Shown here one piece after another: positions 1 through 64,000 of a DNA stretch of 64,000 bases. Source of the DNA: Nitrosospira briensis (GTDB lineage Bacteria > Pseudomonadota > Gammaproteobacteria > Burkholderiales > Nitrosomonadaceae). Position numbers and translations under genes: made by a program. Each line of letters opens with the position of its first letter. Within the stretch, counting starts at the first letter, position 1. The notes under the pieces are model-generated. The model was not told where the DNA came from, made no database searches, and saw only the letters and a program-made list of their open reading frames with translations. The stretch is from assembly GCF_900115125.1 (NCBI RefSeq), contig NZ_FOVJ01000003.1, positions 1 to 64,000 of the forward strand, in the 5' to 3' direction.

Positions 1-110
1 GCGATTCCACAACCCAAGAAAAAGAAGGCAGCTGGAAATGCGTCAACGGCATGCTTTAGGCTTAACCATCCGTCCGTGAAAATGGGGCAAAACCCACCCA
101 GAGGGATTAA

Positions 111-239
111 CCAAACTCAAAGATCAAGGCATTGGTGCATTTCTTACCGCACGTGGCTGGCGGGTATGAAATTGACCAGAATGTGATTAATCGTGCTTTG
201 TGGGTATTGGCCGAGGAAATGCGAAAACTGAAAGCCTGA
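111..239 (+). pseudogene. C-terminal remnant of an unidentified gene
   Basis: After an in-frame stop at 108-110 the frame is open to a TGA at 237-239 and ends in a protein-like tail (…INRALWVLAEEMRKLKA). There is no start codon or ribosome-binding site in the open part, and a hairpin follows 11 bases after the stop, as expected at the end of a real gene. I read it as the last part of a degraded gene whose front lies outside or has been lost. No family recognised. Confidence 0.25.
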
Positions 240-248
240 CAAATAATT

Positions 249-274
249 AAGCCCAACGCGAAAGGGTTGGGCTT
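249..274 (+). terminator. Rho-independent-type hairpin
   Basis: The stem GCCCAAC (251-257) pairs with GTTGGGC (266-272) around an 8-base loop, and AA/TT extends it to 249-274. The following tract (TTCTC) is only weakly T-rich, so efficiency is uncertain. It sits just after the gene remnant and before yedK. Confidence 0.55.
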
Positions 275-371
275 CTCAACACCGGGGAATGATTTTCGCG
301 TCCGCGAAAATATTTCGTCGTTGAACTTACTAAGTATGAAGCGGCCTGTTGACTCAATTACAATTATTGCT

Positions 372-1073
372 ATGTGCGGACGATTTGAGCAATCCGGGAC
401 TCGCAAGTATTACGCCCGTGCGTTAGGGGCGGACATGAGCAATGATCTGGAGTGGACCGGTGGCGACCATATTGCTTCGTACAACATCGCGCCGGGCCTG
501 TGCCCATGGATGATAACGCTGCACAATCATAGACTGGAATTCATCGGCCAAACCTGGGGCTATCGGACTCCTGAAGAAGCTGCTGCAAAGAAAAAACCGT
601 GGATAAACGCCCGGATCGAGAAAGCTTTAACCGGGCGCTACTTCCGGCACATGTTTCGCGATGGGAGGGTGATCATTCCTGGAGGGGGATGGTTCGAGTG
701 GACGCTTGAAAACGGCAAAAAACAGCCCTGGTATATAAAGCGGAAGGATGACGAGCCCATTTTCATGGCAGGGCTAACAAACTTCAGGCCGAATACTCAG
801 CAAAACGTCGAAGTTGGATTTGTGATCGTGACAGAGGACAGCAGCGGCGGCATGGTGGACATCCACGACCGCAGGCCCGTTGTGCTGGAACCGGAGGACG
901 CGTGGCGCTGGATGGACCCTGATACGCCGGTTGAGGAAGCGGCGCATATCGCGCAGACACGCTCTTTGCCTGGCGACGCCTTTACCTGGTGGAGAGTGGA
1001 TAGAGCCGTGAACCGGGCCGATCCTTTCAACAACAGCAGAGAATTGCTGAAACCGATAAGTGAGTCCGCCTAA
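372..1073 (+). CDS. yedK: SRAP-domain abasic-site-binding protein (YedK/HMCES family)
   Basis: SRAP proteins form a covalent thiazolidine cross-link to abasic sites in single-stranded DNA through the cysteine exposed when Met1 is removed, shielding replication forks. The protein starts MCGRFEQ, so Cys2 is in place; the start at 372 was chosen for this reason although the frame is open from 267. Other family signatures are YNIAPG (conserved Asn), GGGWFEW (catalytic Glu) and IHDRRPVVL (conserved His). At 233 residues it has the normal family length. A truncated second copy of the same 5' end lies at 2425, beside a broken ligD, so a DNA-repair neighbourhood is plausible. Assignment is firm by motif. 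Confidence 0.93.
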   Translation: MCGRFEQSGTRKYYARALGADMSNDLEWTGGDHIASYNIAPGLCPWMITLHNHRLEFIGQTWGYRTPEEAAAKKKPWINARIEKALTGRYFRHMFRDGRVIIPGGGWFEWTLENGKKQPWYIKRKDDEPIFMAGLTNFRPNTQQNVEVGFVIVTEDSSGGMVDIHDRRPVVLEPEDAWRWMDPDTPVEEAAHIAQTRSLPGDAFTWWRVDRAVNRADPFNNSRELLKPISESA

Positions 1074-1187
1074 CCCTACTATTAATCCTAAAGTAGTTTC
1101 TCAGGGCTAGCAGAAACAGAAAGAAAAGTACTGCCGAAAGGATTGTCTGGGCAATACCGGCGAACACCACCCCTCAAATATCAGTAC

Positions 1188-2348
1188 TCATGGGCTTCTT
1201 GCGCCGCCCAAAAGCCCGAGCAAGCCCAATCCGGCGAGCATCAAGGCATAGGTTTCGGGTTCGGGAACAATTGAAGCGCGGGCTATGACTTGACCATTGT
1301 TATTGATGTCTATCGCCTCGGTTAAAACTACCCCTTGGGGCAGGTCAACCAACGAACTAAGATCGGTCATTCCTTCACCATTGACACCAGTGATAAAGGC
1401 GTGGCGCTCACCCTCACCAAAACGACCAGCCGAGTACCATCCCACCACTTGCCCAGCATCATTGATGCCCAAGGCGGTACTGTAATCTCCACCCAGCGTC
1501 CCGAGGTCGGTCATCCCCACCCCATTGGGGCCGGTGATGAAAGCGTGCGTAGCATCTGCGACGGTGCGGGAATCCCCCACCACCTGCCCGGCGTCATTGA
1601 TGCCAGTGGCGTAACTGTCATCTCCACCGAGCGTCCCGAGATCCGTAATACCCACGCCATTGGGGCCTGTTATGAACGCATGAGAGCCTCCTCCGACTAC
1701 GAGCGAGGCTCCTACCACCTGCCCGGTGTTATTAATGCTGGTAGCATCAATATACTTATCACCCCAGGGAGACTCTCCGCCAAGATCGCCAATAAAATTC
1801 AGGCCCTCGCCATTAGGCCCGGTCATGAACCCAAGGGATCCATCCCTCAAAATCCGAGACCCTACCACCTGCCCGGCGTCATTGATGCCGTTGATGTCGT
1901 TCCCCCGACCCTGAACAACGCCTGGTTCTTCGGATACTGTTTTTGGATCCGTACCATTGGGTCCAGTGACGAAGAAAGGCCCTTGAAAAACCCATGAAGG
2001 TATCAGAGTTTGGCCTGCAACCCGTCCGGCATTATTAATTACGTCGCCCGAACGGATGACGTAATTAGAAGGCTCGGGAAAATTTGCGATCTCTCTTATG
2101 CCCATTCCATCGGGGCCCGTGATGAAGGCACGGGGTCCTGCCGAAGTGTAAAAACTGCCTGTCACCTGTCCGGCATCGTTGAGTGCGCTGGCGTATCCCC
2201 CGCTTCCCAAATCGAGCCTTGTCCAAGTCTTGTTGTTCGTGTCAATAAGGTACGGGACGCTTTGAGCAGTGGCATGAGTAACGAAGCTGAGGCCGGCAAT
2301 TAATGTAAGAACGAGGTTACAGATTTTGAAGCAATGGCTGAGTATCAT
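1188..2348 (-). CDS. PEP-CTERM protein with HAF repeats
   Basis: This is a 386-residue exported protein. It has an N-terminal signal peptide (hydrophobic core NLVLTLIAGLSFV, ending at THATAQ) and a series of about seven to eight HAF-type repeats of roughly 40-50 residues of the form AFITGPNG-G---DLGTLGGD-S-A-GINDAGQVVG. The C-terminal sorting signal is PEPETYALMLAGLGLLGLLG followed by an Arg-containing end (ARSP). PEP-CTERM proteins are cut and probably anchored or released by exosortases; an exosortase B gene lies at 57612 in this window, so the link is plausible but not shown. The repeats are also high-identity DNA repeats. The function of HAF repeats is unknown. It is a single gene with no obvious operon partner. 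Confidence 0.9.
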   Translation of the reverse strand: MILSHCFKICNLVLTLIAGLSFVTHATAQSVPYLIDTNNKTWTRLDLGSGGYASALNDAGQVTGSFYTSAGPRAFITGPDGMGIREIANFPEPSNYVIRSGDVINNAGRVAGQTLIPSWVFQGPFFVTGPNGTDPKTVSEEPGVVQGRGNDINGINDAGQVVGSRILRDGSLGFMTGPNGEGLNFIGDLGGESPWGDKYIDATSINNTGQVVGASLVVGGGSHAFITGPNGVGITDLGTLGGDDSYATGINDAGQVVGDSRTVADATHAFITGPNGVGMTDLGTLGGDYSTALGINDAGQVVGWYSAGRFGEGERHAFITGVNGEGMTDLSSLVDLPQGVVLTEAIDINNNGQVIARASIVPEPETYALMLAGLGLLGLLGGARSP

Positions 2349-2424
2349 CGCGTGCCCCGATATGTAGAATCCATTACTTCAAATTAGGTGATGGAATTCA
2401 GGCTGTCAAATCCGATTCCTATCG

Positions 2425-2577
2425 ATGTGCGGACGATTCGAGCAGCCCGAAGACGTCATGCATTCTGACGTGGAATGCGGTTATTGGGATGACGGTCAGA
2501 CCTTAAAGATCAGGACTTACGGCCTGAACCCCAACTTTTTCATGGCCGATAATATCGACTGCCTTGATGCTTCGTAG
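2425..2577 (+). pseudogene. Truncated yedK 5' end
   Basis: The frame begins MCGRFEQPEDV, the diagnostic start of YedK/HMCES and almost the same first codons as the intact gene at 372. Homology stops after about 11-20 residues; the remaining frame runs antisense through the 3' end of ligD to a TAG at 2575. It looks like the leftover 5' end of a second yedK whose body was deleted when its present junction with ligD formed. Translation is possible but a function is unlikely. Confidence 0.5.
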
Positions 2578-4465
2578 TCTGACCACGGACTATTTCCTTT
2601 TTCCAGCCGGTCCTGGATATTTGAAGCAGTCCAGCGAGCTGCACTTGTCAGGCCGGGCAGCTCTTCCCATGCCAGCGGCACAGACACACCCAAGCCAGGG
2701 CGAGCCCGGGCTGACCAGGCGCATATGGTCGTGGCGCCCAAGCCATTTCTCAGGTAGTCGATAAAGATTTTTCCCCTCCGGTTGCTCGGCCCGCTCTTCG
2801 CCACAAAACGTTGCGGTATCGTCTTGGCCAGGTGCACGACGATAGCCTGGGAGAAGTCCTTTACCGTATCCCAGTCACGCAGCCTTTTGAGTGGAACGAC
2901 GACATGCAAACCCTTTCCTCCGCTGGTCTTGAGGAAGGACTTCAACCCCAGTTCATTGAGGAAGATGCGCACGAGTTGCGCTGCTTCCTGCATATGCTCC
3001 CAGTGAAGCCCTTCCCCAGGGTCGAGGTCAAAGGTCATTCTGTCTGGTTTGCCTATAGCGTTCTTGGTGGCGTTCCAGGTGTGGAATTCGATCACGTTCA
3101 TTTGCGCCGCTGACAGGATTCCCTCTACCGTCGAGATTTCCAGATACGCGGGTGGTCAGGGTGCAGCGCCGGATCAAGCTGAGTAACACCCGGCATCCTG
3201 GCGTTTTCAAGATGCTTCTGGAAAAACAGTTCTCCCGTGATTCCCTCAGGCGCGCGCACGAGCGATACCGGCCTGCCCGCAAGGTGCTCAAGCATCAGGG
3301 GCGCGACAATGCTGTAGTAGCGCACCAGCTCTATTTTGGTAAAGCCGGTGGATGGATCTATTACCCGATCCGGGTTGCTGACCTTCGGCATGGCTACCGG
3401 CGCAGGCTTCGGGGCGCTCGAATGAACCGGTTTTTCACGTGTAATTGACTCGGCCTTCTTGTCTATTCTCAAGCCCTGAAACGAAGGGTGGCGGATATGG
3501 CCGTCCCGGGTCCATTCGGAAAAAGAGACTTCCGCGACCAGTGTGGGCTTGACCCAATGAGCATTGCGAGGAATGTCAGGTGTCTTGGCAAAGGGATTTT
3601 CGATTGTTTCTATTTTTTCCAGCTTCGCCTTCAGATCGCGAAGGGTTTTATCGCTGTATCCCGTGCCAACGTTCCCCGCATATCGCAGTTTCTTATCCTC
3701 ATAGAAGCCGACCAGAAGCGCGCCGAATCCTGTTCGGGAGCCCTTCGGATCGGTATAGCCGCCAACGACGAATTCCTGCCGCTGGCTGCACTTGAGCTTT
3801 ATCCAGTCGGGCGAGCGGCGCGAGACATACGTCGAGGACTTGCGCTTGCCGATGACGCCTTCCAGTCCCATGCGGCATGCTGACGCGATGATGTCTTTTG
3901 CCGGAACGTCGAACGTTTCGCTGAAGTGCACGGTTTTCGAAGCGCGAGTTTCGAACAGGCCTTTGAGGAATTCACCGCGGGCAGTGAGAGGTACAGTTCT
4001 TAAGTCAAAGCCGGCATAAAACGGGACATCAAAAACGAAATAAATGATGTTCCCGGTGCGCGAACTATCAAATGCGTTCTGCAGGGCCTGAAAATCAGGC
4101 ACGCCTACGTCGTTGGGCACGACGACTTCGCCGTCCAGCCAACCGCTTTGAAAACCCATCGCAGCGATTGCCTTTTCTACATGCGGCAGCTTGTGGGTCC
4201 AGTCATTCCCGTTGCGCGTGAAAAGCTGGATTCTCTTTTCCTCTATTCTGGCCAGTATCCGATAACCGTCGAACTTGATTTCATATGCCCATTCATCAGC
4301 GTCATTGGGAGGCCCATCGACGAGCGTTGCAAGCTCGGGCGTGAGAATTGGCGGGAGATCGGCTTTGAGTGCGTTTTCCGGCAAATCCGGGGAAGGGGAG
4401 GGCCTTTTCTTGCGAGGCGCTGCCACGCTCCTTGCAGGCTTGGCACTTTTGAGCGAACCGGGCAC
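2517..4465 (-). pseudogene. ligD: ATP-dependent DNA ligase D (ligase + polymerase domains), frameshifted
   Basis: LigD is the ligase/polymerase of bacterial non-homologous end joining. The first frame (4465 to 3125) carries the ligase domain with motif I EIKFDGYR (adenylated Lys64), the OB-fold region, and the start of the primase-like polymerase domain. It ends early at HPRIWKSRR-stop. The second frame (to 2517) continues the polymerase domain in phase (LEISTVEGILSAAQMNVIEF, then FDLDPGEG with the catalytic Asp pair, and KTSGGKGLHV). Restoring one T at about 3145-3148 rejoins the frames, so a one-base deletion splits the gene inside the polymerase domain. There is no phosphoesterase domain: the frame is closed upstream at 4484, and the only start is GTG 4465 with a poor ribosome-binding site. 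No Ku gene is in the window. A sequencing error is the alternative. Confidence 0.88.
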
Positions 4466-4502
4466 CTTTGCTCGAGCCTGGTCTTAGATTGAAGCTGTTT
4501 CT

Positions 4503-4781
4503 TTATTTGCCATTGGCGGCGGCCTTAAGGGCAGCGCCTGCCTTGAATGCAGGGATCTTCGATGCTGCGATTTGCAGTTCTTCACCCGTCCTGGGATTGC
4601 GTCCGGCACGCGCGGGGCGCTCCCGCACTTCGAACGTTCCAAAACCGGGTAACGACAGGGAATCTCCTTTTTTCAGGGTGTCAGAAATGACCTCAAGTAG
4701 CGCGCCAACAGCGCGTTCAGCGTCAGATTTGCTAGAGCCGGTCTTGGCGGCCATGGCGTCGATGAGTTCTTTTTTATTCAT
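4503..4781 (-). CDS. hup: HU-family DNA-binding protein
   Basis: A 92-residue histone-like protein that bends and compacts DNA as a dimer. The whole length matches HU: the N-terminal helix MNKKELIDAMAAKTG, the central LSLPGFGTFEVRERPARAGRNPRTGEE beta-arm with the conserved RNP-TGE motif, and the C-terminal helix ending KAAANGK. A strong Shine-Dalgarno (AGGAGA) precedes ATG 4781. It lies 37 bases upstream of ligD on the same strand, so the two could share a transcript. The family is certain; the exact paralogue (HupA- or HupB-like) is not resolved. Confidence 0.95.
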   Translation of the reverse strand: MNKKELIDAMAAKTGSSKSDAERAVGALLEVISDTLKKGDSLSLPGFGTFEVRERPARAGRNPRTGEELQIAASKIPAFKAGAALKAAANGK

Positions 4782-4969
4782 GGTTTCGATCCTCTCCTTT
4801 TTGTCATTCTATTAAGACCTTATTAATTACGCCGTTACTCTACCTTAATACCTTAAGTTGTCTTCAGTCCAAGATCAACAAGGCAGTAAAAAAAATAATT
4901 TCATAGGAAAGCACATCAGACGGGGACAATCATGAAAGAGGTTATTCCCGCACTAATCGGGATGCTGAT

Positions 4970-5460
4970 ATGCAAGCCTTGAGATTCATTGCAATAGCAA
5001 TCTATGGCTTATGCTTTTCGCTCGCCCATGCGGAAACATTGACCGGCCAGGTCGTGAGAATTGCCGATGGCGACACATTGACCATTCTGGATGCCGCAAG
5101 GCAGCAGCATAAAATACGGCTATCCGGCATTGATGCGCCCGAGAGAAAGCAGGCGTTTGGCACCGTATCACGGCAGTATCTGGCGAGCCTGGCTTTTGGC
5201 AAAGCGGTTACCGTGGAGTGGTACAAGCGCGACCGATATCAGCGAATTATAGGCAGGGTGCTGGTGGATGGCAGGGACGTGAACCTGGATCTGTGAGGGC
5301 AGGGCTTGCCTGGCATTACAAGTACTATGAAAAGGAGCAGCCGCCTGGAGAGCGCCGCCTGTATTCAGAAGCTGAAGAAGCCGCCAGGCTTGATCGAGTT
5401 GGGCTATGGCGCGATCCATCTCCCATCCCACCCTGGGTTTTTCGGCGCAAGCGCAGGTAG
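4970..5460 (+). pseudogene. Secreted thermonuclease-like (SNase) protein, frameshifted
   Basis: This encodes a signal peptide (ending SLAHAE) and a staphylococcal-nuclease-fold domain with the expected motifs RIADGDTLTI, LSGIDAPERKQAFG and VEWYKRDRYQRIIGRVLVDGRDVNLDL. A TGA at 5294 then ends the frame. The rest of the domain continues in the next frame as VRAGLAWHYKYYEKEQPPGE to a stop at 5460, so loss of one G near 5294 explains the break. A 16-residue upstream frame (4932-4982) overlaps the start; its leader is conserved in the partial copy at 9506, possibly as a translational leader. Family members degrade nucleic acids with Ca2+. As written the product lacks the C-terminal third and is probably inactive. 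A base-calling error cannot be excluded. Confidence 0.85.
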
Positions 5461-5519
5461 AACAATTTTCTTAATCCGTGTGCATTTCACTGCATTATTG
5501 AAGCGTTGGTAACTTTGTT

Positions 5520-5990
5520 ATGGAAAAGCTGAGACGAGCCAATATGTTCGAGATTACTGAATTCGTGCAGCCAGCCGAACTAAGAGAGCGATTGCTTCAG
5601 GAGAGAGCCGAGCTTGCCAAGCAAACTACTTGCACTCACCAGTTCGCGGCATACGAGAACCTAGCAGAAGTGGGTTATCTCTCCTTCGATGACCGCTCAG
5701 ATATCAAGACAGGAGTTCTGTATGAAGTCTTTGTTCTGCTGCAATTCAGGCACAGGGGAGCCGGGAGCAAGCTCGTCACATTTGCGGAGGATTTTGCTCG
5801 TTCAATTGGTTGTACACGAGTTCGACTCACGGTTAACGCGTTTGATCTGAGCGTGGGTCACAATTGGCTTGAGTCTTGGTATGCAAAACGAGGTTACCTC
5901 ATTGCCCAGGATGGTTCGCAGGAATATGAGAAGTACTTGCAAGCGGTTGAGCAGGCCGCAAGGGAGTCAGGGGCGCCTGAGGCTGAATGA
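5520..5990 (+). CDS. GNAT-family N-acetyltransferase
   Basis: A 156-residue protein with the GNAT acetyl-CoA-binding fold. Motif A reads VFVLLQFRHRGAGSKLVTFAEDFAR, where RHRGAG is the pyrophosphate-binding R/Q-x-x-G-x-G/A signature, followed by the beta5 segment CTRVRLTVNA and the motif-B-like WLESWYAKRGYLI. The substrate cannot be predicted. ATG 5544 (MFEITEF) is an alternative start, since neither ATG has a strong ribosome-binding site. It is a lone gene between the broken nuclease and IS debris. Confidence 0.85.
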   Translation: MEKLRRANMFEITEFVQPAELRERLLQERAELAKQTTCTHQFAAYENLAEVGYLSFDDRSDIKTGVLYEVFVLLQFRHRGAGSKLVTFAEDFARSIGCTRVRLTVNAFDLSVGHNWLESWYAKRGYLIAQDGSQEYEKYLQAVEQAARESGAPEAE

Positions 5991-6126
5991 ACATAGGGAC
6001 CAGATACAGAATTTTGATATCGACCTGCCCAAACGAAGGATAGCAAAAGTGATGGGCGTGGCCTACAACGGTTGACCGATCCAGCTAGAAATCCATCTAT
6101 ATCGGGGTCGCCTCAGAATTCGGAAT

Positions 6127-6318
6127 TTAAAGTACGCTAAGGGATACGCGGTTCAGTAGCGGCGAGGCCTTCAGCGACGCGATGGTGCTGGAAGCCAGAA
6201 TCGACCCGGCATCCTTGTTCTGGACCTGCGCCAGTAGTTGGTCAATCAGTTCATCCGGGAATAGCTTGGCGGCCTTCGCTTTGGTCTTTCTGCTCTTGGT
6301 GGTCATTGTGTCGGTCAT
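6127..6318 (-). pseudogene. N-terminal fragment of an IS256-family transposase
   Basis: The first about 40 residues (…KLFPDELIDQLLAQVQNKDAGSIL) match the conserved start of IS256/Mutator-family transposases as I know it. Family members are about 400 residues; here the frame diverges after SIL and stops at 63 residues, so the DDE catalytic part is missing. A good ribosome-binding site (AAGGGAGAC) still precedes ATG 6318. An 8-bp inverted repeat (GGGCATTC 6391-6398, GAATGCCC 6423-6430) lies upstream but I cannot tie it to the IS end. Remnant of an insertion event. Confidence 0.6.
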
Positions 6319-6521
6319 GGTGTCTCCCTTTCAATATCATCTCATGACCTTACACACAAAATAAATGACAGGCTCCTTTCTATTTAAATAGGGCATTCAC
6401 ATTACGCTTGGCTTCCTCTCGCGAATGCCCGAGACTACAAACTTGCCGACGTGGCGTTACCAGGTAGATAGCTTGTTGAGTTCCAAGTAAAAACTATTTG
6501 CGTTTATCGTTTTCTATTGCG

Positions 6522-7802
6522 CTACTTTTCTGCCACCTTTGCTAGTAGATTTATAGCAGAGTCGTCTCCCTGAGCAGCAGCCTTTCGAATCCACTGAATA
6601 GCCTGGGTAAGATTTCGTGGGACGCCATCACCCTTCGCGTACATCGTCCCCAACATAAATTGTGCGCTGGCATGACCCTGTACAGCGGCTTTGCGATACC
6701 AGTGGGCCGCCTGCGCAGAGTTTTGGGTAACCCCTATACCGTTGTGATACCTGTCTCCGAGAATATACTCGGCTTGCATGGCGCCTTGTTCCGCCGCCTT
6801 GCGAAACCAATGGAACGCTTGAGCGAAATCCTGTGGCAGACTTCCGCCCATGCTATAGATTGCGCCCAAAGTAACTTGAGCATCGGCATCGCCCTGATTC
6901 GCGGCCTTACGATACCACTTGACGGCCTGAGGATTGTCCTTCGGGACACCCTCGCCCTTCGCATACATTAGTCCCAATCTGTATTGAGCTTGAGGAAGGC
7001 CTTGCTCAGCCGCCTTTCGATACCACCGGGCTGCTTGAGCAAGATCTCTGGAAACGCCGTATCCGTTAAAATACCCATCAGCAAGGTTGTATTGCGCGTT
7101 AGCATATCCCTGGTCAGCCGCCTTTTGAAACCAAGGAATTGCATGAACGCGATTTTGCGGCACACCTAGTCCGTTATAGTACGCAAATCCCAGATTACTT
7201 TGTGCAGCCGCAAATCCTTGTTCGGCGGCTTTGCGATACCACTGAATCGCTTGAGCAGGATCTTTCGGTAAACCTGATCCGTTGCTGTAGCTATTACCAA
7301 GGTTGAATTGCGCTTTTGCATACCCTTGGTCAGCTGCTTTCCGAAACCACCGGGCTGCCAGAGCAAGATCTTTTGGGATACCTAAGCCATCGTAGTACGC
7401 TGTTCCCAAGTTAAACTGCGCCGGGGCATATCCTTGCTCGGCAGCCTTGCGATACCAACTGATTGCTAAAGCTGGGTCTTTCGCGATACCAGAGCCTGTG
7501 TAATAACTGTCCGCGAGGTTATATTGAGCCAAGGCATAATTCTGCTCAGCTGCCTTGCGAAACCATTGGACTGCCAGAGCGTGATCTTCGGCTACTCCCG
7601 TGCCTCTGCTATACGACACGCCCAAGGCGTTTTGAGCCTTCGCATCTCCTTGTTCGGCAAGAACCCGAAGCCTCGCTGTTGGTTCAGACTCGTTTCCTGC
7701 ACCAGCGGTTGCCCTACCATCAGCTGAAGCAGAAGCTTGAACTGTGCACGGGACTGATGTCAGGAGGGCAAGGACGGCAAGGACAGGTAAATGGATGTTC
7801 AT
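6522..7802 (-). CDS. Secreted Sel1-repeat (TPR-like) protein
   Basis: A 426-residue protein with a signal peptide (ending PCTVQASA) followed by about ten 36-residue Sel1-like repeats from about residue 45 to the end. Each follows the pattern A-Q-NLG--Y--G-G--KD-A-A--WYRKAAEQG-A. Sel1 repeats are alpha-alpha superhelices that act as protein-binding scaffolds, often in the periplasm and in envelope stress or host interaction. The repeats also give strong internal DNA repetition, a hot-spot for copy-number change. It is followed downstream on the same strand by IS debris, and preceded by two other small exported-protein genes on the same strand. The partner is unknown. Confidence 0.92.
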   Translation of the reverse strand: MNIHLPVLAVLALLTSVPCTVQASASADGRATAGAGNESEPTARLRVLAEQGDAKAQNALGVSYSRGTGVAEDHALAVQWFRKAAEQNYALAQYNLADSYYTGSGIAKDPALAISWYRKAAEQGYAPAQFNLGTAYYDGLGIPKDLALAARWFRKAADQGYAKAQFNLGNSYSNGSGLPKDPAQAIQWYRKAAEQGFAAAQSNLGFAYYNGLGVPQNRVHAIPWFQKAADQGYANAQYNLADGYFNGYGVSRDLAQAARWYRKAAEQGLPQAQYRLGLMYAKGEGVPKDNPQAVKWYRKAANQGDADAQVTLGAIYSMGGSLPQDFAQAFHWFRKAAEQGAMQAEYILGDRYHNGIGVTQNSAQAAHWYRKAAVQGHASAQFMLGTMYAKGDGVPRNLTQAIQWIRKAAAQGDDSAINLLAKVAEK

Positions 7803-7844
7803 TTATTCAGGTAGATGGTCATACCAAGAGGAGGTACATTTTTC

Positions 7845-8258
7845 TTATCGAATTTTTCCCGTGCAGACCTTGGTTGCGAAGGTGTCCCCAACTGTACCAG
7901 GCGTTATATCTTTAAACTCCCAAGTCGAATAGGTTACTTCGTCGAGTAGAGGTTTACCATTGTTCGTATAGTATTTAATCGAACTGACTGCGCTCTGATA
8001 TTTCCCGCAATCAAGTATAAATCTGCTAATGGAATATGGTTCCCCAACTCCAAAAGCTTCCCAAGCCTCCTTCTGCGAGGCTTCCAAGATTCCTTGGACC
8101 TTCACCCACGCACTTATTTTTCCATCTGGTAGGCGGGTAACCAGGGATGGATCAAAAGAGAATTGACCAGTTGGACCGCGACTTACCTCTACCCACTCTG
8201 CATGGGCAAGGCCACATAAGAGAGAGAGACCAAAACCAAAACTGCGCAAATTTCTCAT
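7845..8258 (-). CDS. Exported protein resembling surface-adhesin E family
   Basis: A 137-residue exported protein. The start at 8258 (MRNLRSFGFGLSLLCGLAHAEW) was chosen because it gives a clean signal peptide; the frame is open further upstream to 8357. The mature part (EWVEVSRGPTG…FDPSLV…AWVKV…FILDCGKYQ…YYTNNGKPL…FKDITPGTVGDTFATKVC) has the layout of the small beta-rich surface-adhesin-E-like domain found in many proteobacterial periplasmic proteins, with two Cys that could form a disulfide. The family call is by pattern memory only. It ends 42 bases before the Sel1 gene on the same strand. Confidence 0.68.
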   Translation of the reverse strand: MRNLRSFGFGLSLLCGLAHAEWVEVSRGPTGQFSFDPSLVTRLPDGKISAWVKVQGILEASQKEAWEAFGVGEPYSISRFILDCGKYQSAVSSIKYYTNNGKPLLDEVTYSTWEFKDITPGTVGDTFATKVCTGKIR

Positions 8259-8298
8259 TAGCGATGGGGGTTGGAACCGTAGCTGCCGTTGTGTTTGC

Positions 8299-8460
8299 TT
8301 AGTTATTTTGGTCATTATATTGCGCTGGATTGCTGTACTCGTTCCGCTGATGGTCATGATGGCTGGTATACCGGTTAACGTTGCCTTGGCTGTTGTAGTT
8401 ATCGTAGCGATGGCATGTTGAATTCGGATCGATGATGCGGGGCAATATACGTTCCGTCAT
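8299..8460 (-). CDS. Small His/Asn/Tyr-rich hypothetical protein
   Basis: A 53-residue frame from ATG 8460 to TAA 8299. The product is unusually rich in His, Asn, Tyr and Gln (CHRYDNYNSQGNVNRYTSHH…), a composition seen in secreted Asn/His-rich proteins rather than in random frames. It ends 40 bases before the adhesin-E-like start. No ribosome-binding site is obvious, and it may be the tail of a lost larger gene. Unrecognised. Confidence 0.3.
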   Translation of the reverse strand: MTERILPRIIDPNSTCHRYDNYNSQGNVNRYTSHHDHQRNEYSNPAQYNDQNN

Positions 8461-8777
8461 GTCGAGAATAGCCCCTTACGTATTACGTATTGATCGACAA
8501 ATGCGGCGCTACTCAGCGCGGCAAGGATTGGAATCAATATAATTTCCTCATTTCCTTCCTCTTAAAAAATGAAATAGTGATGTGACAAGCTCTAGGGAAG
8601 CAAAGATAGATTAGGTTTTGAATTACTCGCCGGTCTTGTTCGGGAGCTGATATTTTATATTCTGGACGGTTTCATCTAGTTCCCTCAGTTGGACGTGGTT
8701 TTCTGGCCCGTATTTCTAGCGAAATATGGTGATCCGGCAGCAATCAGGATAGGAAAAACTCGACGAAGATCTCCCAT
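8461..8777. other. Gene-poor stretch with possible coding remnant
   Basis: There is no intact gene in these 317 bases. On the minus strand, about 8627-8720 reads YGPENHVQLRELDETVQNIKY… and stops, a helical, protein-like C-terminus preceded closely by a stop codon. It is probably the tail of a decayed gene. No promoter or terminator is evident. Confidence 0.35.
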
Positions 8778-9350
8778 TTAACCTCTGCTGGTCATGGCTG
8801 TACGCCAAATTTGAATTTCCTTGTTCGAATTTTTAAACGCTTTGGCATCATATGCTGCCACTAATATATGTCGAGAATAGGTCGTTGCTGATTCAATCTG
8901 GGTTGTATATCCCGTTACGCCGTACGTGGGCGTGTATGTTGTCGTTCCGGAGTAAGAGGCCATGTTTCCAAAGGTCATCGCCGTACCATAAGTGTTTGCA
9001 GAAGAAACGCCTGTCTGTCCCCATACGGGAAGCGCATAGCTATGTTGCTCAGTTCGTGGATCGCCAATTCCGTAAGAAACTACGATGGCAATATTCGCAT
9101 CTTCTGCATTGTCAGCTGGTATGAATCCCTGTTTCTTAAGGGCGTGCTTTAGGTAAAGTGAGTATTCTTGAAACTGCAAGTCGTCCAATGTTACGTTCTC
9201 GTTCCCAGGTAACAGGACGTAATTAAGTTTCTCTTTAGCTGTAGGTGATGCTTGGGAATCAACAGCTATATGGAAGGATCGTTGCTCCCCCACAGTGGCA
9301 CAGCCTGAGAGGAGTGCTATAGAAAATAACAAAACCCCGAGATGACGCAT
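8778..9350 (-). CDS. Lipoprotein, DUF4136-like
   Basis: A 190-residue lipoprotein: the signal sequence MRHLGVLLFSIALLSGC carries a lipobox (LSGC), so the protein should be lipidated at Cys17 and sit in the periplasm or outer membrane. The body (SFHIAVDS…NYVLLPGNENVTLDDLQFQEYSLYLKHALKKQGFIPADNAEDANIAIVVSYGIGDP…) has the pattern of DUF4136-type lipoproteins: a small beta-alpha domain followed by a Ser/Thr/Tyr-rich middle. The end (IQIWRTAMTSRG) falls where these proteins usually continue, so the 3' end may be truncated. Function unknown. Same strand as the other small exported-protein genes downstream. Confidence 0.75.
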   Translation of the reverse strand: MRHLGVLLFSIALLSGCATVGEQRSFHIAVDSQASPTAKEKLNYVLLPGNENVTLDDLQFQEYSLYLKHALKKQGFIPADNAEDANIAIVVSYGIGDPRTEQHSYALPVWGQTGVSSANTYGTAMTFGNMASYSGTTTYTPTYGVTGYTTQIESATTYSRHILVAAYDAKAFKNSNKEIQIWRTAMTSRG

Positions 9351-9505
9351 CAGTCCTCCTTTTTTCTTATCCTAGATTCTATTTTTCGCTTTTATAGCTG
9401 AGCGGACAATTGTACCTAGGTACACCTGCCGTTCAGTAAGGGGATTAAGCAGGAGTTAGGGCATCTGATATGCCAACCCAAACACCCTTTACATGCGTTA
9501 AAACG

Positions 9506-9691
9506 AAAAATAATTAGAGGAAAGCACATCAAACGGGGACAATCATGAAAGAGGTATTCCCGTGCTAATCGGGATGCTGATATGCAAGCCTTGAGATTCA
9601 TCGCCATAGCAATTTATGGCTTATGCTTTTCGCTCGCCCATGCGGAAACATTAACCGGCCAGGTCGTGAAGATTGCCGATGGCGACACATT
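9506..9691 (+). repeat. Partial duplicate of the thermonuclease gene 5' region
   Basis: This segment matches 4892-5079 almost base for base. It covers the upstream leader (GAAAGCACATCA…CGGGGACAATCATGAAAGAGGT), the start codon region, the signal peptide and the first beta-strands (GCCGATGGCGACACAT), then identity stops abruptly at 9691. One base is missing in the leader frame relative to the first copy. It is a truncated paralogous copy; the retained upstream leader suggests a DNA-level duplication rather than independent acquisition. Confidence 0.85.
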
Positions 9692-9759
9692 TCTAACTAA
9701 ACCAAAACGCCTCCATGAAGTCCGGGGCGATTCAAGGTGGGCTCAATGAGGAGAAATTA

Positions 9760-10308
9760 ATGCACCTTACACGGATAGGCGCGATTTTAGCAATTGTCAT
9801 GCTAACGGGGTTCACGGGATTTTGGGAGCCTAAATCTTTTGAAGAATGCCGTGATAGGGCCGCCAGGGATGCCAAAACAGATGCTGGAGTGAAGGCCTTG
9901 ATATTAGGTTGTCGTGAGCGATTTCCCAAGCAATCCCAATTGCAAACTGAGTGGCTGGAATTCTCCAAGGCACTGGTAGGTTATAAGTTTGATCCTAATG
10001 TGCGTATAACTAGAAAAACACCTAGGTACACTGAACTTTCGCGGGCTGAGTCTACGAAGGGCAACCTGTCCAGCAGGACCAACAACTCAAAGAGATCATG
10101 GGTTTTAACAGAGGAAGGATCGAGGCGCCTTGATGAAATAGCAGAAGATTTGGCATATCAAAGTGCGCCGAGCAAGGTTGAATCATTAAAATCTGTAGAG
10201 TTCATAAATTGGTTTGTGTCTCAACCAAGCCATATTAAATCACTGCTCGTCATCCCAATGCTTGAAGAAAATGAGCGCAAAATATTTGATGCTTACCATT
10301 GGAGGTAG
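9760..10308 (+). CDS. Hypothetical membrane-anchored or exported protein
   Basis: A 182-residue protein. Start 9760 is set by a good ribosome-binding site (GAGGAGA) and gives the N-terminus MHLTRIGAILAIVMLTGFTGFW, a signal anchor or signal peptide. A short Cys motif follows (FEECRDRAARDAKTDAGVKALILGCRERF, two Cys 22 residues apart) and then a charged region with no recognised domain. The first part looks like small periplasmic helical-hairpin proteins. It begins 68 bases after the truncated nuclease duplicate. No operon partner. Function unknown. Confidence 0.7.
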   Translation: MHLTRIGAILAIVMLTGFTGFWEPKSFEECRDRAARDAKTDAGVKALILGCRERFPKQSQLQTEWLEFSKALVGYKFDPNVRITRKTPRYTELSRAESTKGNLSSRTNNSKRSWVLTEEGSRRLDEIAEDLAYQSAPSKVESLKSVEFINWFVSQPSHIKSLLVIPMLEENERKIFDAYHWR

Positions 10309-10499
10309 ACGGTTTATATCGAGCCGCGGACAAAGATAGGCAAAGAAAAGTATCGAGACTAATACATTCAAATGTAGTAGTCGTCCCTGAAATACCTCAC
10401 GAAACGGAAAAAATTGACTGGGATCGAGCCAATCTGCAAGATGTATCGTGGGCTGGCGCGTGATGCGGTTCCATGCACACGGATCTCCACTTCAGGCAT

Positions 10500-10754
10500 T
10501 CAATACTCACGTCTTTCGTAATCTTGCAGATACTCGGCTTCACGGCGTTCCTCTCGTTCGTACTGTCGCTCATTTTCATACCTCTCTTGCTCCCTCCGCG
10601 TCCGTTCTTCATTTCTCTGTTTGAGGACTGCGCAATCAGTAGAGTCGGAATCACAAGCGTAGCGACCGCCCCCAACGTAAACAGCTTTTTCGCTTGCCGT
10701 GGAAATGATTGGCAGTAATAGTAACAGCGGCAAGAGGAGTTTTATGGTTTTCAT
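10500..10754 (-). CDS. Small exported Arg/Glu-rich protein
   Basis: An 84-residue protein. The start at 10754 (MKTIKLLLPLLLLLPIISTASEKA) gives a textbook signal peptide. The mature part has two Cys (YACDSDSTDCAVLKQ) and then a long, highly charged helix (RNEERTRREQERYENERQYEREERREAEY). Small periplasmic proteins of this shape are common and uncharacterised. Lone minus-strand gene; nothing else is visible in 10309-10499. Confidence 0.65.
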   Translation of the reverse strand: MKTIKLLLPLLLLLPIISTASEKAVYVGGGRYACDSDSTDCAVLKQRNEERTRREQERYENERQYEREERREAEYLQDYERREY

Positions 10755-10868
10755 CGTTCTCACTTGTTTGAGTAACTGTAATCGCTGAACCAGCATCTTT
10801 ATGGATGCCGGACCAGCGTGGCTGCTTCACCCACGAATCAACCAATGATTTGCATATCTGCGAAAACC

Positions 10869-11462
10869 TCAGCTGATGGGAGTTTTAGTTCTTGCTCCAG
10901 TTTTTCCTGTCATCGCTCGGTTCCAGCTTGCAAGCTCTGCACTGCTGCGATTGCATAGCCATCTCTCGATACTGGCGACAAGACTTTCCTCATCGTCCCG
11001 CAGCACACAGAGTGCCGAGAGTGGCTCACCAAGCTGTTCCAGGACGCGACTTAATTTGTCTGCGGTGATAACCCGCACCTCGTAGGAGATGCCAGGAGCA
11101 GCATCGCTTTCCGCTTGGATATGTTTCCAGCATTGACTATGGAACAACTGGTTCACTGGCAGCTTTTCAAGTGTTTCCGCATCGAATGCTGGGGATGTTC
11201 TCCAGCGATGCTTTAGCCCATTGCGTGAAATGCCGATATACGTGATACGCGAATCGTTAGCTTGGACGAGGTAGAGGCATGGCTGCTTGTCCCGCCAGGC
11301 AAGCTCGTTGATGATTTCATATTGCCCTTGTAACCAGGGACCGATGCGGCTTCCCTTTGCTACATCTCGCTTCCATCTTTTTCCGCCTACACTATGAATC
11401 TTGATAACAAGCGTTGCCGCGCTGCAAATTACTGATGCGTATTTGTTTGCGATGTTGTCCAT
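10869..11462 (-). CDS. GIY-YIG-like nuclease-fold protein
   Basis: A 197-residue protein whose centre reads CLYLVQANDSRITYIGISRNGLKHRWR. This is a degenerate GIY-YIG core (LYLV for GIY, YIG intact, followed by the usual R at R-GLK-RWR). GIY-YIG domains cut DNA or RNA in homing, repair and restriction. The remaining catalytic Glu could be in SLVASIERWL, but I cannot confirm it. It is the last gene of a minus-strand operon with the small protein (11507-11776) and the HTH protein (11791-12744), all driven by the promoter at 12778-12806. A defence or mobile-element role is only a guess. Confidence 0.68.
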   Translation of the reverse strand: MDNIANKYASVICSAATLVIKIHSVGGKRWKRDVAKGSRIGPWLQGQYEIINELAWRDKQPCLYLVQANDSRITYIGISRNGLKHRWRTSPAFDAETLEKLPVNQLFHSQCWKHIQAESDAAPGISYEVRVITADKLSRVLEQLGEPLSALCVLRDDEESLVASIERWLCNRSSAELASWNRAMTGKTGARTKTPIS

Positions 11463-11506
11463 TGCTTTTTTTATTCTCCAATTAAAGTAAAAAGGTTTTG
11501 TAACGC

Positions 11507-11776
11507 TCAGTGTTTTATTCTCTCGGTTCGATGGCCGGCAGTAATGACCCTTCCTTCAGGGCACACTACGACATAGCAGTTCAAATGCTCTATTAATAGA
11601 CTGGATAACTTGCCTGCATATGCATCCAGTCGACGCTTTGAGCGTTTATCAAAATAATGTTTGCTGGTGCCGTCGCCTGCTTTCTCACAGGCGCCATAGC
11701 CAATCAAAAGCTCGATGATCATTGGCGGAATGCTGCGTTGCTGCTGGCGAATTCTTGCATGTCTGGTAAGTTCCAT
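11507..11776 (-). CDS. Small DUF4258-like protein
   Basis: An 89-residue protein (MELTRHARIRQQQRSIPPMIIELLIGYGACEKAGDGTSKHYFDKRSKRRLDAYAG…NCYVVVCPEGRVITAGHRT). The TRHA-IR—QR opening with a central G and a VI--GHR end resembles the DUF4258 fold, a small RNase-like/BECR-type domain often found beside toxin-antitoxin or defence genes. It lies 14 bases downstream of the HTH gene and 44 bases upstream of the GIY-YIG-like gene. The family call is tentative. Confidence 0.68.
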   Translation of the reverse strand: MELTRHARIRQQQRSIPPMIIELLIGYGACEKAGDGTSKHYFDKRSKRRLDAYAGKLSSLLIEHLNCYVVVCPEGRVITAGHRTERIKH

Positions 11777-11790
11777 GTTTTCCCCCTTTA

Positions 11791-12744
11791 TTAACTTTGA
11801 ATGTGCTTGTTCATTTGTTCTTCGACTTGATCTCTTTCCAGCTTCTGATGTAAAGCCAATCCTGCGAATACAAAAGCCTTGGTGTGGAGTTCGTAAAGCC
11901 GTGCCAACCTGACAAACAAAATTTGGTCGAAAAAGAAGTGGCCTTGCTCCAATCCTGCTAGTTTCTCTTCGGTCAAATCGCTAGGAGAAATAGCGTTCAC
12001 CGCGTCAGTCAAAGCAAGGCCTTTCTTCTCCCGTTGCACGTTGAGATAAGAACCAAAATCCTGTTCCGAGATAAATCCTATCTTCGTCAGATCGCGCTCG
12101 GCGGCGGGATCAATAATGACCGTAGGCTTGAATCCTCTGCGCTGCTGAAGCCATGCCTTGGCGTCTCCTACGTTCACATAAGTACGGGATCCGTGATTGA
12201 ACGTTTTGAGATGATTCTTGTGTTTCGGATTAGCGGCATTACGAACGCTTTTTTCATCCATGTTGGCAAGCAAAGCTATTTCGCTGAGGGTCAGAACAGC
12301 GCCAAGTTGCGACCATTCCTCTGACTCATTCACAGCCAATCCATATCTTTTTTCGAGTGCCCACCGGGCGGTCGCCATCATGATTACGTGCTGTGACAGG
12401 GTTATTGAATACCCGAGGGAGCTTTCCTCTATAAGTCGAAAATGACTTATGGATTCCACAAAGAATTCCGCCTCTTCGAAGTCCATCCAGTCAAGGTCGA
12501 TTTTCCGGCGACCATTAATGCCGTACTCATACAGCTCATCCAGCATGGCTGTGAGGTAATACTTATTTATATCTACATCCTCAGGCTTCAAGTCCTCAAT
12601 TTGATCCGTGGGATAATTCTTCGAATCAAGGCCCAGCAGTCCCCATCCCGCCCCTAAAAAGTAAACCCTATCCAAGCAGTCTGCGAAAGCGCACATATAT
12701 TCTCTAATTTCAGCGTAAAGCTCATCTTTTGTAAAATGTTTCAT
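11791..12744 (-). CDS. HTH-containing protein of unknown function, first gene of operon
   Basis: A 317-residue cytoplasmic protein. The N-terminal ~140 residues are acidic and helical with no known domain. A helix-turn-helix region with a wing follows at about residues 170-230 (LTLSEIALLANMDEKSVRNAANPK…SRTYVNVGDAKAWLQQRRGFKP), laid out like excisionase/MerR-type DNA-reading heads. A second Xre-like helical segment then comes at about 245-300 (FGSYLNVQREKKGLALTDAVNAI). Two DNA-binding regions and a dyad around its own promoter suggest autoregulation. It heads the operon with the DUF4258-like and GIY-YIG-like genes. No homologue recognised. Confidence 0.8.
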   Translation of the reverse strand: MKHFTKDELYAEIREYMCAFADCLDRVYFLGAGWGLLGLDSKNYPTDQIEDLKPEDVDINKYYLTAMLDELYEYGINGRRKIDLDWMDFEEAEFFVESISHFRLIEESSLGYSITLSQHVIMMATARWALEKRYGLAVNESEEWSQLGAVLTLSEIALLANMDEKSVRNAANPKHKNHLKTFNHGSRTYVNVGDAKAWLQQRRGFKPTVIIDPAAERDLTKIGFISEQDFGSYLNVQREKKGLALTDAVNAISPSDLTEEKLAGLEQGHFFFDQILFVRLARLYELHTKAFVFAGLALHQKLERDQVEEQMNKHIQS

Positions 12745-12748
12745 GATA

Positions 12749-12835
12749 TTTATTCTATCCTTAATGGAATAAGTGCGATCTTAGGAGATAGAGATGCCTA
12801 TGTCAATACTTTTATGATGAGACGGATAGAATAAA
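12749..12835. repeat. 12-bp inverted repeat flanking the operon promoter
   Basis: TTTATTCTATCC at 12749-12760 and its exact complement GGATAGAATAAA at 12824-12835 are 63 bases apart, one arm on each side of the promoter. The arrangement fits a looping operator pair for the HTH protein encoded just downstream. This is inferred from position only. Confidence 0.6.
12778..12806 (-). promoter_or_regulatory. Sigma-70 promoter of the HTH/GIY-YIG operon
   Basis: On the minus strand there is TTGACA (12806-12801), a 17-base spacer and TAAGAT (12783-12778), close to consensus. Transcription would start near 12771, leaving about 27 bases before the ATG at 12744. One arm of the 12-bp inverted repeat lies in this leader and the other upstream of the -35. 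Confidence 0.75.
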
Positions 12836-12980
12836 CAGAATATTAATTAAATATAGAGGAAAAGGGAGGGTTTTACGACTTTGACTTGTTGATGTGAGGT
12901 GAACGGGAAAATGGATTTAGGATTACTTGAAGGGAGTCGAACATTATGCAAAGAATGGGCGTCGTTCAACGGATGTTTTT

Positions 12981-13008
12981 ACAGTTGATAACATATTTTA
13001 TCGAGGGT
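12981..13008 (+). other. dif-like site 1 (direct-repeat copy A)
   Basis: Left arm ACAGTTGATAA (12981-12991), centre CATATT (12992-12997), right arm TTATCGAGGGT (12998-13008). This is the 11-6-11 layout of Xer/dif sites, with the inner ATAA and TTAT that E. coli dif also has. The left arm, centre and flanking T-run (12977-12999, 23 bases) recur exactly at 18642-18664. Not tested as a recombination site. Confidence 0.5.
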
Positions 13009-13053
13009 AAATCACCAAAGAATTTGCCCGCTCCCCAGCCCCCGCAAGTGGGG

Positions 13054-13187
13054 GAAACATTTGCAGGTAAGGTCGTCGGCATAGCCGAGGGTGATACCTG
13101 ACAGTTCTTACCCATCAAAGCAGCAGCACAAGATTCGTTTGGCTGACATTCGATGCGCCGGAGAAGAGCCAGCTATTTAAACCGTAA
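13054..13187 (+). pseudogene. Thermonuclease (SNase) gene fragment
   Basis: Reading across two frames gives ETFAGKVVGIAEGDT then a stop, and then VLTHQSSSTRFVWLTFDAPEKSQLF. These line up with the start of the SNase domain at 5030-5160 (ETLTGQVVRIADGDT… and IDAPERKQAFG). At least one indel and a stop break it, and about two-thirds of the domain is missing. It is the third and most diverged nuclease copy in this zone, starting about 45 bases after dif-like site 1. Confidence 0.6.
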
Positions 13188-13315
13188 GGACAGCGCCGGA
13201 GCGTGTAAAGGGATAGGCGCTGCTGCCTGATGGGCTATACTTCTGGCGGGTGCGCACACGTCGTGTGTAGCAGGTACAGCGTTGGTCGGGCCGCCACGCG
13301 GCTACCGTTCGCCCA

Positions 13316-13929
13316 ATGAATACTCCATTCTTCGCATCGTCCCGTGCTTTATCCCACACCTTCAAGCGATTTTTTGCTTCCAAAAAAGCGGGCGGGATTG
13401 TCCTTATCGTCTGCACCTTGCTTTCGCTACTATTGGCGAACTCACCTGTAGGCGAAACCTACCTTTCGTTCTGGCACCACGAAATAGTCGGCATGAGTGT
13501 TGAGCATTGGATCAATGATGGCCTGATGGCGATTTTCTTTTTGATGATCGGCTTGGAATTTGAACGCGAACTGTACAACGGAGAACTGTCCGACTTTCGC
13601 AGTGCCCTGCTGCCGATTGTTGCGGCTGTGGCGGCATCTGCATCCCCGCACTGCTGCACTTTAGCCTCAACGCCGGCACGCCCACGCCAGGTGGCATGGG
13701 GATTCCAATGGCCACCGATATTGCGTTCGCGATTTTCATCACCAATCTGGCGTTTCCGGGGCAGGCCGATACTATTACAGCCTCGAAAATCGCAATCCTT
13801 CTGGCGTCTCTTACAGCCGGCATATTCGGCTTCCTGTGGCTGAAATCTTTTGGGCAACCGCTGTCCACGGACACCGATCCAGACACCATGGACCACCCAA
13901 CGGAAGACAAGACAGGGACCATGCCTTGA
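13316..13929 (+). pseudogene. nhaA: Na+/H+ antiporter NhaA, internally deleted and frameshifted
   Basis: The N-terminus (FKRFFASKKAGGIVLIVCTLLSLLLANSP…HWINDGLMAIFFLMIGLEFERELYNGELSDFRSALLPIVAAV) is normal NhaA. Loss of one G near 13634-13640 then shifts the frame. The third segment (GIPMATDIAFA) is joined directly to the final helix and C-terminus (IFITNLAFPGQADTITASKIAILLASLTAGIFGFLWLK). In intact NhaA about 200 residues lie between these, including the ion-binding Asp pair of helix V, so this product cannot transport. The junction lies near 13730. The original protein exchanges Na+ for H+ across the inner membrane. Confidence 0.88.
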
Positions 13930-13945
13930 ACAGAAGGAGATACCA

Positions 13946-14119
13946 GTGATTAGAGCAGTGTGGCTTTTGCCAGTTATATTTGTGTTGGCCTGCGAGCGGG
14001 ACGTGCCGCAGGTTGACGATCCAAACAAAATCGTCGTCAAGGGCGAAGAGATGAGCCAAACTGATTCTTCTCATTTTTTGCAACAGAGCCCTGAAATAGC
14101 TTTAGAAGTTAACCCATAG
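13946..14119 (+). CDS. Small lipoprotein
   Basis: A GTG start at 13946 is preceded by an excellent ribosome-binding site (AGAAGGAGA). The 57-residue product starts with a lipoprotein signal (RAVWLLPVIFVLAC) with the lipobox VLAC, leaving a 40-residue acidic mature peptide (ERDVPQVDDPNKIVVKGEEM…). It begins 17 bases after the nhaA remnant. Short lipoproteins like this are often entry-exclusion or envelope-accessory proteins, but nothing specific is indicated. Confidence 0.62.
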   Translation: MIRAVWLLPVIFVLACERDVPQVDDPNKIVVKGEEMSQTDSSHFLQQSPEIALEVNP

Positions 14120-14393
14120 GCAATAAGGATGGGACACTCTCCTCCTTCCCGTAACTCTTCTGTAGATAGAATCCAATGCGTACTCCGGTCGGGCTCATGA
14201 TTCCGGAAAGGAATTTATTTTGGACTGATCGAACCTCTTGCCTTGACAATTCATATTCATGATCTAACTTGAGATGAAGGAGATTTCCTGACAGGCAGCT
14301 TTTACGGGAATGGCTTCATATAAAAACTCTATTGATTCATTGATTCCCCATTGTAAAAACCTTATACATCTCGCGATGATCGGAGGAGATCCC

Positions 14394-14960
14394 ATGAGTC
14401 AATCACCATTCGAGTCTGCGTCCCCTCAAACCAAGCGGAGGGTGAAAGCGATGGAGGATGCCATCCGCGCCTGTAATGATGCGCTCGCCGACCTCGATTC
14501 GGCGGCAACTGCGGCGGGTCTATCAGCACGATTAATGTTGCCCGAGCTGGCGTCCACCTTCGACGGACCTTCGGGTTTAGTTGTGCACATCCCCGTGCAC
14601 ATCACTAAACGGGAGGGCGGCAGAGTTTCGCTATTCAAGCTTGCACCCGGCGAGACCGCCACGGTGGGAGTTTACGTCATCGGCGGCCGCGCCTACGATA
14701 GGAAGGTGATGCGTGTAAGCGGCACGGGCCCGCTCGCCAAGGGCGACCGCCTCGCCGAGCAAATCGTGGATGCCGAAGCCGCCGTCGTGCAGTCGCTCGT
14801 GTACGAGGTGAAGAGCATCAATATCGAGGACGGCTCGGCCATCTTTTCAAACGTCCAAGATGACGAAATCGGCGACTTCGTGATCAACCAGGCAGGCATG
14901 TGCTGGTTCTGCAACGCAGGCAGCGGATGGTGGTGTGGTTTACCTTGCCTGAATTTTTGA
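14394..14960 (+). CDS. Unrecognised protein with Cys/Trp-rich C-terminal tail
   Basis: A 188-residue protein. Start 14394 follows a GGAGGA ribosome-binding site; the frame is open from 14310. It has a helical N-terminus (SPQTKRRVKAMEDAIRACNDALADL), a central beta-rich region (GLVVHIPVHITKREGGRVSLFKLAPGETATVGVYVIGG) and then a short tail CWFCNAGSGWWCGLPC followed by LNF. Four Cys and three Trp in 19 residues after an otherwise ordinary soluble domain recall leader-plus-core precursors of ribosomal peptides, or a metal site. It is the first of a same-strand run to 18142 (Cys-rich protein, glycine-zipper protein, small protein, metalloprotease). No homologue recognised. Confidence 0.78.
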   Translation: MSQSPFESASPQTKRRVKAMEDAIRACNDALADLDSAATAAGLSARLMLPELASTFDGPSGLVVHIPVHITKREGGRVSLFKLAPGETATVGVYVIGGRAYDRKVMRVSGTGPLAKGDRLAEQIVDAEAAVVQSLVYEVKSINIEDGSAIFSNVQDDEIGDFVINQAGMCWFCNAGSGWWCGLPCLNF

Positions 14961-15081
14961 CAGCGAGCAGTTGCGTGGGTGCTTGTGCGTAAACTAGATG
15001 AGGTGCAAATGCTCTAGCCAGGGATAATGCTACCGCTGGCGACGAGTACTCTGAAGACATCACACGGAGATCAAGATCAAG

Positions 15082-15570
15082 ATGCGGAATTACAGGAACT
15101 CTGGGCAGGGTACTTTTACTTCGACCGTCAAAACTACCGCTGATCACGGAGATATTCAGCAAGAAGTAGACGTTACACAGGGCTTACGCAAGAGAATACT
15201 TTGCCCCAGTGCATCGGCAGAGGTGAAGTCGGTTCTTTTAGGTGTCGTTCAACCTAACGGTTCTGTCGGTTTTATCAAGGATAGAATTGAGGTAACACGC
15301 GAATTCTTGGATATTGCTACCAGAGGTGGCGGGCTACCTGAAACCCGGTTCCGCTTTAGCTCGCCGTGCCTTGGAAGCGCGTGCAAGCAGTGGGCTAATG
15401 GCGGGTGCAGCTTGCCCGAGCGGCTTGCGGACTTGATTTCTAGGTCAGATGCAACTGATGCGCCACTACCCGAATGTTCGATCCGAGATCAATGTCGCTG
15501 GTTTGATCAACGAGGGTCGGACGCATGCCGTATCTGCCCTAAGGTCATTACGCGCGACAACTCGCAGTAG
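15082..15570 (+). CDS. Cys-rich putative metal-binding protein
   Basis: A 162-residue protein with seven Cys packed in the second half: CLGSACKQWANGGCSLPERLADLI and CSIRDQCRWFDQRGSDACRICPKVIT. The spacing C-x4-C-x7-C … C-x5-C-x9-C-x2-C suggests a zinc or iron-sulfur site. I recall a similar CRWF-…-C--CP-V-T ending in other uncharacterised bacterial proteins but cannot name a family. It lies 121 bases after the Cys/Trp-tail gene and 50 bases before the glycine-zipper gene, so it could be a maturation or carrier partner. No signal peptide. Confidence 0.75.
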   Translation: MRNYRNSGQGTFTSTVKTTADHGDIQQEVDVTQGLRKRILCPSASAEVKSVLLGVVQPNGSVGFIKDRIEVTREFLDIATRGGGLPETRFRFSSPCLGSACKQWANGGCSLPERLADLISRSDATDAPLPECSIRDQCRWFDQRGSDACRICPKVITRDNSQ

Positions 15571-15620
15571 TACGATAGATAGAAGAATTCTTTCTTAATA
15601 TTAGCACGGAGGATATAAAC

Positions 15621-16526
15621 ATGGCTGATGAAAGCAAGTCAGGTAGTCGTTTCATGGTGGATTTGGGGGACATCAAGCTGTCACGCCTTGTAGAGAAGCA
15701 AGTGGAAGCGGATATCAAGGCAGTGGTTTTGCGCGCCCTGGCGGAGAGCGACTTCATCGGTAACCGACGTGGCCAGCGAGACCCCGACTCGATCCCCATC
15801 TGGGAGAAGTTTCCGGGAGGGACGCTCGGTTTATGGATTGGGGACCAGCTGCCGATTGGTTTCCCTGGAGGTTTCCCTGGGGACACTGGTCCCTTGACTG
15901 TCAGGGATCACACTCTCATCGTGAATACTGTCATGGAGCACCCGATGCAGGTGCTGCGGAATTTGCCGGAAAAGCATAAGACGAGGGGTGGCCGTCCTTC
16001 AGGCAGGGAGGTGCTCCAGGCGGCATTGCAAGTCGAGCAGATCGACGATTTCGTAAAGGGCCGGATGCGAGCGGTGCTCGATCTCTTACCGAAGATTGAA
16101 GAAGGCCAGGCAAATCTGCCCGAGTCCGTAAAGCGAGCTGCGGAGGATTTGCGGCAGCAATTGACCAACAAATCCGTTGACGAGCAGCGCAGAGTGCTTC
16201 GCGACCCGGACCTCAGGAGCAGGCACCGTGACGATGGGTTTGCCGAGGGTATGGAGGTTGCAGCCCGGATCCTGGATGATGGACGAGACTCCATCTATTC
16301 ACCTGACCATAGCTTCTACAAGCTGCTGCAGCAAGGGGCACCACGGGCGGCCGCTAGGGATTCGTTGGAAGATACGGCGAATGCAGACACGGTTGGCGCA
16401 GCCGTAGGAGGAGGTGTTGGACTTGTCGTTGGCGGAGTCGGCGCGGGGCCTGGCGCCGTTGCAGGCGGGGCTGGAGCATCACTTGGATTTGTACTTGGTA
16501 CCGCCATTGGCTGGCTTTTCGATTAG
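15621..16526 (+). CDS. Protein with C-terminal glycine-zipper membrane segment
   Basis: A 301-residue protein with a GGAGGA ribosome-binding site before ATG 15621. The first ~250 residues are soluble and mostly helical, with a proline/glycine-rich insert (FPGGTLGLWIGDQLPIGFPG). The last ~45 residues form a long glycine zipper (VGAAVGGGVGLVVGGVG… and ASLGFVLGTAIGWLF), a pattern seen in class II bacteriocins, pore-formers and oligomeric membrane proteins. No signal peptide, so insertion would need another route. It sits between the Cys-rich protein and a small protein gene on the same strand. A membrane-active role is inference. Confidence 0.78.
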   Translation: MADESKSGSRFMVDLGDIKLSRLVEKQVEADIKAVVLRALAESDFIGNRRGQRDPDSIPIWEKFPGGTLGLWIGDQLPIGFPGGFPGDTGPLTVRDHTLIVNTVMEHPMQVLRNLPEKHKTRGGRPSGREVLQAALQVEQIDDFVKGRMRAVLDLLPKIEEGQANLPESVKRAAEDLRQQLTNKSVDEQRRVLRDPDLRSRHRDDGFAEGMEVAARILDDGRDSIYSPDHSFYKLLQQGAPRAAARDSLEDTANADTVGAAVGGGVGLVVGGVGAGPGAVAGGAGASLGFVLGTAIGWLFD

Positions 16527-16610
16527 GTGGGCATGGGAAGCGTTGCCCTCCAGTAGCTCATCAATGTGAAAGCGGCTGTTAGGCTAGCGTACTGAAGGAA
16601 CCCAAGCACG

Positions 16611-16958
16611 ATGGAAAGAGAGATGAGCTCAGCACAACCTTGTTTCTTGAGACGTTGGGTTCACTCTTGTGAGGAAGATATTGAGCATGCGCGGACCTAT
16701 CGCCCGTCAGACTGGCAGCTTCCGCGGTCAAGGCCACCCAGACACGTGCTGGAGTTTGAACCCGACCGGTTCGTCAGTCGCGTCGGTGGTCCTGCCGATT
16801 CATTCGTCACACGGGAAGGCCGCTGGAGCGTCGATCCAGGAGAACCCGATCTGCTTCAGCTTGAGTGGCAAGATGCAACACAACCTGCTTTCATTGAGAT
16901 CGTCAGTTGCTCGGATGAGTTGCTGCAGGTTAGGGTAATAAGTGGATCCATCGAATAG
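16611..16958 (+). CDS. Small uncharacterised beta-rich protein
   Basis: A 115-residue soluble protein. The core (FLRRWVHSCEEDIEHARTYRPSDWQLPRSRPPRHVLEFEPDRFVSRVGGPADSFVTREGRWSVDPGEP…VVSC) has the alternating pattern of a small lipocalin-like barrel: an opening W-HS-EED, a central F-PDR and a GRWSVD strand. I recall similar short proteins in many bacteria without a known function. It lies 84 bases after the glycine-zipper gene and 95 bases before the metalloprotease. ATG 16623 is an alternative start. Confidence 0.7.
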   Translation: MEREMSSAQPCFLRRWVHSCEEDIEHARTYRPSDWQLPRSRPPRHVLEFEPDRFVSRVGGPADSFVTREGRWSVDPGEPDLLQLEWQDATQPAFIEIVSCSDELLQVRVISGSIE

Positions 16959-17053
16959 GAAGTAATGTCGCAGTTGGGGTACGTTTCACTCTTTCCGGCT
17001 GAAGGTAGGCCAAACGTTATCAGGAAAAGAAGAAGTGGGGGGTTAAGCGGCTT

Positions 17054-18142
17054 ATGCGTGCGTGTGCAACGATGGCAGTTCATAGACGTTTACTGGATAC
17101 CGACCCTAACTACCGGGCACGGCGGGAACGGATCGAGAATCTTATCTTTGCGCGCAAGCTTGCACGTGATAGGGGCCGGACGGGAACGACCACAATCCCA
17201 GTCGTTGTTCACGTAGTCTACAACAGCCTCGTAGAAAATATTTCGGCAGAGCAGGTGAAAAGCCAGATCGATGTACTTAACGAGGACTTCGCCAAGCGCA
17301 ATCCCGACTTGAAGTCAGTCCCGCCCGTCTGGAGTGATAGTATTGGCGACGCACGGATCCTGTTCAAGCTCGCCGACCGTGATCCCGATGGAGCGATTAC
17401 GAGCGGCATTACGCGCACCTCCACCTCCATTGTCGCGTTCGGCGATGACGACACGGTAAAATTGGCGGTTAGTGGTGGCACTGATGCCTGGCCGCCAGAT
17501 CGTTACCTGAACATATGGGTCTGTCATCTGGGCGACCTCCTCGGCTATGCCCAATTCCCGGGAGGTCCTGTACATACCGATGGTGTGGTGATCGACTACC
17601 GGGCTTTCGGGACCACTGGCACCGCTGAGGCACCTTTCAACCTGGGTCGCACTGCGACGCACGAGGTAGGACATTGGCTGAACCTGTTTCATATTTGGGG
17701 CGATGACGGGATGGGCTGTGCCGGCACTGATCAGGTCGACGACACGCCAAACCAAGCTGGCCCTAACACAGGATTCCCAAGTTTTCCACATACCACCTGC
17801 AATAATGGGCCCGAGGGAGATATGTTCGTCAACTTTATGGACTATGTTGACGATCGCTGCATGGTAATGTTCACCGCTGGCCAAGTGCAGCGCATGCATA
17901 CAGCACTCGATGTGACGAGGCCATCCTACTTGGAAGAGGGCAAGCCATTGCCGGTTCCTGCCACCGGTTGGATCCATACAGATCTCACTGTGGCGGCTGG
18001 AGCGCCCGAGGCAGCAGGTGACCCAGTAGTCGCCTCGTGGTCAGAAGGAAAGCTCTGCGTGCTCTATCTCGGTGTGGACCATCATATCCATGCGCTGAGC
18101 TTTGACGATGACAGCACCTTTGGAGCGCCAGCAAGACGTTAA
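17054..18142 (+). CDS. M43-family (pappalysin-like) zinc metalloprotease, C-terminus probably truncated
   Basis: A 362-residue protein. Residues ~1-45 are a charged helical start ([25 protein letters not shown]), typical of this group. The catalytic domain spans about 46-290, with the extended zinc motif [16 protein letters not shown] and the Met-turn region [15 protein letters not shown]. The tail ([47 protein letters not shown]) looks like a single blade of a fucose-lectin-type beta-propeller, which normally has about six. The gene stops at 18142 in a convergent overlap with the CX3C gene, so later blades were probably lost. No signal peptide. It is last in the same-strand run. Confidence 0.85.
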
Positions 18143-18438
18143 AATCTTGTGAGATTCGGGACGCACCCCGCCAAACAGTTCTGCATGCATCGTTCACGAA
18201 ATAGACCAGAGCCCCCAACAACTGAGGCGCAAACGTGCCAACATGCTTGTTCGCAGTTCTGACCAGGTAGTCCAATGGGTCCGAATGGCCCAGTCGGTCT
18301 TCGCCCCATGATCAATGAAAATTGTATCTGCGGGCATACTATGTTGCCTACTCGCATAGCCTCAAGAGCACCAGCCGAATGATAACCGCTACCCGTTTGG
18401 TATAGAGATGCTTCGGCGGTAAATTCGGGTATTTTCAT
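18139..18438 (-). CDS. Cys-rich mini-protein with paired CX3CX3C motifs
   Basis: A 99-residue protein with a strong ribosome-binding site (TTAGGAGAT) before ATG 18438. The N-terminus [23 protein letters not shown] resembles the opening of many short uncharacterised bacterial proteins that I recall as [10 protein letters not shown]. The C-terminal 40 residues hold two mirror-like motifs, C62-x3-C66-x3-C70 and C84-x3-C88-x3-C92, joined by a Gly-rich turn. This is the spacing of a disulfide-stapled helical hairpin (alpha-hairpinin-like); C35 is extra. It overlaps the metalloprotease stop tail-to-tail by 4 bases. A secreted or modified peptide is plausible; no classical signal peptide is seen. 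Confidence 0.7.
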
Positions 18439-18645
18439 TTTTACATCTCCTAATCATGTTTGCCGCCATTAGTAGACCAACGAAAAGGTTTTTGGAGCTA
18501 TATTGTTTCTTCACTGCTGTCTCCTCAAAAGTTGATAGGTTTCCGCGGCCTGAGCTCCCCGGGGAACTATTTCCGCAGAAGAAGTGCACTACAACATCCA
18601 ACCTTCCTTCTGCCGTGGCCGTAGGATTGGAAACAAAGTCCTTTT

Positions 18646-18673
18646 ACAGTTGATAACATATTTTTATGGGGTG
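18646..18673 (+). other. dif-like site 2 (direct-repeat copy B)
   Basis: Left arm ACAGTTGATAA (18646-18656) and centre CATATT (18657-18662) are identical to site 1; the right arm TTTATGGGGTG differs and has one extra T before TTATG. The exact match with site 1 spans 18642-18664 (23 bases), in the same orientation, 5.7 kb apart. It lies 97 bases upstream of the recombinase start. Confidence 0.5.
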
Positions 18674-18702
18674 CTGAATTAGGACAAATTGAGGCATCCT
18701 CT

Positions 18703-18730
18703 ATTCTTGATAAAATACGTTATCAATAAT
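18703..18730 (+). other. dif-like site 3, near-perfect palindrome before the recombinase
   Basis: Left arm ATTCTTGATAA (18703-18713), centre AATACG, right arm TTATCAATAAT (18720-18730). The arms are complementary at 10 of 11 positions, as for a tyrosine-recombinase core site. It ends 12 bases before the recombinase ATG and overlaps the likely promoter, so a repressor operator is the alternative reading. Confidence 0.5.
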
Positions 18731-18735
18731 AAGAT
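18707..18735 (+). promoter_or_regulatory. Putative promoter of the tyrosine recombinase
   Basis: TTGATA (18707-18712), a 17-base spacer and TAAGAT (18730-18735). The start point would be at about 18742, leaving almost no leader before ATG 18743. The -35 and spacer overlap dif-like site 3, so recombinase binding there could repress its own transcription. Confidence 0.45.
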
Positions 18736-18742
18736 AGGGCGA

Positions 18743-19708
18743 ATGAGCACATCCGTTCTTCCTGTATCAGTACCTCCCTCCAGTCGGCTTCTAAGCTCGG
18801 CCGACTTCCAGCGCTTGGCAGATGTTCCACTGGTAGTCGAATGGTTCGCGAATATTGACAGTGCGCAAACCCGGCGTGCCTATCGGAATGCGCTCGAGGA
18901 TTTTATGAAGTTCACCGGTATCGAGCGGCCGGATGAGTTTCGGGAAATCAGCCGCGCCCATATCATTGCTTGGCGGGATGACTTGAAGTACCGGGAATTG
19001 AGCGGCACGACTATCCGGCATCGCCTGGCTGCGCTGTCCTCACTGTTCGAATATTTATGCGATAAAAATGCCGTGACGCATAACCCGGTCAAAGGCATCA
19101 AGCGGCCTTCGGTAGAAGGTTATCAAGGTAAGACTCCTGCAATTGGGGATCATCAGGCGCGCAGTCTGCTTGATTCCCCGAATAATGCATTGCGCAAAGG
19201 CAAGCGAGACCGCGCCATTTTGGCGACCCTGCTGTATCACGCCTTGAGGCGTGAAGAGCTTTGCATGCTTCTGGTGAAGGATTTCAAGCACGAGCGACGC
19301 GGGGTCGCCCACCTGAAGGTTTCAGGTAAAGGAGGAAAGACGCGTTATATTCCTCTTCATCCCGCAGCGGGCGGCCTCATCCTAGATTATCTCGAAGAGT
19401 CAGGGCATGGGGCTGATCTAAGTGGACCGCTCTTCCGGCCCATCCGCAACAACCGCACCGGTGCACTGGGTAAGGCCATTACCGCAGATATGGTTTATAA
19501 ACTGGTACGTGCGTATTCTTCAGCTCTAGGATTCAAGATCGGTGCTCACGCATTACGAGCGACTGCAGCAACCAATGCATTGGATCATCAGGCGGATATT
19601 GCCAAAGTGCAGGAATGGTTGGGGCATGCCAATATTGCCACGACTCGGATCTATGATCATCGGAAAACCAGGCCAGAGGATAGCCCGACATTTAAAGTGA
19701 GTTATTAG
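18743..19708 (+). CDS. XerC/D-like tyrosine recombinase (integrase)
   Basis: A 321-residue site-specific recombinase. It has a SAM-like core-binding domain (WFANIDSAQTRRAYRNALEDFMKFTG… RHRLAALSSLFEYLCDKNAVTHNPVKGIKRP) and a catalytic domain with Arg in YHALRREEL, Lys near GKGGKTRYIPL, HALRATAAT (His and second Arg) and GHANIATTRIYDH (His and the nucleophilic Tyr). Size and layout are Xer-like rather than phage-like: it lacks a long arm-binding domain. Start 18743 is preferred over the open frame from 18689, which would run through dif-like site 3. Two such sites lie in the 100 bases upstream. It is probably an accessory-element recombinase rather than the chromosome-resolution XerC or XerD; the latter cannot be excluded. 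Confidence 0.92.
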   Translation: MSTSVLPVSVPPSSRLLSSADFQRLADVPLVVEWFANIDSAQTRRAYRNALEDFMKFTGIERPDEFREISRAHIIAWRDDLKYRELSGTTIRHRLAALSSLFEYLCDKNAVTHNPVKGIKRPSVEGYQGKTPAIGDHQARSLLDSPNNALRKGKRDRAILATLLYHALRREELCMLLVKDFKHERRGVAHLKVSGKGGKTRYIPLHPAAGGLILDYLEESGHGADLSGPLFRPIRNNRTGALGKAITADMVYKLVRAYSSALGFKIGAHALRATAATNALDHQADIAKVQEWLGHANIATTRIYDHRKTRPEDSPTFKVSY

Positions 19709-20128
19709 GGGACGTTTGACGAAAGGGAATTTATCATCCAGAAGGTATGACAGTAGGGCCAAGTTTTGCACCTTGGTAATAACGCTGAGACTACTGGTGT
19801 TAATTGTCACACTTCATCGAATGCTTCAACCACCCATACGGGTCTACAACTATTCAATTAACAACGGTAGGACCAACTGGTTCCACGAACATCAACGACG
19901 TGCTCGGACTCGCCCGCCGCGTAAGAGACCATATCGGTAGCCCAAAAGCCGGTATTGGCAATCAGTGGTTAGTCGACAAGCCCTTTATCAGTACATTTAT
20001 TAGCACACCATAAATGTCAGGGGATTGCGATAATCTTCTATTATTATTAATAATTCATGAGCTATGAAGATCACGTGGACAGTCTTATTTCTACAGTCTT
20101 ATTTCTGCGAAGTATAGGGAGAAACAAC
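19709..20128. other. Non-coding or decayed stretch after the recombinase
   Basis: No supported gene. A 69-codon frame ending at 20013 (…TTIQLTTVGPTGSTNINDVLGLARRVRDHIG…) starts only with TTG and has no ribosome-binding site; it may be a gene remnant. A GATAA followed after 7 bases by TTATTATTA at 20026-20045 weakly resembles the dif-like sites but has the wrong spacing. A good ribosome-binding site (GGGAGA) occurs just before 20129. Confidence 0.4.
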
Positions 20129-20662
20129 GTGCATTACACATTTCGTCGCTTTTTGGGTCTGGCCCTAATAACGGTATTCGCAGTATCACCAAGTTTCGCG
20201 GGTAGCGACAAAGAAATAACGGTTTTTGATGAAGTATGTCTTCAGGATATCGTCCGCAAATGTGCAGAGGATATACAGGTTGGAACTCCTGCCTCTCGGA
20301 GATTTTTAGTAAAGGATAAAGAGCCCCCCTTAAATATGACACGTCCTGATCCTAACCAATCAGGAGCTGCAGTGTGGATTGTTCAATGGAACAGCGCATT
20401 ATGTCCCGGTGGTTATAATAAACCGTCGCCTAATGATGAATGTCTCCCAACAGTGGAAACGAAACAAACGGCATATCAGTACTGTTACTATAAGGTGCGC
20501 GCGGAGATTCCATCTGCTTGCGTACGCGTGCTAAGGCCAGAAGTTATTGCCGAATCAAGCAGTAAAGACATGCGGCTGCTCTTGAACCAATTTTGTAAAA
20601 CCTACGCGGAGATAAAAGAGAAATGTGATGAGGTGCTACCTCCAGCTGTCGAAAAAAAATAA
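20129..20662 (+). CDS. Exported Cys-rich hypothetical protein
   Basis: A 177-residue protein. The GTG start at 20129 is favoured by GGGAGA upstream and yields a signal peptide (…RRFLGLALITVFAVSPSFAG). The mature part has eight Cys (for example VCLQDIVRKCAEDI, SALCPGG, NDECLPT, YCYYKV, ACVRVL, FCKTYAEIKEKC), suggesting a disulfide-bonded periplasmic or secreted protein. It ends 22 bases before the large helical protein gene on the same strand, so the two probably form an operon and may act together. No family recognised. Confidence 0.74.
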   Translation: MHYTFRRFLGLALITVFAVSPSFAGSDKEITVFDEVCLQDIVRKCAEDIQVGTPASRRFLVKDKEPPLNMTRPDPNQSGAAVWIVQWNSALCPGGYNKPSPNDECLPTVETKQTAYQYCYYKVRAEIPSACVRVLRPEVIAESSSKDMRLLLNQFCKTYAEIKEKCDEVLPPAVEKK

Positions 20663-20684
20663 ACTGAATCAGCTTTAATACGTC

Positions 20685-23600
20685 ATGCGTTTACGCCTTG
20701 CCATAATACTTGCTTTCGTATGCGTGCCGAGTTTTGGCCAGGCACATGCTCAGTCACCATCGGCAGCGACAGACACTCAGCTCGAGCTAAAAGCACGCGG
20801 TGCAAAAAACAGTTCGCCCATAACACAGTCTATTGTCGGAGCTGAGTACGGGGATCCTAAGATTAGGGAAAATGAACGGACAGCACAAAGGGTCGCAAAA
20901 CAAGTCGAAAAATTGAGGGCACAGAATGCGACTCCGCCGCCGAATGATTCATTTAATACTCGCGTCACAGCTATCAGCGATATGGTGTCGCACGTGGACG
21001 CAACCCAAGAAACTTACAATAAAAAGCGATATGCGTTGGAAGGTATCAAAGAAGGACATGAAACAGTAACTGCTTTAACCCCATTGTTTGGCGGAGCGAA
21101 AACAAAGCTCGCCCTAAAACTCGGGGCGCACGCGGGATCCATGAGCTTTAAAGAAATAACCGAAAGTTATGCCAAACAGATTAAAACGGATTACGAATCA
21201 GGTCTGGAAAACGCGATTGTGCTGGCCGTTCTTCAAACGGATGAAGCTGTGGCCGCGAAGTGGGCGCAACGCGGAGTTACAGATAGCACAAAGCAAGCCG
21301 CGTTACGGGATTTGTTCGGCCCGCAAAATGAGTTCTTTGATGACGAACTTGTGAAAGAGCTGGGGCCTGGTGTCAAGGCGGATTTAGCTAACGCAAAAGC
21401 AGACATGGTTCAAAAAGCATTGGCTCGGTATAAAGCCCATACAGATGCTGAAATGAGTTCGCTACGACAAGCAGTTAAGGCTAAGCATTCGAAATTTATG
21501 GGGACGGCCAAAGAGATTACTGAATTTAAGGAGCAGATTTCTGCAAACACAAAAGCAATTGTAGAGCTCAAGAGCTATACAGAAAAACAATTTGTCTTGC
21601 TTAATAGCAAGATAGGAATTATTAGTGGTCAAGTTGATGCAATGCAATCCGCCATGTGGCGGCAGATGAGCCCCGCAGACCAGGTGCGCGCCTTGGACGA
21701 TGGGTTTTTTCCGAAGATGGACTCGAAAGAACGTGATAAGTTGCGTAGCGATCTTGTTTCTACCGCCAATGTAATGAATTATCGTGACAATGCACTTAAA
21801 ACCCTCGCCGCTGCAGGGCAACTTGCTAATCTTGCCGCAACGGCAGGTCTTCCTGTCGATGTCTACAACTTCAATCGAAATATAGAAACGGCATCAGCCG
21901 CAGTTAACATAATCAGCGGCATAGCCTTGGGCGGTTGGAGTGGTTGGCTTACTGTTCTTCAAAGTACCGGCGGTCTCTTCCCCGGAGGTCAAAATGCAGA
22001 AGCGGAACAACACAAGGAGATAATAGGAGCCTTGAAGGAGATCACAAGGCTTCAGTACATCACGATACAGAAACTCGATGACCTCCGCTTTCAGCTGAAC
22101 GAGAGTACCGCCAAGATCATGAGCGAATTGAAAACTCTAGAGGATAAGGCAGATGTTGCTAATCAGTTGATCCTTGCTCAGACGCTCGAGAGGTACGAGG
22201 GCTGTGGCACTTTTGTTCGTAAGGCGGAAGAGAAGTTCGGCATGAAAAACGGCATTTTTCCAAGCTATGCAGATCGAACAAAACATTTTGACAGCGATAT
22301 CAACCGCATCAAATTATTCGATAATTGCCGCGAATTTCTATCTGGCCGTGTAAATAAACTGGTCGCAAGCGCCACCGGTGATTGGGGGGAAAACGCTAAC
22401 AACCCACTCACGATAGTTCATCCCCTTTTATTAGCTGGAACTGCGGGCGCGCTGCAAGACCAGTCAGAGCCGACTTCAGCTCAGTCACGGCTTTCACGAA
22501 TGAGAGAGCTTACGCTTCTCACATTGGGAATATATACGATTAGCAAAACAAAAGATGAGGAGTCCAAAGAAACGTACCAAGTTACCAAAGAAAAACAGAA
22601 TTGCTACTCACGATTGCTGTCTGGTTTAGCAATCGCGCCGGAACATTTTGCAAACCTACAGCACTCTGCATTTGTCTGTTTAGGTGAAGACATAGATCGG
22701 CCTCATATTTCTGATGAGAGATGTGAGGGAGCATTATGCACTCGCGCTGGTGATCCTGTTTCCCCCAACCACGCCCTTGGACGAGCCTTGGCCCCTGCTA
22801 TGGTGAGGCAACTGGGTGAGTATATGCTATTTTTTTCTCCCTACATGGAGATCATTAAACAGAGTAAGGAGCCGAACCGCATATATAAGATGCTGAACGA
22901 AAGCGAGTTACTTAATGGTGTTTCCGATCGGGGGCTCGATGGAGGGGAGGTCCGGGACTGGCCGGAGTTCTATCTTGATGTGCTAAATCTTGCATTAGCT
23001 CAAGAGAGCCTACATTCCGGTCTGCTTATTACTAAAAGGTCAGCGGATATACTTGGCGAAGCGAATTACGGAACGACAGTAGAACTTCCGCCGCTGGATT
23101 TGATATCTAAAAAAGATGCCAACGGAAAAATCGTATCATGCACTCCTTCTGCTGAGATATGGAAGAAGTTTCCCTACGCCTTAACGGTGTGCTTCCTTCA
23201 AGACAGTATTCCGTTCCGATTGAACATTAGCTACTATCTAGTCGGGAGCAAACTGAATGAAACCAATACTACCATCCCAGCATATGCATTTGCTTTGGCA
23301 TCGGACGAGGAGGTACATCTTAAATCGATTCTTCCGGGTTTGCCATTAGTTCAGGGCATCAAAGACAACAAGCCATGGTGGCACCTCAAGCTAGTCTATC
23401 CTGATAAAAACGGCAAGAGCGATTTTTTAATAATACCATTACCTTCCGCGGCTGAGATACAAACAAATCAAGTTGCATATCGTCCAGCCGCTTACCTACT
23501 TCGAGCGCTAAGAGACTCATTTGTTGAGAGAATCGCGCTTCTTAACTCCGCGGAAGAGAGTAAAGAGCATAAAGTAAGGCTGCGCCAGATCACACATGCG

Positions 23601-23714
23601 GCTCTGGATGATCCGAGCTTTGCGCGTGTTAACTTTACAGTAGAAAAACCATCAACGTTGACGTCAGCTTCTTCAAAACCTTCTTCTCAGAAAAAGCAAC
23701 CAGGCAAAAAGTAA
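20685..23714 (+). CDS. Large exported helical protein with central hydrophobic hairpin
   Basis: A 1009-residue protein with a signal peptide (…FVCVPSFGQAHAQ). Residues ~30-390 are long amphipathic helices with coiled-coil character (ENERTAQRVAKQVEKLRAQN; EFKEQISANTKAIVELKSYTEKQFVLLNSKIG). At ~400-435 lies a glycine-rich hydrophobic segment (AAVNIISGIALGGWSGWLTV), followed by another long coiled coil (EIIGALKEITRLQYITIQKLDDLRFQLNES) and a ~500-residue C-terminal region with several Cys. Coil, hydrophobic hairpin, coil is the layout of alpha-pore-forming toxins, but similarity is by architecture only. The C-terminus is Lys/Ser-rich. It is paired with the Cys-rich gene upstream. Unrecognised. 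Confidence 0.82.
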   Translation: MRLRLAIILAFVCVPSFGQAHAQSPSAATDTQLELKARGAKNSSPITQSIVGAEYGDPKIRENERTAQRVAKQVEKLRAQNATPPPNDSFNTRVTAISDMVSHVDATQETYNKKRYALEGIKEGHETVTALTPLFGGAKTKLALKLGAHAGSMSFKEITESYAKQIKTDYESGLENAIVLAVLQTDEAVAAKWAQRGVTDSTKQAALRDLFGPQNEFFDDELVKELGPGVKADLANAKADMVQKALARYKAHTDAEMSSLRQAVKAKHSKFMGTAKEITEFKEQISANTKAIVELKSYTEKQFVLLNSKIGIISGQVDAMQSAMWRQMSPADQVRALDDGFFPKMDSKERDKLRSDLVSTANVMNYRDNALKTLAAAGQLANLAATAGLPVDVYNFNRNIETASAAVNIISGIALGGWSGWLTVLQSTGGLFPGGQNAEAEQHKEIIGALKEITRLQYITIQKLDDLRFQLNESTAKIMSELKTLEDKADVANQLILAQTLERYEGCGTFVRKAEEKFGMKNGIFPSYADRTKHFDSDINRIKLFDNCREFLSGRVNKLVASATGDWGENANNPLTIVHPLLLAGTAGALQDQSEPTSAQSRLSRMRELTLLTLGIYTISKTKDEESKETYQVTKEKQNCYSRLLSGLAIAPEHFANLQHSAFVCLGEDIDRPHISDERCEGALCTRAGDPVSPNHALGRALAPAMVRQLGEYMLFFSPYMEIIKQSKEPNRIYKMLNESELLNGVSDRGLDGGEVRDWPEFYLDVLNLALAQESLHSGLLITKRSADILGEANYGTTVELPPLDLISKKDANGKIVSCTPSAEIWKKFPYALTVCFLQDSIPFRLNISYYLVGSKLNETNTTIPAYAFALASDEEVHLKSILPGLPLVQGIKDNKPWWHLKLVYPDKNGKSDFLIIPLPSAAEIQTNQVAYRPAAYLLRALRDSFVERIALLNSAEESKEHKVRLRQITHAALDDPSFARVNFTVEKPSTLTSASSKPSSQKKQPGKK

Positions 23715-23921
23715 TAATAATCATAGCTGGTTAACACTTCGGTATAAAGCTATCGAACTCTCTGCTTTCCTGCATCTCAGAGCAACAGCAACTCGGCAAG
23801 TTTTGACCAGGCAGGACGGTCAGTTGTGTGGCTGGCAAATACCTACACCGTGATGGGATTGTTTGGCTAATTAAATTTAAGCTGATACAGGGCCATAGGC
23901 GTTCTCAACAAGACGAGATCT

Positions 23922-23949
23922 CTGAATGATAACGTCCTTTATCATTCAT
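23922..23949 (+). other. dif-like site 4 within a 490-base intergenic region
   Basis: Left arm CTGAATGATAA (23922-23932), centre CGTCCT, right arm TTATCATTCAT (23939-23949); GAATGATAA and TTATCATTC are perfectly complementary over 9 bases. It shares TGATAA-N6-TTATCA with site 3. A stem-loop with a 6-base loop acting as an RNA terminator is possible, but no T-run follows. Nothing else is recognised in 23715-24207 apart from AT-rich sequence before the next gene. Confidence 0.42.
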
Positions 23950-24207
23950 AACCTTGTAGCAAAAGGGACCCCTTGCGCGACACTGTGCATACCAGCGCCA
24001 TGATTCATTAATCACAGCTTAGCTAACGCTAAAGATAGGTTATCAAGTAAAAAGGGGGAAGAAAAAAGGTAAAAATGTTTTTATAACTGACCTATATTTA
24101 ACTGGAAACCGGAGCTGGCTACGTATATTTGCAATCCCTGAATTGCGGCGAGTAATCGATGCTGCTTTTATCAACAATCAAGACTCAAGACAAATAGGAG
24201 GTGAAAA

Positions 24208-24900
24208 ATGAATCATAAATTTACCAAGTTGCAACGTCATCCGCTTTGGTTAGGTTTGACCCTCCTGGCAGCATTAGCACCAGCCTACACACAAGCGGCC
24301 GATGCCGGTACCTCTACTGGTACTTTTCTTGATCCAACCCCGTCATGCCCTCCAGCCACTTGCAGTGGGATCGGAACGAACTCTTTCAGTTGGGGTGAAG
24401 CTGAATCATCAGGAGATACGGTCGGTAGTTTATCTTTCGCCGGTAGCAGTTTTGCTCCTGGTTCGGGAGAAACATTCAAGCTGGGAACCTTGACATATCA
24501 TAATGGCACAACCCGTCTTGGGACAGAGGTTTCCTCCGTCGGGATCGATATTGCGCTCAACTTTAATGATGTCCCCGAGAACAATTTCACATACCACGAG
24601 AGGCTGAGCATTAATACCACGCCTAATAGTACGGGTGATCCAGTGGCAGATGCCGATTTCGTATGGTTTACGACGGGAAATTTCCCCTACACGTTTAACG
24701 TTGCAGAAGAAGCAACAGCTTCAGTGGATATCATGGCGAAACTGGCTCCAGCCGGCGATCAACTGCAATTGATCAGCCTCACAAACCCCACCGAGGGTGG
24801 CTCTGTCGGCGTCATCCCGGAACCCGAAACCTACGCCTTGTTTCTGGCTGGCCTTGGCTTGATGGGCGCTGTTATATCCCGTCGCAACAAAAAGGCTTAA
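24208..24900 (+). CDS. PEP-CTERM protein, choice-of-anchor-K-like domain
   Basis: A 230-residue protein with a strong ribosome-binding site (AGGAGG) and a signal peptide (HPLWLGLTLLAALAPAYTQAA). A beta-rich domain follows (TGTFLDPTPSC…NSFSWGEA…FKLGTLTYHNGTT…SVGIDIALNF), matching the choice-of-anchor-K layout. The C-terminal sorting tag is PEPETYALFLAGLGLMGAV followed by SRRNKKA. The two Cys (CPPATC) are near the N-terminus. It should be exported and processed by an exosortase; XrtB is encoded at 57612. The tag is close to that of the HAF-repeat protein at 1188, so both are probably substrates of the same enzyme. Monocistronic. Confidence 0.9.
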   Translation: MNHKFTKLQRHPLWLGLTLLAALAPAYTQAADAGTSTGTFLDPTPSCPPATCSGIGTNSFSWGEAESSGDTVGSLSFAGSSFAPGSGETFKLGTLTYHNGTTRLGTEVSSVGIDIALNFNDVPENNFTYHERLSINTTPNSTGDPVADADFVWFTTGNFPYTFNVAEEATASVDIMAKLAPAGDQLQLISLTNPTEGGSVGVIPEPETYALFLAGLGLMGAVISRRNKKA

Positions 24901-25514
24901 GAAATCGACCAAGCGTGGGTAATCAGCACAGCCCTCGATTTACTGCAGACACTTTCCAGCCTCTCGAAATGTTTGTAGTAAAAGGGAAGGCTTATGCAAT
25001 CTGCCCTACCCGTGATTATGTTAATTGGATTAGGTGTGAGGAACTCCTTACTGTAGCGCATTTTCTTCTTAGAAATCGATTCCCAAAAGACCAGACGGTT
25101 CCCACCGCCGTTTACGTGATCTAAAGCCCTAATGTGACTTTGTTGGTTAGCGAGGTTAGATCGATGGCTGCAGTACCAGTGTATCTCGGAACCTTGGCAC
25201 ATTCTCTAAAATAGAAGAAACCCCGGTTAGGCTGGTTCCCCTAATTCAGAAACCCTTCTGCAGCCGTTTCCCTTCGGCAGAAAAATGGCAAGCCGCCTTT
25301 AATCATCTCATGCGTCCTTTTCCTCATCCTGCTGAAACATTGCGCCGCCGCAGCGAGCGCCATGTTCCACAAAGATAAGTTTGGATGTAGCGAAGCCAAG
25401 CTCACGATGCCAGACTGCTGAGCGAAAGCAGTGCTACATCCGCTCAGCCGCGCAACGGTGACAATGCTAAAATGCTTCGTCACTCTCTGATATTCAATAT
25501 AGCAGGCGCAGAAC
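24901..25514. other. Intergenic region, no feature recognised
   Basis: About 600 bases between the PEP-CTERM gene and the PTS operon. Short frames here lack ribosome-binding sites and protein-like composition. A weak hairpin (TTCTGC … GCAGAA, about 25255-25281) is present but I see no riboswitch or clear terminator. The PTS promoter must lie in the last part but I cannot place it. Confidence 0.4.
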
Positions 25515-25910
25515 ATGATCGGAATTCTAATTATCTCGCACGGCAATCTGGGCGATAGTCTCATTCACTGCGCTAACCACGTCATGGGAGAGAAGTCACA
25601 GTATTTGGCGCATCTAAGCATTAACATCCAGGACGACCCGGACGTTGTCCTGCCCAGGGCGCGCGAATTAGTGAAGGAGTTGGATTGCGGCGATGGCGTA
25701 CTGTTGTTGAGCGATATCTGCGGCGCAACGCCATGCAATATTGCCAATCGGCTGATCAGCCCGGGGAAGGTGGAATGCCTTGCTGGAGTCAATCTCCCCA
25801 TGCTGGTCCGGGCGCTCACTTATCGTAATGAATCACTCCTGGTAGCTGGGGAAAAAGCATTGGCTGGCGGCAGGGAAGGCGTGATGCGCCTTGATCCGGG
25901 GACCGCATAA
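25515..25910 (+). CDS. PTS EIIA component, mannose family (ManX-like)
   Basis: A 131-residue EIIA of the fructose/mannose-type superfamily. The phosphorylated His is His9 in MIGILIISHGNLG, and the family motif LLLSDICGATPCNIA and VNLPMLVRAL follow. It receives phosphate from HPr. No EIIB, EIIC or EIID permease genes follow, so as in many betaproteobacteria this looks like a regulatory rather than sugar-transporting PTS. It overlaps the HPr start by one base (ATAATG), implying translational coupling. Confidence 0.93.
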   Translation: MIGILIISHGNLGDSLIHCANHVMGEKSQYLAHLSINIQDDPDVVLPRARELVKELDCGDGVLLLSDICGATPCNIANRLISPGKVECLAGVNLPMLVRALTYRNESLLVAGEKALAGGREGVMRLDPGTA

Positions 25911-26179
25911 TGCAATACAGGGAAGTCAGGATCCTGAACAAACTTGGCATGCACGCGCGTGCCTCAGCAAAGCTCACCCAATTGGCCGGTCGATTTGGCA
26001 GCGAGGTATGGCTATCGCGAAACGACCGTAAAGTTAATGCGAAAAGCATTATGGGGGTCATGATGCTGGCTGCAAACCAGGGCGTTACTCTCGGGATCGA
26101 AACAACAGGTAAGGATGAGGTCGAAGCAATGCAGGCACTGGTGGATTTGATCGAAAATCGTTTCGGGGAAAGCGAGTGA
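25910..26179 (+). CDS. ptsH: HPr phosphocarrier protein
   Basis: An 89-residue HPr that passes phosphate from enzyme I to EIIA. The active-site His15 is in NKLGMHARASAKL, and the regulatory Ser46 sits in VNAKSIMGVMML as in HPr kinase targets. It is translationally coupled at both ends: start within the EIIA stop, and its TGA overlaps the GTG start of ptsI (GTGA). Normal length; no anomalies. Confidence 0.95.
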   Translation: MQYREVRILNKLGMHARASAKLTQLAGRFGSEVWLSRNDRKVNAKSIMGVMMLAANQGVTLGIETTGKDEVEAMQALVDLIENRFGESE

Positions 26180-27903
26180 GCTTCGTGCTGCACGGTGTGG
26201 GGGTTTCCGGCGGAATCTCGGTGGGCCGCGCTCATCTCGCATCCCACGCCGCGCTGGAGGTGGCCCACCATGTCGTACCGAAGGATCAGGTCAGCAACGA
26301 AATATCCCGTCTCGACACCGCTTTCACAGCGGTTCGTGAAGAGCTTGAGGCATTGCATGCCTCTGTTGTCAGTGGCCCCGCTGCCGCGGAATACGGCGCA
26401 TTTCTTGATTTGCACCGGATGATCCTGGACGATCCCACTCTCTCCACGGCAGCCAAAACCTATATTGCTCAGAATCAGTGTAATGCCGAATGGGCTATTA
26501 CTCAGCAAATGGGCGTATTGATGGCGCAGTTTGAAGAGATCGAGGATCCGTATCTCCGAGAACGGAAAACGGATGTCATTCAAGTAGTGGAAAGAGTTCT
26601 TAAAGCTTTGCTTGGCCATCCGGGTTATGTTCCAGCCCCGCTAAAGCATGACGGCGCCAGTATTCTGGTCGCGCACGATTTAAGTCCGGCCGATGTGCTG
26701 CAGTACAAACAGCACTGGTTTATCGCATTTCTCACTGACCTGGGCGGCTTGACTTCGCACACAGCCATCGTTGCCCGCAGCCTCAATATTCCATCCATCG
26801 TAGCGCTGCATCATGCCCGCCAGCTTATCCGTGACAATGATGTGCTGATCGTGGACGGCAACCAGGGGGTGGTAATAGTCGATCCGGACGAGCATGTGCT
26901 GTCTGAGTACCGCCTGCGCCAGAGCCAGCTTGAACTGGAAAAGCAGAAGCTGAAGCGGATCAAGACCACCGCCGCTACGACGCTCGATGGTACAACCATA
27001 GAATTGCACGCCAATATCGAACTGCCTCAGGACGTCGAGCAGGTGAAAGACAACGGAGCGACAGGCATCGGTCTGTTCCGCAGCGAGTTCCTGTTTCTCA
27101 ATCGCGACACCTTGCCCGACGAGGACGAGCAGTTCGAAGCTTACCGGACGGTGGCCCGAAAAATGCGGGGACTACCGGTGACGATACGTACATTTGACCT
27201 GGGAGCCGACAAGAATCTTGACAGCGCAAAGCGGGTGGCGGCCAATCCTGCGCTGGGGCTGCGCGCCATCCGCCTGAGTCTGGCCGAACCGCAGATGTTC
27301 AATACCCAGTTGCGCGCGATTCTGCGGGCTTCCCGCTACGGCCAGATTCATATTCTCGTGCCGATGCTCTCCAGTATCCTTGAAATTACGCAGACATTGC
27401 ATTTGATCGAAAATGCCAAGCAAAGCTTGCGCAACGAGAAAATTCCTTTCGACGAAAAAATACAAGTTGGAGGCATGATAGAAATTCCAGCGGCCGCGCT
27501 ATGTCTGGATATTTTCATGCGCAAACTGGATTTCCTGTCAATCGGCACCAACGATTTGATACAGTACACGCTGGCCATCGATCGCGCCGACGACTCTGTG
27601 GCGCATCTCTACGATTCCTTGCACCCCGCGGTGTTGCGATTGGTTGCTCACATCATCCGCAGCGCCAGCCGGACTGGTGTACCGGTATCGGTATGCGGCG
27701 AAATTGCGGGAGATACGGCGTTTACCCGGCTTCTACTCGGTTTCGGGCTACGGTCGTTTTCCATGCATCCTGCACAACTGCTGACCGTGAAACGTGAGGT
27801 GTTGAGAAGCAATCTGCCTGATATCATACCGCTCACGCAAAAAATACTTAAAGCCGATGATCCGGACAAGATTCATACCTTATTGGCAAAGTTGAATGGC
27901 TGA
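26176..27903 (+). CDS. ptsI: Phosphoenolpyruvate-protein phosphotransferase (enzyme I)
   Basis: A 575-residue enzyme I that takes phosphate from PEP and passes it to HPr. Start GTG 26176 overlaps the ptsH stop. The swivel domain contains the phosphorylated His195 in GGLTSHTAIVARSLNIPSIV. The PEP-binding barrel has GIGLFRSEFLFLNRD, ALGLRAIRLSL, GGMIEIPAA and FLSIGTNDLIQYTLAIDR, with the catalytic Cys in VSVCGEIAGD. It completes the manX-ptsH-ptsI regulatory PTS operon. Full length. Confidence 0.96.
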   Translation: MSFVLHGVGVSGGISVGRAHLASHAALEVAHHVVPKDQVSNEISRLDTAFTAVREELEALHASVVSGPAAAEYGAFLDLHRMILDDPTLSTAAKTYIAQNQCNAEWAITQQMGVLMAQFEEIEDPYLRERKTDVIQVVERVLKALLGHPGYVPAPLKHDGASILVAHDLSPADVLQYKQHWFIAFLTDLGGLTSHTAIVARSLNIPSIVALHHARQLIRDNDVLIVDGNQGVVIVDPDEHVLSEYRLRQSQLELEKQKLKRIKTTAATTLDGTTIELHANIELPQDVEQVKDNGATGIGLFRSEFLFLNRDTLPDEDEQFEAYRTVARKMRGLPVTIRTFDLGADKNLDSAKRVAANPALGLRAIRLSLAEPQMFNTQLRAILRASRYGQIHILVPMLSSILEITQTLHLIENAKQSLRNEKIPFDEKIQVGGMIEIPAAALCLDIFMRKLDFLSIGTNDLIQYTLAIDRADDSVAHLYDSLHPAVLRLVAHIIRSASRTGVPVSVCGEIAGDTAFTRLLLGFGLRSFSMHPAQLLTVKREVLRSNLPDIIPLTQKILKADDPDKIHTLLAKLNG

Positions 27904-28125
27904 GGTTTATTCAAGAATGCTTCGAGAGGCCACGTACAGTTGGATTTCTAAGCGTGTGTTTGACATAATTGTCAGTTGTCGATTGCGCTCGTTTCCATGC
28001 CCGGTCGTATAACCGCCGAGCCGGCAGGATCTTCTACCGGGAAAGGGGCACTCGTAATTGCTATCCATTTGCACGTTGCCAACCCTGACCTATCCTCCTG
28101 ACTTCCTGACAAGCCTCTTACCTTG

Positions 28126-29253
28126 ATGCAAGACTCCAACTCTATCGGCATAGTCGAGCCGCAAATTGTGCGTTTCGATACGCCTATGCATTTGAAGAAC
28201 GGGACTGTGCTCGACAGTTACGAGTTGGTATATGAAACCTACGGGGAACTCAACACAGCCAGGTCCAACGCCGTGTTGGTTTGCCATGCGCTTTCGGGTA
28301 ACCACCATCTGGCCGGTTTCTACCCGGACAATCCCAAGAGCGGAGGCTGGTGGAATAATATGATCGGTGCCGGCAAATCGATCGATACGCAAAAATTCTT
28401 TGTCATCGGGGTGAACAACCTCGGTGGCTGCCATGGCTCGACCGGGCCTGCCAGCATCAATGCAAAGACGGGTAAATGCTACGGCCCGGATTTTCCGGTG
28501 GTGACGGTGGAAGATTGGGTGCAAACACAGGTAAGGCTGGCGGATCATCTTGGTATCGATCAGTTCGCCGCAGTCGCGGGCGGCAGCCTTGGCGGCATGC
28601 AGGCCCTGCAATGGACGCTCGACTTTCCGGATAGGGTTCGCCATGCATTGGTTATCGCCGCAGCTGCCAAGTTAACAGCGCAAAACATCGCATTCAACGA
28701 TGTGGCACGCCAGGCGATCATCACTGATCAGGATTTTTACGGGGGAGATTACTATTCGCACGGTGTAGTGCCACGGCGGGGCCTCAGGCTGGCGCGCATG
28801 CTGGGGCATATCACCTATCTGTCCGATGACGCCATGGCTGCTAAATTCGGACGGGAGTTGCGTAACGGATCGCTTGCGTTCGGATTTGACGTGGAGTTCG
28901 AAATAGAATCGTACTTGCGCTACCAGGGAGATAAGTTCGCCGATCAGTTCGATGCGAATACCTACTTGCTGATGACCAAGGCGCTGGATTATTTTGACCC
29001 CGCATACCAGCACAACAACGATTTGAGTGCGGCCTTTCGCGCCGCCAAGGCGAATTTCCTGGTACTGTCATTTACTACCGATTGGCGTTTTTCACCGGAG
29101 CGCTCTCGCGCCATTGTCAGAGCCTTGCTGGATAACGAGCTGAACGTCAGCTATGCGGAAATCACTTCCAGCCACGGCCATGATTCCTTCCTGATGGAAG
29201 ACCGTCATTACCACAGGCTGGTGCGGGCTTATATGGATAGTATCGTTGTATGA
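28126..29253 (+). CDS. metX: Homoserine O-acyltransferase (MetX)
   Basis: Activates homoserine with an acetyl or succinyl group for methionine synthesis. It is an alpha/beta-hydrolase of 375 residues: the nucleophile elbow [15 protein letters not shown] holds the catalytic Ser, and the acid/His part is [10 protein letters not shown] near the end. [14 protein letters not shown] is the family signature. ATG 28126 is preferred to TTG 28123. The next gene, metW, overlaps by 4 bases (ATGA). In the 220 bases upstream a TGACA-TAAT-TGTCA palindrome (27961-27974) might be an operator. Whether it uses acetyl- or succinyl-CoA cannot be decided from the sequence. Confidence 0.95.
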
Positions 29254-29903
29254 AACAAGACCATGAGGCCGTGAATACCAAAGACATGACTGACATTACT
29301 ATTCCGTCCATTGCCCATTCCTTCAGGCCGGATTTTGCCGTCATTGCCGCATGGGTGAAGCCGGGCGCAAAGGTGCTCGATCTCGGCTGTGGAGATGGCT
29401 CGCTCATGTGTTTTTTGCGTGAGGCGCGTAATATCCGTGGTTATGGGGTCGAAATTGACGACGCGAATGTTCTTGCCTGCTTCAATAACGGAGTGAACGT
29501 GATTCAGAGCGATCTGGAATCGGGATTGCAAAGCTTCGAATCAGCGTCGTTCGATTATGTCGTTCTCTCGCAAACCTTGCAGGCAGTGAAAAATACCGAA
29601 AACATCATCAAGGAAATGCTGCGGGTAAGCAAAGAAGGCATCGTCTCGTTCCCGAATTTTGGATACTGGAAAAATCGCTTGCAGGTTTTAGCGGGCAACA
29701 TGCCTGTTTCGGAGGCGTTGCCTTATCAATGGTTCGACACCCCCAACATTCATAACTGTACGCTTGGCGATTTTGAGGAATTTTGCGGTCAGCATGGCGC
29801 GCGAATTCTTGAGCGGCGCGTAATGAGTGGAAATCGCCAGGTGGCGATGATGCCTAATTTGCTTGGGATGCTGGCTTTTTACCGGTTTGAACAGCAAAAA
29901 TAG
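29250..29903 (+). CDS. metW: MetW methyltransferase-fold partner of MetX
   Basis: A 217-residue class I SAM-fold protein ([13 protein letters not shown] motif [15 protein letters not shown]). MetW is found next to metX in most beta- and gammaproteobacteria and is reported to be needed for MetX activity. It overlaps the metX stop by ATGA. The family ending ([23 protein letters not shown]…[26 protein letters not shown]) is complete. It converges with ampG across only 9 bases. Confidence 0.93.
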
Positions 29904-29912
29904 CCTTCAACA

Positions 29913-31301
29913 TCACTTCAGATGCGCGGGTGAATCCTCGGTTTCGAATTTAGCACGTCCGGCAAGCCATACCAGGACCAGTACCGGCAGGCCGAGTAGC
30001 GCCGTGCCGGTGAAAAAGCTGGCATAACCGTAAGCATCGACGAAGTCGCCGCTGAATCCCGCAATGAACTTCGGCAACAACAGCATCACCGAGCTGAACA
30101 GCGCGTACTGCGTGGCGGAATAGGCAGAGTTTGTCAGGCCGGAAAGATAGGCAATAAAGGCGGAAGATGCGATGCCGGCCGACAGATTATCGGCCGAGAT
30201 AGTGAATATGAGTCCGGTGACGTCGTGTCCGCGTCCCGCCAGCCAGACAAAAAGCAGATTCGTTGCTGCTGACAATACCGCTCCTAGAAACAGCGTGCGC
30301 ATGATGCCGATTTTCGCCGTCAGTACCCCTCCTATGGCAGCGCCGGCAATTGTCATGATAACTCCATAAACCTTGGAGACGGTCGCCACTTCGTCCTTTG
30401 TATAACCCATGTCGACGTAGAAGGGATTGCTCATCACCCCCATCACAACGTCCGAGATGCGGTAAGCCGCAATTAACGCCAGAATCAGCAAAGCCTGGCC
30501 TCCATGACGCACGATAAAGTCCCGGAAGGGCGCTATCATTGCGCCGTACAGCCATGCCAGCAGTTGTGTAAGTCTTTTGTTCAAATGCCAATGAGCAATG
30601 GCTTCGCGGGCGCGGTTCTCATTCTCCGAGATCAGACGGGTGACGGGAACATCCGGCTCACGGATAATCAGGGTGGTAATAATCCCTACCGCCATAAAGC
30701 CCGCCATCGACAGGTAAGCAATCCGCCAGGGCGCGTATTCGTAAGTCGCTTCGGATGGATCCACGGCCGCAGCTATCCACAACGCGCCGGCGGAGGCCAG
30801 AATCATTGCTACGCGGTAGCCAGCTTGGTAAGTGGCAGCCATCGCTCCCTGGAGCCTGGGAGCAACGGCTTCGATTCGATATGCATCGAGGGCGATATCC
30901 TGAGTGGCGGAAGCAAAAGCAACAGCTAGCGCAAAAAATACCGTATGGGTCAGGTTTTGAAGCGGGTCGGTGCTCGCAATACCGATCAGCGCGATGGTAA
31001 TGGCGACTTGCGATAGCAAAAGCCATGCTCGCCGCCTGCCCAGCAAGCGGGTCAACAATGGCAGGGGAAGACGATCCACCAGCGGCGACCACACCCACTT
31101 GAAGCCGTAAGCCAGTCCTATCCAGCTTAGGTGGCCGATAGTGGAACGGTCGATCCCGGCTTCGCGTAACCAGAACGAAAGCGTGCCCAATACGAGTAAC
31201 AGGGGCAATCCAGCGGAGAAGCCCAGCGACAGCATTCCCAGCACGCGGGGATGGGTGTAGATGCGAAAAGCGTGGAGCCAGCCGGACAGCGCGGCTGGCA
31301 T
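29913..31301 (-). CDS. ampG: AmpG-family muropeptide permease (MFS)
   Basis: A 462-residue 12-14-helix major facilitator. Family signs are the early GFSAGLPLLLVLGTLSFWLREAGIDRSTIGHLSWIGLAYGFKWVWSPLVDRLPLP segment (AmpG N-terminus) and ATQDIALDAYRIE. It imports GlcNAc-anhydroMurNAc peptides for cell-wall recycling, which also feeds beta-lactamase regulation where AmpR is present. Single gene; it converges with metW. Confidence 0.9.
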   Translation of the reverse strand: MPAALSGWLHAFRIYTHPRVLGMLSLGFSAGLPLLLVLGTLSFWLREAGIDRSTIGHLSWIGLAYGFKWVWSPLVDRLPLPLLTRLLGRRRAWLLLSQVAITIALIGIASTDPLQNLTHTVFFALAVAFASATQDIALDAYRIEAVAPRLQGAMAATYQAGYRVAMILASAGALWIAAAVDPSEATYEYAPWRIAYLSMAGFMAVGIITTLIIREPDVPVTRLISENENRAREAIAHWHLNKRLTQLLAWLYGAMIAPFRDFIVRHGGQALLILALIAAYRISDVVMGVMSNPFYVDMGYTKDEVATVSKVYGVIMTIAGAAIGGVLTAKIGIMRTLFLGAVLSAATNLLFVWLAGRGHDVTGLIFTISADNLSAGIASSAFIAYLSGLTNSAYSATQYALFSSVMLLLPKFIAGFSGDFVDAYGYASFFTGTALLGLPVLVLVWLAGRAKFETEDSPAHLK

Positions 31302-31479
31302 TATCGTGAATCCACCGTATGGGCGCTGTCCAGGCAGATCGAAGGAGGCAATGTAGAGGGGTTAAATAAATGCATGAACGCGGAGTGGCACAGTCGCGCA
31401 AAGATGGATCGTCTCTTCCAGAACGTCTCTTCCAAAACGATTCCCTAAGATATTCAGCGGCGCCATCAGCACTTGCTTT

Positions 31480-32262
31480 TTAGAGGCTCCAATCGTAGTT
31501 CACTGTAAGCGGCGCGTGATCGCTAAAACGCTGTTCCTTGTAAATGGAGACTTCCTTTGCGGTATTTCCGATGCCTGACGTAGAAATCTGATAATCGATT
31601 CTCCAGCCCACGTTCTTGGCCCAGGCCTGTCCCCGGTTGCTCCACCAGGTATAACCTTCACCCGTCGTATCCGGGTACAGATGGCGATACACATCCATCC
31701 ATCCCAGTTCATCGAGCACGCGCGTCAGCCAGGCCCGTTCCTCGGGAAGAAAACCGCTGTTTTTCAAATTTCCTTTCCAGTTCTTCAGGTCTATCTCCCG
31801 ATGCGCAATGTTCCAATCGCCGCATAGAATGACCTCCCGTCCGCATCTGACGAGCGCGGCCAGATGCCCGAAAAAACGTTCCATGAAGAGAAATTTGGCC
31901 GCCTGCCGGTGCTCGCCGCTGGATCCTGAGGGCAAATACAGCGAGATTATGGAAAGTTTTTCATACATCAACTCGAGGTAGCGACCTTCCGCATCGATTT
32001 CAGCAATTCCCAGGCCTTCAATAACCTGGAGTGGTTGATGCCGAGCGTAAACGCCAACACCGCTATAGCCTTTTTTCTCCGCATAGTGAAAGTAGCCGTA
32101 GTAACCGGATGGGTTCAGCATTTCGGCGGTCATGTCTCCAACCTGGGCTTTCAGTTCTTGCACACAGGCAAAATCGGCGTCTTGTGTTGCGAGCCAATCG
32201 AAAAAGCCTTTACTGAAGGCTGAGCGGATGCCGTTGAGATTGGCTGATATTACTCGAAGCAT
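31480..32262 (-). CDS. xthA: Exodeoxyribonuclease III
   Basis: A 260-residue AP endonuclease and 3'-5' exonuclease of the EEP fold. Visible motifs are MLRVISANLNGIRSA, DFACVQELKAQ (metal-binding Glu), GVGVYARHQP, CGDWNIAHREIDLKNWKGN and SDHAPLTVNYDW (catalytic Asp-His). It acts on abasic sites, so it is functionally related to the yedK product. Single gene, divergent from pyrE. Confidence 0.94.
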   Translation of the reverse strand: MLRVISANLNGIRSAFSKGFFDWLATQDADFACVQELKAQVGDMTAEMLNPSGYYGYFHYAEKKGYSGVGVYARHQPLQVIEGLGIAEIDAEGRYLELMYEKLSIISLYLPSGSSGEHRQAAKFLFMERFFGHLAALVRCGREVILCGDWNIAHREIDLKNWKGNLKNSGFLPEERAWLTRVLDELGWMDVYRHLYPDTTGEGYTWWSNRGQAWAKNVGWRIDYQISTSGIGNTAKEVSIYKEQRFSDHAPLTVNYDWSL

Positions 32263-32496
32263 GGGTCTGATTCTTTAAGGAAAAGTGGTTGACTGGCGGA
32301 AGGCCCGGGCGATTGATATTAACGGTGCTCCGGCTATGTGTGCAGCAGAGCGTGGCAAGATGAGTAAAACCGGATAAGCTCCCGGTCACGAAGGATGTTA
32401 TTCCGGAAAGGCCGCAAAACTCTGATGCAATAGACGCGCGCCGTTCAGCTTAAGCGTTATAATCCGCACGTCCATTTTTCCGGTTTGTCATTAGCG

Positions 32497-33144
32497 ATGT
32501 CCGATTTTCGGCAGGAATTCATCAAGTTTGCCATCAGTCGCAATGTGCTGTGCTTCGGTGAATTCAAAACAAAAGCAGGGCGAATGTCCCCGTATTTTTT
32601 CAACGCCGGCCTGTTCAACGACGGTGATTCCCTCAGGAAACTGGGCCGATTTTACGCTAAAGCGATACTCGCTGCCCAGCTTCCGTTTGACATGCTGTTT
32701 GGCCCTGCCTACAAAGGCATTCCGCTGGTCAGCTCTATTGCCATTGCACTGGCGGAGTGCGGGAATAACTACCCGTTCTGCTTCAACCGCAAAGAGGTGA
32801 AAGACCATGGTGAAGGCGGGAACCTCGTGGGTGCACCGCTTGCAGGGCGGGTGTTGATAGTGGACGACGTCATTTCCGCCGGCGTTTCAGTGGGTGAATC
32901 CGTTCGTCATATTCACGGTTCCGGCGCCGTACCTTCCGGAGTCATTATTGCCCTTGATCGGATGGAGCGGGGCAACGGGGAGCTTTCGGCCGTGCAGGAA
33001 GTTCATCTCGCATACGGGATCCAGGTGACCAGTATCGTCAATCTCGACGACATTACAAATTATCTGGGGACCACGGAGGAAATGGGAAGCAACCTGCGAG
33101 CGGTGAAAGCATATCGCGAGCGATATGGGGTAGGTCAGCAGTAA
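32497..33144 (+). CDS. pyrE: Orotate phosphoribosyltransferase
   Basis: A 215-residue enzyme that makes OMP from orotate and PRPP (pyrimidine synthesis). The PRPP loop is VLIVDDVISAGVSVGES; GRMSPYFFNAGLF, FGPAYKGIPLV and FNRKEVKDHGEGGNLVG are family motifs. The ATG at 32497 is preferred to the TTG at 32485. It converges with the LEA-type lipoprotein gene. Confidence 0.96.
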   Translation: MSDFRQEFIKFAISRNVLCFGEFKTKAGRMSPYFFNAGLFNDGDSLRKLGRFYAKAILAAQLPFDMLFGPAYKGIPLVSSIAIALAECGNNYPFCFNRKEVKDHGEGGNLVGAPLAGRVLIVDDVISAGVSVGESVRHIHGSGAVPSGVIIALDRMERGNGELSAVQEVHLAYGIQVTSIVNLDDITNYLGTTEEMGSNLRAVKAYRERYGVGQQ

Positions 33145-33174
33145 TCTGTTAAATCTTCAGTACCACTGCTGCAT

Positions 33175-33648
33175 TTATTGCGTCTCGTCCGGCGGCAGGG
33201 CAGGTAATGTTATTTCTCCGCTGGAGTCGAAGCTCCTTCCAATGCTTAGTCCCGTTCCACCAAGCCTGCCATACAACTGGTAATCAGCCCTGGTACGATC
33301 CCCGGTAGCCAGCCCGAACGCATGGCGGATTATTGCCGTGGCAGGAACGGTCACGGGCACGGTAATGATTGTTTCTCCAAAGCGCGGTATGGTCCCGCGT
33401 TGATCGCTCACTCCGCTCGCAAAGCTCATTCCGCGTAAATCCAGGTCGAGTGCAACACCGTCATAATCGAGTGGTTTTTCGCCGTGGTTTTGAATTCTCA
33501 ACTGGACTGCGAAGCGTGCTTCCATCCCTTTTCCTTCCAGGGGTTCGAGTCCAGCCACCGAAATCCGGAGTGGATCCTGCAGCTTTAATGCAGCGCATCC
33601 GGAGAGGATGAAAAATAGTCCTGAGATAAGCAATAGGCAACGGTTCAT
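33175..33648 (-). CDS. LEA14-like (WHy-domain) lipoprotein
   Basis: A 157-residue lipoprotein: the signal MNRCLLLISGLFFILSGC ends in the lipobox LSGC. The mature part is a single fibronectin-like LEA type 2/WHy domain (PLRISVAGLEPLEGKGMEARFAVQLRIQNHGEKPLDYDGVALDLDLRGMSFASGVSDQRGTIPRFGETIITVPVTV), found in stress-related periplasmic and plant proteins. The precise role is unknown. It converges with pyrE. Confidence 0.86.
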   Translation of the reverse strand: MNRCLLLISGLFFILSGCAALKLQDPLRISVAGLEPLEGKGMEARFAVQLRIQNHGEKPLDYDGVALDLDLRGMSFASGVSDQRGTIPRFGETIITVPVTVPATAIIRHAFGLATGDRTRADYQLYGRLGGTGLSIGRSFDSSGEITLPALPPDETQ

Positions 33649-33933
33649 GGCCCCACCCGTGTTGTGAATCCAATCATAACTCGAATATTTGATGAATCGG
33701 CGTGTTTCTGCTTATTTTTGGTCTCACAAAGCGTGTGGGCGAGCCTTGCATCTGGCGGAAGGGTTGCATGGACCGAATGCAGGGACCGGAAACCCGCGGT
33801 TGTGGAATTGCATCCCCGCATTTGGGCTGGCGTTAAGGGGTGGAAAGCTCGGAACCTGCTGAACCCCATCCTCTCATATAATCCGGTCGCAGTCGGCACC
33901 GGAGCTCAAGGTAAAGTATCCTGGCGGTTGAGT

Positions 33934-33963
33934 TTGCTCCTGCCCCCCCGGTTGGAGTATTAT
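33934..33963 (+). promoter_or_regulatory. Probable rnpB promoter
   Basis: TTGCTC (33934-33939), an 18-base spacer and TATTAT (33958-33963), placing the start at about 33970, the predicted 5' end of RNase P RNA. The -35 is weak. I see no gene in 33649-33933. Confidence 0.55.
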
Positions 33964-33970
33964 CCCTGTC

Positions 33971-34269
33971 GAAGCTGGCTAGACAATCGCTGCTCGCTTT
34001 CCAGTAATGAAAGGCGAGGGGAGGAAAGTCCGGGCTCCAAAGAGCGGGATGCCGGTTAATGGCCGGCCGCCGTGAGGCGAGGAATAGGGCCACAGAGACG
34101 AGCGTATTAAGTTACGGTGAAACGCGGTAACCTCCATCCGGAGCAAGACCAAATAGGCAGGCAATGATGCTGCTCGCTGAGCCTGCGGGTAGGTTGCTTG
34201 AACGCACGGGCAACCGTGCGTCTAGAGGAATGATTGTCCATGACAGAACCCGGCTTATCGGCCAGCTTC
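33971..34269 (+). ncRNA. rnpB: RNase P RNA (type A)
   Basis: The catalytic RNA of tRNA 5' processing. Conserved blocks are present in order: GAGGAAAGTCCGGGCTCC (CR I), ACAGAGACGAG, GTGAAACGCGGTAACCTCC, GAGCAAGACCAAATAGG and near the end ACAGAACCCGGCTTATCGG (CR V). The terminal helix P1 is formed by GAAGCTGGC (33971-33979) and GCCAGCTTC (34261-34269), which sets both ends. Full length (about 299 bases). Protein-coding frames across it are shadows. Confidence 0.95.
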
Positions 34270-34478
34270 ATTTTGTTCTGGAAGTTCAATTCACCAGAAT
34301 AAACCGCCTGAAAAATACGATATTAACTAAGTTGAAGTCGCGTGGGATCAAGGTTTGGAGAAATACTCTCTTTCCTTTTCTCGACCAGTTTGGTATACAA
34401 TCGGCGATTATTTGCCAAGGCGATCCTTCGCCAAGGCACAGCGTAAGATAAATTTGCGGATCCGAAACCGGAGAAATT

Positions 34479-35066
34479 ATGAAGAAAATATTTGGGTGGG
34501 CTGCGGGGTTGACATGGGCTATTTTAATAGCGCTGCCGGCTCACGCGCAACTCATGCTCGCTCATGAAGGTCACCATTCAGGTGACTGCGCCATCAAGTC
34601 TGGGGCTTTTCCTGTAGCTTTCAGTGTTTATGAAAAACCCAAGGGTGATCTTCCGCCCACTCATGCGTATTGCGATCATGTTCCCGAGACAGGGGAGCTG
34701 TATTTCACCGTCGATTTAACGGATCTTGATTCTCGAGAGATTCCTATTGCACTGCGCATGGTTATGGAAGGGCATGGAGAAGGGGGACATGAGATTCTGT
34801 CCATACCAGCCAAACCCTATCCGTCTGGAAGCATCACATTTTCCGCGACTGTGGAAGAGCTTGGTCAATACGCCTTACTGCTGGAAACCGAGAAGGACGG
34901 CAAGATGACCACAGCGGTACGAATTCCAGTACATGTGGGCGGTGGCGGTGGCCATGATGGACACGGTGGAGGCATTGGAGCGACAGAAATTGTGCTGTTG
35001 CTGGGCATTGCTGGTGCTGCCGCCTTCTTTTTCATGCGTCGTCGGACCAGCGCAAAGATGTCCTGA
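34479..35066 (+). CDS. Exported His-rich protein with C-terminal anchor
   Basis: A 195-residue protein with a signal peptide (…LTWAILIALPAHAQ). Its mature start is His-rich (MLAHEGHHSGDC), a domain of about 120 residues follows (FPVAFSVYEKPKGDLPPTHAYCDHVPETGELYFTVDLTDLDSREIPIALRM), then a Gly/His linker (HVGGGGGHDGHGGG) and one transmembrane helix ending RRRTSAK. The His clusters suggest metal (copper or nickel) binding in the periplasm. Family not recognised. The upstream 200 bases after rnpB contain a short GGCGA-TCCT-TCGCC hairpin only. Confidence 0.8.
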   Translation: MKKIFGWAAGLTWAILIALPAHAQLMLAHEGHHSGDCAIKSGAFPVAFSVYEKPKGDLPPTHAYCDHVPETGELYFTVDLTDLDSREIPIALRMVMEGHGEGGHEILSIPAKPYPSGSITFSATVEELGQYALLLETEKDGKMTTAVRIPVHVGGGGGHDGHGGGIGATEIVLLLGIAGAAAFFFMRRRTSAKMS

Positions 35067-35106
35067 TGCGTCTCAAACCTCGGGACGGTTGATTCATTCT
35101 GCTGCT

Positions 35107-35152
35107 GAATATCCTCAACTTAGCGAGATTAGCTGATGAGTTGAGGATATTC
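35107..35152. repeat. 14-bp perfect stem-loop between two genes
   Basis: GAATATCCTCAACT (35107-35120) pairs perfectly with AGTTGAGGATATTC (35139-35152), leaving an 18-base loop. It lies 40 bases after the His-rich protein gene and could stop transcripts from either side, but no T-run follows. It could also be a mobile palindromic repeat. The rest of 35067-35540 shows no gene. Confidence 0.6.
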
Positions 35153-35540
35153 CATCGGCCCACCTGTCTCCGTATAATTCAGCGATTCATTGTTGCTTCA
35201 TAAGCAACGCGGTTTTTCTCCTCCCGCAGATAATCGTATCCACGAAGTATCTGCCTTATACTATCCTATCCGGTCGGAGTCCGTACTAAAACTCCCGAGC
35301 TATATGAATTGCTCATGGATTAGCTGCAATCGTAAGTAGAGACCGGCTTGGCGAGCCCTTCAAAAATATCGCTGACTCGACACCGGCTCCAAGTGGAACT
35401 GCTATGGACAGGATGGGTTTCCATCCCTTGTTTTCCCTTACACAACGTATCTTCCGAACTGGTGCGCCGCAAAATATATACCACCATGCACAGCGACATC
35501 GGCCGGCGGCCAAAAAAAAGATTGAACTACGGCTCGGATG

Positions 35541-36728
35541 CTACTGAGAAATAGCTTCGCGCAACTCGGCAAAAGCCTTACCCACATAGTCCAACTGTTC
35601 ACTGCTATGAACCGCGCTAACGCTGCAGCGAACCAGTGAATTACCTTCGGGGGTGGCGGGTGGCAATACTAGATTGACATAGATGCCATGATCAAGCAGG
35701 CCCTTCCATAAAGCCAGCGCCTGCTGTGGCGTTTTCAGTATGGCTGCGATAACAGGGCTGGGCTCCGGCCCCAAATCGTAGCCGAGCTCATCAAGCCGCG
35801 AATAAAGCTGGTGCACATTCCTCCAGAGCTGCCGTCGTAACTCGCTCCCTTCACGCAGCAATTTGAGCGCCGCCCGTGTTGACGCGATAGTAGCGGGGGT
35901 GGGTGATGCAGTGAATATATACGGACGGCTGACGTAGCGTAATTGATCAAGTTGAGGATGTTTGCTTACGCAATAGCCTCCGATGCCGCCGAGGCTTTTA
36001 CTGAATGTGCCAGTTATGAAATCAACCTCCTCGATAAGCCCCGTTTCTTCTACCAGGCCTTGCCCTGTCGTACCCAGGACGCCAAGGGAATGCGCCTCAT
36101 CCAGAAGAAGTGTGCTGTTGTATGCATTTTTTAATTTGACAACATCTGCCAAGGGAGCGCGATCGCCCAGCATGCTGTAAATACCTTCAACAATGATCAA
36201 TGTAGAACTTGAGCGCTCTCCCAGACGCCGAAGGCGCTTTTCCAGATCCACCATATCATTGTGCCTGAACCTGATGATCTCCGCGCCACTTAAACGGCAC
36301 CCGTCATAAATGCTTGCATGGGAATCACCGTCAATCAGAACAACATCACCGGCCCCTGCCAAGCCGGAGATAGTAGCGAGATTAGCCTGATAACCGGTCG
36401 TAAAGACGATACAGGAATGGCACCGGTAGAAGTCCGCAAGCTCCCGCTCGAGGGCACGGTGACCACTGTAACTGCCGTTGGCCATGCGCGATCCGGTGGT
36501 ACCTGTTCCCTCACTATCGATTGCGGCATGTGCGGCTTGCAGGCATTCAGGGGCGAATGTCAGTCCGAGATAGTTATTTGTGCCCAGGAATAATATACGC
36601 CGGTCACCTATTTTCGCTTCCGTAGAAGAATAAACCGCATCTACCGGCGTCCCGAAAACCTCGACATCCTCGGGTAAAAGCGCTTTTCTCGTAGCAGCGA
36701 CGGCATCAAGCTTATCTAGTAGGCTCAT
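35541..36728 (-). CDS. spt: Serine palmitoyltransferase-like PLP enzyme (alpha-oxoamine synthase)
   Basis: A 395-residue alpha-oxoamine synthase, the family of BioF, KBL and serine palmitoyltransferase, which condense an amino acid with an acyl thioester. It shows TNNYLGLTF, SRMANGSYSGHRALERELADF, LLLDEAHSLGVLG and the PLP lysine in TGTFSKSLGGIGGY. Its operon (acyl-AMP ligase, NAD-dependent reductase/epimerase, ACP, then this gene 2 bases after the ACP) matches bacterial ceramide loci such as that of Caulobacter, so serine plus acyl-ACP to 3-oxo-sphinganine is the likely reaction. BioF or KBL function is less likely because biotin genes and tdh are absent. Last gene of the operon. Confidence 0.83.
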   Translation of the reverse strand: MSLLDKLDAVAATRKALLPEDVEVFGTPVDAVYSSTEAKIGDRRILFLGTNNYLGLTFAPECLQAAHAAIDSEGTGTTGSRMANGSYSGHRALERELADFYRCHSCIVFTTGYQANLATISGLAGAGDVVLIDGDSHASIYDGCRLSGAEIIRFRHNDMVDLEKRLRRLGERSSSTLIIVEGIYSMLGDRAPLADVVKLKNAYNSTLLLDEAHSLGVLGTTGQGLVEETGLIEEVDFITGTFSKSLGGIGGYCVSKHPQLDQLRYVSRPYIFTASPTPATIASTRAALKLLREGSELRRQLWRNVHQLYSRLDELGYDLGPEPSPVIAAILKTPQQALALWKGLLDHGIYVNLVLPPATPEGNSLVRCSVSAVHSSEQLDYVGKAFAELREAISQ

Positions 36729-36730
36729 TT

Positions 36731-36982
36731 TTATTTTGCAGATTTTATCTGATGAACTAAAGTTGCAAGCTCATGGACAGTCTGGACGTCAGCAAGAGCA
36801 TTGATAGGCACGGAAATATCAAATTCATCCTCAATTTCCATAATTAGATTCAATAACTTGACAGAGTCGATCGCAAGCTGATTAATAAGATCTGTCTCTG
36901 GCGTAATTACTACGCCAGGACCAGCAAATTGTTCTAAATGAAGGCAAAGTTTCTGCAGCACATCGGTGTAATCGATCGCCAT
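36731..36982 (-). CDS. Dedicated acyl carrier protein
   Basis: An 83-residue ACP; start 36982 (MAIDYTDVLQKL) gives the normal length, though the frame is open to 37039. The 4'-phosphopantetheine Ser is in QLAIDSVKLLNLIMEIEDEF. It lies between the reductase and spt genes, so it probably carries the acyl chain that the AMP-ligase loads and the spt product uses. It is distinct from a fatty-acid-synthesis AcpP by context and sequence (LAIDSV rather than LGADSL). Confidence 0.9.
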   Translation of the reverse strand: MAIDYTDVLQKLCLHLEQFAGPGVVITPETDLINQLAIDSVKLLNLIMEIEDEFDISVPINALADVQTVHELATLVHQIKSAK

Positions 36983-37013
36983 GGCTTGTTCTGAATTGAT
37001 CCGGTTGTTCAAA

Positions 37014-37928
37014 TTATATTGCTTGAGGTAAGGCGTCACGCAGTTGGATGGAGGGTTGCCAGCTGGGCAGTGCCCGGGTTAGAGGTGTGATGTCGCAAAC
37101 CCAGTTCGGATGGCGTAATTCTCTGACTTTCCCTGGCGTTAGCATTGGGGAATAATGGAGCAAGCGGGCCGACCACAAATTGATGGCTGCGATCAACGAT
37201 ACAAGTGATGCCGGAAAGAAGACGCAATGTACCCGCCGTTTCCAGACCTCTTGCGCAATGTCTGCTACGGCTCGGCTATCGTAGCCTCCCGGCCTTCCGT
37301 CATCAAGCTCATAGACGCCTTGCACGGGAGCCTCGGTGGATAGCCAGCAGATAATGGCCGCTACCAGGTCGTTGACGTGTAATAGGCTAAAACGCATGGC
37401 ACGCTGCCCCACCATCGGCAATATCCCGCGCTGGGTGACCCTGAAGAGCGGGCTCAATTCTTTATCACCTGGACCATAGACCGCAGTCGGACGAAAAACT
37501 GCACACGCCATTTTCTGCGAGTAAGCACTCACCAGCTTCTCAGCCATACGCTTACTGGTCGCATACCATGAAAGCTCGGGTTGCCGGGCAGCAAGAGAGG
37601 ATATAAGAAGAAAACGGGGAGGAGAACTCTGTTCCATCGAGGCTCGCACTAAATTGCCTGTACCCTCGACATTGGTATGGACAAAGTCCTCAAGAGAGCT
37701 ACCGCGAACCCGGCCGGCACAATGGACAACCGCGACGACGTCTTTGACAAGCCTACGCAATGCATCGAGGTCATCCAGATCACCTTCGATCCATTGCGTA
37801 AATTCATCATCTACGCAGTGGTTTCTGGTCAAAGCCCTGACTGTCCATCCTTCCTTGGTCAATGACTGTAAAAGGACACGACCAATAAAGCCGGTGGCCC
37901 CAGTTACTGCCACCACTGACTCAGACAT
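37014..37928 (-). CDS. NAD-dependent epimerase/reductase (CerR-like)
   Basis: A 304-residue extended short-chain dehydrogenase. The nucleotide-binding motif is VTGATGFIGRVLL at the N-terminus, and the catalytic YATSKRMAEK (Tyr-x3-Lys) lies at about residue 130, after the Ser of LLISSLAA. In ceramide loci the enzyme in this position reduces the 3-oxo group of the sphingoid base; that role is inferred from context. It starts 7 bases after the acyl-AMP ligase stop. Sugar epimerase is the generic alternative. Confidence 0.84.
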   Translation of the reverse strand: MSESVVAVTGATGFIGRVLLQSLTKEGWTVRALTRNHCVDDEFTQWIEGDLDDLDALRRLVKDVVAVVHCAGRVRGSSLEDFVHTNVEGTGNLVRASMEQSSPPRFLLISSLAARQPELSWYATSKRMAEKLVSAYSQKMACAVFRPTAVYGPGDKELSPLFRVTQRGILPMVGQRAMRFSLLHVNDLVAAIICWLSTEAPVQGVYELDDGRPGGYDSRAVADIAQEVWKRRVHCVFFPASLVSLIAAINLWSARLLHYSPMLTPGKVRELRHPNWVCDITPLTRALPSWQPSIQLRDALPQAI

Positions 37929-37935
37929 ATTCCGG

Positions 37936-39792
37936 CTATTTGTCCCCAGACTCCGCTGATAGCTGGTCTGTCAAATTCGTCCGCTGTATGAAGCCCTGAC
38001 GTGCCGCAAAACGCGAAAGCTTGCCGGATGAGGTCCTTGGTAAGGTATGTGGGGGAACCAATTCAACCAGGCAATTAACACCAAATGCCATATACACGAG
38101 CCGCTGCAACCGGTTGGTAAGAGATTGCCGATCTGTTATCGAAGTCAGGCGGCACTCGATAACCAGAACGATGGTTGTGACATCATTGGCATCGCTTATT
38201 CCAAAAGCGGATGCTTCACGAGCTCTCACCTCCGGTTGTTGCTCGGCAAGCTCCTCTATGTCCTGAGCACGGATATTGCGCCCGTTAACGATAATAACGT
38301 CTGTGCGGCGGCCGGTGACATACAAATCCCCTTCGAAAAGGAAACCAAGATCACCCGTATCAAGCCAGTTGCCGGGACGCAAGGTCTTGCTGGTATCCTC
38401 GGGGTTATTGAAGTAGCCGGTCATGATACTGCTACCCTGCACCAGCACGCTACCTACCCTTAGATCCGGCAACTCCTGCCCGGCGTCATCAACGACCTTT
38501 ACTATGTGTCCGGGCAAAGCCTGGCCACAATTTACAAATTCACTATACTTTCTGCCATCAGCCTGTAATCGAACCGCCATCTTTCTGTCAACCAGGGTGC
38601 CGGCGTCAACCCGCAAGCTCTGAAATCCTTGTCCAACCTTGGAAAAGGTGACGGCAAGCGTTGACTCTGCCAGCCCGTAGCAAGGAAGGAAGGCCCGTTC
38701 ATCAAACCCCGCAGGCGCAAATTTCTCGGCAAAATTCCTCAAGGTATCAGGACGGATCATCTCGGCGCCGACACCTGCCGCACGCCAGCTGCTAAGGTCC
38801 AGATCTTCCAGATCCGAATCCCGGACCCGGAGGGTGCAGAGTTTGAGGCCAAAAGGTTGGCTAAACGCCACGGTCGCCCGATTCCGGCTAATCAACCGCA
38901 ACCATTGCAACGGTCTGATTGCGAAGTCGCGAGTTGCCAAATAATCGACGGAAACTTGTGCGACCATTGGCGCCATCACCATGCCTACCAAACCCATGTC
39001 GTGATAAAACGGAAGCCAGGATGCGCAACGGTCACCCGCGCGTATTTCCAATCCATTACGCACGATTCCCTGCAGATTGCTCATCAATGCGCGTTCGGTA
39101 ATAACCACTCCGCGCGGAGTACGTGTGCTGCCTGAGGTAAACTGGAGATAAGCAATTTCATCGGGACGATTTGCCGGCAGCACTATATCCGCAACGGGAA
39201 ACTCCCCGAGTTGCTCCGGAGTTCCAACCCAGCGTAGCCCACTCGATCCCTCGGCCGCTTCTTCGAGGAAATTAATATAATCCACATTTGCCACGGCAGC
39301 GCTTGCCTGACCCGCTTCAAGCATTCCGCGCAGTTGCTGCACATACACCGCGTGGCTGCCAAGGTTAACCGGCACAGGCATCGCAAAAGGAATCAGGCCT
39401 GCATACCGGCACGCGAAAAACAATTCAACAAATTCCGGGGTGGTGTCGGCAATAATAGCTACACGGTCACCACTGCTTAGCCCGATAGCAGCCAGGCGCT
39501 GAGCTGAAGTCCGGGCATTTGCCCTTAATGCCTGATAGGGGAGAATGGAGCGCAGGTTGCCCCTGGCGTCGTAAAAGTTATATCCCGCAGTCCCGGCTGC
39601 TGCATATTCCAAGGCAGCGGTCAAGGTTTCAAAGTCAGCCAGTCTCTGAGCTTGTGTGTTCAATGTCGGTGTTGGGTTTACTGCTATCGGCGACTCGTTT
39701 AACCGAGGATCAAACGCTTGCGTCAGCGGAGCGTTCAACTTCGCTATTGTTGAACTCAAGGTCTTCCCCTCCAAATTAATCGTACTAGTCAT
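37936..39792 (-). CDS. Fatty-acyl-AMP ligase (FAAL-type)
   Basis: A 618-residue AMP-forming acyl ligase. The P-loop-like AMP motif is YLQFTSGSTRTPRGVVI, followed by LPFYHDMGLVGMVMAP and YGLAESTLAV typical of FAAL/long-chain types, and WLDTGDLGFLFEGDLYVTGR near the C-terminus. It should activate a fatty acid and load it onto the ACP encoded two genes on. It is first in a four-gene minus-strand operon. ATG 39792 is chosen; an upstream GTG (39825) is possible, and neither has a strong ribosome-binding site. Confidence 0.9.
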   Translation of the reverse strand: MTSTINLEGKTLSSTIAKLNAPLTQAFDPRLNESPIAVNPTPTLNTQAQRLADFETLTAALEYAAAGTAGYNFYDARGNLRSILPYQALRANARTSAQRLAAIGLSSGDRVAIIADTTPEFVELFFACRYAGLIPFAMPVPVNLGSHAVYVQQLRGMLEAGQASAAVANVDYINFLEEAAEGSSGLRWVGTPEQLGEFPVADIVLPANRPDEIAYLQFTSGSTRTPRGVVITERALMSNLQGIVRNGLEIRAGDRCASWLPFYHDMGLVGMVMAPMVAQVSVDYLATRDFAIRPLQWLRLISRNRATVAFSQPFGLKLCTLRVRDSDLEDLDLSSWRAAGVGAEMIRPDTLRNFAEKFAPAGFDERAFLPCYGLAESTLAVTFSKVGQGFQSLRVDAGTLVDRKMAVRLQADGRKYSEFVNCGQALPGHIVKVVDDAGQELPDLRVGSVLVQGSSIMTGYFNNPEDTSKTLRPGNWLDTGDLGFLFEGDLYVTGRRTDVIIVNGRNIRAQDIEELAEQQPEVRAREASAFGISDANDVTTIVLVIECRLTSITDRQSLTNRLQRLVYMAFGVNCLVELVPPHTLPRTSSGKLSRFAARQGFIQRTNLTDQLSAESGDK

Positions 39793-39953
39793 CTTTTTGT
39801 AATGTAAAGGATTCCGGTCGGACACACTGGTGCAATGTGGGCCGCTGACTCGAAATGCTCAACCTTGAAAATCAAATGTTGTTAAATAAAAAATTCCGAG
39901 AATGCAAGCGCTCGAAACTAAGGAATAACGTGTTAATTTAACTAATTACCGAG

Positions 39954-39986
39954 CTTATATTATAGTTGACTTCACTGTCAACGCAA
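39954..39986 (-). promoter_or_regulatory. Likely promoter of the ceramide-type operon
   Basis: On the minus strand TATAAT (39964-39959) has TTGCGT 16 bases upstream (39986-39981). An overlapping pair, TTGACA (39981-39976) with TATAAG (39959-39954), also has 16-base spacing. A TTGAC-N6-GTCAA palindrome overlaps both. The leader to 39792 would be about 150 bases. The rest of the intergenic region to 40424 shows no gene. Confidence 0.5.
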
Positions 39987-40424
39987 CATTGCCGCCATAC
40001 TAATATAGCCATGAAAACCATTGCGTGCAGCCCGCTTCCGCTACAAAAAATGCCGTTCGAATACACCTCAGGCTCTTCTTCCATGCTGCTGGAGCGACAG
40101 GTTCCATTCTGTACGAGTTAGCAGCCAATATAAAGAGATTTTGGAGAATAGGAGAGAAATGTGTCGCTTTTTTGCAACACTGCTCGAAAGCGGTAATGTT
40201 GCGTTTTCATGTGGTTTCTGAATGACGGCTGGCCACGGCTTCGCCGGCCATCATCATATTGTTTTACACGCCATAACTGCCACGGATAAGCTCAATTGCT
40301 GCGACTGTACTCCACGCAATGGCGAGCATTTCATCAAGCATGATGCAAGGAGCCTGGAAGAATCGATTCCCCATGCATAATGGCCTGGCCAGGTGTGTTC
40401 AAGCCTGATACTTCCCGGAACCAG

Positions 40425-40769
40425 TCAGGCTTCCGCCCATGCTTTCGCGTCAGCGTAATTGCTGAACACCCTGATGTCGGCGTTGACAAACAGATTCGAT
40501 ACCCAGGCGCCCCAGGCTTGCCACTGATTCTCCGTGATTATTGCAATCCGGTTGAATTCGCTGCCGTGCTCCCGAATGAACTTGATGTCCTCCCATGCCA
40601 CATCAACAGTGTAATCCACCATGTCTCGCCAATCGAACAATACGTTCACCTTGCCGTCATGCCGGAACTTGTAGAGTACCTGCTCTTCGAATTCCTTGTA
40701 ATCGGCGAGGGTAAACTCACCAAAAACGGCGACGCTGATCAGATTGTCCGTTTCCTGGATAGTAATCAT
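40425..40769 (-). CDS. SpoIIAA-like (STAS/CRAL-TRIO-type) protein
   Basis: A 114-residue single-domain protein (MITIQETDNLISVAVFGEFTLADYKEFEEQVLYKFRHDGKVNVLFDWRDMVDYTVDVAWEDIKFI…RIAIITENQWQAWGAWVSNLF…IRVFSNYADAKAWAE). This is the SpoIIAA-like family: beta-strand, helix and strand around a small-ligand pocket. Members are thought to bind lipids or act in regulation; the role is unknown. The ATG at 40769 was chosen over GTG 40790. It lies 49 bases downstream of the Rieske oxygenase gene, perhaps co-transcribed. Confidence 0.84.
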   Translation of the reverse strand: MITIQETDNLISVAVFGEFTLADYKEFEEQVLYKFRHDGKVNVLFDWRDMVDYTVDVAWEDIKFIREHGSEFNRIAIITENQWQAWGAWVSNLFVNADIRVFSNYADAKAWAEA

Positions 40770-40818
40770 GGGCTGGTCTCGAAAAAGCACGGATTATTCA
40801 TGGGCACGTGGACAGTAA

Positions 40819-41916
40819 CTAAACGTGCGGTTCGATTTCCCGCCGCAAGAATGCATGGAAGTGCACCATTCCATCTTCCATCGGGGACTGATAGGGGCCA
40901 CTTTGGTTGATCCCCTGCTCATACAGGGCACGACGCCCAGAGGTCATCAACTTGCAGATCTCGTCATCTTCAATGGCGGTTTCGCGATATGCCGCTTGTT
41001 CCGCCTCAATGAATTCCCGTTCAAACAAGGCGATGTCTTCCGGATAATAAAATTCGACCACGTTGGTGCAGCGCTCTGTCCCCGTCGGAAGCACAGTACT
41101 GATAACAAGCACATGGGGATACCATTCTAACATGATGTTGGGATAGTAGAGCATCCAGATCGCGCCATGCCCAGGTATTTTTCCCGCGGTCTGACGCAAT
41201 AATTGTTCCTGCCATCGGGCGTAAACCGGTGTGCCCGGGCGTGTAAAACCGCAATTTACCCCTACAGTCTGCACGTTGTACCACTCGTCAAATTCCCATT
41301 TCAACTCCGCCGTATTGACGAATTTGCTCAATCCAGGATGATACGGCTCGACGTGATAGTCTTCCAGGTAAACTTCGATGAACGTTTTCCAGTTGCAGGC
41401 ATATTCCTCTATCTGAACCCGTTCCAATATGTGGCCAGAAAAGTCAAAATCCTTGAGGACGCTTAATCTGGAGAGGTCGCGCGCGACATTTCGCTTGCCT
41501 TCAAACAGCAGCCCATTCCAGTTTTGCAAGGGTGTGCTGCCGAGGTTCAGGCAAGGGTTTTCGGAAAAATGCGGCGCGCCCAGCAAAACGCCATTCAGAT
41601 CGTAGGTCCAGCGATGTATGGGGCAAACGATATTTCTGGCATTGCCCCGGCCCTTGAGCAGCAGAGACTGCCGGTGGCGGCACACGTTGGACAATAGCTC
41701 GATCCCGTCCCTGTTACGCACCAATACCTTCGCATTACTCATCCATTCCCGCACATAATAGTCGCCCACGTTGGGCAGCATTATTTCATGGCCGACATAG
41801 CCTGGCCCCCGATCGAATAAAAAGCGTTTTTCCAGATCAAGAACGTGGGGATCGAGGTACCAATCAATTGGTAATTGCGTCGGCGCCAGTTGGAAAACAT
41901 CAACGAGATCGGACAT
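40819..41916 (-). CDS. Rieske non-heme iron oxygenase alpha subunit
   Basis: A 365-residue aromatic-ring-hydroxylating-dioxygenase-type protein. The Rieske cluster ligands are in CRHRQSLLL… and …IVCPIHRW (C-x-H-x16-C-x2-H, about residues 78-101). The mononuclear iron ligands are in LEDYHVEPYHPG. The layout is nearest to choline monooxygenase and related phenylpropionate-type oxygenases; the substrate cannot be told. No reductase or beta-subunit gene is adjacent. It is followed by the SpoIIAA-like gene. Confidence 0.92.
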   Translation of the reverse strand: MSDLVDVFQLAPTQLPIDWYLDPHVLDLEKRFLFDRGPGYVGHEIMLPNVGDYYVREWMSNAKVLVRNRDGIELLSNVCRHRQSLLLKGRGNARNIVCPIHRWTYDLNGVLLGAPHFSENPCLNLGSTPLQNWNGLLFEGKRNVARDLSRLSVLKDFDFSGHILERVQIEEYACNWKTFIEVYLEDYHVEPYHPGLSKFVNTAELKWEFDEWYNVQTVGVNCGFTRPGTPVYARWQEQLLRQTAGKIPGHGAIWMLYYPNIMLEWYPHVLVISTVLPTGTERCTNVVEFYYPEDIALFEREFIEAEQAAYRETAIEDDEICKLMTSGRRALYEQGINQSGPYQSPMEDGMVHFHAFLRREIEPHV

Positions 41917-42155
41917 ATCCGTTACTTTAGACCTTTTCGAGGAGTAAAAAAGATAGTTGAAATATTAAAATGCCGAATAAACGCACCGGGAAAAGTGGAA
42001 AAAGGGTGTTCTTTCCAGGAAACGCTTATAATCCGGTCTAAGAGGCCATATTTGAAGGAAAGTTTCTTGTATTTAATTGACCTGACCCCGCTTGTTGCGT
42101 TATTTTTGTAGTTTCCCCGCGACGCATCACAACTCCGTGACAAAATGTGTTTATC

Positions 42156-42410
42156 ATGACAAAGCCCGCTGACCCCGTCAAATTTTCCCCGCCGGAGAAT
42201 TTTGAAGCTGCATTGGCCGAACTGGAAAGCATTGTAGTAGAAATGGAAGCAGGGCAAATGCCGCTCGAGCTATCGCTCGAGGCTCACAAACGTGGAGCAG
42301 AGTTGTTACAATACTGCCAATCAAAGCTACAGGATGCGCAACAACAGATACGTCTTCTTGAGGCCGATACACTGAAAAATTTCTCCCCGTCCGGTATCGA
42401 TGACCGCTGA
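42156..42410 (+). CDS. xseB: Exodeoxyribonuclease VII small subunit
   Basis: An 84-residue helical-hairpin protein (FEAALAELESIVVEMEAGQMPLELSLEAHKRGAELLQYCQSKLQDAQQQIRLLE), the standard XseB signature. It partners XseA, encoded elsewhere. ATG 42156 was chosen over GTG 42147. It overlaps ispA by 11 bases, the common xseB-ispA-dxs order of proteobacteria. Confidence 0.93.
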   Translation: MTKPADPVKFSPPENFEAALAELESIVVEMEAGQMPLELSLEAHKRGAELLQYCQSKLQDAQQQIRLLEADTLKNFSPSGIDDR

Positions 42411-43293
42411 TTTCCAGGATTGGGCGAGGAGCCGCCAGGTACGCATAGAAAATTCCCTGCAGACCCTGCTTCCCGCCGCAAATGTTGCTCCCGAGCGTCT
42501 GCACGACGCGATGCGTTACACCGTATTGGGTGGAGGCAAGCGCGTGCGTCCGCTGCTTGCCTTTGCGGCTGGGGAGCTGAACGGAGCGGATGAAGAGCGC
42601 GTGACGATCGCGGGGGCCGCCGTAGAGCTGATACATGCCTATTCACTGGTGCATGATGACTTGCCATGCATGGATAATGATGTTTTGCGGCGAGGCAAGC
42701 CTACTTGCCATGTCGAGTACGGTGATGCCATTGCATTGCTGGCAGGAGACAGCCTTCAAAGTCTGGCCTTTCAATTACTGGCGGAATATTGCCTGGCCGA
42801 CAACCCGCAACTGCAGTTGGACATGATCAGCCGTTTGGCGAAAGCGGCTGGCTCGCGCGGCATGGCGGGGGGGCAGGCGGTCGATCTCGCAAGCGTCGGC
42901 AAGACATTAAGTCTGCCAGAGCTGGAATTCATGCATATTCACAAGACTGGAGCGCTTATCAGGGCTGCAGTCATGCTTGGCGCCTGTTGCGGAAGCCGTC
43001 TTACGGAAGATCAGCTGATGAGCCTTGATCACTTTGCCAAGTGTATTGGTCTCGCATTCCAGGTAGTGGACGACATACTCGATGCAGAAGCTACCACGGC
43101 GACTTTAGGAAAAACCGCCGGCAAGGACGCAGAAAACAATAAACCGACATACGTGAGTATCCTCGGGGGCAGCAGGGCTCGCGAACTGGCCGAAGAGTTG
43201 CGGCGCAGTGCATATCAGTCGCTGGAAGCTTTTGGCCCAATGGCGGGGCGGTTGCGGCAAGTAACTGACTTCATCATCCAGCGGGAGTTTTGA
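42400..43293 (+). CDS. ispA: Polyprenyl (farnesyl/geranyl) diphosphate synthase
   Basis: A 297-residue trans-prenyltransferase that builds FPP from IPP and DMAPP. The first Asp-rich motif is VHDDLPCMDND and the second is VVDDILDAEA; GGGKRVRPLL binds IPP. It overlaps xseB and is followed after 45 bases by dxs, so the three form an isoprenoid operon. Confidence 0.96.
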   Translation: MTADFQDWARSRQVRIENSLQTLLPAANVAPERLHDAMRYTVLGGGKRVRPLLAFAAGELNGADEERVTIAGAAVELIHAYSLVHDDLPCMDNDVLRRGKPTCHVEYGDAIALLAGDSLQSLAFQLLAEYCLADNPQLQLDMISRLAKAAGSRGMAGGQAVDLASVGKTLSLPELEFMHIHKTGALIRAAVMLGACCGSRLTEDQLMSLDHFAKCIGLAFQVVDDILDAEATTATLGKTAGKDAENNKPTYVSILGGSRARELAEELRRSAYQSLEAFGPMAGRLRQVTDFIIQREF

Positions 43294-43338
43294 GGCTGGC
43301 GTTTCCATAGTAAAGAATAATATATTTTCAAGGTTTAA

Positions 43339-45186
43339 ATGTATCCACTGCTTGACACCATCACCACCCCTTCCAAGTTGCGAAAGCTGGAACGCAAGAT
43401 GTTGCCGCAACTTGCCGACGAGTTACGCCGGTTCCTGGTTGAGTCCGTTGCCAAGACGGGCGGGCACCTTTCTTCCAATCTTGGTACGGTCGAGTTGACG
43501 ATTGCATTGCATTACGTTTTCAATACGCCGCATGACCGTCTTGTATGGGATGTGGGCCATCAGACGTATGCACACAAAATTCTTACCAGCCGCCGGGAAG
43601 GCATGAGCAAATTGCGCATGCACGGCGGCATCGCAGGATTTCCACGGCGGGACGAAAGCGAATACGACGCATTCGGGACAGCTCACTCGAGCACTTCCAT
43701 CAGCGCTGCCTTAGGCATGGCGGTCGCTTCACAGAGGGAGGGCAAAGAGAGGTCTGTGGTAGCGATAATCGGCGATGGCGCAATGAGTGCAGGTATGGCA
43801 TTCGAGGCCTTGAACAATGCGGGCGCCATGAATACCAATTTGCTGGTGATCCTGAATGACAACGATATGTCCATTTCGCGCCCGGTAGGCGCGCTCAACA
43901 ATTATCTTGCAAGGCTCATGTCAGGACAGTTCTATGCTACGGCGCGCCGCGCAGGCGAAAAAATGCTGGGTGTGGTTCCCCATGTGCTGGAACTTGCCAA
44001 GCGCGCCGAAGAGCATGTAAAAGGCATGGTAACGCCCAGCACCCTGTTTGAAGAGTTCGGTTTCAACTATATCGGCCCCATAGATGGGCATGATCTTGAC
44101 GTATTGGTTGGCACGCTCAACAACATCAAGCATCTTGACGGGCCCCAGTTTCTGCATGTGGTGACGCGGAAAGGCGCAGGCTATAAGGCGGCCGAGGAAG
44201 ACCCGATTCTTTATCATGGAGTAACCAAATTCAATCCGGACGCGGGTATTATCCCCAAAGCCACTGCCAAGCCGTCCTATACGCAAGTTTTTGGAGACTG
44301 GCTATGTGATATGGCGGCATTGGACCAGCGCCTGATCGGGATTACCCCGGCAATGCGCGAAGGCTCGGGCCTGGTGAGGTTTTCCCAGGAATATCCTGAT
44401 CGTTATTTTGATGTCGGTATCGCCGAGCAACATGCAGTCACATTTGCCGCAGGGCTGGCATGCGACGGAATGAAGCCGGTAGTGGCTATCTATTCGACTT
44501 TTTTGCAACGGGCTTACGACCAATTGATTCACGATGTCGCCATCCAGAATCTCCCGGTAGTGTTCGCCATCGACCGTGCGGGATTGGTTGGAGCAGACGG
44601 ACCCACTCACGCTGGCAGCTTCGACTTAACCTATTTGCGATGTGTCCCGAATATTACCGTGATGGCTCCTGCGGATGAGGATGAGTGTCGTCAAATGCTC
44701 TACACCGCGTTTCAGATGGATACACCGACAGCAGTACGATATCCACGCGGCGCCGGGACCGGCGTAGTACCCCAAACGCAGATGCGGATGTTGCCGATAG
44801 GCCGTGGCGAAATCCGCCGTGAGGGCGTTAAAATCGCACTGCTGGCCTTCGGCAGTATGCTCAAGCCCTGCCTCGAAGCAGCGGAAGAGTTAAATGCCAC
44901 GGTCGCCAATATGCGTTTTGTCAAGCCACTGGATAACGATCTGGTCTCATCCTTGGCAGCGAATCACGAATTGCTGGTAACAGTGGAAGAAAACACCATA
45001 ATGGGCGGGGCGGGTAGCGCAGTCCTGGAATCACTGATAAGCGGCGGCCTCACGGTTCCAGTGCTGCAATTGGGCTTGCCGGACGTTTTCATAGATCAAG
45101 GTGAAACCTCGGAAATGCTGACGGATTGCGGACTGGACAAGGCGGCTATCATAAGGTGCATCAGAGCCAGACTCTCTGCAAGCTAA
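43339..45186 (+). CDS. dxs: 1-deoxy-D-xylulose-5-phosphate synthase
   Basis: A 615-residue TPP enzyme, first step of the MEP isoprenoid pathway (pyruvate plus glyceraldehyde-3-phosphate). Motifs: [32 protein letters not shown], the TPP site [18 protein letters not shown], and in the pyrimidine domain [18 protein letters not shown] and [15 protein letters not shown]. Full length. Downstream of ispA, upstream of folE2. Confidence 0.97.
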
Positions 45187-45219
45187 CCCGATTCGCACGC
45201 ATACGTTTGGGCTTGACGT

Positions 45220-46053
45220 ATGAATGCTCCAATCCAGGAAGTCAACACCTCCATGAATGAAGTGAATCTCCACATGGTAGACGTGCAAGGTGCGTCCGAT
45301 ACGCGGCTTATTGCAATCAACAGAGCCGGTATCAAGGGCATCCGCCACCCGGTCACGATAGCTGACAAGGGCAGTGGCATTCAACATACCGTTGCCACTT
45401 TCAATATGTACGTAAATTTGCCCCACCACCTCAAAGGCGTGCACATGTCACGCTTCGTGGAGGTGCTTAATGGATACGATCGCGCCATTTCGGCAGAAGG
45501 GTTTGAAAGCCTGCTGCGGATCATGATAACAAGGCTCGAAGCCGAATCTGGTGGCATCGAAATGTCTTTTCCTTATTTCATGACCAAAGCGGCGCCGGTT
45601 TCTCGAATAAAGAGTTTGCTGGACTATGAGGTGAGTTTCGTCGGCCGAATCGAGAACGGAAGCTACCAGTTCACGATGAAAGCAGTCGTGCCGGTAACCA
45701 GCCTTTGTCCATGCTCCAAGCAGGTTTCCGACTATGGCGCACACAATCAGCGGTCCCATATGTCCGTATCCGTTCGAACCAGCGGCCTGGTATGGATCGC
45801 GGAACTGATCCGTATGGCGGAAGATCAGGCATCCTGCGAGCTCTATGGATTGCTGAAACGTTCAGACGAAAAGCATGTTACTGAAAAGGCCTACGACAAC
45901 CCCAAATTTGTCGAGGACGTGGTACGTGATACGGCAGCGGTACTGAATCGTGACGCCCGCATAGAAGCCTATGTAGTGGAGTCGGAAAATTTCGAATCCA
46001 TCCATAATCATTCAGCTTACGCGATGATCGAGCGGGACAAATTGGAAAGCTGA
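45220..46053 (+). CDS. folE2: GTP cyclohydrolase FolE2
   Basis: A 277-residue type IB GTP cyclohydrolase making dihydroneopterin triphosphate for folate. It has the T-fold motifs of FolE2, including the metal-binding Cys in [21 protein letters not shown] and the Glu in [18 protein letters not shown]. FolE2 can use metals other than zinc and often replaces FolE under zinc shortage; no Zur box is seen here. It follows dxs by 33 bases. Confidence 0.96.
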
Positions 46054-46142
46054 GCTTATCTCTCGTGCCTGTGGACGGAACTGCTATCTCCGCATATTTA
46101 TTTTGGGAAAGCGCGGATAATTTTCTCTGTCAAGACGTAAAA

Positions 46143-46171
46143 TTGACCTTTTCTTGATGGGCAGGTATATT
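46143..46171 (+). promoter_or_regulatory. Promoter of the tRNA cluster
   Basis: TTGACC (46143-46148), a 17-base spacer and TATATT (46166-46171); the start would be at about 46178, four bases before tRNA-Pro. Near-consensus sigma-70. Confidence 0.75.
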
Positions 46172-46181
46172 ATCGCCCTTC

Positions 46182-46258
46182 CGGGGTGTAGCGTAGCCTG
46201 GTAGCGCGCCTGGTTTGGGACCAGGATGTCGGGAGTTCAAATCTCTCCACCCCGACCA
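46182..46258 (+). tRNA. tRNA-Pro (TGG)
   Basis: A 77-base cloverleaf with encoded CCA. Acceptor CGGGGTG pairs with CACCCCG; the anticodon loop TTTGGGA (46214-46220 area) carries TGG; the T-loop is GTTCAAATC. First gene of the cluster. Confidence 0.97.
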
Positions 46259-46293
46259 TTCATGCTTGTCAGAGGCAAAGTCCGATTTGAGTG

Positions 46294-46370
46294 GTGCCCG
46301 TAGCTCAACCGGATAGAGCACCAGCCTTCTAAGCTGGGGGTTACAGGTTCGATTCCTGTCGGGCACGCCA
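46294..46370 (+). tRNA. tRNA-Arg (TCT)
   Basis: A 77-base cloverleaf with CCA. Acceptor GTGCCCG pairs with CGGGCAC; the anticodon stem CCAGC/GCTGG holds loop CTTCTAA with anticodon TCT; the T-loop is GTTCGATTC. Reads AGA/AGG. Confidence 0.97.
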
Positions 46371-46429
46371 AACTATCCCTCTAGCGATTGGCGCCTGAGC
46401 TTCGAACTATGCTTTGCGATTTTCCGATG

Positions 46430-46504
46430 GTGGCTGTAGCTCAGTGGTAGAGTCCCGGATTGTGATTCCGGTTGTCGTGGGTTCGATCCCCATCAGCCAC
46501 CCCA
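46430..46504 (+). tRNA. tRNA-His (GTG)
   Basis: Acceptor GTGGCTG pairs with CAGCCAC, discriminator C, CCA encoded. Anticodon stem CCGGA/TCCGG holds loop TTGTGAT with anticodon GTG. The preceding G at 46429 supplies the G-1 opposite C73, the identity element of tRNA-His. Confidence 0.97.
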
Positions 46505-46535
46505 AGTACTTATTTCCTTTCCATTATCTCAAGCT

Positions 46536-46664
46536 TTAATGGGCCGGAGATATATTTGGCGGGAACGGCTCGATCCGGCGTCTTGGTTCGGCCACCGGAG
46601 TGTCAGCCTCGACTTCCTCCACTACCACGGCAATCTGCTCCACGGCAAACCGTTTCTTCTTCAT
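46536..46664 (-). pseudogene. IS3-family transposase OrfA fragment
   Basis: A 42-codon frame starting MKKKRFAVEQIAVVVEEVEADTPVAE, the typical opening of IS3-family OrfA helix-turn-helix proteins, preceded by AAAGGAGC. After about 26 residues it departs (PRRRIEPFPPNIS) and stops, so the HTH end and OrfB are missing. It sits just after the tRNA cluster, a common integration target. I see nothing else in 46665-47089. Confidence 0.5.
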
Positions 46665-47089
46665 GCAAAGCTCCTTTTGTTAAAGGTGAGTTTCGCCGAA
46701 AACTTATACTGTCGCTGAATACATTTTTGCAGAGCCGACCAGACATACCGCCTAGCAACATATATTGACAGGACACATTGATTCCGCCAATATTACTTGA
46801 CCAGCGGACTTGATGGGTTAGCAACAGTTTGTGCCTGTCATATTTGCGGCGCAGAAGACTTGTGTCGCTGCTGAGTTTATAGCGAATATGGATTGCTCTG
46901 GCGCCGGCTAAGTGATAGTTCACTAACATTGTAATCACGCCTGTATCTGCTCATGTTCGGCTGTGCTCAAGATCAGTCCCGCGTTCGGTCTGCCGTTTAT
47001 CGCAGCATCTCCCATCATATGTATTTTACGTGAGCCAGAAGCATAATTAATTCAACTAATTTCTAACTCATAACACTAGGACGGTTAAG

Positions 47090-47827
47090 ATGGAGTCTCC
47101 TTTAGGCAACCTTGAGCTTACATCGAGCTGGGAACGAGATGCCGAGTTGATCGAGGATTTCATCAGGCAAATGGGTCCGGTGGATGGAGCCCTCCGGATA
47201 CTTGAAGCGGGGTGCGGGCAGAGCTGGTCACTTCGTCTCGATGGTGTCGAATATGTTTTAACGGGGGTGGACTCTGATTCTCATGCATTGGATATCCGCA
47301 AAAATGTCATGAAAGATCTGGACGTGGCGATAGTTGGAGATTTACGTACGGTCGAGTTCGATGCCGGGACATTCGATGTAATCTACAATGCGTTTGTCCT
47401 GGAACATATTCATGGGGCCGAGAATGTTCTGAACTCGTTTGTTCGTTGGTTAAAACCGGGTGGATTAATTGTCATAAGGATTCCGGATCCTGATTCCGTG
47501 CAGGGATTTGTTACACGGGTAACGCCCCATTGGTTTCATATATTTTATTACCGCTACCTCCTAAAAAAGAAGACGGCGGGCCTTCCTGGCTATGCCCCGT
47601 TCCGAACATATTATGATTCAGTAGTGTCTCGGCAAGGAGTACGTAAATTCTGTGAAAAGAACAATCTTTCCATAGCAGCGGAATTCGGAGACGGATATAT
47701 ACGACCAGGAGAAGGCATGATTCAGTTAGCAATCGGTATGATTAAGCAGATTATCGCATCCCTGTCCCTCGGAAAGCTTTCTGCACGCCACACTAACCTT
47801 CTTTATGTTTTGCAGCTGAATAAATGA
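47090..47827 (+). CDS. Class I SAM-dependent methyltransferase
   Basis: A 245-residue protein. SAM motif I is ILEAGCGQSWSLR, motif II GVDSDSHALDI, and FDVIYNAFVLEHIHGAENVLNSFVRWLKPGGLIVIRIPD is the Methyltransf_11-type post-motif. The C-terminal part (HWFHIFYYRYLLKKKTAGLPGYAPFRTYYDSVVSRQGVRKFCEKNNL) resembles methyltransferases of polysaccharide loci. It precedes the eps locus by 880 bases, so a role in glycan modification is possible. Single gene. Confidence 0.85.
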   Translation: MESPLGNLELTSSWERDAELIEDFIRQMGPVDGALRILEAGCGQSWSLRLDGVEYVLTGVDSDSHALDIRKNVMKDLDVAIVGDLRTVEFDAGTFDVIYNAFVLEHIHGAENVLNSFVRWLKPGGLIVIRIPDPDSVQGFVTRVTPHWFHIFYYRYLLKKKTAGLPGYAPFRTYYDSVVSRQGVRKFCEKNNLSIAAEFGDGYIRPGEGMIQLAIGMIKQIIASLSLGKLSARHTNLLYVLQLNK

Positions 47828-47991
47828 ATAAGGGACCTGATAATCAGGCACACGGAGAACGCGAAGCTCCAGAACGGGAAGCGCGCGAAAGTTGCCTGAT
47901 TTAAGATGATTTTTCGGTTTAAAAAGAGGATTTGTAATTTGCCGGGTGGCACGCCAGGACTAGCGGAAAATCGTGGACAATCGACCGTGTT

Positions 47992-48213
47992 TTACGCGTA
48001 GCAATCAGAGTTGTTGGACTTGCTTTCTTGAAAATCAATTTTCCAGCACTCGGTTCCTGTGGAAGTCTTATCCCTCAGTAACGCCGGAATATGTGCTTTC
48101 ACCCTGGAATCCTTAAAAGCAATTCCCCTCCAAAAATAATTGTCCTGGTCTGGAAAAGGGATATAGCAAATCCCTTTAGCTAATGCAGTTAAAGTGTCTC
48201 TCTTTAGAGACAA
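47992..48213 (-). CDS. Possible small hypothetical protein
   Basis: A 73-codon frame (SLKRDTLTALAKGICYIPFPDQDNYFWRGIAFKDSRVKAHIPALLRDK…WKIDF) with protein-like composition but only a TTG start and no ribosome-binding site. It may be part of a lost gene. Unrecognised; low confidence. Confidence 0.25.
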   Translation of the reverse strand: MSLKRDTLTALAKGICYIPFPDQDNYFWRGIAFKDSRVKAHIPALLRDKTSTGTECWKIDFQESKSNNSDCYA

Positions 48214-48338
48214 ATAAACTTGTTACTCATCAGTATCTTGCTTCAGCATAGCTAGACCTTCCCCGTTTCAGCGACAACCCAACGCAAGCAATTGCTATCA
48301 AACCTTTATTACACTTGTTACGCGTAAGATAAAATTAT

Positions 48339-48354
48339 TGGCATGACTTTTGCT
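48339..48354 (+). promoter_or_regulatory. Sigma-54-type promoter in the epsA leader region
   Basis: TGGCATG, four bases (ACTT), then TTGCT: the -24 GG and -12 GC are 10 bases apart as required (consensus TGGCACG-N4-TTGCW). It lies about 350 bases before epsA on the same strand. A strong ribosome-binding-like AGGAGGTGAG follows at 48402-48411 without a convincing gene, so the leader may hold a lost small gene. In exosortase bacteria sigma-54 with the PrsK/PrsR system is reported to drive PEP-CTERM and polysaccharide genes. Confidence 0.58.
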
Positions 48355-48707
48355 TCATATGCAGCAAGGCTTATTGCAAATTATGGTAAAAAAGTTTGGG
48401 TAGGAGGTGAGCCCGTTCAAAAAAAGCTATCGAGTTGTTGCTACCGGGTTACCGCGAAAATATAGTGTGTTATCTACCGCACAGACAGTATCGCCGTATT
48501 TTAGTTACATCTTCTGTAATGTATGCGTACTGGCCGCGTTTAATTTACAACGGATCCAGGTCATGCGGTTGTAATTCCTCGGCCTGTTCCAATACAACTT
48601 GTGCGCAGCCTAAGAGGTAGGGTAGGTGATTGCATATGGAGAGTAATTAGACGTTTCACCCAAGTTCAAGTTATTTAACCCATCCAACTAAATCAACTAA
48701 TTCAAAA

Positions 48708-49505
48708 ATGGGTTTGTTGTCCTCTCTTCCTGCCGATCATCTCCAGCGTTACTTCCGAATTATTCAGGAAGGGCTAGCGGTACGGCAGCATTTTGACCTG
48801 TTGACATGGTTGCAGGGGGAGGTGCAGCACTATCTACCGCATGAGATCATGCTTGTTGCGTGGGGTGATTTCAACGCGAATGCAATTCAGCACGATATTA
48901 TTTCTCCTCTCCCTGGCGTCAGAACCGCGCACTCAGAGTTGACGGGTCTTTATCCATTGTTACGCGCGTCTTATAATCGTTGGGTTGAACTCGGTAGAAT
49001 GCCGTGTATAGCAAGCGCTTCCGACCGTCTCAACGGAGAATACCTTGTTGGCTATGAAGACAGTCGTCAACAATGTTCCCTTGGCAAAGCTTTGCTGAGC
49101 ATGCGCTCATCGCTCTTGCACGGCATCAGCGACAAGCGCGGTCGGGATGAATGCCTTTACGTGATTTTCAGTTCTCAGGATAAACTCAACGATTCGACGC
49201 TCAGCGCAATGGAAATCCTGCTGCCTTATCTTGATACCGCAATGCGTCGAGTGGCGCCCTTGCCGCAGCGTTCCTGCCGGTCATCGCTCCTCGCGCTAGG
49301 AACCGAAAGCCAGGGATTGAGCGAGCGCGAAATCGAGATAATGGATTGGGTAAGGAAGGGTAAAACCAATGCCGAGATTGGCAGTATCCTGTGCATCAGT
49401 TCCTATACGGTAAAAAACCATCTGCACCAGATTTTCCGGAAACTCGACGTATATAATCGGGTACAAGCGGTTTCCAAAGTTGAGCGCAGGGCCCGTCATG
49501 GCTGA
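48708..49505 (+). CDS. epsA: LuxR-type regulator of the XrtB/EPS locus (EpsA)
   Basis: A 265-residue regulator. A GAF-like N-terminal region of ~190 residues (LPADHLQRYFRIIQEGLAVRQHFDLLTWLQGEVQHYLPHEIMLVAWGDF) precedes a C-terminal LuxR helix-turn-helix (LSEREIEIMDWVRKGKTNAEIGSILCISSYTVKNHLHQIFRKLDVYNRVQAV). This is the EpsA family found at the head of exosortase-B loci and in the Methylobacillus methanolan cluster. Its TGA overlaps the start of epsB (ATGGCTGA), so it is the first gene of the operon. Confidence 0.9.
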   Translation: MGLLSSLPADHLQRYFRIIQEGLAVRQHFDLLTWLQGEVQHYLPHEIMLVAWGDFNANAIQHDIISPLPGVRTAHSELTGLYPLLRASYNRWVELGRMPCIASASDRLNGEYLVGYEDSRQQCSLGKALLSMRSSLLHGISDKRGRDECLYVIFSSQDKLNDSTLSAMEILLPYLDTAMRRVAPLPQRSCRSSLLALGTESQGLSEREIEIMDWVRKGKTNAEIGSILCISSYTVKNHLHQIFRKLDVYNRVQAVSKVERRARHG

Positions 49506-50916
49506 AGCTCATCCTATTTTTTCAGCTTCAACCGTTTCCTCGCGTCACGCCAACGGGCCGCTCGGCAATAATATGCTGAGTGCGGCCGAAGCCATCCTGG
49601 ACCCCGCCGTACTTACACTTTCACTCTGGTTCGTGAGCGTCAGTATCGAAGGGACACTGCTGCCGCCCTACCTCATCCTTGCAGTTATCGTGTTTTCGAT
49701 TACCTTCCCGGGTTCCTCGCGCCTGCAATCCTCTTTCAAGCTGCTTATCTTCCACGTCCTCTACAGTTGGTTCTGGGTAGCGCTGCTGCTGTTCTTTCTC
49801 GGTTTTGCCACCGGCTACATCTCCCAATTCTCGAGCGAAGCATTGGTCACCTGGTTATGGGTGGCGCCCCTGAGCCAGATCGGCGCCCATCTGGCCTTGC
49901 GTTCGGCTGCTCCTTATCTGCTTATGCTACAAGGGCCGCCTCAGCGCGCCGTTATTTTAGGCATGAATGAGCAAGGGGTTGCGCTTGCCAGCCGGATTCA
50001 GGAAACACGCTATTCCAAAATTGAACTGTCAGGCTTTTTCGACGACCGGAACCAGGGCCGGCTTCATCAGACAGGACACAGTACACTGCTCGGCAGGCTT
50101 CGAGACGTCCCCGATTTTGTCAAGGAAAACCGTATCCAGTTTATCTATCTTTCGTTGCCGATGGCTTCCCAGCCACGCATTCTTCATGTTCTGGACGAAC
50201 TGAAAGATACCACTGCTTCCATATACTTTGTACCGGACATGTTTATCACCGACCTTATCCAGGGACGTACCGGAACAGTTTGTGGCACGCCGGTTATCTC
50301 CGTTTGCGAATCCCCTTTTACAGGCTCTAACGGCGCCATTAAACGAGCGAGCGATATTATTTTGTCTTTGCTCATTCTGTTGCTCATCTCCCCGCTTCTG
50401 CTCGTCATCGCAATTGCCATAAGACTGGATTCACCCGGCCCCGTCATTTTCAAACAGCGTCGATATGGGCTTGATGGGGAGGAAATCGTCGTCTATAAAT
50501 TCCGCTCAATGCGTGTTTGCGAAGATGGCGATACCATTCGGCAAGCAGAGAAGGGAGACAGTCGCGTCACTCGTATCGGCGCTTTTTTGCGCGGGAATTC
50601 GCTGGACGAACTACCGCAGTTTATCAACGTCCTGCAGGGACGCATGAGCATCGTCGGCCCCCGGCCTCATGCCGTAGCGCACAACGAGATATATCGCAAT
50701 CTGATAAAAGGCTACATGATCCGCCATAAGGTCAAGCCTGGAATTACCGGCTGGGCTCAGGTTAATGGCTACCGCGGGGAGACCCGAACTCTCGCCAAAA
50801 TGCAGGCGCGCATCGATCACGATCTCGATTATTTGCGCAATTGGTCATTGCGCCTTGACCTGCACATCATTCTCAAGACTATCCTGGTAGTCCTGAGGGA
50901 CCGGGCCGCCTATTGA
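49498..50916 (+). CDS. epsB: Polyprenyl glycosyl-1-phosphate transferase (EpsB)
   Basis: A 472-residue integral membrane enzyme that starts the repeat unit by moving a sugar-1-phosphate (usually glucose) onto undecaprenyl phosphate. It has four N-terminal transmembrane helices, a nucleotide-fold middle ([20 protein letters not shown]), then a fifth helix and the Bac_transf domain ([74 protein letters not shown]). ATG 49498 overlaps the epsA stop. Undecaprenyl-phosphate glucose phosphotransferase is the usual family activity. Confidence 0.93.
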
Positions 50917-51043
50917 GGTTCAAGCACAGCCGTACGACTGTTACGTCTTTTTTGTCCGTAAATAATACTTCCTCTACCCTGTTGCCGGTCGAGATGATAC
51001 CCTTGCGGTATTTTGTGTCATGGAAAAGATAGAGGCACCTAAA

Positions 51044-52378
51044 ATGAAAAAAATATTGCTCATAAATCTTTCCCCTCGTTGTAGCCGAAGGCTCGCTTAT
51101 AGCCGCTGCCTTGCACTTATTGTTCCCTTATATTTCTCGTTGGCTGCGCAACATGCCACAGCCCAACAGGGAATGCTGCAACCAGCCAAAATACTTCCAG
51201 GAGAGCTTTTCAAAGTGAGTGTTGGCACAACATTCACGTATGACACCAATGTTTTCCGTCTTTCGTCCCTCATTGACCCGGCTGCTTTGACCGGCCAGCC
51301 GACGAGGTCCGACCAGATCATAACCACATCAGTAACACTCGGAGTAAACAAGGTTTATGCCATGCAGCGTTTTGAGTTCAATGGCAGCCTCATCGATAAT
51401 CGCTACAATAATTTTGATTATCTGAACTTTCTCGGAAAAAACTATACGGCAGCCTGGCACTGGTATCTAACTCCCTATATTCATGGCAGGTTGAGCGCCA
51501 GCCACAGCGAAGCGCTCAACAATTTTGCGAACCTGACGGGTTTAAACAATTCCACCAATCGCAACCTGCGGACCAGGGACAATTTCAATTTCGAGGGGGT
51601 CTTCTAAATTGACAGGGCGTGGCATATCGTTGGCGGTATTGACCACAGCATCGCGAAAAACAGCCGGCTTCTCGTGCAGGACTTCAATAACAAGATTTTT
51701 TCCGTCGAAGGGGGCATCCGTTATTCTTTTCCTTCAGGCAGCAAGCTTACCTATAAGGTAAGAAGCGGATTCGGAGAATTCATCGATAGACCTGCACCTA
51801 TTGTCGAGAGTCTTCTCGATACCCGGTTCGACGAAATGGAACATCAGGTTCACCTGACATGGCCCGTTACAGGCAAAGCTTCGATAGACGCACGCGCCGG
51901 TTACTTGAAGCGCGAACACGTACATTTTCCCCAGCGCGATTTCGCCGGTTTCGTAGGCAACTTCAATCTAAACTGGGCGATTACAGGCAAGACCCGCGTC
52001 ACTGCCAGCTGGGCGCGCCAACTCTCCAATTACCAAACCACGCCGTTTGCCTTTCGACATCCTGCCTTTGAACGTTTTTCCAGCAGTTTCATTGCGACGG
52101 ATCGCTTCACGGTAGCGCCAATCTGGCAAATTACCGATAAAACGGCATTGCGCCTGCGCTACGATTATGTCCTCAGCGATTTCGAGGGGGCAGTCCTCCC
52201 GGTTCCGGGGGGAGTTCGTAGCGATTCAATGCATTCCGGCCTGATCGCTTTGGACTGGCAACCTTTGAAGGTACTCTTTCTCAGCGCTGCCTTCCATAGG
52301 GACCACCGCAGTTCCAACTTCCGGGGATTTGACTTCAATAGCACCGCAGGTAGCGTGTCCGCGAGGCTTAGCTTTTGA
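51044..52378 (+). pseudogene. epsL: EpsL outer-membrane beta-barrel gene with in-frame stop
   Basis: EpsL-family proteins are ~400-residue outer-membrane barrels in exosortase-B loci, probably involved in polymer passage. The first half has a signal peptide (CLALIVPLYFSLAAQHATAQ) and beta-strands (FTYDTNVFRLSSL, RFEFNGSLIDNRYNN) and ends NFEGVF-TAA at 51605. The same frame continues at once with IDRAWHIVGGIDHSIAKNSRLL to a barrel end in LSF, with a terminal Phe as for BAM recognition. Only the stop interrupts it; a single base change (for example CAA to TAA) would explain it. Unless suppressed or a sequencing error, it makes a half barrel. The ATG at 51020 is an alternative start. Confidence 0.86.
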
Positions 52379-52893
52379 CACCGCGGAAGATAGAAAGCCA
52401 CGCGTTGCATCGGCAAATTGATAACAATGATCCCGTACGTATTTTCCCCAGATCCCGGGCAGCAAGAGTCGATTTGGATGCACTCATTGGTATAGTACAT
52501 ATGGACTATTGCGCTGCAAGTGCTACCTCCGCTACCGTGATCAGGAAGGTTGATATATTAGAATTTTTGGCTATGCAGCAGAGTGCGCGAGGGCGATGAA
52601 GATCAGTATGAGGCGCATTCTTTCGATCGCAGGTTTTCTGACGAGGTCGTCAAATTCGCACTGAAAACCGAATTGACGACCGGCGGCATCGTGTATATTC
52701 TTTCCTTTGAGCTGCTCTTCTTTTGTTGAGACCGCTGAATGATCAAATAAGGGGGAAGCGGTTACGATGATTGCTCTGGAAAGTGTGCCATGATCTTGTG
52801 GCACGATGGATCAAGCTGATAGGTGTCGTTGTTGCGGCCGTTCTACCTGGTTTCTGAATATATATGTACTCACATTTTTCACTCAAGGCCCAT
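52379..52893. other. Intergenic region between epsL and epsD
   Basis: About 515 bases. One minor frame (about 52600-52728, ..SFDRRFSDEVVKFALKTELTTGGIVYIL..) reads protein-like for 40 residues without a start or ribosome-binding site and may be a remnant. An internal promoter for epsD onward probably lies here, but I cannot place it with confidence. Confidence 0.4.
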
Positions 52894-53856
52894 ATGAAAC
52901 TCAGCCGGAAAAAAGGTATACCGCAAATACTATCCCTGCTGCTTGCGCTGGGACTCGCGGCCTGTGGCAGCAAGGAGGCGGAGAAACCTGCCAGTCAGAT
53001 TGCAGCGAAGGTCAATTCCGGGGAGATTTCCGTCCACCAGATTAACTACGTACTTTCACGCACGGGCGCAGGTGCCGCCGCACCGGAAACGGCGCCCAAA
53101 ATTCGCCGGGAAATTCTCGACCGGCTTATTGATCAGGAACTTGCCGTCGAGCAAGCCGTCGGAAAAAAACTAGACCGTTCACCCGATGTCCTTATGGCCG
53201 TGGAAAATGCACGGCGGGAAATTCTTGCTCGAGCCTATGTTGAGCAGTTGACAGCCGCGATGCCGAAGCCTAGCGTGGATGAAGCGAGGAAATATTACTC
53301 GGACAATCCGCAGCTCTTCGCCGAGCGGCGCGTCTACAACATTCAGGAAATTGTGGTTCCCGCAGATGCCGGGATCGCCGGGGAGCTCAGAGAGATGCTA
53401 GATGCCGACAAGTCCATGGAAAGCGTCGCCAACTGGCTCAAGAGCAAGGGAATCAAATTTGCGGCTGGCAGTGCAACACGAACCGCCGAACAGATCCCGC
53501 TCGAATTGCTGCCCAAAATACATCCGCTCAAAGTTGGCCAAGGCCTGGTTATTCAGGGGCCGCAATCCGTTACCCTGATGCGGCTCGGCGCAGCGCAGTC
53601 AGTGCCAGTGTCGGAAGAAGCCGCAATTCCGCGCATCCAGCAGTTTCTCGGCAATCAGCGCGCAGCGGAAGCTGCAAAGCAGGAGTTCAAGGAGTTGAAG
53701 GCCAAAGCAAACATAACCTATATGGGAGAATTCGCTGATAAGGGCGTGGCCTCCCAAAAAGCTCCTGTTCCCGCAGTGGCACAGGCTACAGACGTCGGTG
53801 CGCAGAAATCTGGTGCTGACATCAATGTTGAAAATGGGGTCGCCGGCTTGCAGTAA
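52894..53856 (+). CDS. epsD: EpsD-family periplasmic peptidyl-prolyl isomerase/lipoprotein
   Basis: A 320-residue protein; start 52894 (MKLSRKKGIPQILSLLLALGLAACGSKE) gives a lipobox LAAC. The body is SurA/PrsA-like: an N-terminal helical chaperone part (VNSGEISVHQINYVLSRTG… REILDRLIDQELAVEQAV) and a parvulin-like domain (SDNPQLFAERRVYNIQEIVVPAD). EpsD proteins are thought to help fold other secreted components of the locus. The tail (PVPAVAQATDVG…) is low-complexity. It is followed by epsE after 40 bases. Confidence 0.9.
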   Translation: MKLSRKKGIPQILSLLLALGLAACGSKEAEKPASQIAAKVNSGEISVHQINYVLSRTGAGAAAPETAPKIRREILDRLIDQELAVEQAVGKKLDRSPDVLMAVENARREILARAYVEQLTAAMPKPSVDEARKYYSDNPQLFAERRVYNIQEIVVPADAGIAGELREMLDADKSMESVANWLKSKGIKFAAGSATRTAEQIPLELLPKIHPLKVGQGLVIQGPQSVTLMRLGAAQSVPVSEEAAIPRIQQFLGNQRAAEAAKQEFKELKAKANITYMGEFADKGVASQKAPVPAVAQATDVGAQKSGADINVENGVAGLQ

Positions 53857-53896
53857 AAATTTGTCCACTACCCGAAGCATAAGGAAATCCGAAACT

Positions 53897-54694
53897 ATGA
53901 AGCAAGCTCTAATACGAATACTGACTCTTTTCTTTGCCCTGTCAACCGCAAATGCGCTGGCGGAAGACAATCACGATTATCCCCTTGGGCCGGGAGATGT
54001 GCTGCGTATTCAGGTCTTCCAGAATCCAGACCTCACGACTGAAACCCGCGTGTCCGAGAGTGGCTCCATTACTTACCCGCTGGTCGGAGCCGTTGATGTC
54101 GGCGGCCTTGCTGTAGCGGCAGCGGAGCAGAAGATTGCCACGGCGCTCAAGAAGGGCGGCTTTGTCAAACAACCACAGGTCAACATCATTCTCTTGCAGA
54201 TGCGCGGCAGCCAGGTAAGCGTGCTGGGTCAAGTCAACCGGCCAGGACGTTTTCCCCTTGAAACCCTAAGCCGCGTCAGCGATATGCTTGCCGCCGCGGG
54301 GGGCGCCAGTCAGACTGGTGATGATTTCGCGATTGTCACGGGCTCACGCAACGGCCAGCCCTTTCGTAAATTGATAGATATTCCTGCACTCTACCTCGAC
54401 GAGCAGTCCGAGGACGATATCATTCTTGCGGGTGGCGATACTATCTATGTCCATCGCGCCCCGGTGTTCTATATTTATGGGGAAGCCCAGCGTCCAGGAG
54501 CCTACCGTATCGAACGCGGCATGACAGTCATGCAGGCCCTGGCCCAGGGTGGCGGTCCTACCCAGCGTGGTAGTGAATGGTGGTTGCGCCTCCACCGGAA
54601 AAACGCCGATGGCAATGTCGAGAAGATTTCGCCTGAAATGACCGACATCGTACAGCCGAACGACATAATCTACGTTAGAGAAAGTATTTTCTGA
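53897..54694 (+). CDS. epsE: Polysaccharide export protein EpsE (Wza-like)
   Basis: A 265-residue outer-membrane polysaccharide-export protein. It has a signal peptide (ILTLFFALSTANALAE), a Poly_export domain (YPLGPGDVLRIQVFQNPDLTTETRVSESGSITYPLVGAVDVGG) and two SLBB-type domains (GSQVSVLGQVNRPGRFPLE and FYIYGEAQRPGAYRIERGMTVMQALAQGGG). No lipobox Cys, unlike E. coli Wza. Start 53897 was chosen for the signal peptide. It precedes the chain-length regulator epsF. Confidence 0.95.
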   Translation: MKQALIRILTLFFALSTANALAEDNHDYPLGPGDVLRIQVFQNPDLTTETRVSESGSITYPLVGAVDVGGLAVAAAEQKIATALKKGGFVKQPQVNIILLQMRGSQVSVLGQVNRPGRFPLETLSRVSDMLAAAGGASQTGDDFAIVTGSRNGQPFRKLIDIPALYLDEQSEDDIILAGGDTIYVHRAPVFYIYGEAQRPGAYRIERGMTVMQALAQGGGPTQRGSEWWLRLHRKNADGNVEKISPEMTDIVQPNDIIYVRESIF

Positions 54695-54710
54695 TAATGG
54701 TCGTAATGTA

Positions 54711-56117
54711 ATGACATTTCAACAATTTCTACTTATCCTGCGGGCGCGCTACAAGGTAGCTCTCTTCACGCTATTGGTTACCGTGCTAACTACTCTTGTA
54801 GTCAGTTTGTTGTTACCGAAGCAATACACCGCCAGCGCAGCCCTGGTGATTGATGTGAGATCGCCGGATCCTATCGGAGGCATGATATTGCCCGGTTTGG
54901 CGGCTCCCGCCTACATGGCAACGCAAGTAGACATCATAAACAGCGACCGTGTAGCTCAGCGGGTGGTCAAGCTGCTCCGCATGGACGAGAACCCGGCTGT
55001 TCGGGAGCAGTGGATAGATGCAACAGGCGGGAGTGGCGATTTGCACACCTGGCTGGCTGATCTGCTAAAGGAGAAACTTGACGTCAAACCATCTCGCGAG
55101 AGCAATGTCATCAATATTGAATTCAGGGGCGCGGACCCTGAATTCGCCGCAAACGTCGCGAATGCCTTTGCCCAGGCCTACTTCGATGTCAACCTTGATC
55201 TCAAGGTCGCACCTGCCCGTCAGTCCGCCTCATGGTTTGAAGATCAAACCAGAACGGTCCGTGAGCAGTTGGAAAAAGCCCAGGAGGCGCTTTCGGCACA
55301 TCAGCAAAAAACCGGCGTGGTTGCTACCGAAGAGCGTCTTGATTATGAAACTGCCAAGCTGAATGAACTTTCCTCACAATTAACCAACGTGCAGGCAGAA
55401 ACTACGGATAGCAGCAGCAAGCATAAATCGGCAAGCTCCGAAACTCTGGCTGAGGTGATGCAGAACCCATTGGTTAATAGTCTTAAATCGGACCTCGCAC
55501 GCCTTGAGGCAAAATTTCAGGAGAGTAATGTCAATCTCGGTGTAAATCATCCGCAAACCAAGCGCACGCAATCAGAGATTGCTTCGCTCAGGAGAAGGCT
55601 TGCCAGCGAAATTCAGCAAATCACCAACAGTATCGGCACCTCCTACGAAGTAGGCAAGCAAAAGGAAAAGGAACTGCTAGAAGCGATGGAGATACAGAAA
55701 AAACGTGTGCTCGAACTCAACAGGGAGCGCGACGAAATAGCTGTTCTCAAGCGCGACGTCGAAGCGGCACAGCGCACGTTTGAAGGCGTGAGCCAGCGCG
55801 CAGCGCACACTCGCCTCGAAAGTCAATCGGTTCAGACCAACGTCGCCATGCTCAATCCAGCCACGATCCCAATTCAGCACTCCCGGCCCAGAGTCCTGCT
55901 CAATGTGCTGATCTCCATTTTCCTCGGCACCTTGCTCGGGGTAGGGATTGCTTTGATGCTCGAACTAATGAACCGTCGTATACGCTCGGCGACAGATCTC
56001 GTGCAAGCGATAGATTTGCCGGTACTTGCGGTTATTCCCGGCAGTGAGGGTCGCAGTGTATCCAAACTACCCAAATTGCCAAAACTACCCAAGCAGCTGG
56101 GAACCTCTACCAGCTGA
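54711..56117 (+). CDS. epsF: Chain-length determinant protein EpsF (Wzz-type)
   Basis: A 468-residue inner-membrane polysaccharide co-polymerase that sets chain length and links to EpsG. The first transmembrane helix is YKVALFTLLVTVLTTLVVSLLL (Wzz domain: KQYTASAALVIDVRSPDPI), the periplasmic part has long coiled coils at residues ~165-370 (REQLEKAQEALSAHQQK… LEATMEIQKKRVLELNRERDEIA-like), and a second helix (LLNVLISIFLGTLLGVGIALMLELMNRRIRSATDL) precedes a short cytoplasmic tail ending in a Lys/Pro/Leu repeat (LPKLPKLPKQL). It lies 20 bases before epsG. Confidence 0.95.
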   Translation: MTFQQFLLILRARYKVALFTLLVTVLTTLVVSLLLPKQYTASAALVIDVRSPDPIGGMILPGLAAPAYMATQVDIINSDRVAQRVVKLLRMDENPAVREQWIDATGGSGDLHTWLADLLKEKLDVKPSRESNVINIEFRGADPEFAANVANAFAQAYFDVNLDLKVAPARQSASWFEDQTRTVREQLEKAQEALSAHQQKTGVVATEERLDYETAKLNELSSQLTNVQAETTDSSSKHKSASSETLAEVMQNPLVNSLKSDLARLEAKFQESNVNLGVNHPQTKRTQSEIASLRRRLASEIQQITNSIGTSYEVGKQKEKELLEAMEIQKKRVLELNRERDEIAVLKRDVEAAQRTFEGVSQRAAHTRLESQSVQTNVAMLNPATIPIQHSRPRVLLNVLISIFLGTLLGVGIALMLELMNRRIRSATDLVQAIDLPVLAVIPGSEGRSVSKLPKLPKLPKQLGTSTS

Positions 56118-56137
56118 ACCCCACATGGAACCAGCCT

Positions 56138-57067
56138 ATGAATCCCGTAAGCGCCAGCTTCCAAGCTTTTAAACGGAATCAGACCGCGCGACCAGGCGAC
56201 CCATCTATCTATGGCAAGTCTCAGATAACTGGCGCCGGAGGTTCGATTGGAGCCATCCTTGTCGATACCGGACGCCTCTCCGCAGAAAACGTGGAGCACA
56301 TTTTGCGCTTGCAAATTGAGAGGGGCAAGCGTTTTGGCGAAACGGCAATCGACTTGGGCCTACTTGCGGAAGACGATGTCCGTTTTGCGCTTTCACGTCA
56401 ATTTAACACCCTCTACCTGCCCGCAGGTGACGACAGCCTGGATTATCAACTGGTTGCCGCGTATAAGCCGTTCAGTCCAGTCGTCGAGAAGCTGCGCGCG
56501 CTACGTAGCCAACTTATGTTGAGGTGGTTTGGCGCAGAAGCAGGCCTGAATTCGCTCGCCATTTTGAGCCCCGGCTCAGGGGAAGGACGCAGCTTCATTG
56601 CTGCCAATCTTGCGATTGTCTTCTCCCAGCTTGGCAAGCGGACCTTGCTTCTCGACGCCAACCTGCGCAAGCCGCGGCAGCATGAGCTATTCAAACTAGG
56701 CAATAATGCCGGGTTGTCCGGCGTGCTTGCCGGTCGAGTGGGTATAGAAGCAATCGCACGCGTGCCCTCGTTGCTGGGGCTTTCGATACTCCCGGCGGGC
56801 GCTGTGCCCCCCAATCCGCAGGAATTGGTTGGACGCGCGGGTTTTTCCGAGCTGATGCAAACGCTGAGCCGGGAATTTGACGTGGTTATTGTCGACACAC
56901 CGGCTGCACGTGAATATGGCGAAGCCCAGATCATCGCAGCGCGCGCATCTGCTGCTCTTATAGTGGCCCGCAAGGACCGTACTTCAATGCCGGATACAAC
57001 CGAGTTGGCCAAGAGTCTGCAGCAAACCGGCACCACCCCGGTGGGGTGCGTGCTGAACGACTTCTGA
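56138..57067 (+). CDS. epsG: Tyrosine-kinase-type ATPase EpsG
   Basis: A 309-residue BY-kinase-like cytoplasmic ATPase that works with EpsF. The N-terminus has a small GspE-N-like module (GAILVDTGRLSAENVEHILRLQ…GLLAEDDVRFALSRQF); the ATPase part follows (FVNL-like LRALRSQLML, P-loop SPGSGEGRSFIAANLAIVFSQLGKRTLLLDANLRKPRQHELF, VIVDTPAARE). The P-loop has Arg where most kinases have Lys (GEGRS) and the Walker A' has Asn (DANLR). There is no C-terminal Tyr cluster, so it may regulate by ATP binding rather than autophosphorylation. Confidence 0.93.
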   Translation: MNPVSASFQAFKRNQTARPGDPSIYGKSQITGAGGSIGAILVDTGRLSAENVEHILRLQIERGKRFGETAIDLGLLAEDDVRFALSRQFNTLYLPAGDDSLDYQLVAAYKPFSPVVEKLRALRSQLMLRWFGAEAGLNSLAILSPGSGEGRSFIAANLAIVFSQLGKRTLLLDANLRKPRQHELFKLGNNAGLSGVLAGRVGIEAIARVPSLLGLSILPAGAVPPNPQELVGRAGFSELMQTLSREFDVVIVDTPAAREYGEAQIIAARASAALIVARKDRTSMPDTTELAKSLQQTGTTPVGCVLNDF

Positions 57068-57217
57068 GCGAAGCAGGGTGAAGGGGATAAGGCTCTGCTT
57101 CAGCAGTTGCCCCCCTGCTGTTCGAATATTTTCTTGCTCGCGAACAAGTTCCGGTATCCGGATATTTGTCGCTTTCCTCTAGTCCAGGGGGACAGAAACC
57201 CGGGCCATAACCATTCG

Positions 57218-57571
57218 TCAAATACTGCTATCGTGCTGATTACGCCATATTCTCTCCATCGCCAGCAATGCCGTGCCGAGAGCGCTGCCCACCACATCCG
57301 CTATCAGATCGGGCCATCCCGCCTGCCGGCCGGGCAGATACACTTGATGCCACTCATCAAGCAAACCGACCAGCAGCGAGCCGAAAAATGCGAGGATCAG
57401 CCTTTGCCAATCAGACAGTCCGCTTGCCACGCCAATTGCGCAGGCCAGCAAGGCGAAAGTAACGCCGTGGGCCAGCTTGTCCCAGGGGGAAGGTATCAGA
57501 TTTACGGCGACAGGTTGCGCTCCTCCTACAAACAAGCTGACCACGATCCCGAGCGTGAGGAGCATGGCCAT
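57218..57571 (-). CDS. VanZ-family membrane protein, opposed to the eps genes
   Basis: A 117-residue protein with three to four transmembrane helices and the VanZ signature WDKLAHGVTFALLACAIG … GLLDEWHQVYLPGRQAGWPDLIADVVGSALGTALL. Members include teicoplanin-resistance VanZ; in glycan loci the role is unknown. It is encoded on the minus strand between epsG and xrtB. ATG 57571 was chosen; the frame is open to 57685, which would overlap the xrtB start. Confidence 0.84.
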   Translation of the reverse strand: MAMLLTLGIVVSLFVGGAQPVAVNLIPSPWDKLAHGVTFALLACAIGVASGLSDWQRLILAFFGSLLVGLLDEWHQVYLPGRQAGWPDLIADVVGSALGTALLAMERIWRNQHDSSI

Positions 57572-57611
57572 GATGCGGGTGGAGCGAGATAGTGAACGTT
57601 GCGAAAACAAA

Positions 57612-58532
57612 ATGAGTACCAATTCTTCAATTATATTCGGCAGAAAAACCCCGCGGCCCGAGGGATGGCGCAACCAGTTACCCATCTGGTTGCCTATTAT
57701 TGCGGGTTTAATCGTACTTTATTTACCCAGCCTGGTCGATCTCTTTCGGGGCGTCTGGGGTACCGACCAGCAAGCGCATGGCCCTATTGTACTTGGCATT
57801 GCCTGCTGGCTCATTTATCGCAAGTGGCCAGAAATGTGGCGCTTGAGTGAAGGACAGTCCCTTGCCCCGGCAACCGGATGGCCCATTTTTATTTTTGGGC
57901 TGCTGCTCTATGTAATAGGGCGCTCGCAAGACATCCTGCTCTTCGAAATTGGTTCGGTCATCTGGTTGCTTGCCGCCATCCTTTTGCTCATGCGTGGGGG
58001 CGCCGCGCTAAAAGCGCAGTGGTTTCCGCTCTTTTTCATGCTTTTCATGATTCCCCTACCCTCGGCAATAGTGGATGCCTTGACCATGCCCATGAAAATG
58101 GCAGTTTCCTACGTGGCCGAAACCATCCTTTTCTGGGCGGACTATCCCATCGCCCGTACCGGCGTTATTCTCCAGATTGGGCAATACAAATTGTTAGTAG
58201 CAGATGCATGCGCGGGTCTTCACACGCTTTTTACACTGGAAGCGCTGGGCCTGCTCTACCTTAACATTATCCGGCACGATTCCTTGTTTCGGAATGTTGC
58301 CCTGGCCATTCTGATCGTACCTATCTCCTTTACCGCCAACGTCATCCGTGTCATTGTATTAACGCTTATTACCTATCATTTTGGCGATGAGGCCGGGCAG
58401 GGGTTCTTGCATGGGTTCGCCGGGATGGTGCTCTTCCTTAGCGCTCTGCTGCTGATCATTGGAGTGGACTCGCTATTGCAGCTCACCGTCAAGCTGCGGG
58501 GTGACCGTAGCAGCGCTTTGAGCGGAGCCTGA
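57612..58532 (+). CDS. xrtB: Exosortase B (XrtB/EpsH)
   Basis: A 306-residue, eight-helix membrane transpeptidase/protease that recognises PEP-CTERM tails. The catalytic Cys200 is in VADACAGLHTLFTLEALG, the Arg in TANVIRVIVLTLITYHFGDEAG and the His in GFLHGFAGM. Start ATG 57612 was chosen; an open frame reaches 57477. It is followed after 1 base by epsI. It is the likely processor of the PEP-CTERM proteins at 1188 and 24208 (same genome, inferred). Confidence 0.95.
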   Translation: MSTNSSIIFGRKTPRPEGWRNQLPIWLPIIAGLIVLYLPSLVDLFRGVWGTDQQAHGPIVLGIACWLIYRKWPEMWRLSEGQSLAPATGWPIFIFGLLLYVIGRSQDILLFEIGSVIWLLAAILLLMRGGAALKAQWFPLFFMLFMIPLPSAIVDALTMPMKMAVSYVAETILFWADYPIARTGVILQIGQYKLLVADACAGLHTLFTLEALGLLYLNIIRHDSLFRNVALAILIVPISFTANVIRVIVLTLITYHFGDEAGQGFLHGFAGMVLFLSALLLIIGVDSLLQLTVKLRGDRSSALSGA

Positions 58533-58533
58533 C

Positions 58534-59220
58534 ATGAATCTGTGGTTCAGAAATTCAGTACTTCTGGTTCTCATGCTCGCCGCGTCAGGCCTTGCACTGG
58601 CCTTGCGCCCTACCCAGAAAATTGCAGATCAGGGGCCCGCCATCGATCTGGAAACGATGATCCCGCATGCATTCGGGGATTGGAGCGAAGAGCAGCACAA
58701 CTCGGTGCAGATGGTTGATCCGCAGCAGCAGGAAATGATCGAGAAAATCTATACCCAGACACTCAGTCGCACTTACATAAACAACCATGGCTACCGCATC
58801 ATGCTTGCGATTGCGTATGGAGACGACCAGAGAGATTCGATGCAGATGCATTATCCCGAGGTTTGCTACCCTGCACAGGGTTTCTCGCTGCAAAGCAAAC
58901 AGAATGGCACCTTGCCTACAGAAAATGGGTTAATTCCCGTAACCCGTATTCTGACGAATCTCGGCCAGCGCAACGAGCCGGTTACCTACTGGACAACAGT
59001 GGGTGATCTCGTATTTCAAGGCGGCGTCCAGAAGAAACTCGCCGAAATGAGGTACGGCCTGAAGGGCAAGATTCCGGACGGCATGCTGGTACGTGTTTCT
59101 TCCATCGATGGCGAAGCGACTCGCGCGTATGAAATGCAAACCCGGTTTATCGATCAGATGCTGGGCGTTTTAACACCGGAACATCGAAAAAAGCTGGATG
59201 GCATGGCGCAACTCAACTGA
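58534..59220 (+). CDS. epsI: EpsI-family protein
   Basis: A 228-residue protein paired with exosortases. It has an N-terminal transmembrane or signal helix (FRNSVLLVLMLAASGLALAL) and a periplasmic domain (MIPHAFGDWSEEQ… IYTQTLSRTYINNHGYRIMLAIAYGDDQRDSMQMHYPEVCYPAQGFSLQ). Some exosortases are fused to EpsI, supporting a joint role. The conserved HYPEVCYPAQGF motif is intact. Followed 3 bases later by gmd. Confidence 0.95.
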   Translation: MNLWFRNSVLLVLMLAASGLALALRPTQKIADQGPAIDLETMIPHAFGDWSEEQHNSVQMVDPQQQEMIEKIYTQTLSRTYINNHGYRIMLAIAYGDDQRDSMQMHYPEVCYPAQGFSLQSKQNGTLPTENGLIPVTRILTNLGQRNEPVTYWTTVGDLVFQGGVQKKLAEMRYGLKGKIPDGMLVRVSSIDGEATRAYEMQTRFIDQMLGVLTPEHRKKLDGMAQLN

Positions 59221-59223
59221 ACG

Positions 59224-60327
59224 ATGACAAAAACCGCGCTTATCAGCGGCATAACCGGACAAGATGGAGCTTATTTAGCTGAATTCCTGCTCAAGAAGGG
59301 CTACATCGTTCACGGAATAAAGCGCCGCTCTTCGCTGTTCAACACCGATCGTATAGATCATCTGTATCAGGATCCGCATGTTCCCCAACGCAATCTTATT
59401 CTGCATTATGGGGACCTGATCGATTCGACCAACCTGATCCGCACGATACAGCAGGTTCAGCCTGACGAAATTTATAACCTCGCCGCGATGAGCCATGTCG
59501 CAGTCAGTTTCGAAACACCTGAATATACGGCCAATGCGGATGGCATTGGTACTCTGCGCATTCTGGAGGCGATCCGCATTCTCGGCCTGGAAAAAAAAAC
59601 GCGCTTTTACCAAGCCAGCACATCTGAACTTTACGGTCTTGCGCAGGAAACGCCCCAGAAGGAAACCACGCCTTTCTATCCGCGCAGTCCGTATGCGGTT
59701 GCCAAGCTTTACGGTTACTGGATTACCGTAAACTACCGCGAAGCCTATGGCATCTATGCATGTAATGGAATTCTCTTCAATCACGAGAGCCCTATTCGTG
59801 GCGAAACCTTTGTTACTCGCAAAATCACCCGGGCTCTTACCCGTATAAAGCTTGGCCTTCAGGACTGCCTCTACCTTGGCAATCTGGATGCAAAGCGCGA
59901 CTGGGGCCACGCTCGCGATTATATGGAGATGCAATGGTTGATGCTTCAGCAGGAGCAGGCCGAAGATTATGTCATTGCCACCGGCACTCAGCATAGTGTC
60001 CGCGACTTCGTCAACACTGCGGCTGAAGAGCTGGGAATGCGCTTAAGGTGGCATGGTCAGGGGATAAATGAAGTCGGGGCACTTGAGGAGGTTCACGCAG
60101 CCCCCGAGTCACGTATCATTATCCGGGTTGACTCGCGTTACTTCCGCCCCACAGAGGTACAGGCGTTGTGTGGTGATGCAAGCAAGGCGAGGGAGAAACT
60201 TGGCTGGGTCCCCAAGACCAATTTCAGGGAGCTCGTCAGCGAAATGGTGCGCGAGGATCTCAAGAGTGCGGAACGCGACGAGCTTGTAAAAAAGCACGGG
60301 TTCGGCGTCTACGATTATCACGAATAG
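59224..60327 (+). CDS. gmd: GDP-mannose 4,6-dehydratase
   Basis: A 367-residue SDR enzyme that makes GDP-4-keto-6-deoxymannose, the precursor of GDP-fucose or GDP-rhamnose. Motifs: [20 protein letters not shown] (cofactor), STSELYG (Ser/Thr), [10 protein letters not shown] (Tyr-Lys) and [19 protein letters not shown]. Full length. With fcl next door, GDP-L-fucose is the likely product and thus a sugar of the polysaccharide. Confidence 0.97.
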
Positions 60328-60333
60328 GAAGCG

Positions 60334-61383
60334 ATGGACAAGGATGACAAAATCTATGTAGCTGGTCATCGCGGTCTCGTCGGATCCGCGATCGTGCTCA
60401 ACCTCGAGCAGAAGGGGTACCGCAATCTTTTAGTTAGGACCCATGCTGAACTGGACCTTACCAGGCAGGAAGCCGTAGAGGCATTTTTCGCCGACGAAAA
60501 GCCCGACCACGTTTTTCTTGCCGCGGCAAAGGCAGGCGGAATTTACGCCAACAACACATACCCGGCCGAGTTCATCCGCGACAACCTCATGATTCAGACC
60601 AACATCATTCATGAGGCGTACAGGAATAATGTCAGGAGGTTGCTCTACCTCGGCTCAAGCTGCATATACCCGAAGTTCGCGCCACAACCGATCAAAGAAG
60701 AGTACCTGCTTAACGGGCCGCTGGAGCCGACCAATCGTCCTTATGCCTTGGCCAAGATTGCAGGCATAGAAATGTGCTGGAGCTATAATCGCCAATACGG
60801 CACCCAGTATCTAGCCGTCATGCCGGCCAACTTGTACGGTCCCGGGGACAGCTACGACCTGAACAATAGTCATGTTATTCCCGCACTGATCCGCAAGGTC
60901 CATGAAGCCAAGGTCGACGGCGCGACGACAGTTACGGTTTGGGGCAGCGGCACACCCCGGCGCGAATTCCTCTACAGCGACGACCTGGCCGATGCCTGTG
61001 TGTTCCTGATGAGCCTGCGGGATGACGAATACGCCAAATTACTCGGGCGTTCCGGCACTCGTGTTGAATCGGGCGCCCCGGGTTTTGCACCTTTACTGAA
61101 CATCGGCGCAGGAGTTGACGTTGCAATCGGTGAACTGGCCGAAATGATTAAACAAGTGGCAGGATATACAGGCGAAATCGTCTTTGACACCAGCAAGCCG
61201 GATGGAACTCCACGAAAGCTGATGGACTCAAGCCGCATTAATGCGATGGGATGGAAGAGACGTATTATGCTCCGCGAAGGATTATGCAGGGTCTATAGTA
61301 ATTTTATTGGGCATTGCAATTATAAAAAGCCAGTCTTCGAGCTCGAAGATGCTAATTCCGGAGTGACGAATGAGCACACGTAG
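60334..61383 (+). CDS. fcl: GDP-L-fucose synthase
   Basis: A 349-residue epimerase/reductase that finishes GDP-L-fucose. Motifs: [14 protein letters not shown], the AAKAGGI loop, [20 protein letters not shown] and [14 protein letters not shown] (Tyr-Lys). The C-terminus is about 20 residues longer than usual ([17 protein letters not shown]…) and overlaps the next gene by 14 bases. It lies 6 bases after gmd. Confidence 0.95.
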
Positions 61384-62863
61384 CCTGACCAGCGCGCCTT
61401 CCCAGCCCCTATCAGTCTCTATTGGACTTTTTCTTGGCGCAGCATTGCTGGCAATTTTCTTTGGTTTGATCGCCGCGACTGGCAGTCCCATCTTCGCCGG
61501 CCTGGCTGGAGGGCTATTAATCGGCGCGTTATTGCTGGCAAAAGCCAGTTGGAATATCTGGCTGATACTGGCGCTGGGACTTACAGTGGCCGGTCTCATA
61601 CCTATCTGGGCCGACGACCTTGCCAGCAAGGCCGTTTGGGGCATCTCGATACTCGGCTTCATACTCATGATCAGCGCTTTGTTCAGGATGATTACCAAGC
61701 CGGGCGTAGCGCTAAATACTCCTGCCTTTGTCTGGATGGCGCTGGCTTTCATGCTTTACGCGATATTCAATTCGCTGATCCAGTGGTATTCCCTGGGTGA
61801 ATTCGTTGGAGGCTTCAAGCGTTACTTTCAGGTCTTCGGGTTGCTGTTCGCGTTGACCTGGCTGGCAATAAGCGAGAACGATATTCAACGCTGGCGGAAG
61901 CTATTCGTTATTGTCGCCCTGTTGCAATTGCCGTTTGCGGTGTATGAATTGATAAGTCTTGTTCCCTTGCGGGAGAGCCTTCGTTACGCCTATCCGGGCA
62001 TGGTACCGATTGACGTCGTGGCGGGAACATTTGGCGCCCATCTTTACTCGGGCGGCGCCAACGCGGAGATGGCTACTTTTCTCATTATCGTTCTAGCCTT
62101 TTTGCTCGCACGTCGTCGAGAAAAAGTGCTGAGAGCACGCGTTCTACTTTGCCTGACCCCGATTGTGCTGGCTCCGCTGTTTATGGGTGAAACAAAAGTT
62201 GTTGTCATTCTCCTCCCTTTGATGTTCCTTATCCTCTTTCGCGGCGAAATAGTATCAAGGCCCCATTTTGCCTTGTTGTGGTTTTGCATCGGGGGCCTGC
62301 TGTCGGTTGCGGCGGCTTACGCCTATCTCAATACAACGCAATATCACTCACTCGACGACCTGATAACGAATACCCTCGACTATAACGTTTACGACAAGGG
62401 TCATGGCGCGTTGAAACTGAATCGCACGTCATCGCTCTCTTTCTGGGCAGCCGAGCAGGGATTGGACAACCCCGTAAGCCCCGTCTTCGGCAATGGCCTG
62501 GGCAGCGCACACGAACACACAGGCGGCCATATTGCGAGACGCTATTCTCATTTTGGCGTCGGCCTCACCGCAATGTCCACCCTGCTATGGGACCATGGAA
62601 TCGTCGGCACCGCGCTGTTCCTCTCCGTCCTTGTCCTCGCATGGCGCACCGCCGCGTCTTTGCGGCGCCAATCCACGGAAGCCGTTGTACGGGCGGACGC
62701 GGCTGCCATCCAGGCGTCCCTGGTACTATTTGCCTTTTACCTGATCTATCGCCTGGCGCTTTTAGAAACTCTTAGCTTTCAGATAGTCTTCGCAGCCTTG
62801 CTAGGGTATCTCGCCTGGCTGCACCGCCGACACGTTGCGATGGGATCGCGGACAATCCCATGA
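61370..62863 (+). CDS. O-antigen ligase/Wzy-like polysaccharide polymerase
   Basis: A 497-residue protein with about 11-12 transmembrane helices and a large periplasmic loop ([39 protein letters not shown]… [28 protein letters not shown]) typical of Wzy/WaaL proteins. It probably polymerises the repeat unit in the periplasm. It overlaps fcl by 14 bases and the flippase gene by 4 (ATGA). Confidence 0.85.
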
Positions 62864-64000
62864 TAAGCAAGTCCCCTTATTCCGGCGTGTCCCTCCGGCT
62901 CGAAATTTGGCATTTCCTGACAGGAAAAATTGCGTCCGCAGTGATGACATTCGTTATCCTGTTATGGATCGTACGCTTGCTACCGGTCACGGAATATGGT
63001 GTTTACGTTACGCTGGTCGCTCAACTGGAATTAGCGATTGCTATTTCCGGGCTGGGGCTGCCCTGGCTTGCTGCGCGCTACCTGCCGGATTATCGCCTGC
63101 ACGCGTCCGGCGCAAAGATTCAAAGGCTGGCGCGACTCCTGCTAATCTGGCTGGCCGTATCTCTCGCCATTTTTACGGGACTGCTGGGAGCGGGCTTGCC
63201 TCATTATCTGTCATGGACCGGTCTAACAGCTTTTCAGGAAGCTGCGACCCTTTACTTGCTGGTACTATATATCGAGGGCATCGGGCGTTTGGTAATTGTA
63301 AGCTTGCTAAGCCCCTTGATGCAGCAGCGAGTGGTACGGTCCAGTCTCGTGCTCCGCCAATTAATGCTTTTTGCATTGCTGCTCCTGACCTCCTTCTTCC
63401 ATGATATGCAACTGGTTGACGTGGTTCGCGCGGAGCTTGTGGCATCCTTCCTTGGCACGTCCCTTGCAATCATCGGTTTGTGGAAGCATTTGGCGAGCCT
63501 GAAGTGTGTTACCAGCAAACCTGATTGGGAGGAACCTCGCCTGGCGGAAATGTGGCGAACCAGTCTCAACATGTACGTCGCGTACCTGCTTACGCTGCTT
63601 TACAGCCCCCAGGTCTTCCAGGTGGTAGTATTGCGTGCCCTCGGGGCGGAGGCGGCGGCAATATTCGGTTTCTTGCGCAGCCTCTACGTTCAAGTCGCGC
63701 ACTATCTTCCCGCTGCTCTGCTGTTTAACCTCATCCGTCCCAAATTGGTGGCTTCCTTCGTGGGTGGGGGCGGAATCAAAGAGCTTGGCCGCAATGCCAA
63801 CATGGCGGGCAAGCTGAGCCTGTTCGGACTTATGCCGCTAATCGTCTTCGCTGCCGTGGGTGGAGCAGATTTGATCAGCTGGCTCTCGGGAGCGCGCTTT
63901 ACAGATACCGGATTTCTATTTCTTGGCTTCATGCTGGCGTTAATTCCCTTTAGCCAGCGCCAGCTTATGGAGAGCATGGCGGTCGCGACCGGGCACGCCG
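62860..64000 (+). CDS. Wzx-like polysaccharide flippase, cut by the window end
   Basis: The frame is open from ATG 62860 to the window end (380 codons so far). It encodes multiple transmembrane helices in the oligosaccharidyl-lipid flippase pattern (KIASAVMTFVILLWIVRLLPVTEYGVYVTLVAQLELAIAISGLGLPWLAARYLPDY; later RFTDTGFLFLGFMLALIPFSQRQLME). It would move the lipid-linked unit across the inner membrane before polymerisation. Its ATG overlaps the polymerase stop (ATGA). The C-terminus lies outside. Confidence 0.85.
   Translation, partial: MISKSPYSGVSLRLEIWHFLTGKIASAVMTFVILLWIVRLLPVTEYGVYVTLVAQLELAIAISGLGLPWLAARYLPDYRLHASGAKIQRLARLLLIWLAVSLAIFTGLLGAGLPHYLSWTGLTAFQEAATLYLLVLYIEGIGRLVIVSLLSPLMQQRVVRSSLVLRQLMLFALLLLTSFFHDMQLVDVVRAELVASFLGTSLAIIGLWKHLASLKCVTSKPDWEEPRLAEMWRTSLNMYVAYLLTLLYSPQVFQVVVLRALGAEAAAIFGFLRSLYVQVAHYLPAALLFNLIRPKLVASFVGGGGIKELGRNANMAGKLSLFGLMPLIVFAAVGGADLISWLSGARFTDTGFLFLGFMLALIPFSQRQLMESMAVATGHA

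Follow-up and report, generated by a model that had tools for sequence, protein, structure and literature searches.

Candidate sites of more than one Xer-like recombination system around accessory genes in Nitrosospira briensis

Four 28-bp sites and their neighbouring genes

We analysed a 64,000-nucleotide stretch of the genome of Nitrosospira briensis, an ammonia oxidiser from soil (contig NZ_FOVJ01000003.1), referred to here as the window. It contains four candidate recombination sites (S1 to S4), a gene for a Xer-like tyrosine recombinase, and accessory genes between the sites (Table 1). Sites of the TGATAA-N6-TTATCA class were divided by their 6-bp cores into A sites (CNTATT and variants) and B sites ([CT]GTCCT). 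RecA and RecB are our own labels for two families of Xer-like tyrosine recombinases, and the recombinase in the window belongs to the first.

Table 1 Features of the window around the four candidate sites.
Feature	Position	Strand	Description
S1	12981..13008	+	A-type, hybrid arms: ACAGTTGATAA CATATT TTATCGAGGGT; 8/11 arm pairs complementary; left arm ACAGTT, right arm GAGGGT
S1-S2 interval	13009..18645	.	nhaA-I leader RNA, broken nhaA, small ORFs including cysteine-rich ones, M43 metalloprotease
S2	18646..18673	+	A-type half site: ACAGTTGATAA CATATT(T) TTATGGGG..; 2/11 arm pairs
S3	18703..18730	-	A-type palindrome: ATTCTTGATAA AATACG TTATCAATAAT (plus-strand letters); 10/11 arm pairs
RecA	18743..19708	+	Tyrosine recombinase, Xer-like, 321 aa; PF00589 match
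Cargo ORF 1	20057..20662	+	Signal-peptide-like start (by eye)
Cargo ORF 2	20685..23714	+	1009 aa; signal-peptide-like start (by eye)
S4	23922..23949	+	B-type palindrome: CTGAATGATAA CGTCCT TTATCATTCAT; 10/11 arm pairs
Right of S4	23950..23985	+	..CTTGTAGCAAAAGGGACCCC..; by-eye likeness to right flanks of some B sites

An earlier note on this DNA had placed four 28-mers at 12981, 18646, 18703 and 23922, and all four were found there. The 23-base identity between 12977-12999 and 18642-18664 is exact and cannot be extended by a base on either side. It is one of 37 distinct 23-mers occurring more than once in the window, so a 23-base repeat is not by itself unusual there. S2 repeats only the left arm and core of S1, its right arm having been lost, and the right arm of S1 is also present at another genus locus (L197). 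The near-perfect palindromy described for S3 and S4 holds. On the minus strand the core of S3 reads CGTATT, and the start codon of the recombinase follows 12 bp further on. Perfect versions of S3 lie beside recombinases of 90% and 89% identity (L018 and L019). The flank to the right of S4 is resembled, by eye, at five loci (L231, L232, L238, L227 and L228) and is absent at most B sites compared.

We compared the counts of the motif with those expected by chance. The exact pattern GATAA-N6-TTATC occurs three times in the window, compared with a mean of 0.065 and a maximum of 1 in 200 Markov-1 sequences. With one mismatch allowed there are 8 occurrences against a shuffled mean of 1.29, and a core flanked by 10 or more complementary arm pairs out of 11 occurs twice against none in all 200 Markov-1 sequences. 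The looser pattern ATAA-N6-TTAT was not enriched in the whole genome (48 versus 64 for the reversed control), which justifies the earlier note's caution about the short core.

The S1-S2 interval as a unit has no relative in 23 genus genomes, and comparison with PLSDB returned only patches of the metalloprotease and nhaA. Because of this and the lost right arm of S2, mobility of the interval is unproven, and its proposed role as a mobile module is left unsupported. The cargo pair measures 3.66 kb (20057-23714) rather than the 4.5 kb first given. Cargo ORF 1 has no Pfam, NCBIfam or PADLOC match, and the Pfam matches of cargo ORF 2 are all sub-threshold.

Two recombinase families and their sites

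RecA of the window matches PF00589 above the cut-off and, in an alignment to a XerC-like structure, carries the R-K-HxxR-H-Y residues, which we take to be the catalytic ones; these features place it in the tyrosine recombinase superfamily. It falls below the cut-offs of the XerC and XerD models (144 and 142 bits versus 335 and 330). An integron integrase was rejected (IntI-type model 58.6 bits, cut-off 265), as was a phage origin (50,697 phage records contained nothing matching RecA at E 1e-30). Separately, GATAACGTCCTTTATC was found in 15 viral contigs, one of which (L171) has a perfect palindrome together with a distantly related recombinase (26%).

In the 23 genus genomes, TGATAA-N6-TTATCA was found at 87 sites (85 distinct, since four entries represent two sites duplicated where contig ends overlap) versus 0 for the reversed pattern, and it was present in 22 of the 23. 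Among the 75 matches listed of these 87, the core was C[ACG]TATT in 42, [CT]GTCCT in 23, one base off in 5 and different in 5. The recurring unit is 11-6-11, and an outer TTTTA/TAAAA often lengthens the mirror.

We then related the sites to the recombinase genes, scoring a palindrome of the GATAA-N6-TTATC type with at least 7 of 11 arm pairs and no prescribed core. Such a palindrome lies within 1 kb upstream of the gene for 72 of 83 distinct RecA proteins, compared with 1 of 83 in the 1 kb downstream. The cores of the 72 linked sites were CNTATT in 56, within two bases of CATATT in 13 and other in 3. The arms are mirror images, with 9-11 of 11 pairs in 69 of the 72. In 47 of the 72 the two arms agree at positions 2-6, where shuffling gave a mean of 18.8 and at most 28. 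Arm type also agrees with the RecA tree, with 18 changes over 64 labelled rows where 300 shuffles gave 25-31. No site was found inside 1 kb for 11 of the 83 RecA genes. Left out of the 83 were two RecA genes with stop codons, also without a site, and a Pseudomonas syringae plasmid locus (59.5% identity). This one fetched P. syringae locus has no site in 12.9 kb, so the link between RecA and the site is not established for the 101 Pseudomonas plasmid records. On this association, A is the predicted cognate site of the RecA family. S3, whose arms are of the ATTATT type that tracks the window's RecA, is by the same token its putative own A site, and we infer that RecA cuts it.

Relatives in PLSDB comprised 133 records for RecA (E 1e-60) and 121 for RecB (E 1e-45). 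The adjacent palindrome was found at four of the five RecA plasmid loci checked (two in Nitrosospira, one each in Nitrosomonas and Polaromonas, none in P. syringae). All seven RecB plasmid loci fetched of the 121 have one [CT]GTCCT palindrome upstream of RecB, and in the genus the same holds for 6 of 8 RecB copies with >60% identity. Around two broken RecB remnants, the 3 kb examined contain no B site. B sites are thus assigned, from their position, to RecB as a second plasmid-borne family. S4 is a B site, but RecB was not found in the window's genome, where the only match was the window's own RecA at 30%.

The ACAGTT arms of S1 and S2 go with a Nitrosovibrio-type relative of RecA, present here only as a decayed remnant (C10:895301-895497). 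The four sites have three arm types, each tracking a different recombinase, and the suggestion that one recombinase serves all four is not supported. Nor are they host dif. The genome carries near 646917 of contig C10 a dif-like 28-mer, TTTGCGCATAATGTATATTATGTTAAAT, presumably akin to E. coli dif, and both the arms and the core of S1-S4 differ from it (GATAA/TTATC versus CATAA/TTATG). Two other tyrosine recombinases in the genome, at 29-30% identity, are possibly XerC and XerD. The four sites are real, but none of them is host dif, and not every one is a target of the recombinase in the window.

Module boundaries in relatives and on plasmids

Homology in relatives was found to stop at such sites. 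In 12 of 14 copies, from 12 genomes, the start of a DUF768 module coincides exactly with the right arm of an A site; because these loci were fetched for holding a site, any copies elsewhere would have escaped notice. The left arms at these starts were ACCCTT (6), ACAGTT (3) and three variants, and some left flanks are in common (L218 with L249, L011 with L220). One DUF768 A-to-B unit, 809 bp in the window's genome (L011) and 802 bp in genome G016 (L238), is 95.7% identical between the two; homology ends 4-6 bp outside the sites and the flanks differ. Strains Nl12 and Nl7 match at 98.6% up to and through an A site and then diverge, Nl12 continuing with a parD-like gene, RecA, a PIN gene and a B site. 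Nl18 is like Nl7 on both sides. At the Nl7/Nl18 locus the A site is still complete, and another module may occupy the right-hand side, so we do not call the locus empty. Joined-flank searches for a clean empty site gave partial matches only, and no strain pair was found that shares both outer flanks with and without a module. Sites of the 11-6-11 type could be demonstrated at the boundaries of some modules, and this demonstration does not extend to S1-S2. From these comparisons, module edges in relatives appear to coincide with the sites.

The cargo pair is 88.7% identical (20095-23739) to a locus in Nitrosovibrio Nv4 (L085), where it lies upstream of A and RecA and adjoins them on a 54.6-kb contig. 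Neither genome has a site at the left edge of the pair, and none of the cargo DNA was found on named plasmids at 1e-8. The 54.6-kb contig has >3 kb in common, at 93.6%, with the secretion-gene part of contig C7 of Nitrosovibrio Nv6. C7 (64,219 bp) encodes a relaxase and a coupling protein, and contig C4 of the same strain (21,757 bp) encodes RepA and a ParA-like protein. In both, base 1 of the contig is also the first base of a B site, and the contig closes with the same B site plus 67 bp. These contig ends, rather than reads, suggest that two Nv6 plasmids may have been joined by B x B recombination.

Hybrid-armed sites were found at S1, L229, L254, L249 and L239. Sites that combine A arms and a B core, or B arms and an A core, occur at L239, L199, L232, L278 and L259; they would not be expected if A sites exchanged strictly with A sites and B sites with B sites.

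Interpretation and comparison with known systems

The region is probably a mosaic of accessory modules edged by targets of plasmid-type, single-recombinase Xer-like systems that behave much as Acinetobacter dif modules do. The evidence is the association of sites with recombinases, the agreement of arms with the tree, the homology breaks at sites and the one A-to-B unit in two contexts. Each system would consist of one tyrosine recombinase and a nearby 28-bp site, in which two mirror-image 11-bp arms enclose a 6-bp core. The arms would fix which recombinase binds, as their co-variation indicates, and the core which sites can exchange. A plasmid would enter when its site crosses over with a resident one whose core is of the same class, giving a cointegrate, and a second crossover at another site pair would resolve it, leaving the block between the sites behind. 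Repeated rounds and decay may then have produced islands in the chromosome that hold remnants, orphan sites and sites with hybrid arms. Weighing against this reading are the rarity of same-sense B sites downstream of RecA (6 of 80 named loci) and the P. syringae plasmid locus without a site. As part of this whole, S3-RecA-cargo-S4 is likely an A-to-B block that retains its recombinase, and S1 and S2 would be sites of a recombinase other than the window's RecA. The original reading of the region as a dif-module element thus survives in its recombination-type sites, in the homology breaks and in the Xer-like recombinase at one of the sites, but not in a shared recombinase or in S1-S2 mobility.

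A realistic alternative, though short of probable, is that RecA with A and RecB with B serve only as stability systems by resolving plasmid multimers, like Cre/lox of P1 and XerCD at cer. Chromosomal sites would then be fossils of accidental integration, with no selection for module movement. The single palindrome beside the recombinase at plasmid loci is consistent with this, as are the toxin-antitoxin and partition genes close by and the decay of many chromosomal copies. However, small DUF768 modules free of any recombinase begin at the same sites in 12 genomes, and the A-to-B unit recurs in two contexts; together this is more module movement than passive fossils need.

A cassette exchange of natural origin is conceivable but unlikely. 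A on the left and B on the right would be mutually exclusive sites, each with its own recombinase, and a single crossover by RecA together with a single crossover by RecB would swap a block one way between plasmid and chromosome. The two observations just named as weighing against the mosaic reading also lower the odds of this one. Engineers use heterospecific lox and FRT sites for such one-direction swaps. At L236 both recombinases lie inside one A-to-B interval, one at each end and facing inward, RecB having a stop codon; this locus would be the fullest form of the block if that doubtful reading were true.

It is still more doubtful that a single integrating element has A as its attL and B as its attR, with RecA and RecB acting jointly on it, like XerC and XerD, attB being [R1 arm]-core-[R2 arm] and attP [R2 arm]-core-[R1 arm]. 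L236 fits this account, as do 12 intervals of 0.8-8.4 kb with B after A in the same sense, and sites with one A-type and one B-type arm, the would-be empty sites, exist (L239, L259, L278). However, among the 80 named RecA loci, whose flanks are often short, only 6 have a same-sense B site downstream of RecA and 3 have B-like sites of opposite sense (L082, L084, L085); the A and B cores differ, and none of the hybrid sites proved orthologous to a filled A...B locus.

Action of host XerC and XerD, which would make these true pdif modules, is very improbable: the 11-6-11 layout and the two further recombinases favour it, but the arms are symmetric, differ from those of the genome's dif-like site, and follow RecA and RecB. 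That S3 and S4 are operators of transcription regulators, S3 autoregulating the recombinase gene, is hardly credible despite the nearness of S3 to the start codon and the usual palindromy of operators, since elsewhere the site lies up to 960 bp from the gene, sites stand at homology breaks and also where no recombinase gene remains, and an asymmetric 6-bp core is retained; S3 may nonetheless autoregulate alongside recombination.

Under the mosaic reading, gene shuffling in the manner of dif modules would no longer be confined to host XerCD but would include dedicated recombinases. This reading offers a testable account of island building in slow-growing ammonia oxidisers, and it yields small recombinase/site pairs with natural specificity variants.

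Among the open-licence matches listed, titles and abstract openings held no description of palindromic single-recombinase modules in Nitrosospira. Integron-like elements in rulB, with three recombinase genes, were set aside as a counterpart (PMC4542609). Site-specific plasmid integration has been reported for the copG-int-pgm modules of pPDL2 from Sphingobium fuliginis, whose attP lies at the 3' end of int1 and matches a seryl-tRNA (PMC3516476). The int2 of this plasmid is a RecB relative (66% identity), and upstream of the second int gene we found a ATATGTGATAA-TGTCCT palindrome that is unnamed in the available part of that paper.

The nearest published behaviour is, as had been proposed, that of the Acinetobacter dif (pdif) modules, which have 6-bp-spacer sites at their edges and commonly carry toxin-antitoxin genes; single modules are proposed to be exchanged by cointegrate formation and then resolution at another site pair (PMC13141974). 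Modules in Nitrosospira relatives likewise have 6-bp-spacer sites at their edges. However, in pdif sites the XerC arm differs from the XerD arm, and the recombinases are those of the host (PMC13141974). The sites here have mirror-image arms instead of the distinct arms of alternating C and D modules, and dedicated recombinases lie beside them. XerS/difSL and XerH/difH are similar in that one recombinase gene adjoins its own dif-like site, but they serve the chromosome (PMC5357621), while the systems here are on plasmids and islands and the dif-like site is elsewhere in the genome. Cre/lox also has a single recombinase and an inverted-repeat site near its gene; lox-like sites are 13-8-13 (PMC4957104), whereas those described here are 11-6-11 and their proteins are best matched by Xer models.

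Two recombinase families and their palindromic sites

Two tyrosine recombinase families, labelled RecA (not the homologous-recombination protein) and RecB, were compared together with sites consisting of two 11-bp arms around a 6-bp core: A sites (core CNTATT and variants), which go with RecA, and B sites (core [CT]GTCCT), which go with RecB. A search with the window's RecA gave relatives in 34 of the 150 related genomes (E 1e-40, its own genome counted) and, among plasmids, in 133 records (E 1e-60); the closest occur in Nitrosospira MAGs. The 92 matches in 89 loci, after removal of 7 duplicates and of 2 interrupted by stop codons, gave 83 distinct proteins. A P. syringae plasmid locus (L304), which lacks a site, was not counted among them.

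A palindrome of two 11-bp arms with 6 bp between them lies within 1 kb upstream of RecA in 72 of 83 cases, 34 of these 72 within 100 bp of the gene, and one of the same type lies within 1 kb downstream in 1 of 83. Searching 1.22 Mb (named loci and window) for similar palindromes returned 80 sites, against 1 in one shuffle. The left and right arms co-vary, positions 2-6 being identical in 47 of 72 (shuffled mean 18.8, maximum 28), and arm type tracks the RecA tree, changing 18 times over 64 labelled rows where 300 shuffles gave 25-31 changes. At positions 2-6, TTATT arms accompany the window's RecA and relatives 89-90% identical to it, CAGTT arms the Nitrosovibrio clade and CCCAT arms a clade rich in N. 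multiformis. On these sequence patterns, the A-type site and RecA belong together.

RecB, found near the genus's B sites, which are marked by the CGTCCT core, is about 30% identical to RecA. Eight copies above 60% identity occur in the genus; six have a B-type palindrome upstream, 107-850 bp from the aligned stretch, and the two broken remnants have no B site within 3 kb of sequence. At E 1e-45, RecB matched 121 plasmid records, and each plasmid locus examined (7/7) has one [CT]GTCCT palindrome ahead of the annotated gene, at a distance of 14 bp to 1.3 kb.

The 3' end of RecA alone (about 40-70 codons) is also present as a second copy, kilobases from the full gene, in L083, L076, L077, L074 and L066, as if it were itself a junction; in L278 such a copy directly follows a hybrid B site. 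Six loci (L236, L245, L248, L254, L256 and L257) have pairs of A sites of unlike arm type about 67 bp apart, with similar spacers (..CGCGATCGAAAAATC..GAAAATTCT..).

Sites of the window and its genome

Checking the sequence recovered all four sites and the 23-base repeat described by the earlier note. Exact GATAA-N6-TTATC occurs three times in the window (mean 0.065 in 200 Markov-1 sequences) and at 11 places in the whole 3.23-Mb Nitrosospira-group genome (2 for the control), about three of which look like chance; the wider ATAA-N6-TTAT is not enriched genome-wide (48 against 64 for the reversed control). The earlier note had grouped all four sites around one recombinase. This stands for S3, which is the A site of the window's RecA, but not for the others: S4 is a B site in a genome where the RecB search matched only its own RecA, at 30%, and the A sites S1 and S2 belong to the ACAGTT type; the recombinase of that type is present in this genome as a remnant only, adjoining its site. 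The block order S3-RecA-cargo pair-S4 matches A-to-B blocks elsewhere. The 5.6-kb interval between S1 and S2 had also been proposed as a module; across 23 genomes no counterpart of the whole interval was found, and S2 has kept only one arm, which makes it unlikely that S1 x S2 crossover could still excise the interval.

The window also contains an nhaA-I leader RNA (RF03057, 44.8 bits, cut-off 37) ahead of a broken nhaA gene, and small proteins with cysteine-rich tails (first ..MCWFCNAGSGWWCGLPCLNF), which have no Pfam match and by eye look like peptide precursors. A direct repeat (55 nt at 84%, 137 nt at 94%, copies 4.6 kb apart) takes in the start of a thermonuclease-like gene, named by eye. 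Ten repeats at 108-nt spacing lie within one gene, presumably for a Sel1-like repeat protein, judged by eye.

Coordinates of sites, genes and contigs
Feature	Sequence	Position	Detail
S1	window	12981
S2	window	18646
S3	window	18703
RecA	window	18743..19708
Cargo pair (two ORFs)	window	20057-23714
S4	window	23922
S1 relatives, perfect arms	window's genome	C10:895528, C11:152709, C12:20317	GATAA-N6-TTATC places
S4 relative	window's genome	C10:433827	GATAA-N6-TTATC place
ACAGTT-type recombinase remnant	window's genome	C10:895.3-895.5 kb
nhaA-I leader	window	13248-13298
Cysteine-tailed proteins	window	14310-14960, 18139-18438
Direct repeat	window	4888-5079 / 9501-9691
Ten repeats	window	6571-7586
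Window contig	C13
RecA 3' copy	L083	12315-12443
Nv6 contig	C7		64,219 bp; relaxase PF03432, coupling protein PF02534
Nv6 contig	C4		21,757 bp; RepA PF10134, ParA-like
Same-sense A-then-B intervals	window, L011, L028, L035, L079, L083, L090, L092, L231, L236, L238, pNRS527-1
A and B sites	pNRS527-1 (80,750 long)	A 78583, B 2267

Modules bounded by sites, and plasmid contigs

Of 14 copies of a DUF768 module (PF05589), 12, spread over 12 genomes, have an A site's right arm precisely at their start; the loci were chosen for holding a site, and site-less copies would escape. Left arms at these starts are ACCCTT (6), ACAGTT (3), ATCCTT (1), GCCCTT (1) and ACAATT (1, in a site with one base missing). 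Left flanks are mostly unlike, with common flanks in L218/L249 and in L011/L220. Two whole copies, one of 809 bp in the window's genome (L011) and one of 802 bp in G016 (L238), run from A to B at 95.7% identity, and their homology ends 4-6 bp beyond the sites. Right ends are for the most part ragged.

Clustering the flanks of 142 sites gave groups alike on one side of the site only. Strain Nl12 and N. multiformis Nl7 are 98.6% identical as far as the end of A and diverge beyond it: Nl12 continues with a parD-like gene followed by RecA, a PIN-domain gene and B, and Nl7 and Nl18 have a different sequence there. Since the Nl7/Nl18 locus still contains a complete A site, we do not count it as empty.

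B follows A in the same sense in 12 intervals of 0.8-8.4 kb; in L245 the interval is 0.15 kb. Among the named RecA loci, a same-sense B after A was found in only 6 of 80 and a B-like site in the opposite sense in 3 of 80. L236 carries both recombinases, RecA at the A end and RecB, interrupted by one stop codon, at the B end, and both point inward. Several sites, S1 included, have unlike arms, which is what crossover in the core would leave. Some sites pair A arms with a B core, or B arms with an A core, a mixing that is not predicted by a strict two-system model. Near 9938 of L307 (Nitrosovibrio Nv4), homology to window 2322-3228, which contains part of a ligD-like gene (named by eye), ends about 170 bp short of a hybrid ACAGTT-CGTCCT-ATTCAT site.

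In Nitrosovibrio Nv6, contigs C7 and C4 both open with a 28-bp B site, its first base being base 1 of the contig, and finish with the same B plus 67 bp; X and R7 denote the sequence before and after B at the C7 end, and F' and R4 that before and after B in C4. Two circles without an alternative path would have arbitrary cut points. Cutting of both at base 1 of B is as expected of a graph in which C4 and C7 are joined through B, and the contig ends suggest such a joint. In Nv4 the window's cargo pair recurs at 88.7% identity and lies upstream of A-RecA, against downstream of RecA in the window; the Nv4 contig with the pair has 3.1 kb in common, 93.6% identical, with the part of C7 that carries secretion genes.

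Proposed working and comparison with known systems

We take the system to consist of plasmid-borne single-recombinase site modules, which would build islands by cointegration and then resolution. A serious rival is plain plasmid multimer resolution, with the chromosomal copies as fossils. The boldest reading would be natural cassette exchange with heterospecific ends.

PMC5357621 describes Xer systems that work with one recombinase and have the site next to its gene. Plasmid pPDL2 carries a RecB relative, and its integration is reported at another att site (PMC3516476). For Acinetobacter dif modules, PMC13141974 proposes exchange by way of a cointegrate that is then resolved at another pair of sites. 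Set against that account, the likeness to pdif modules drawn by the earlier note fails as family membership, the arms here being symmetric, but probably holds as a likeness in working.
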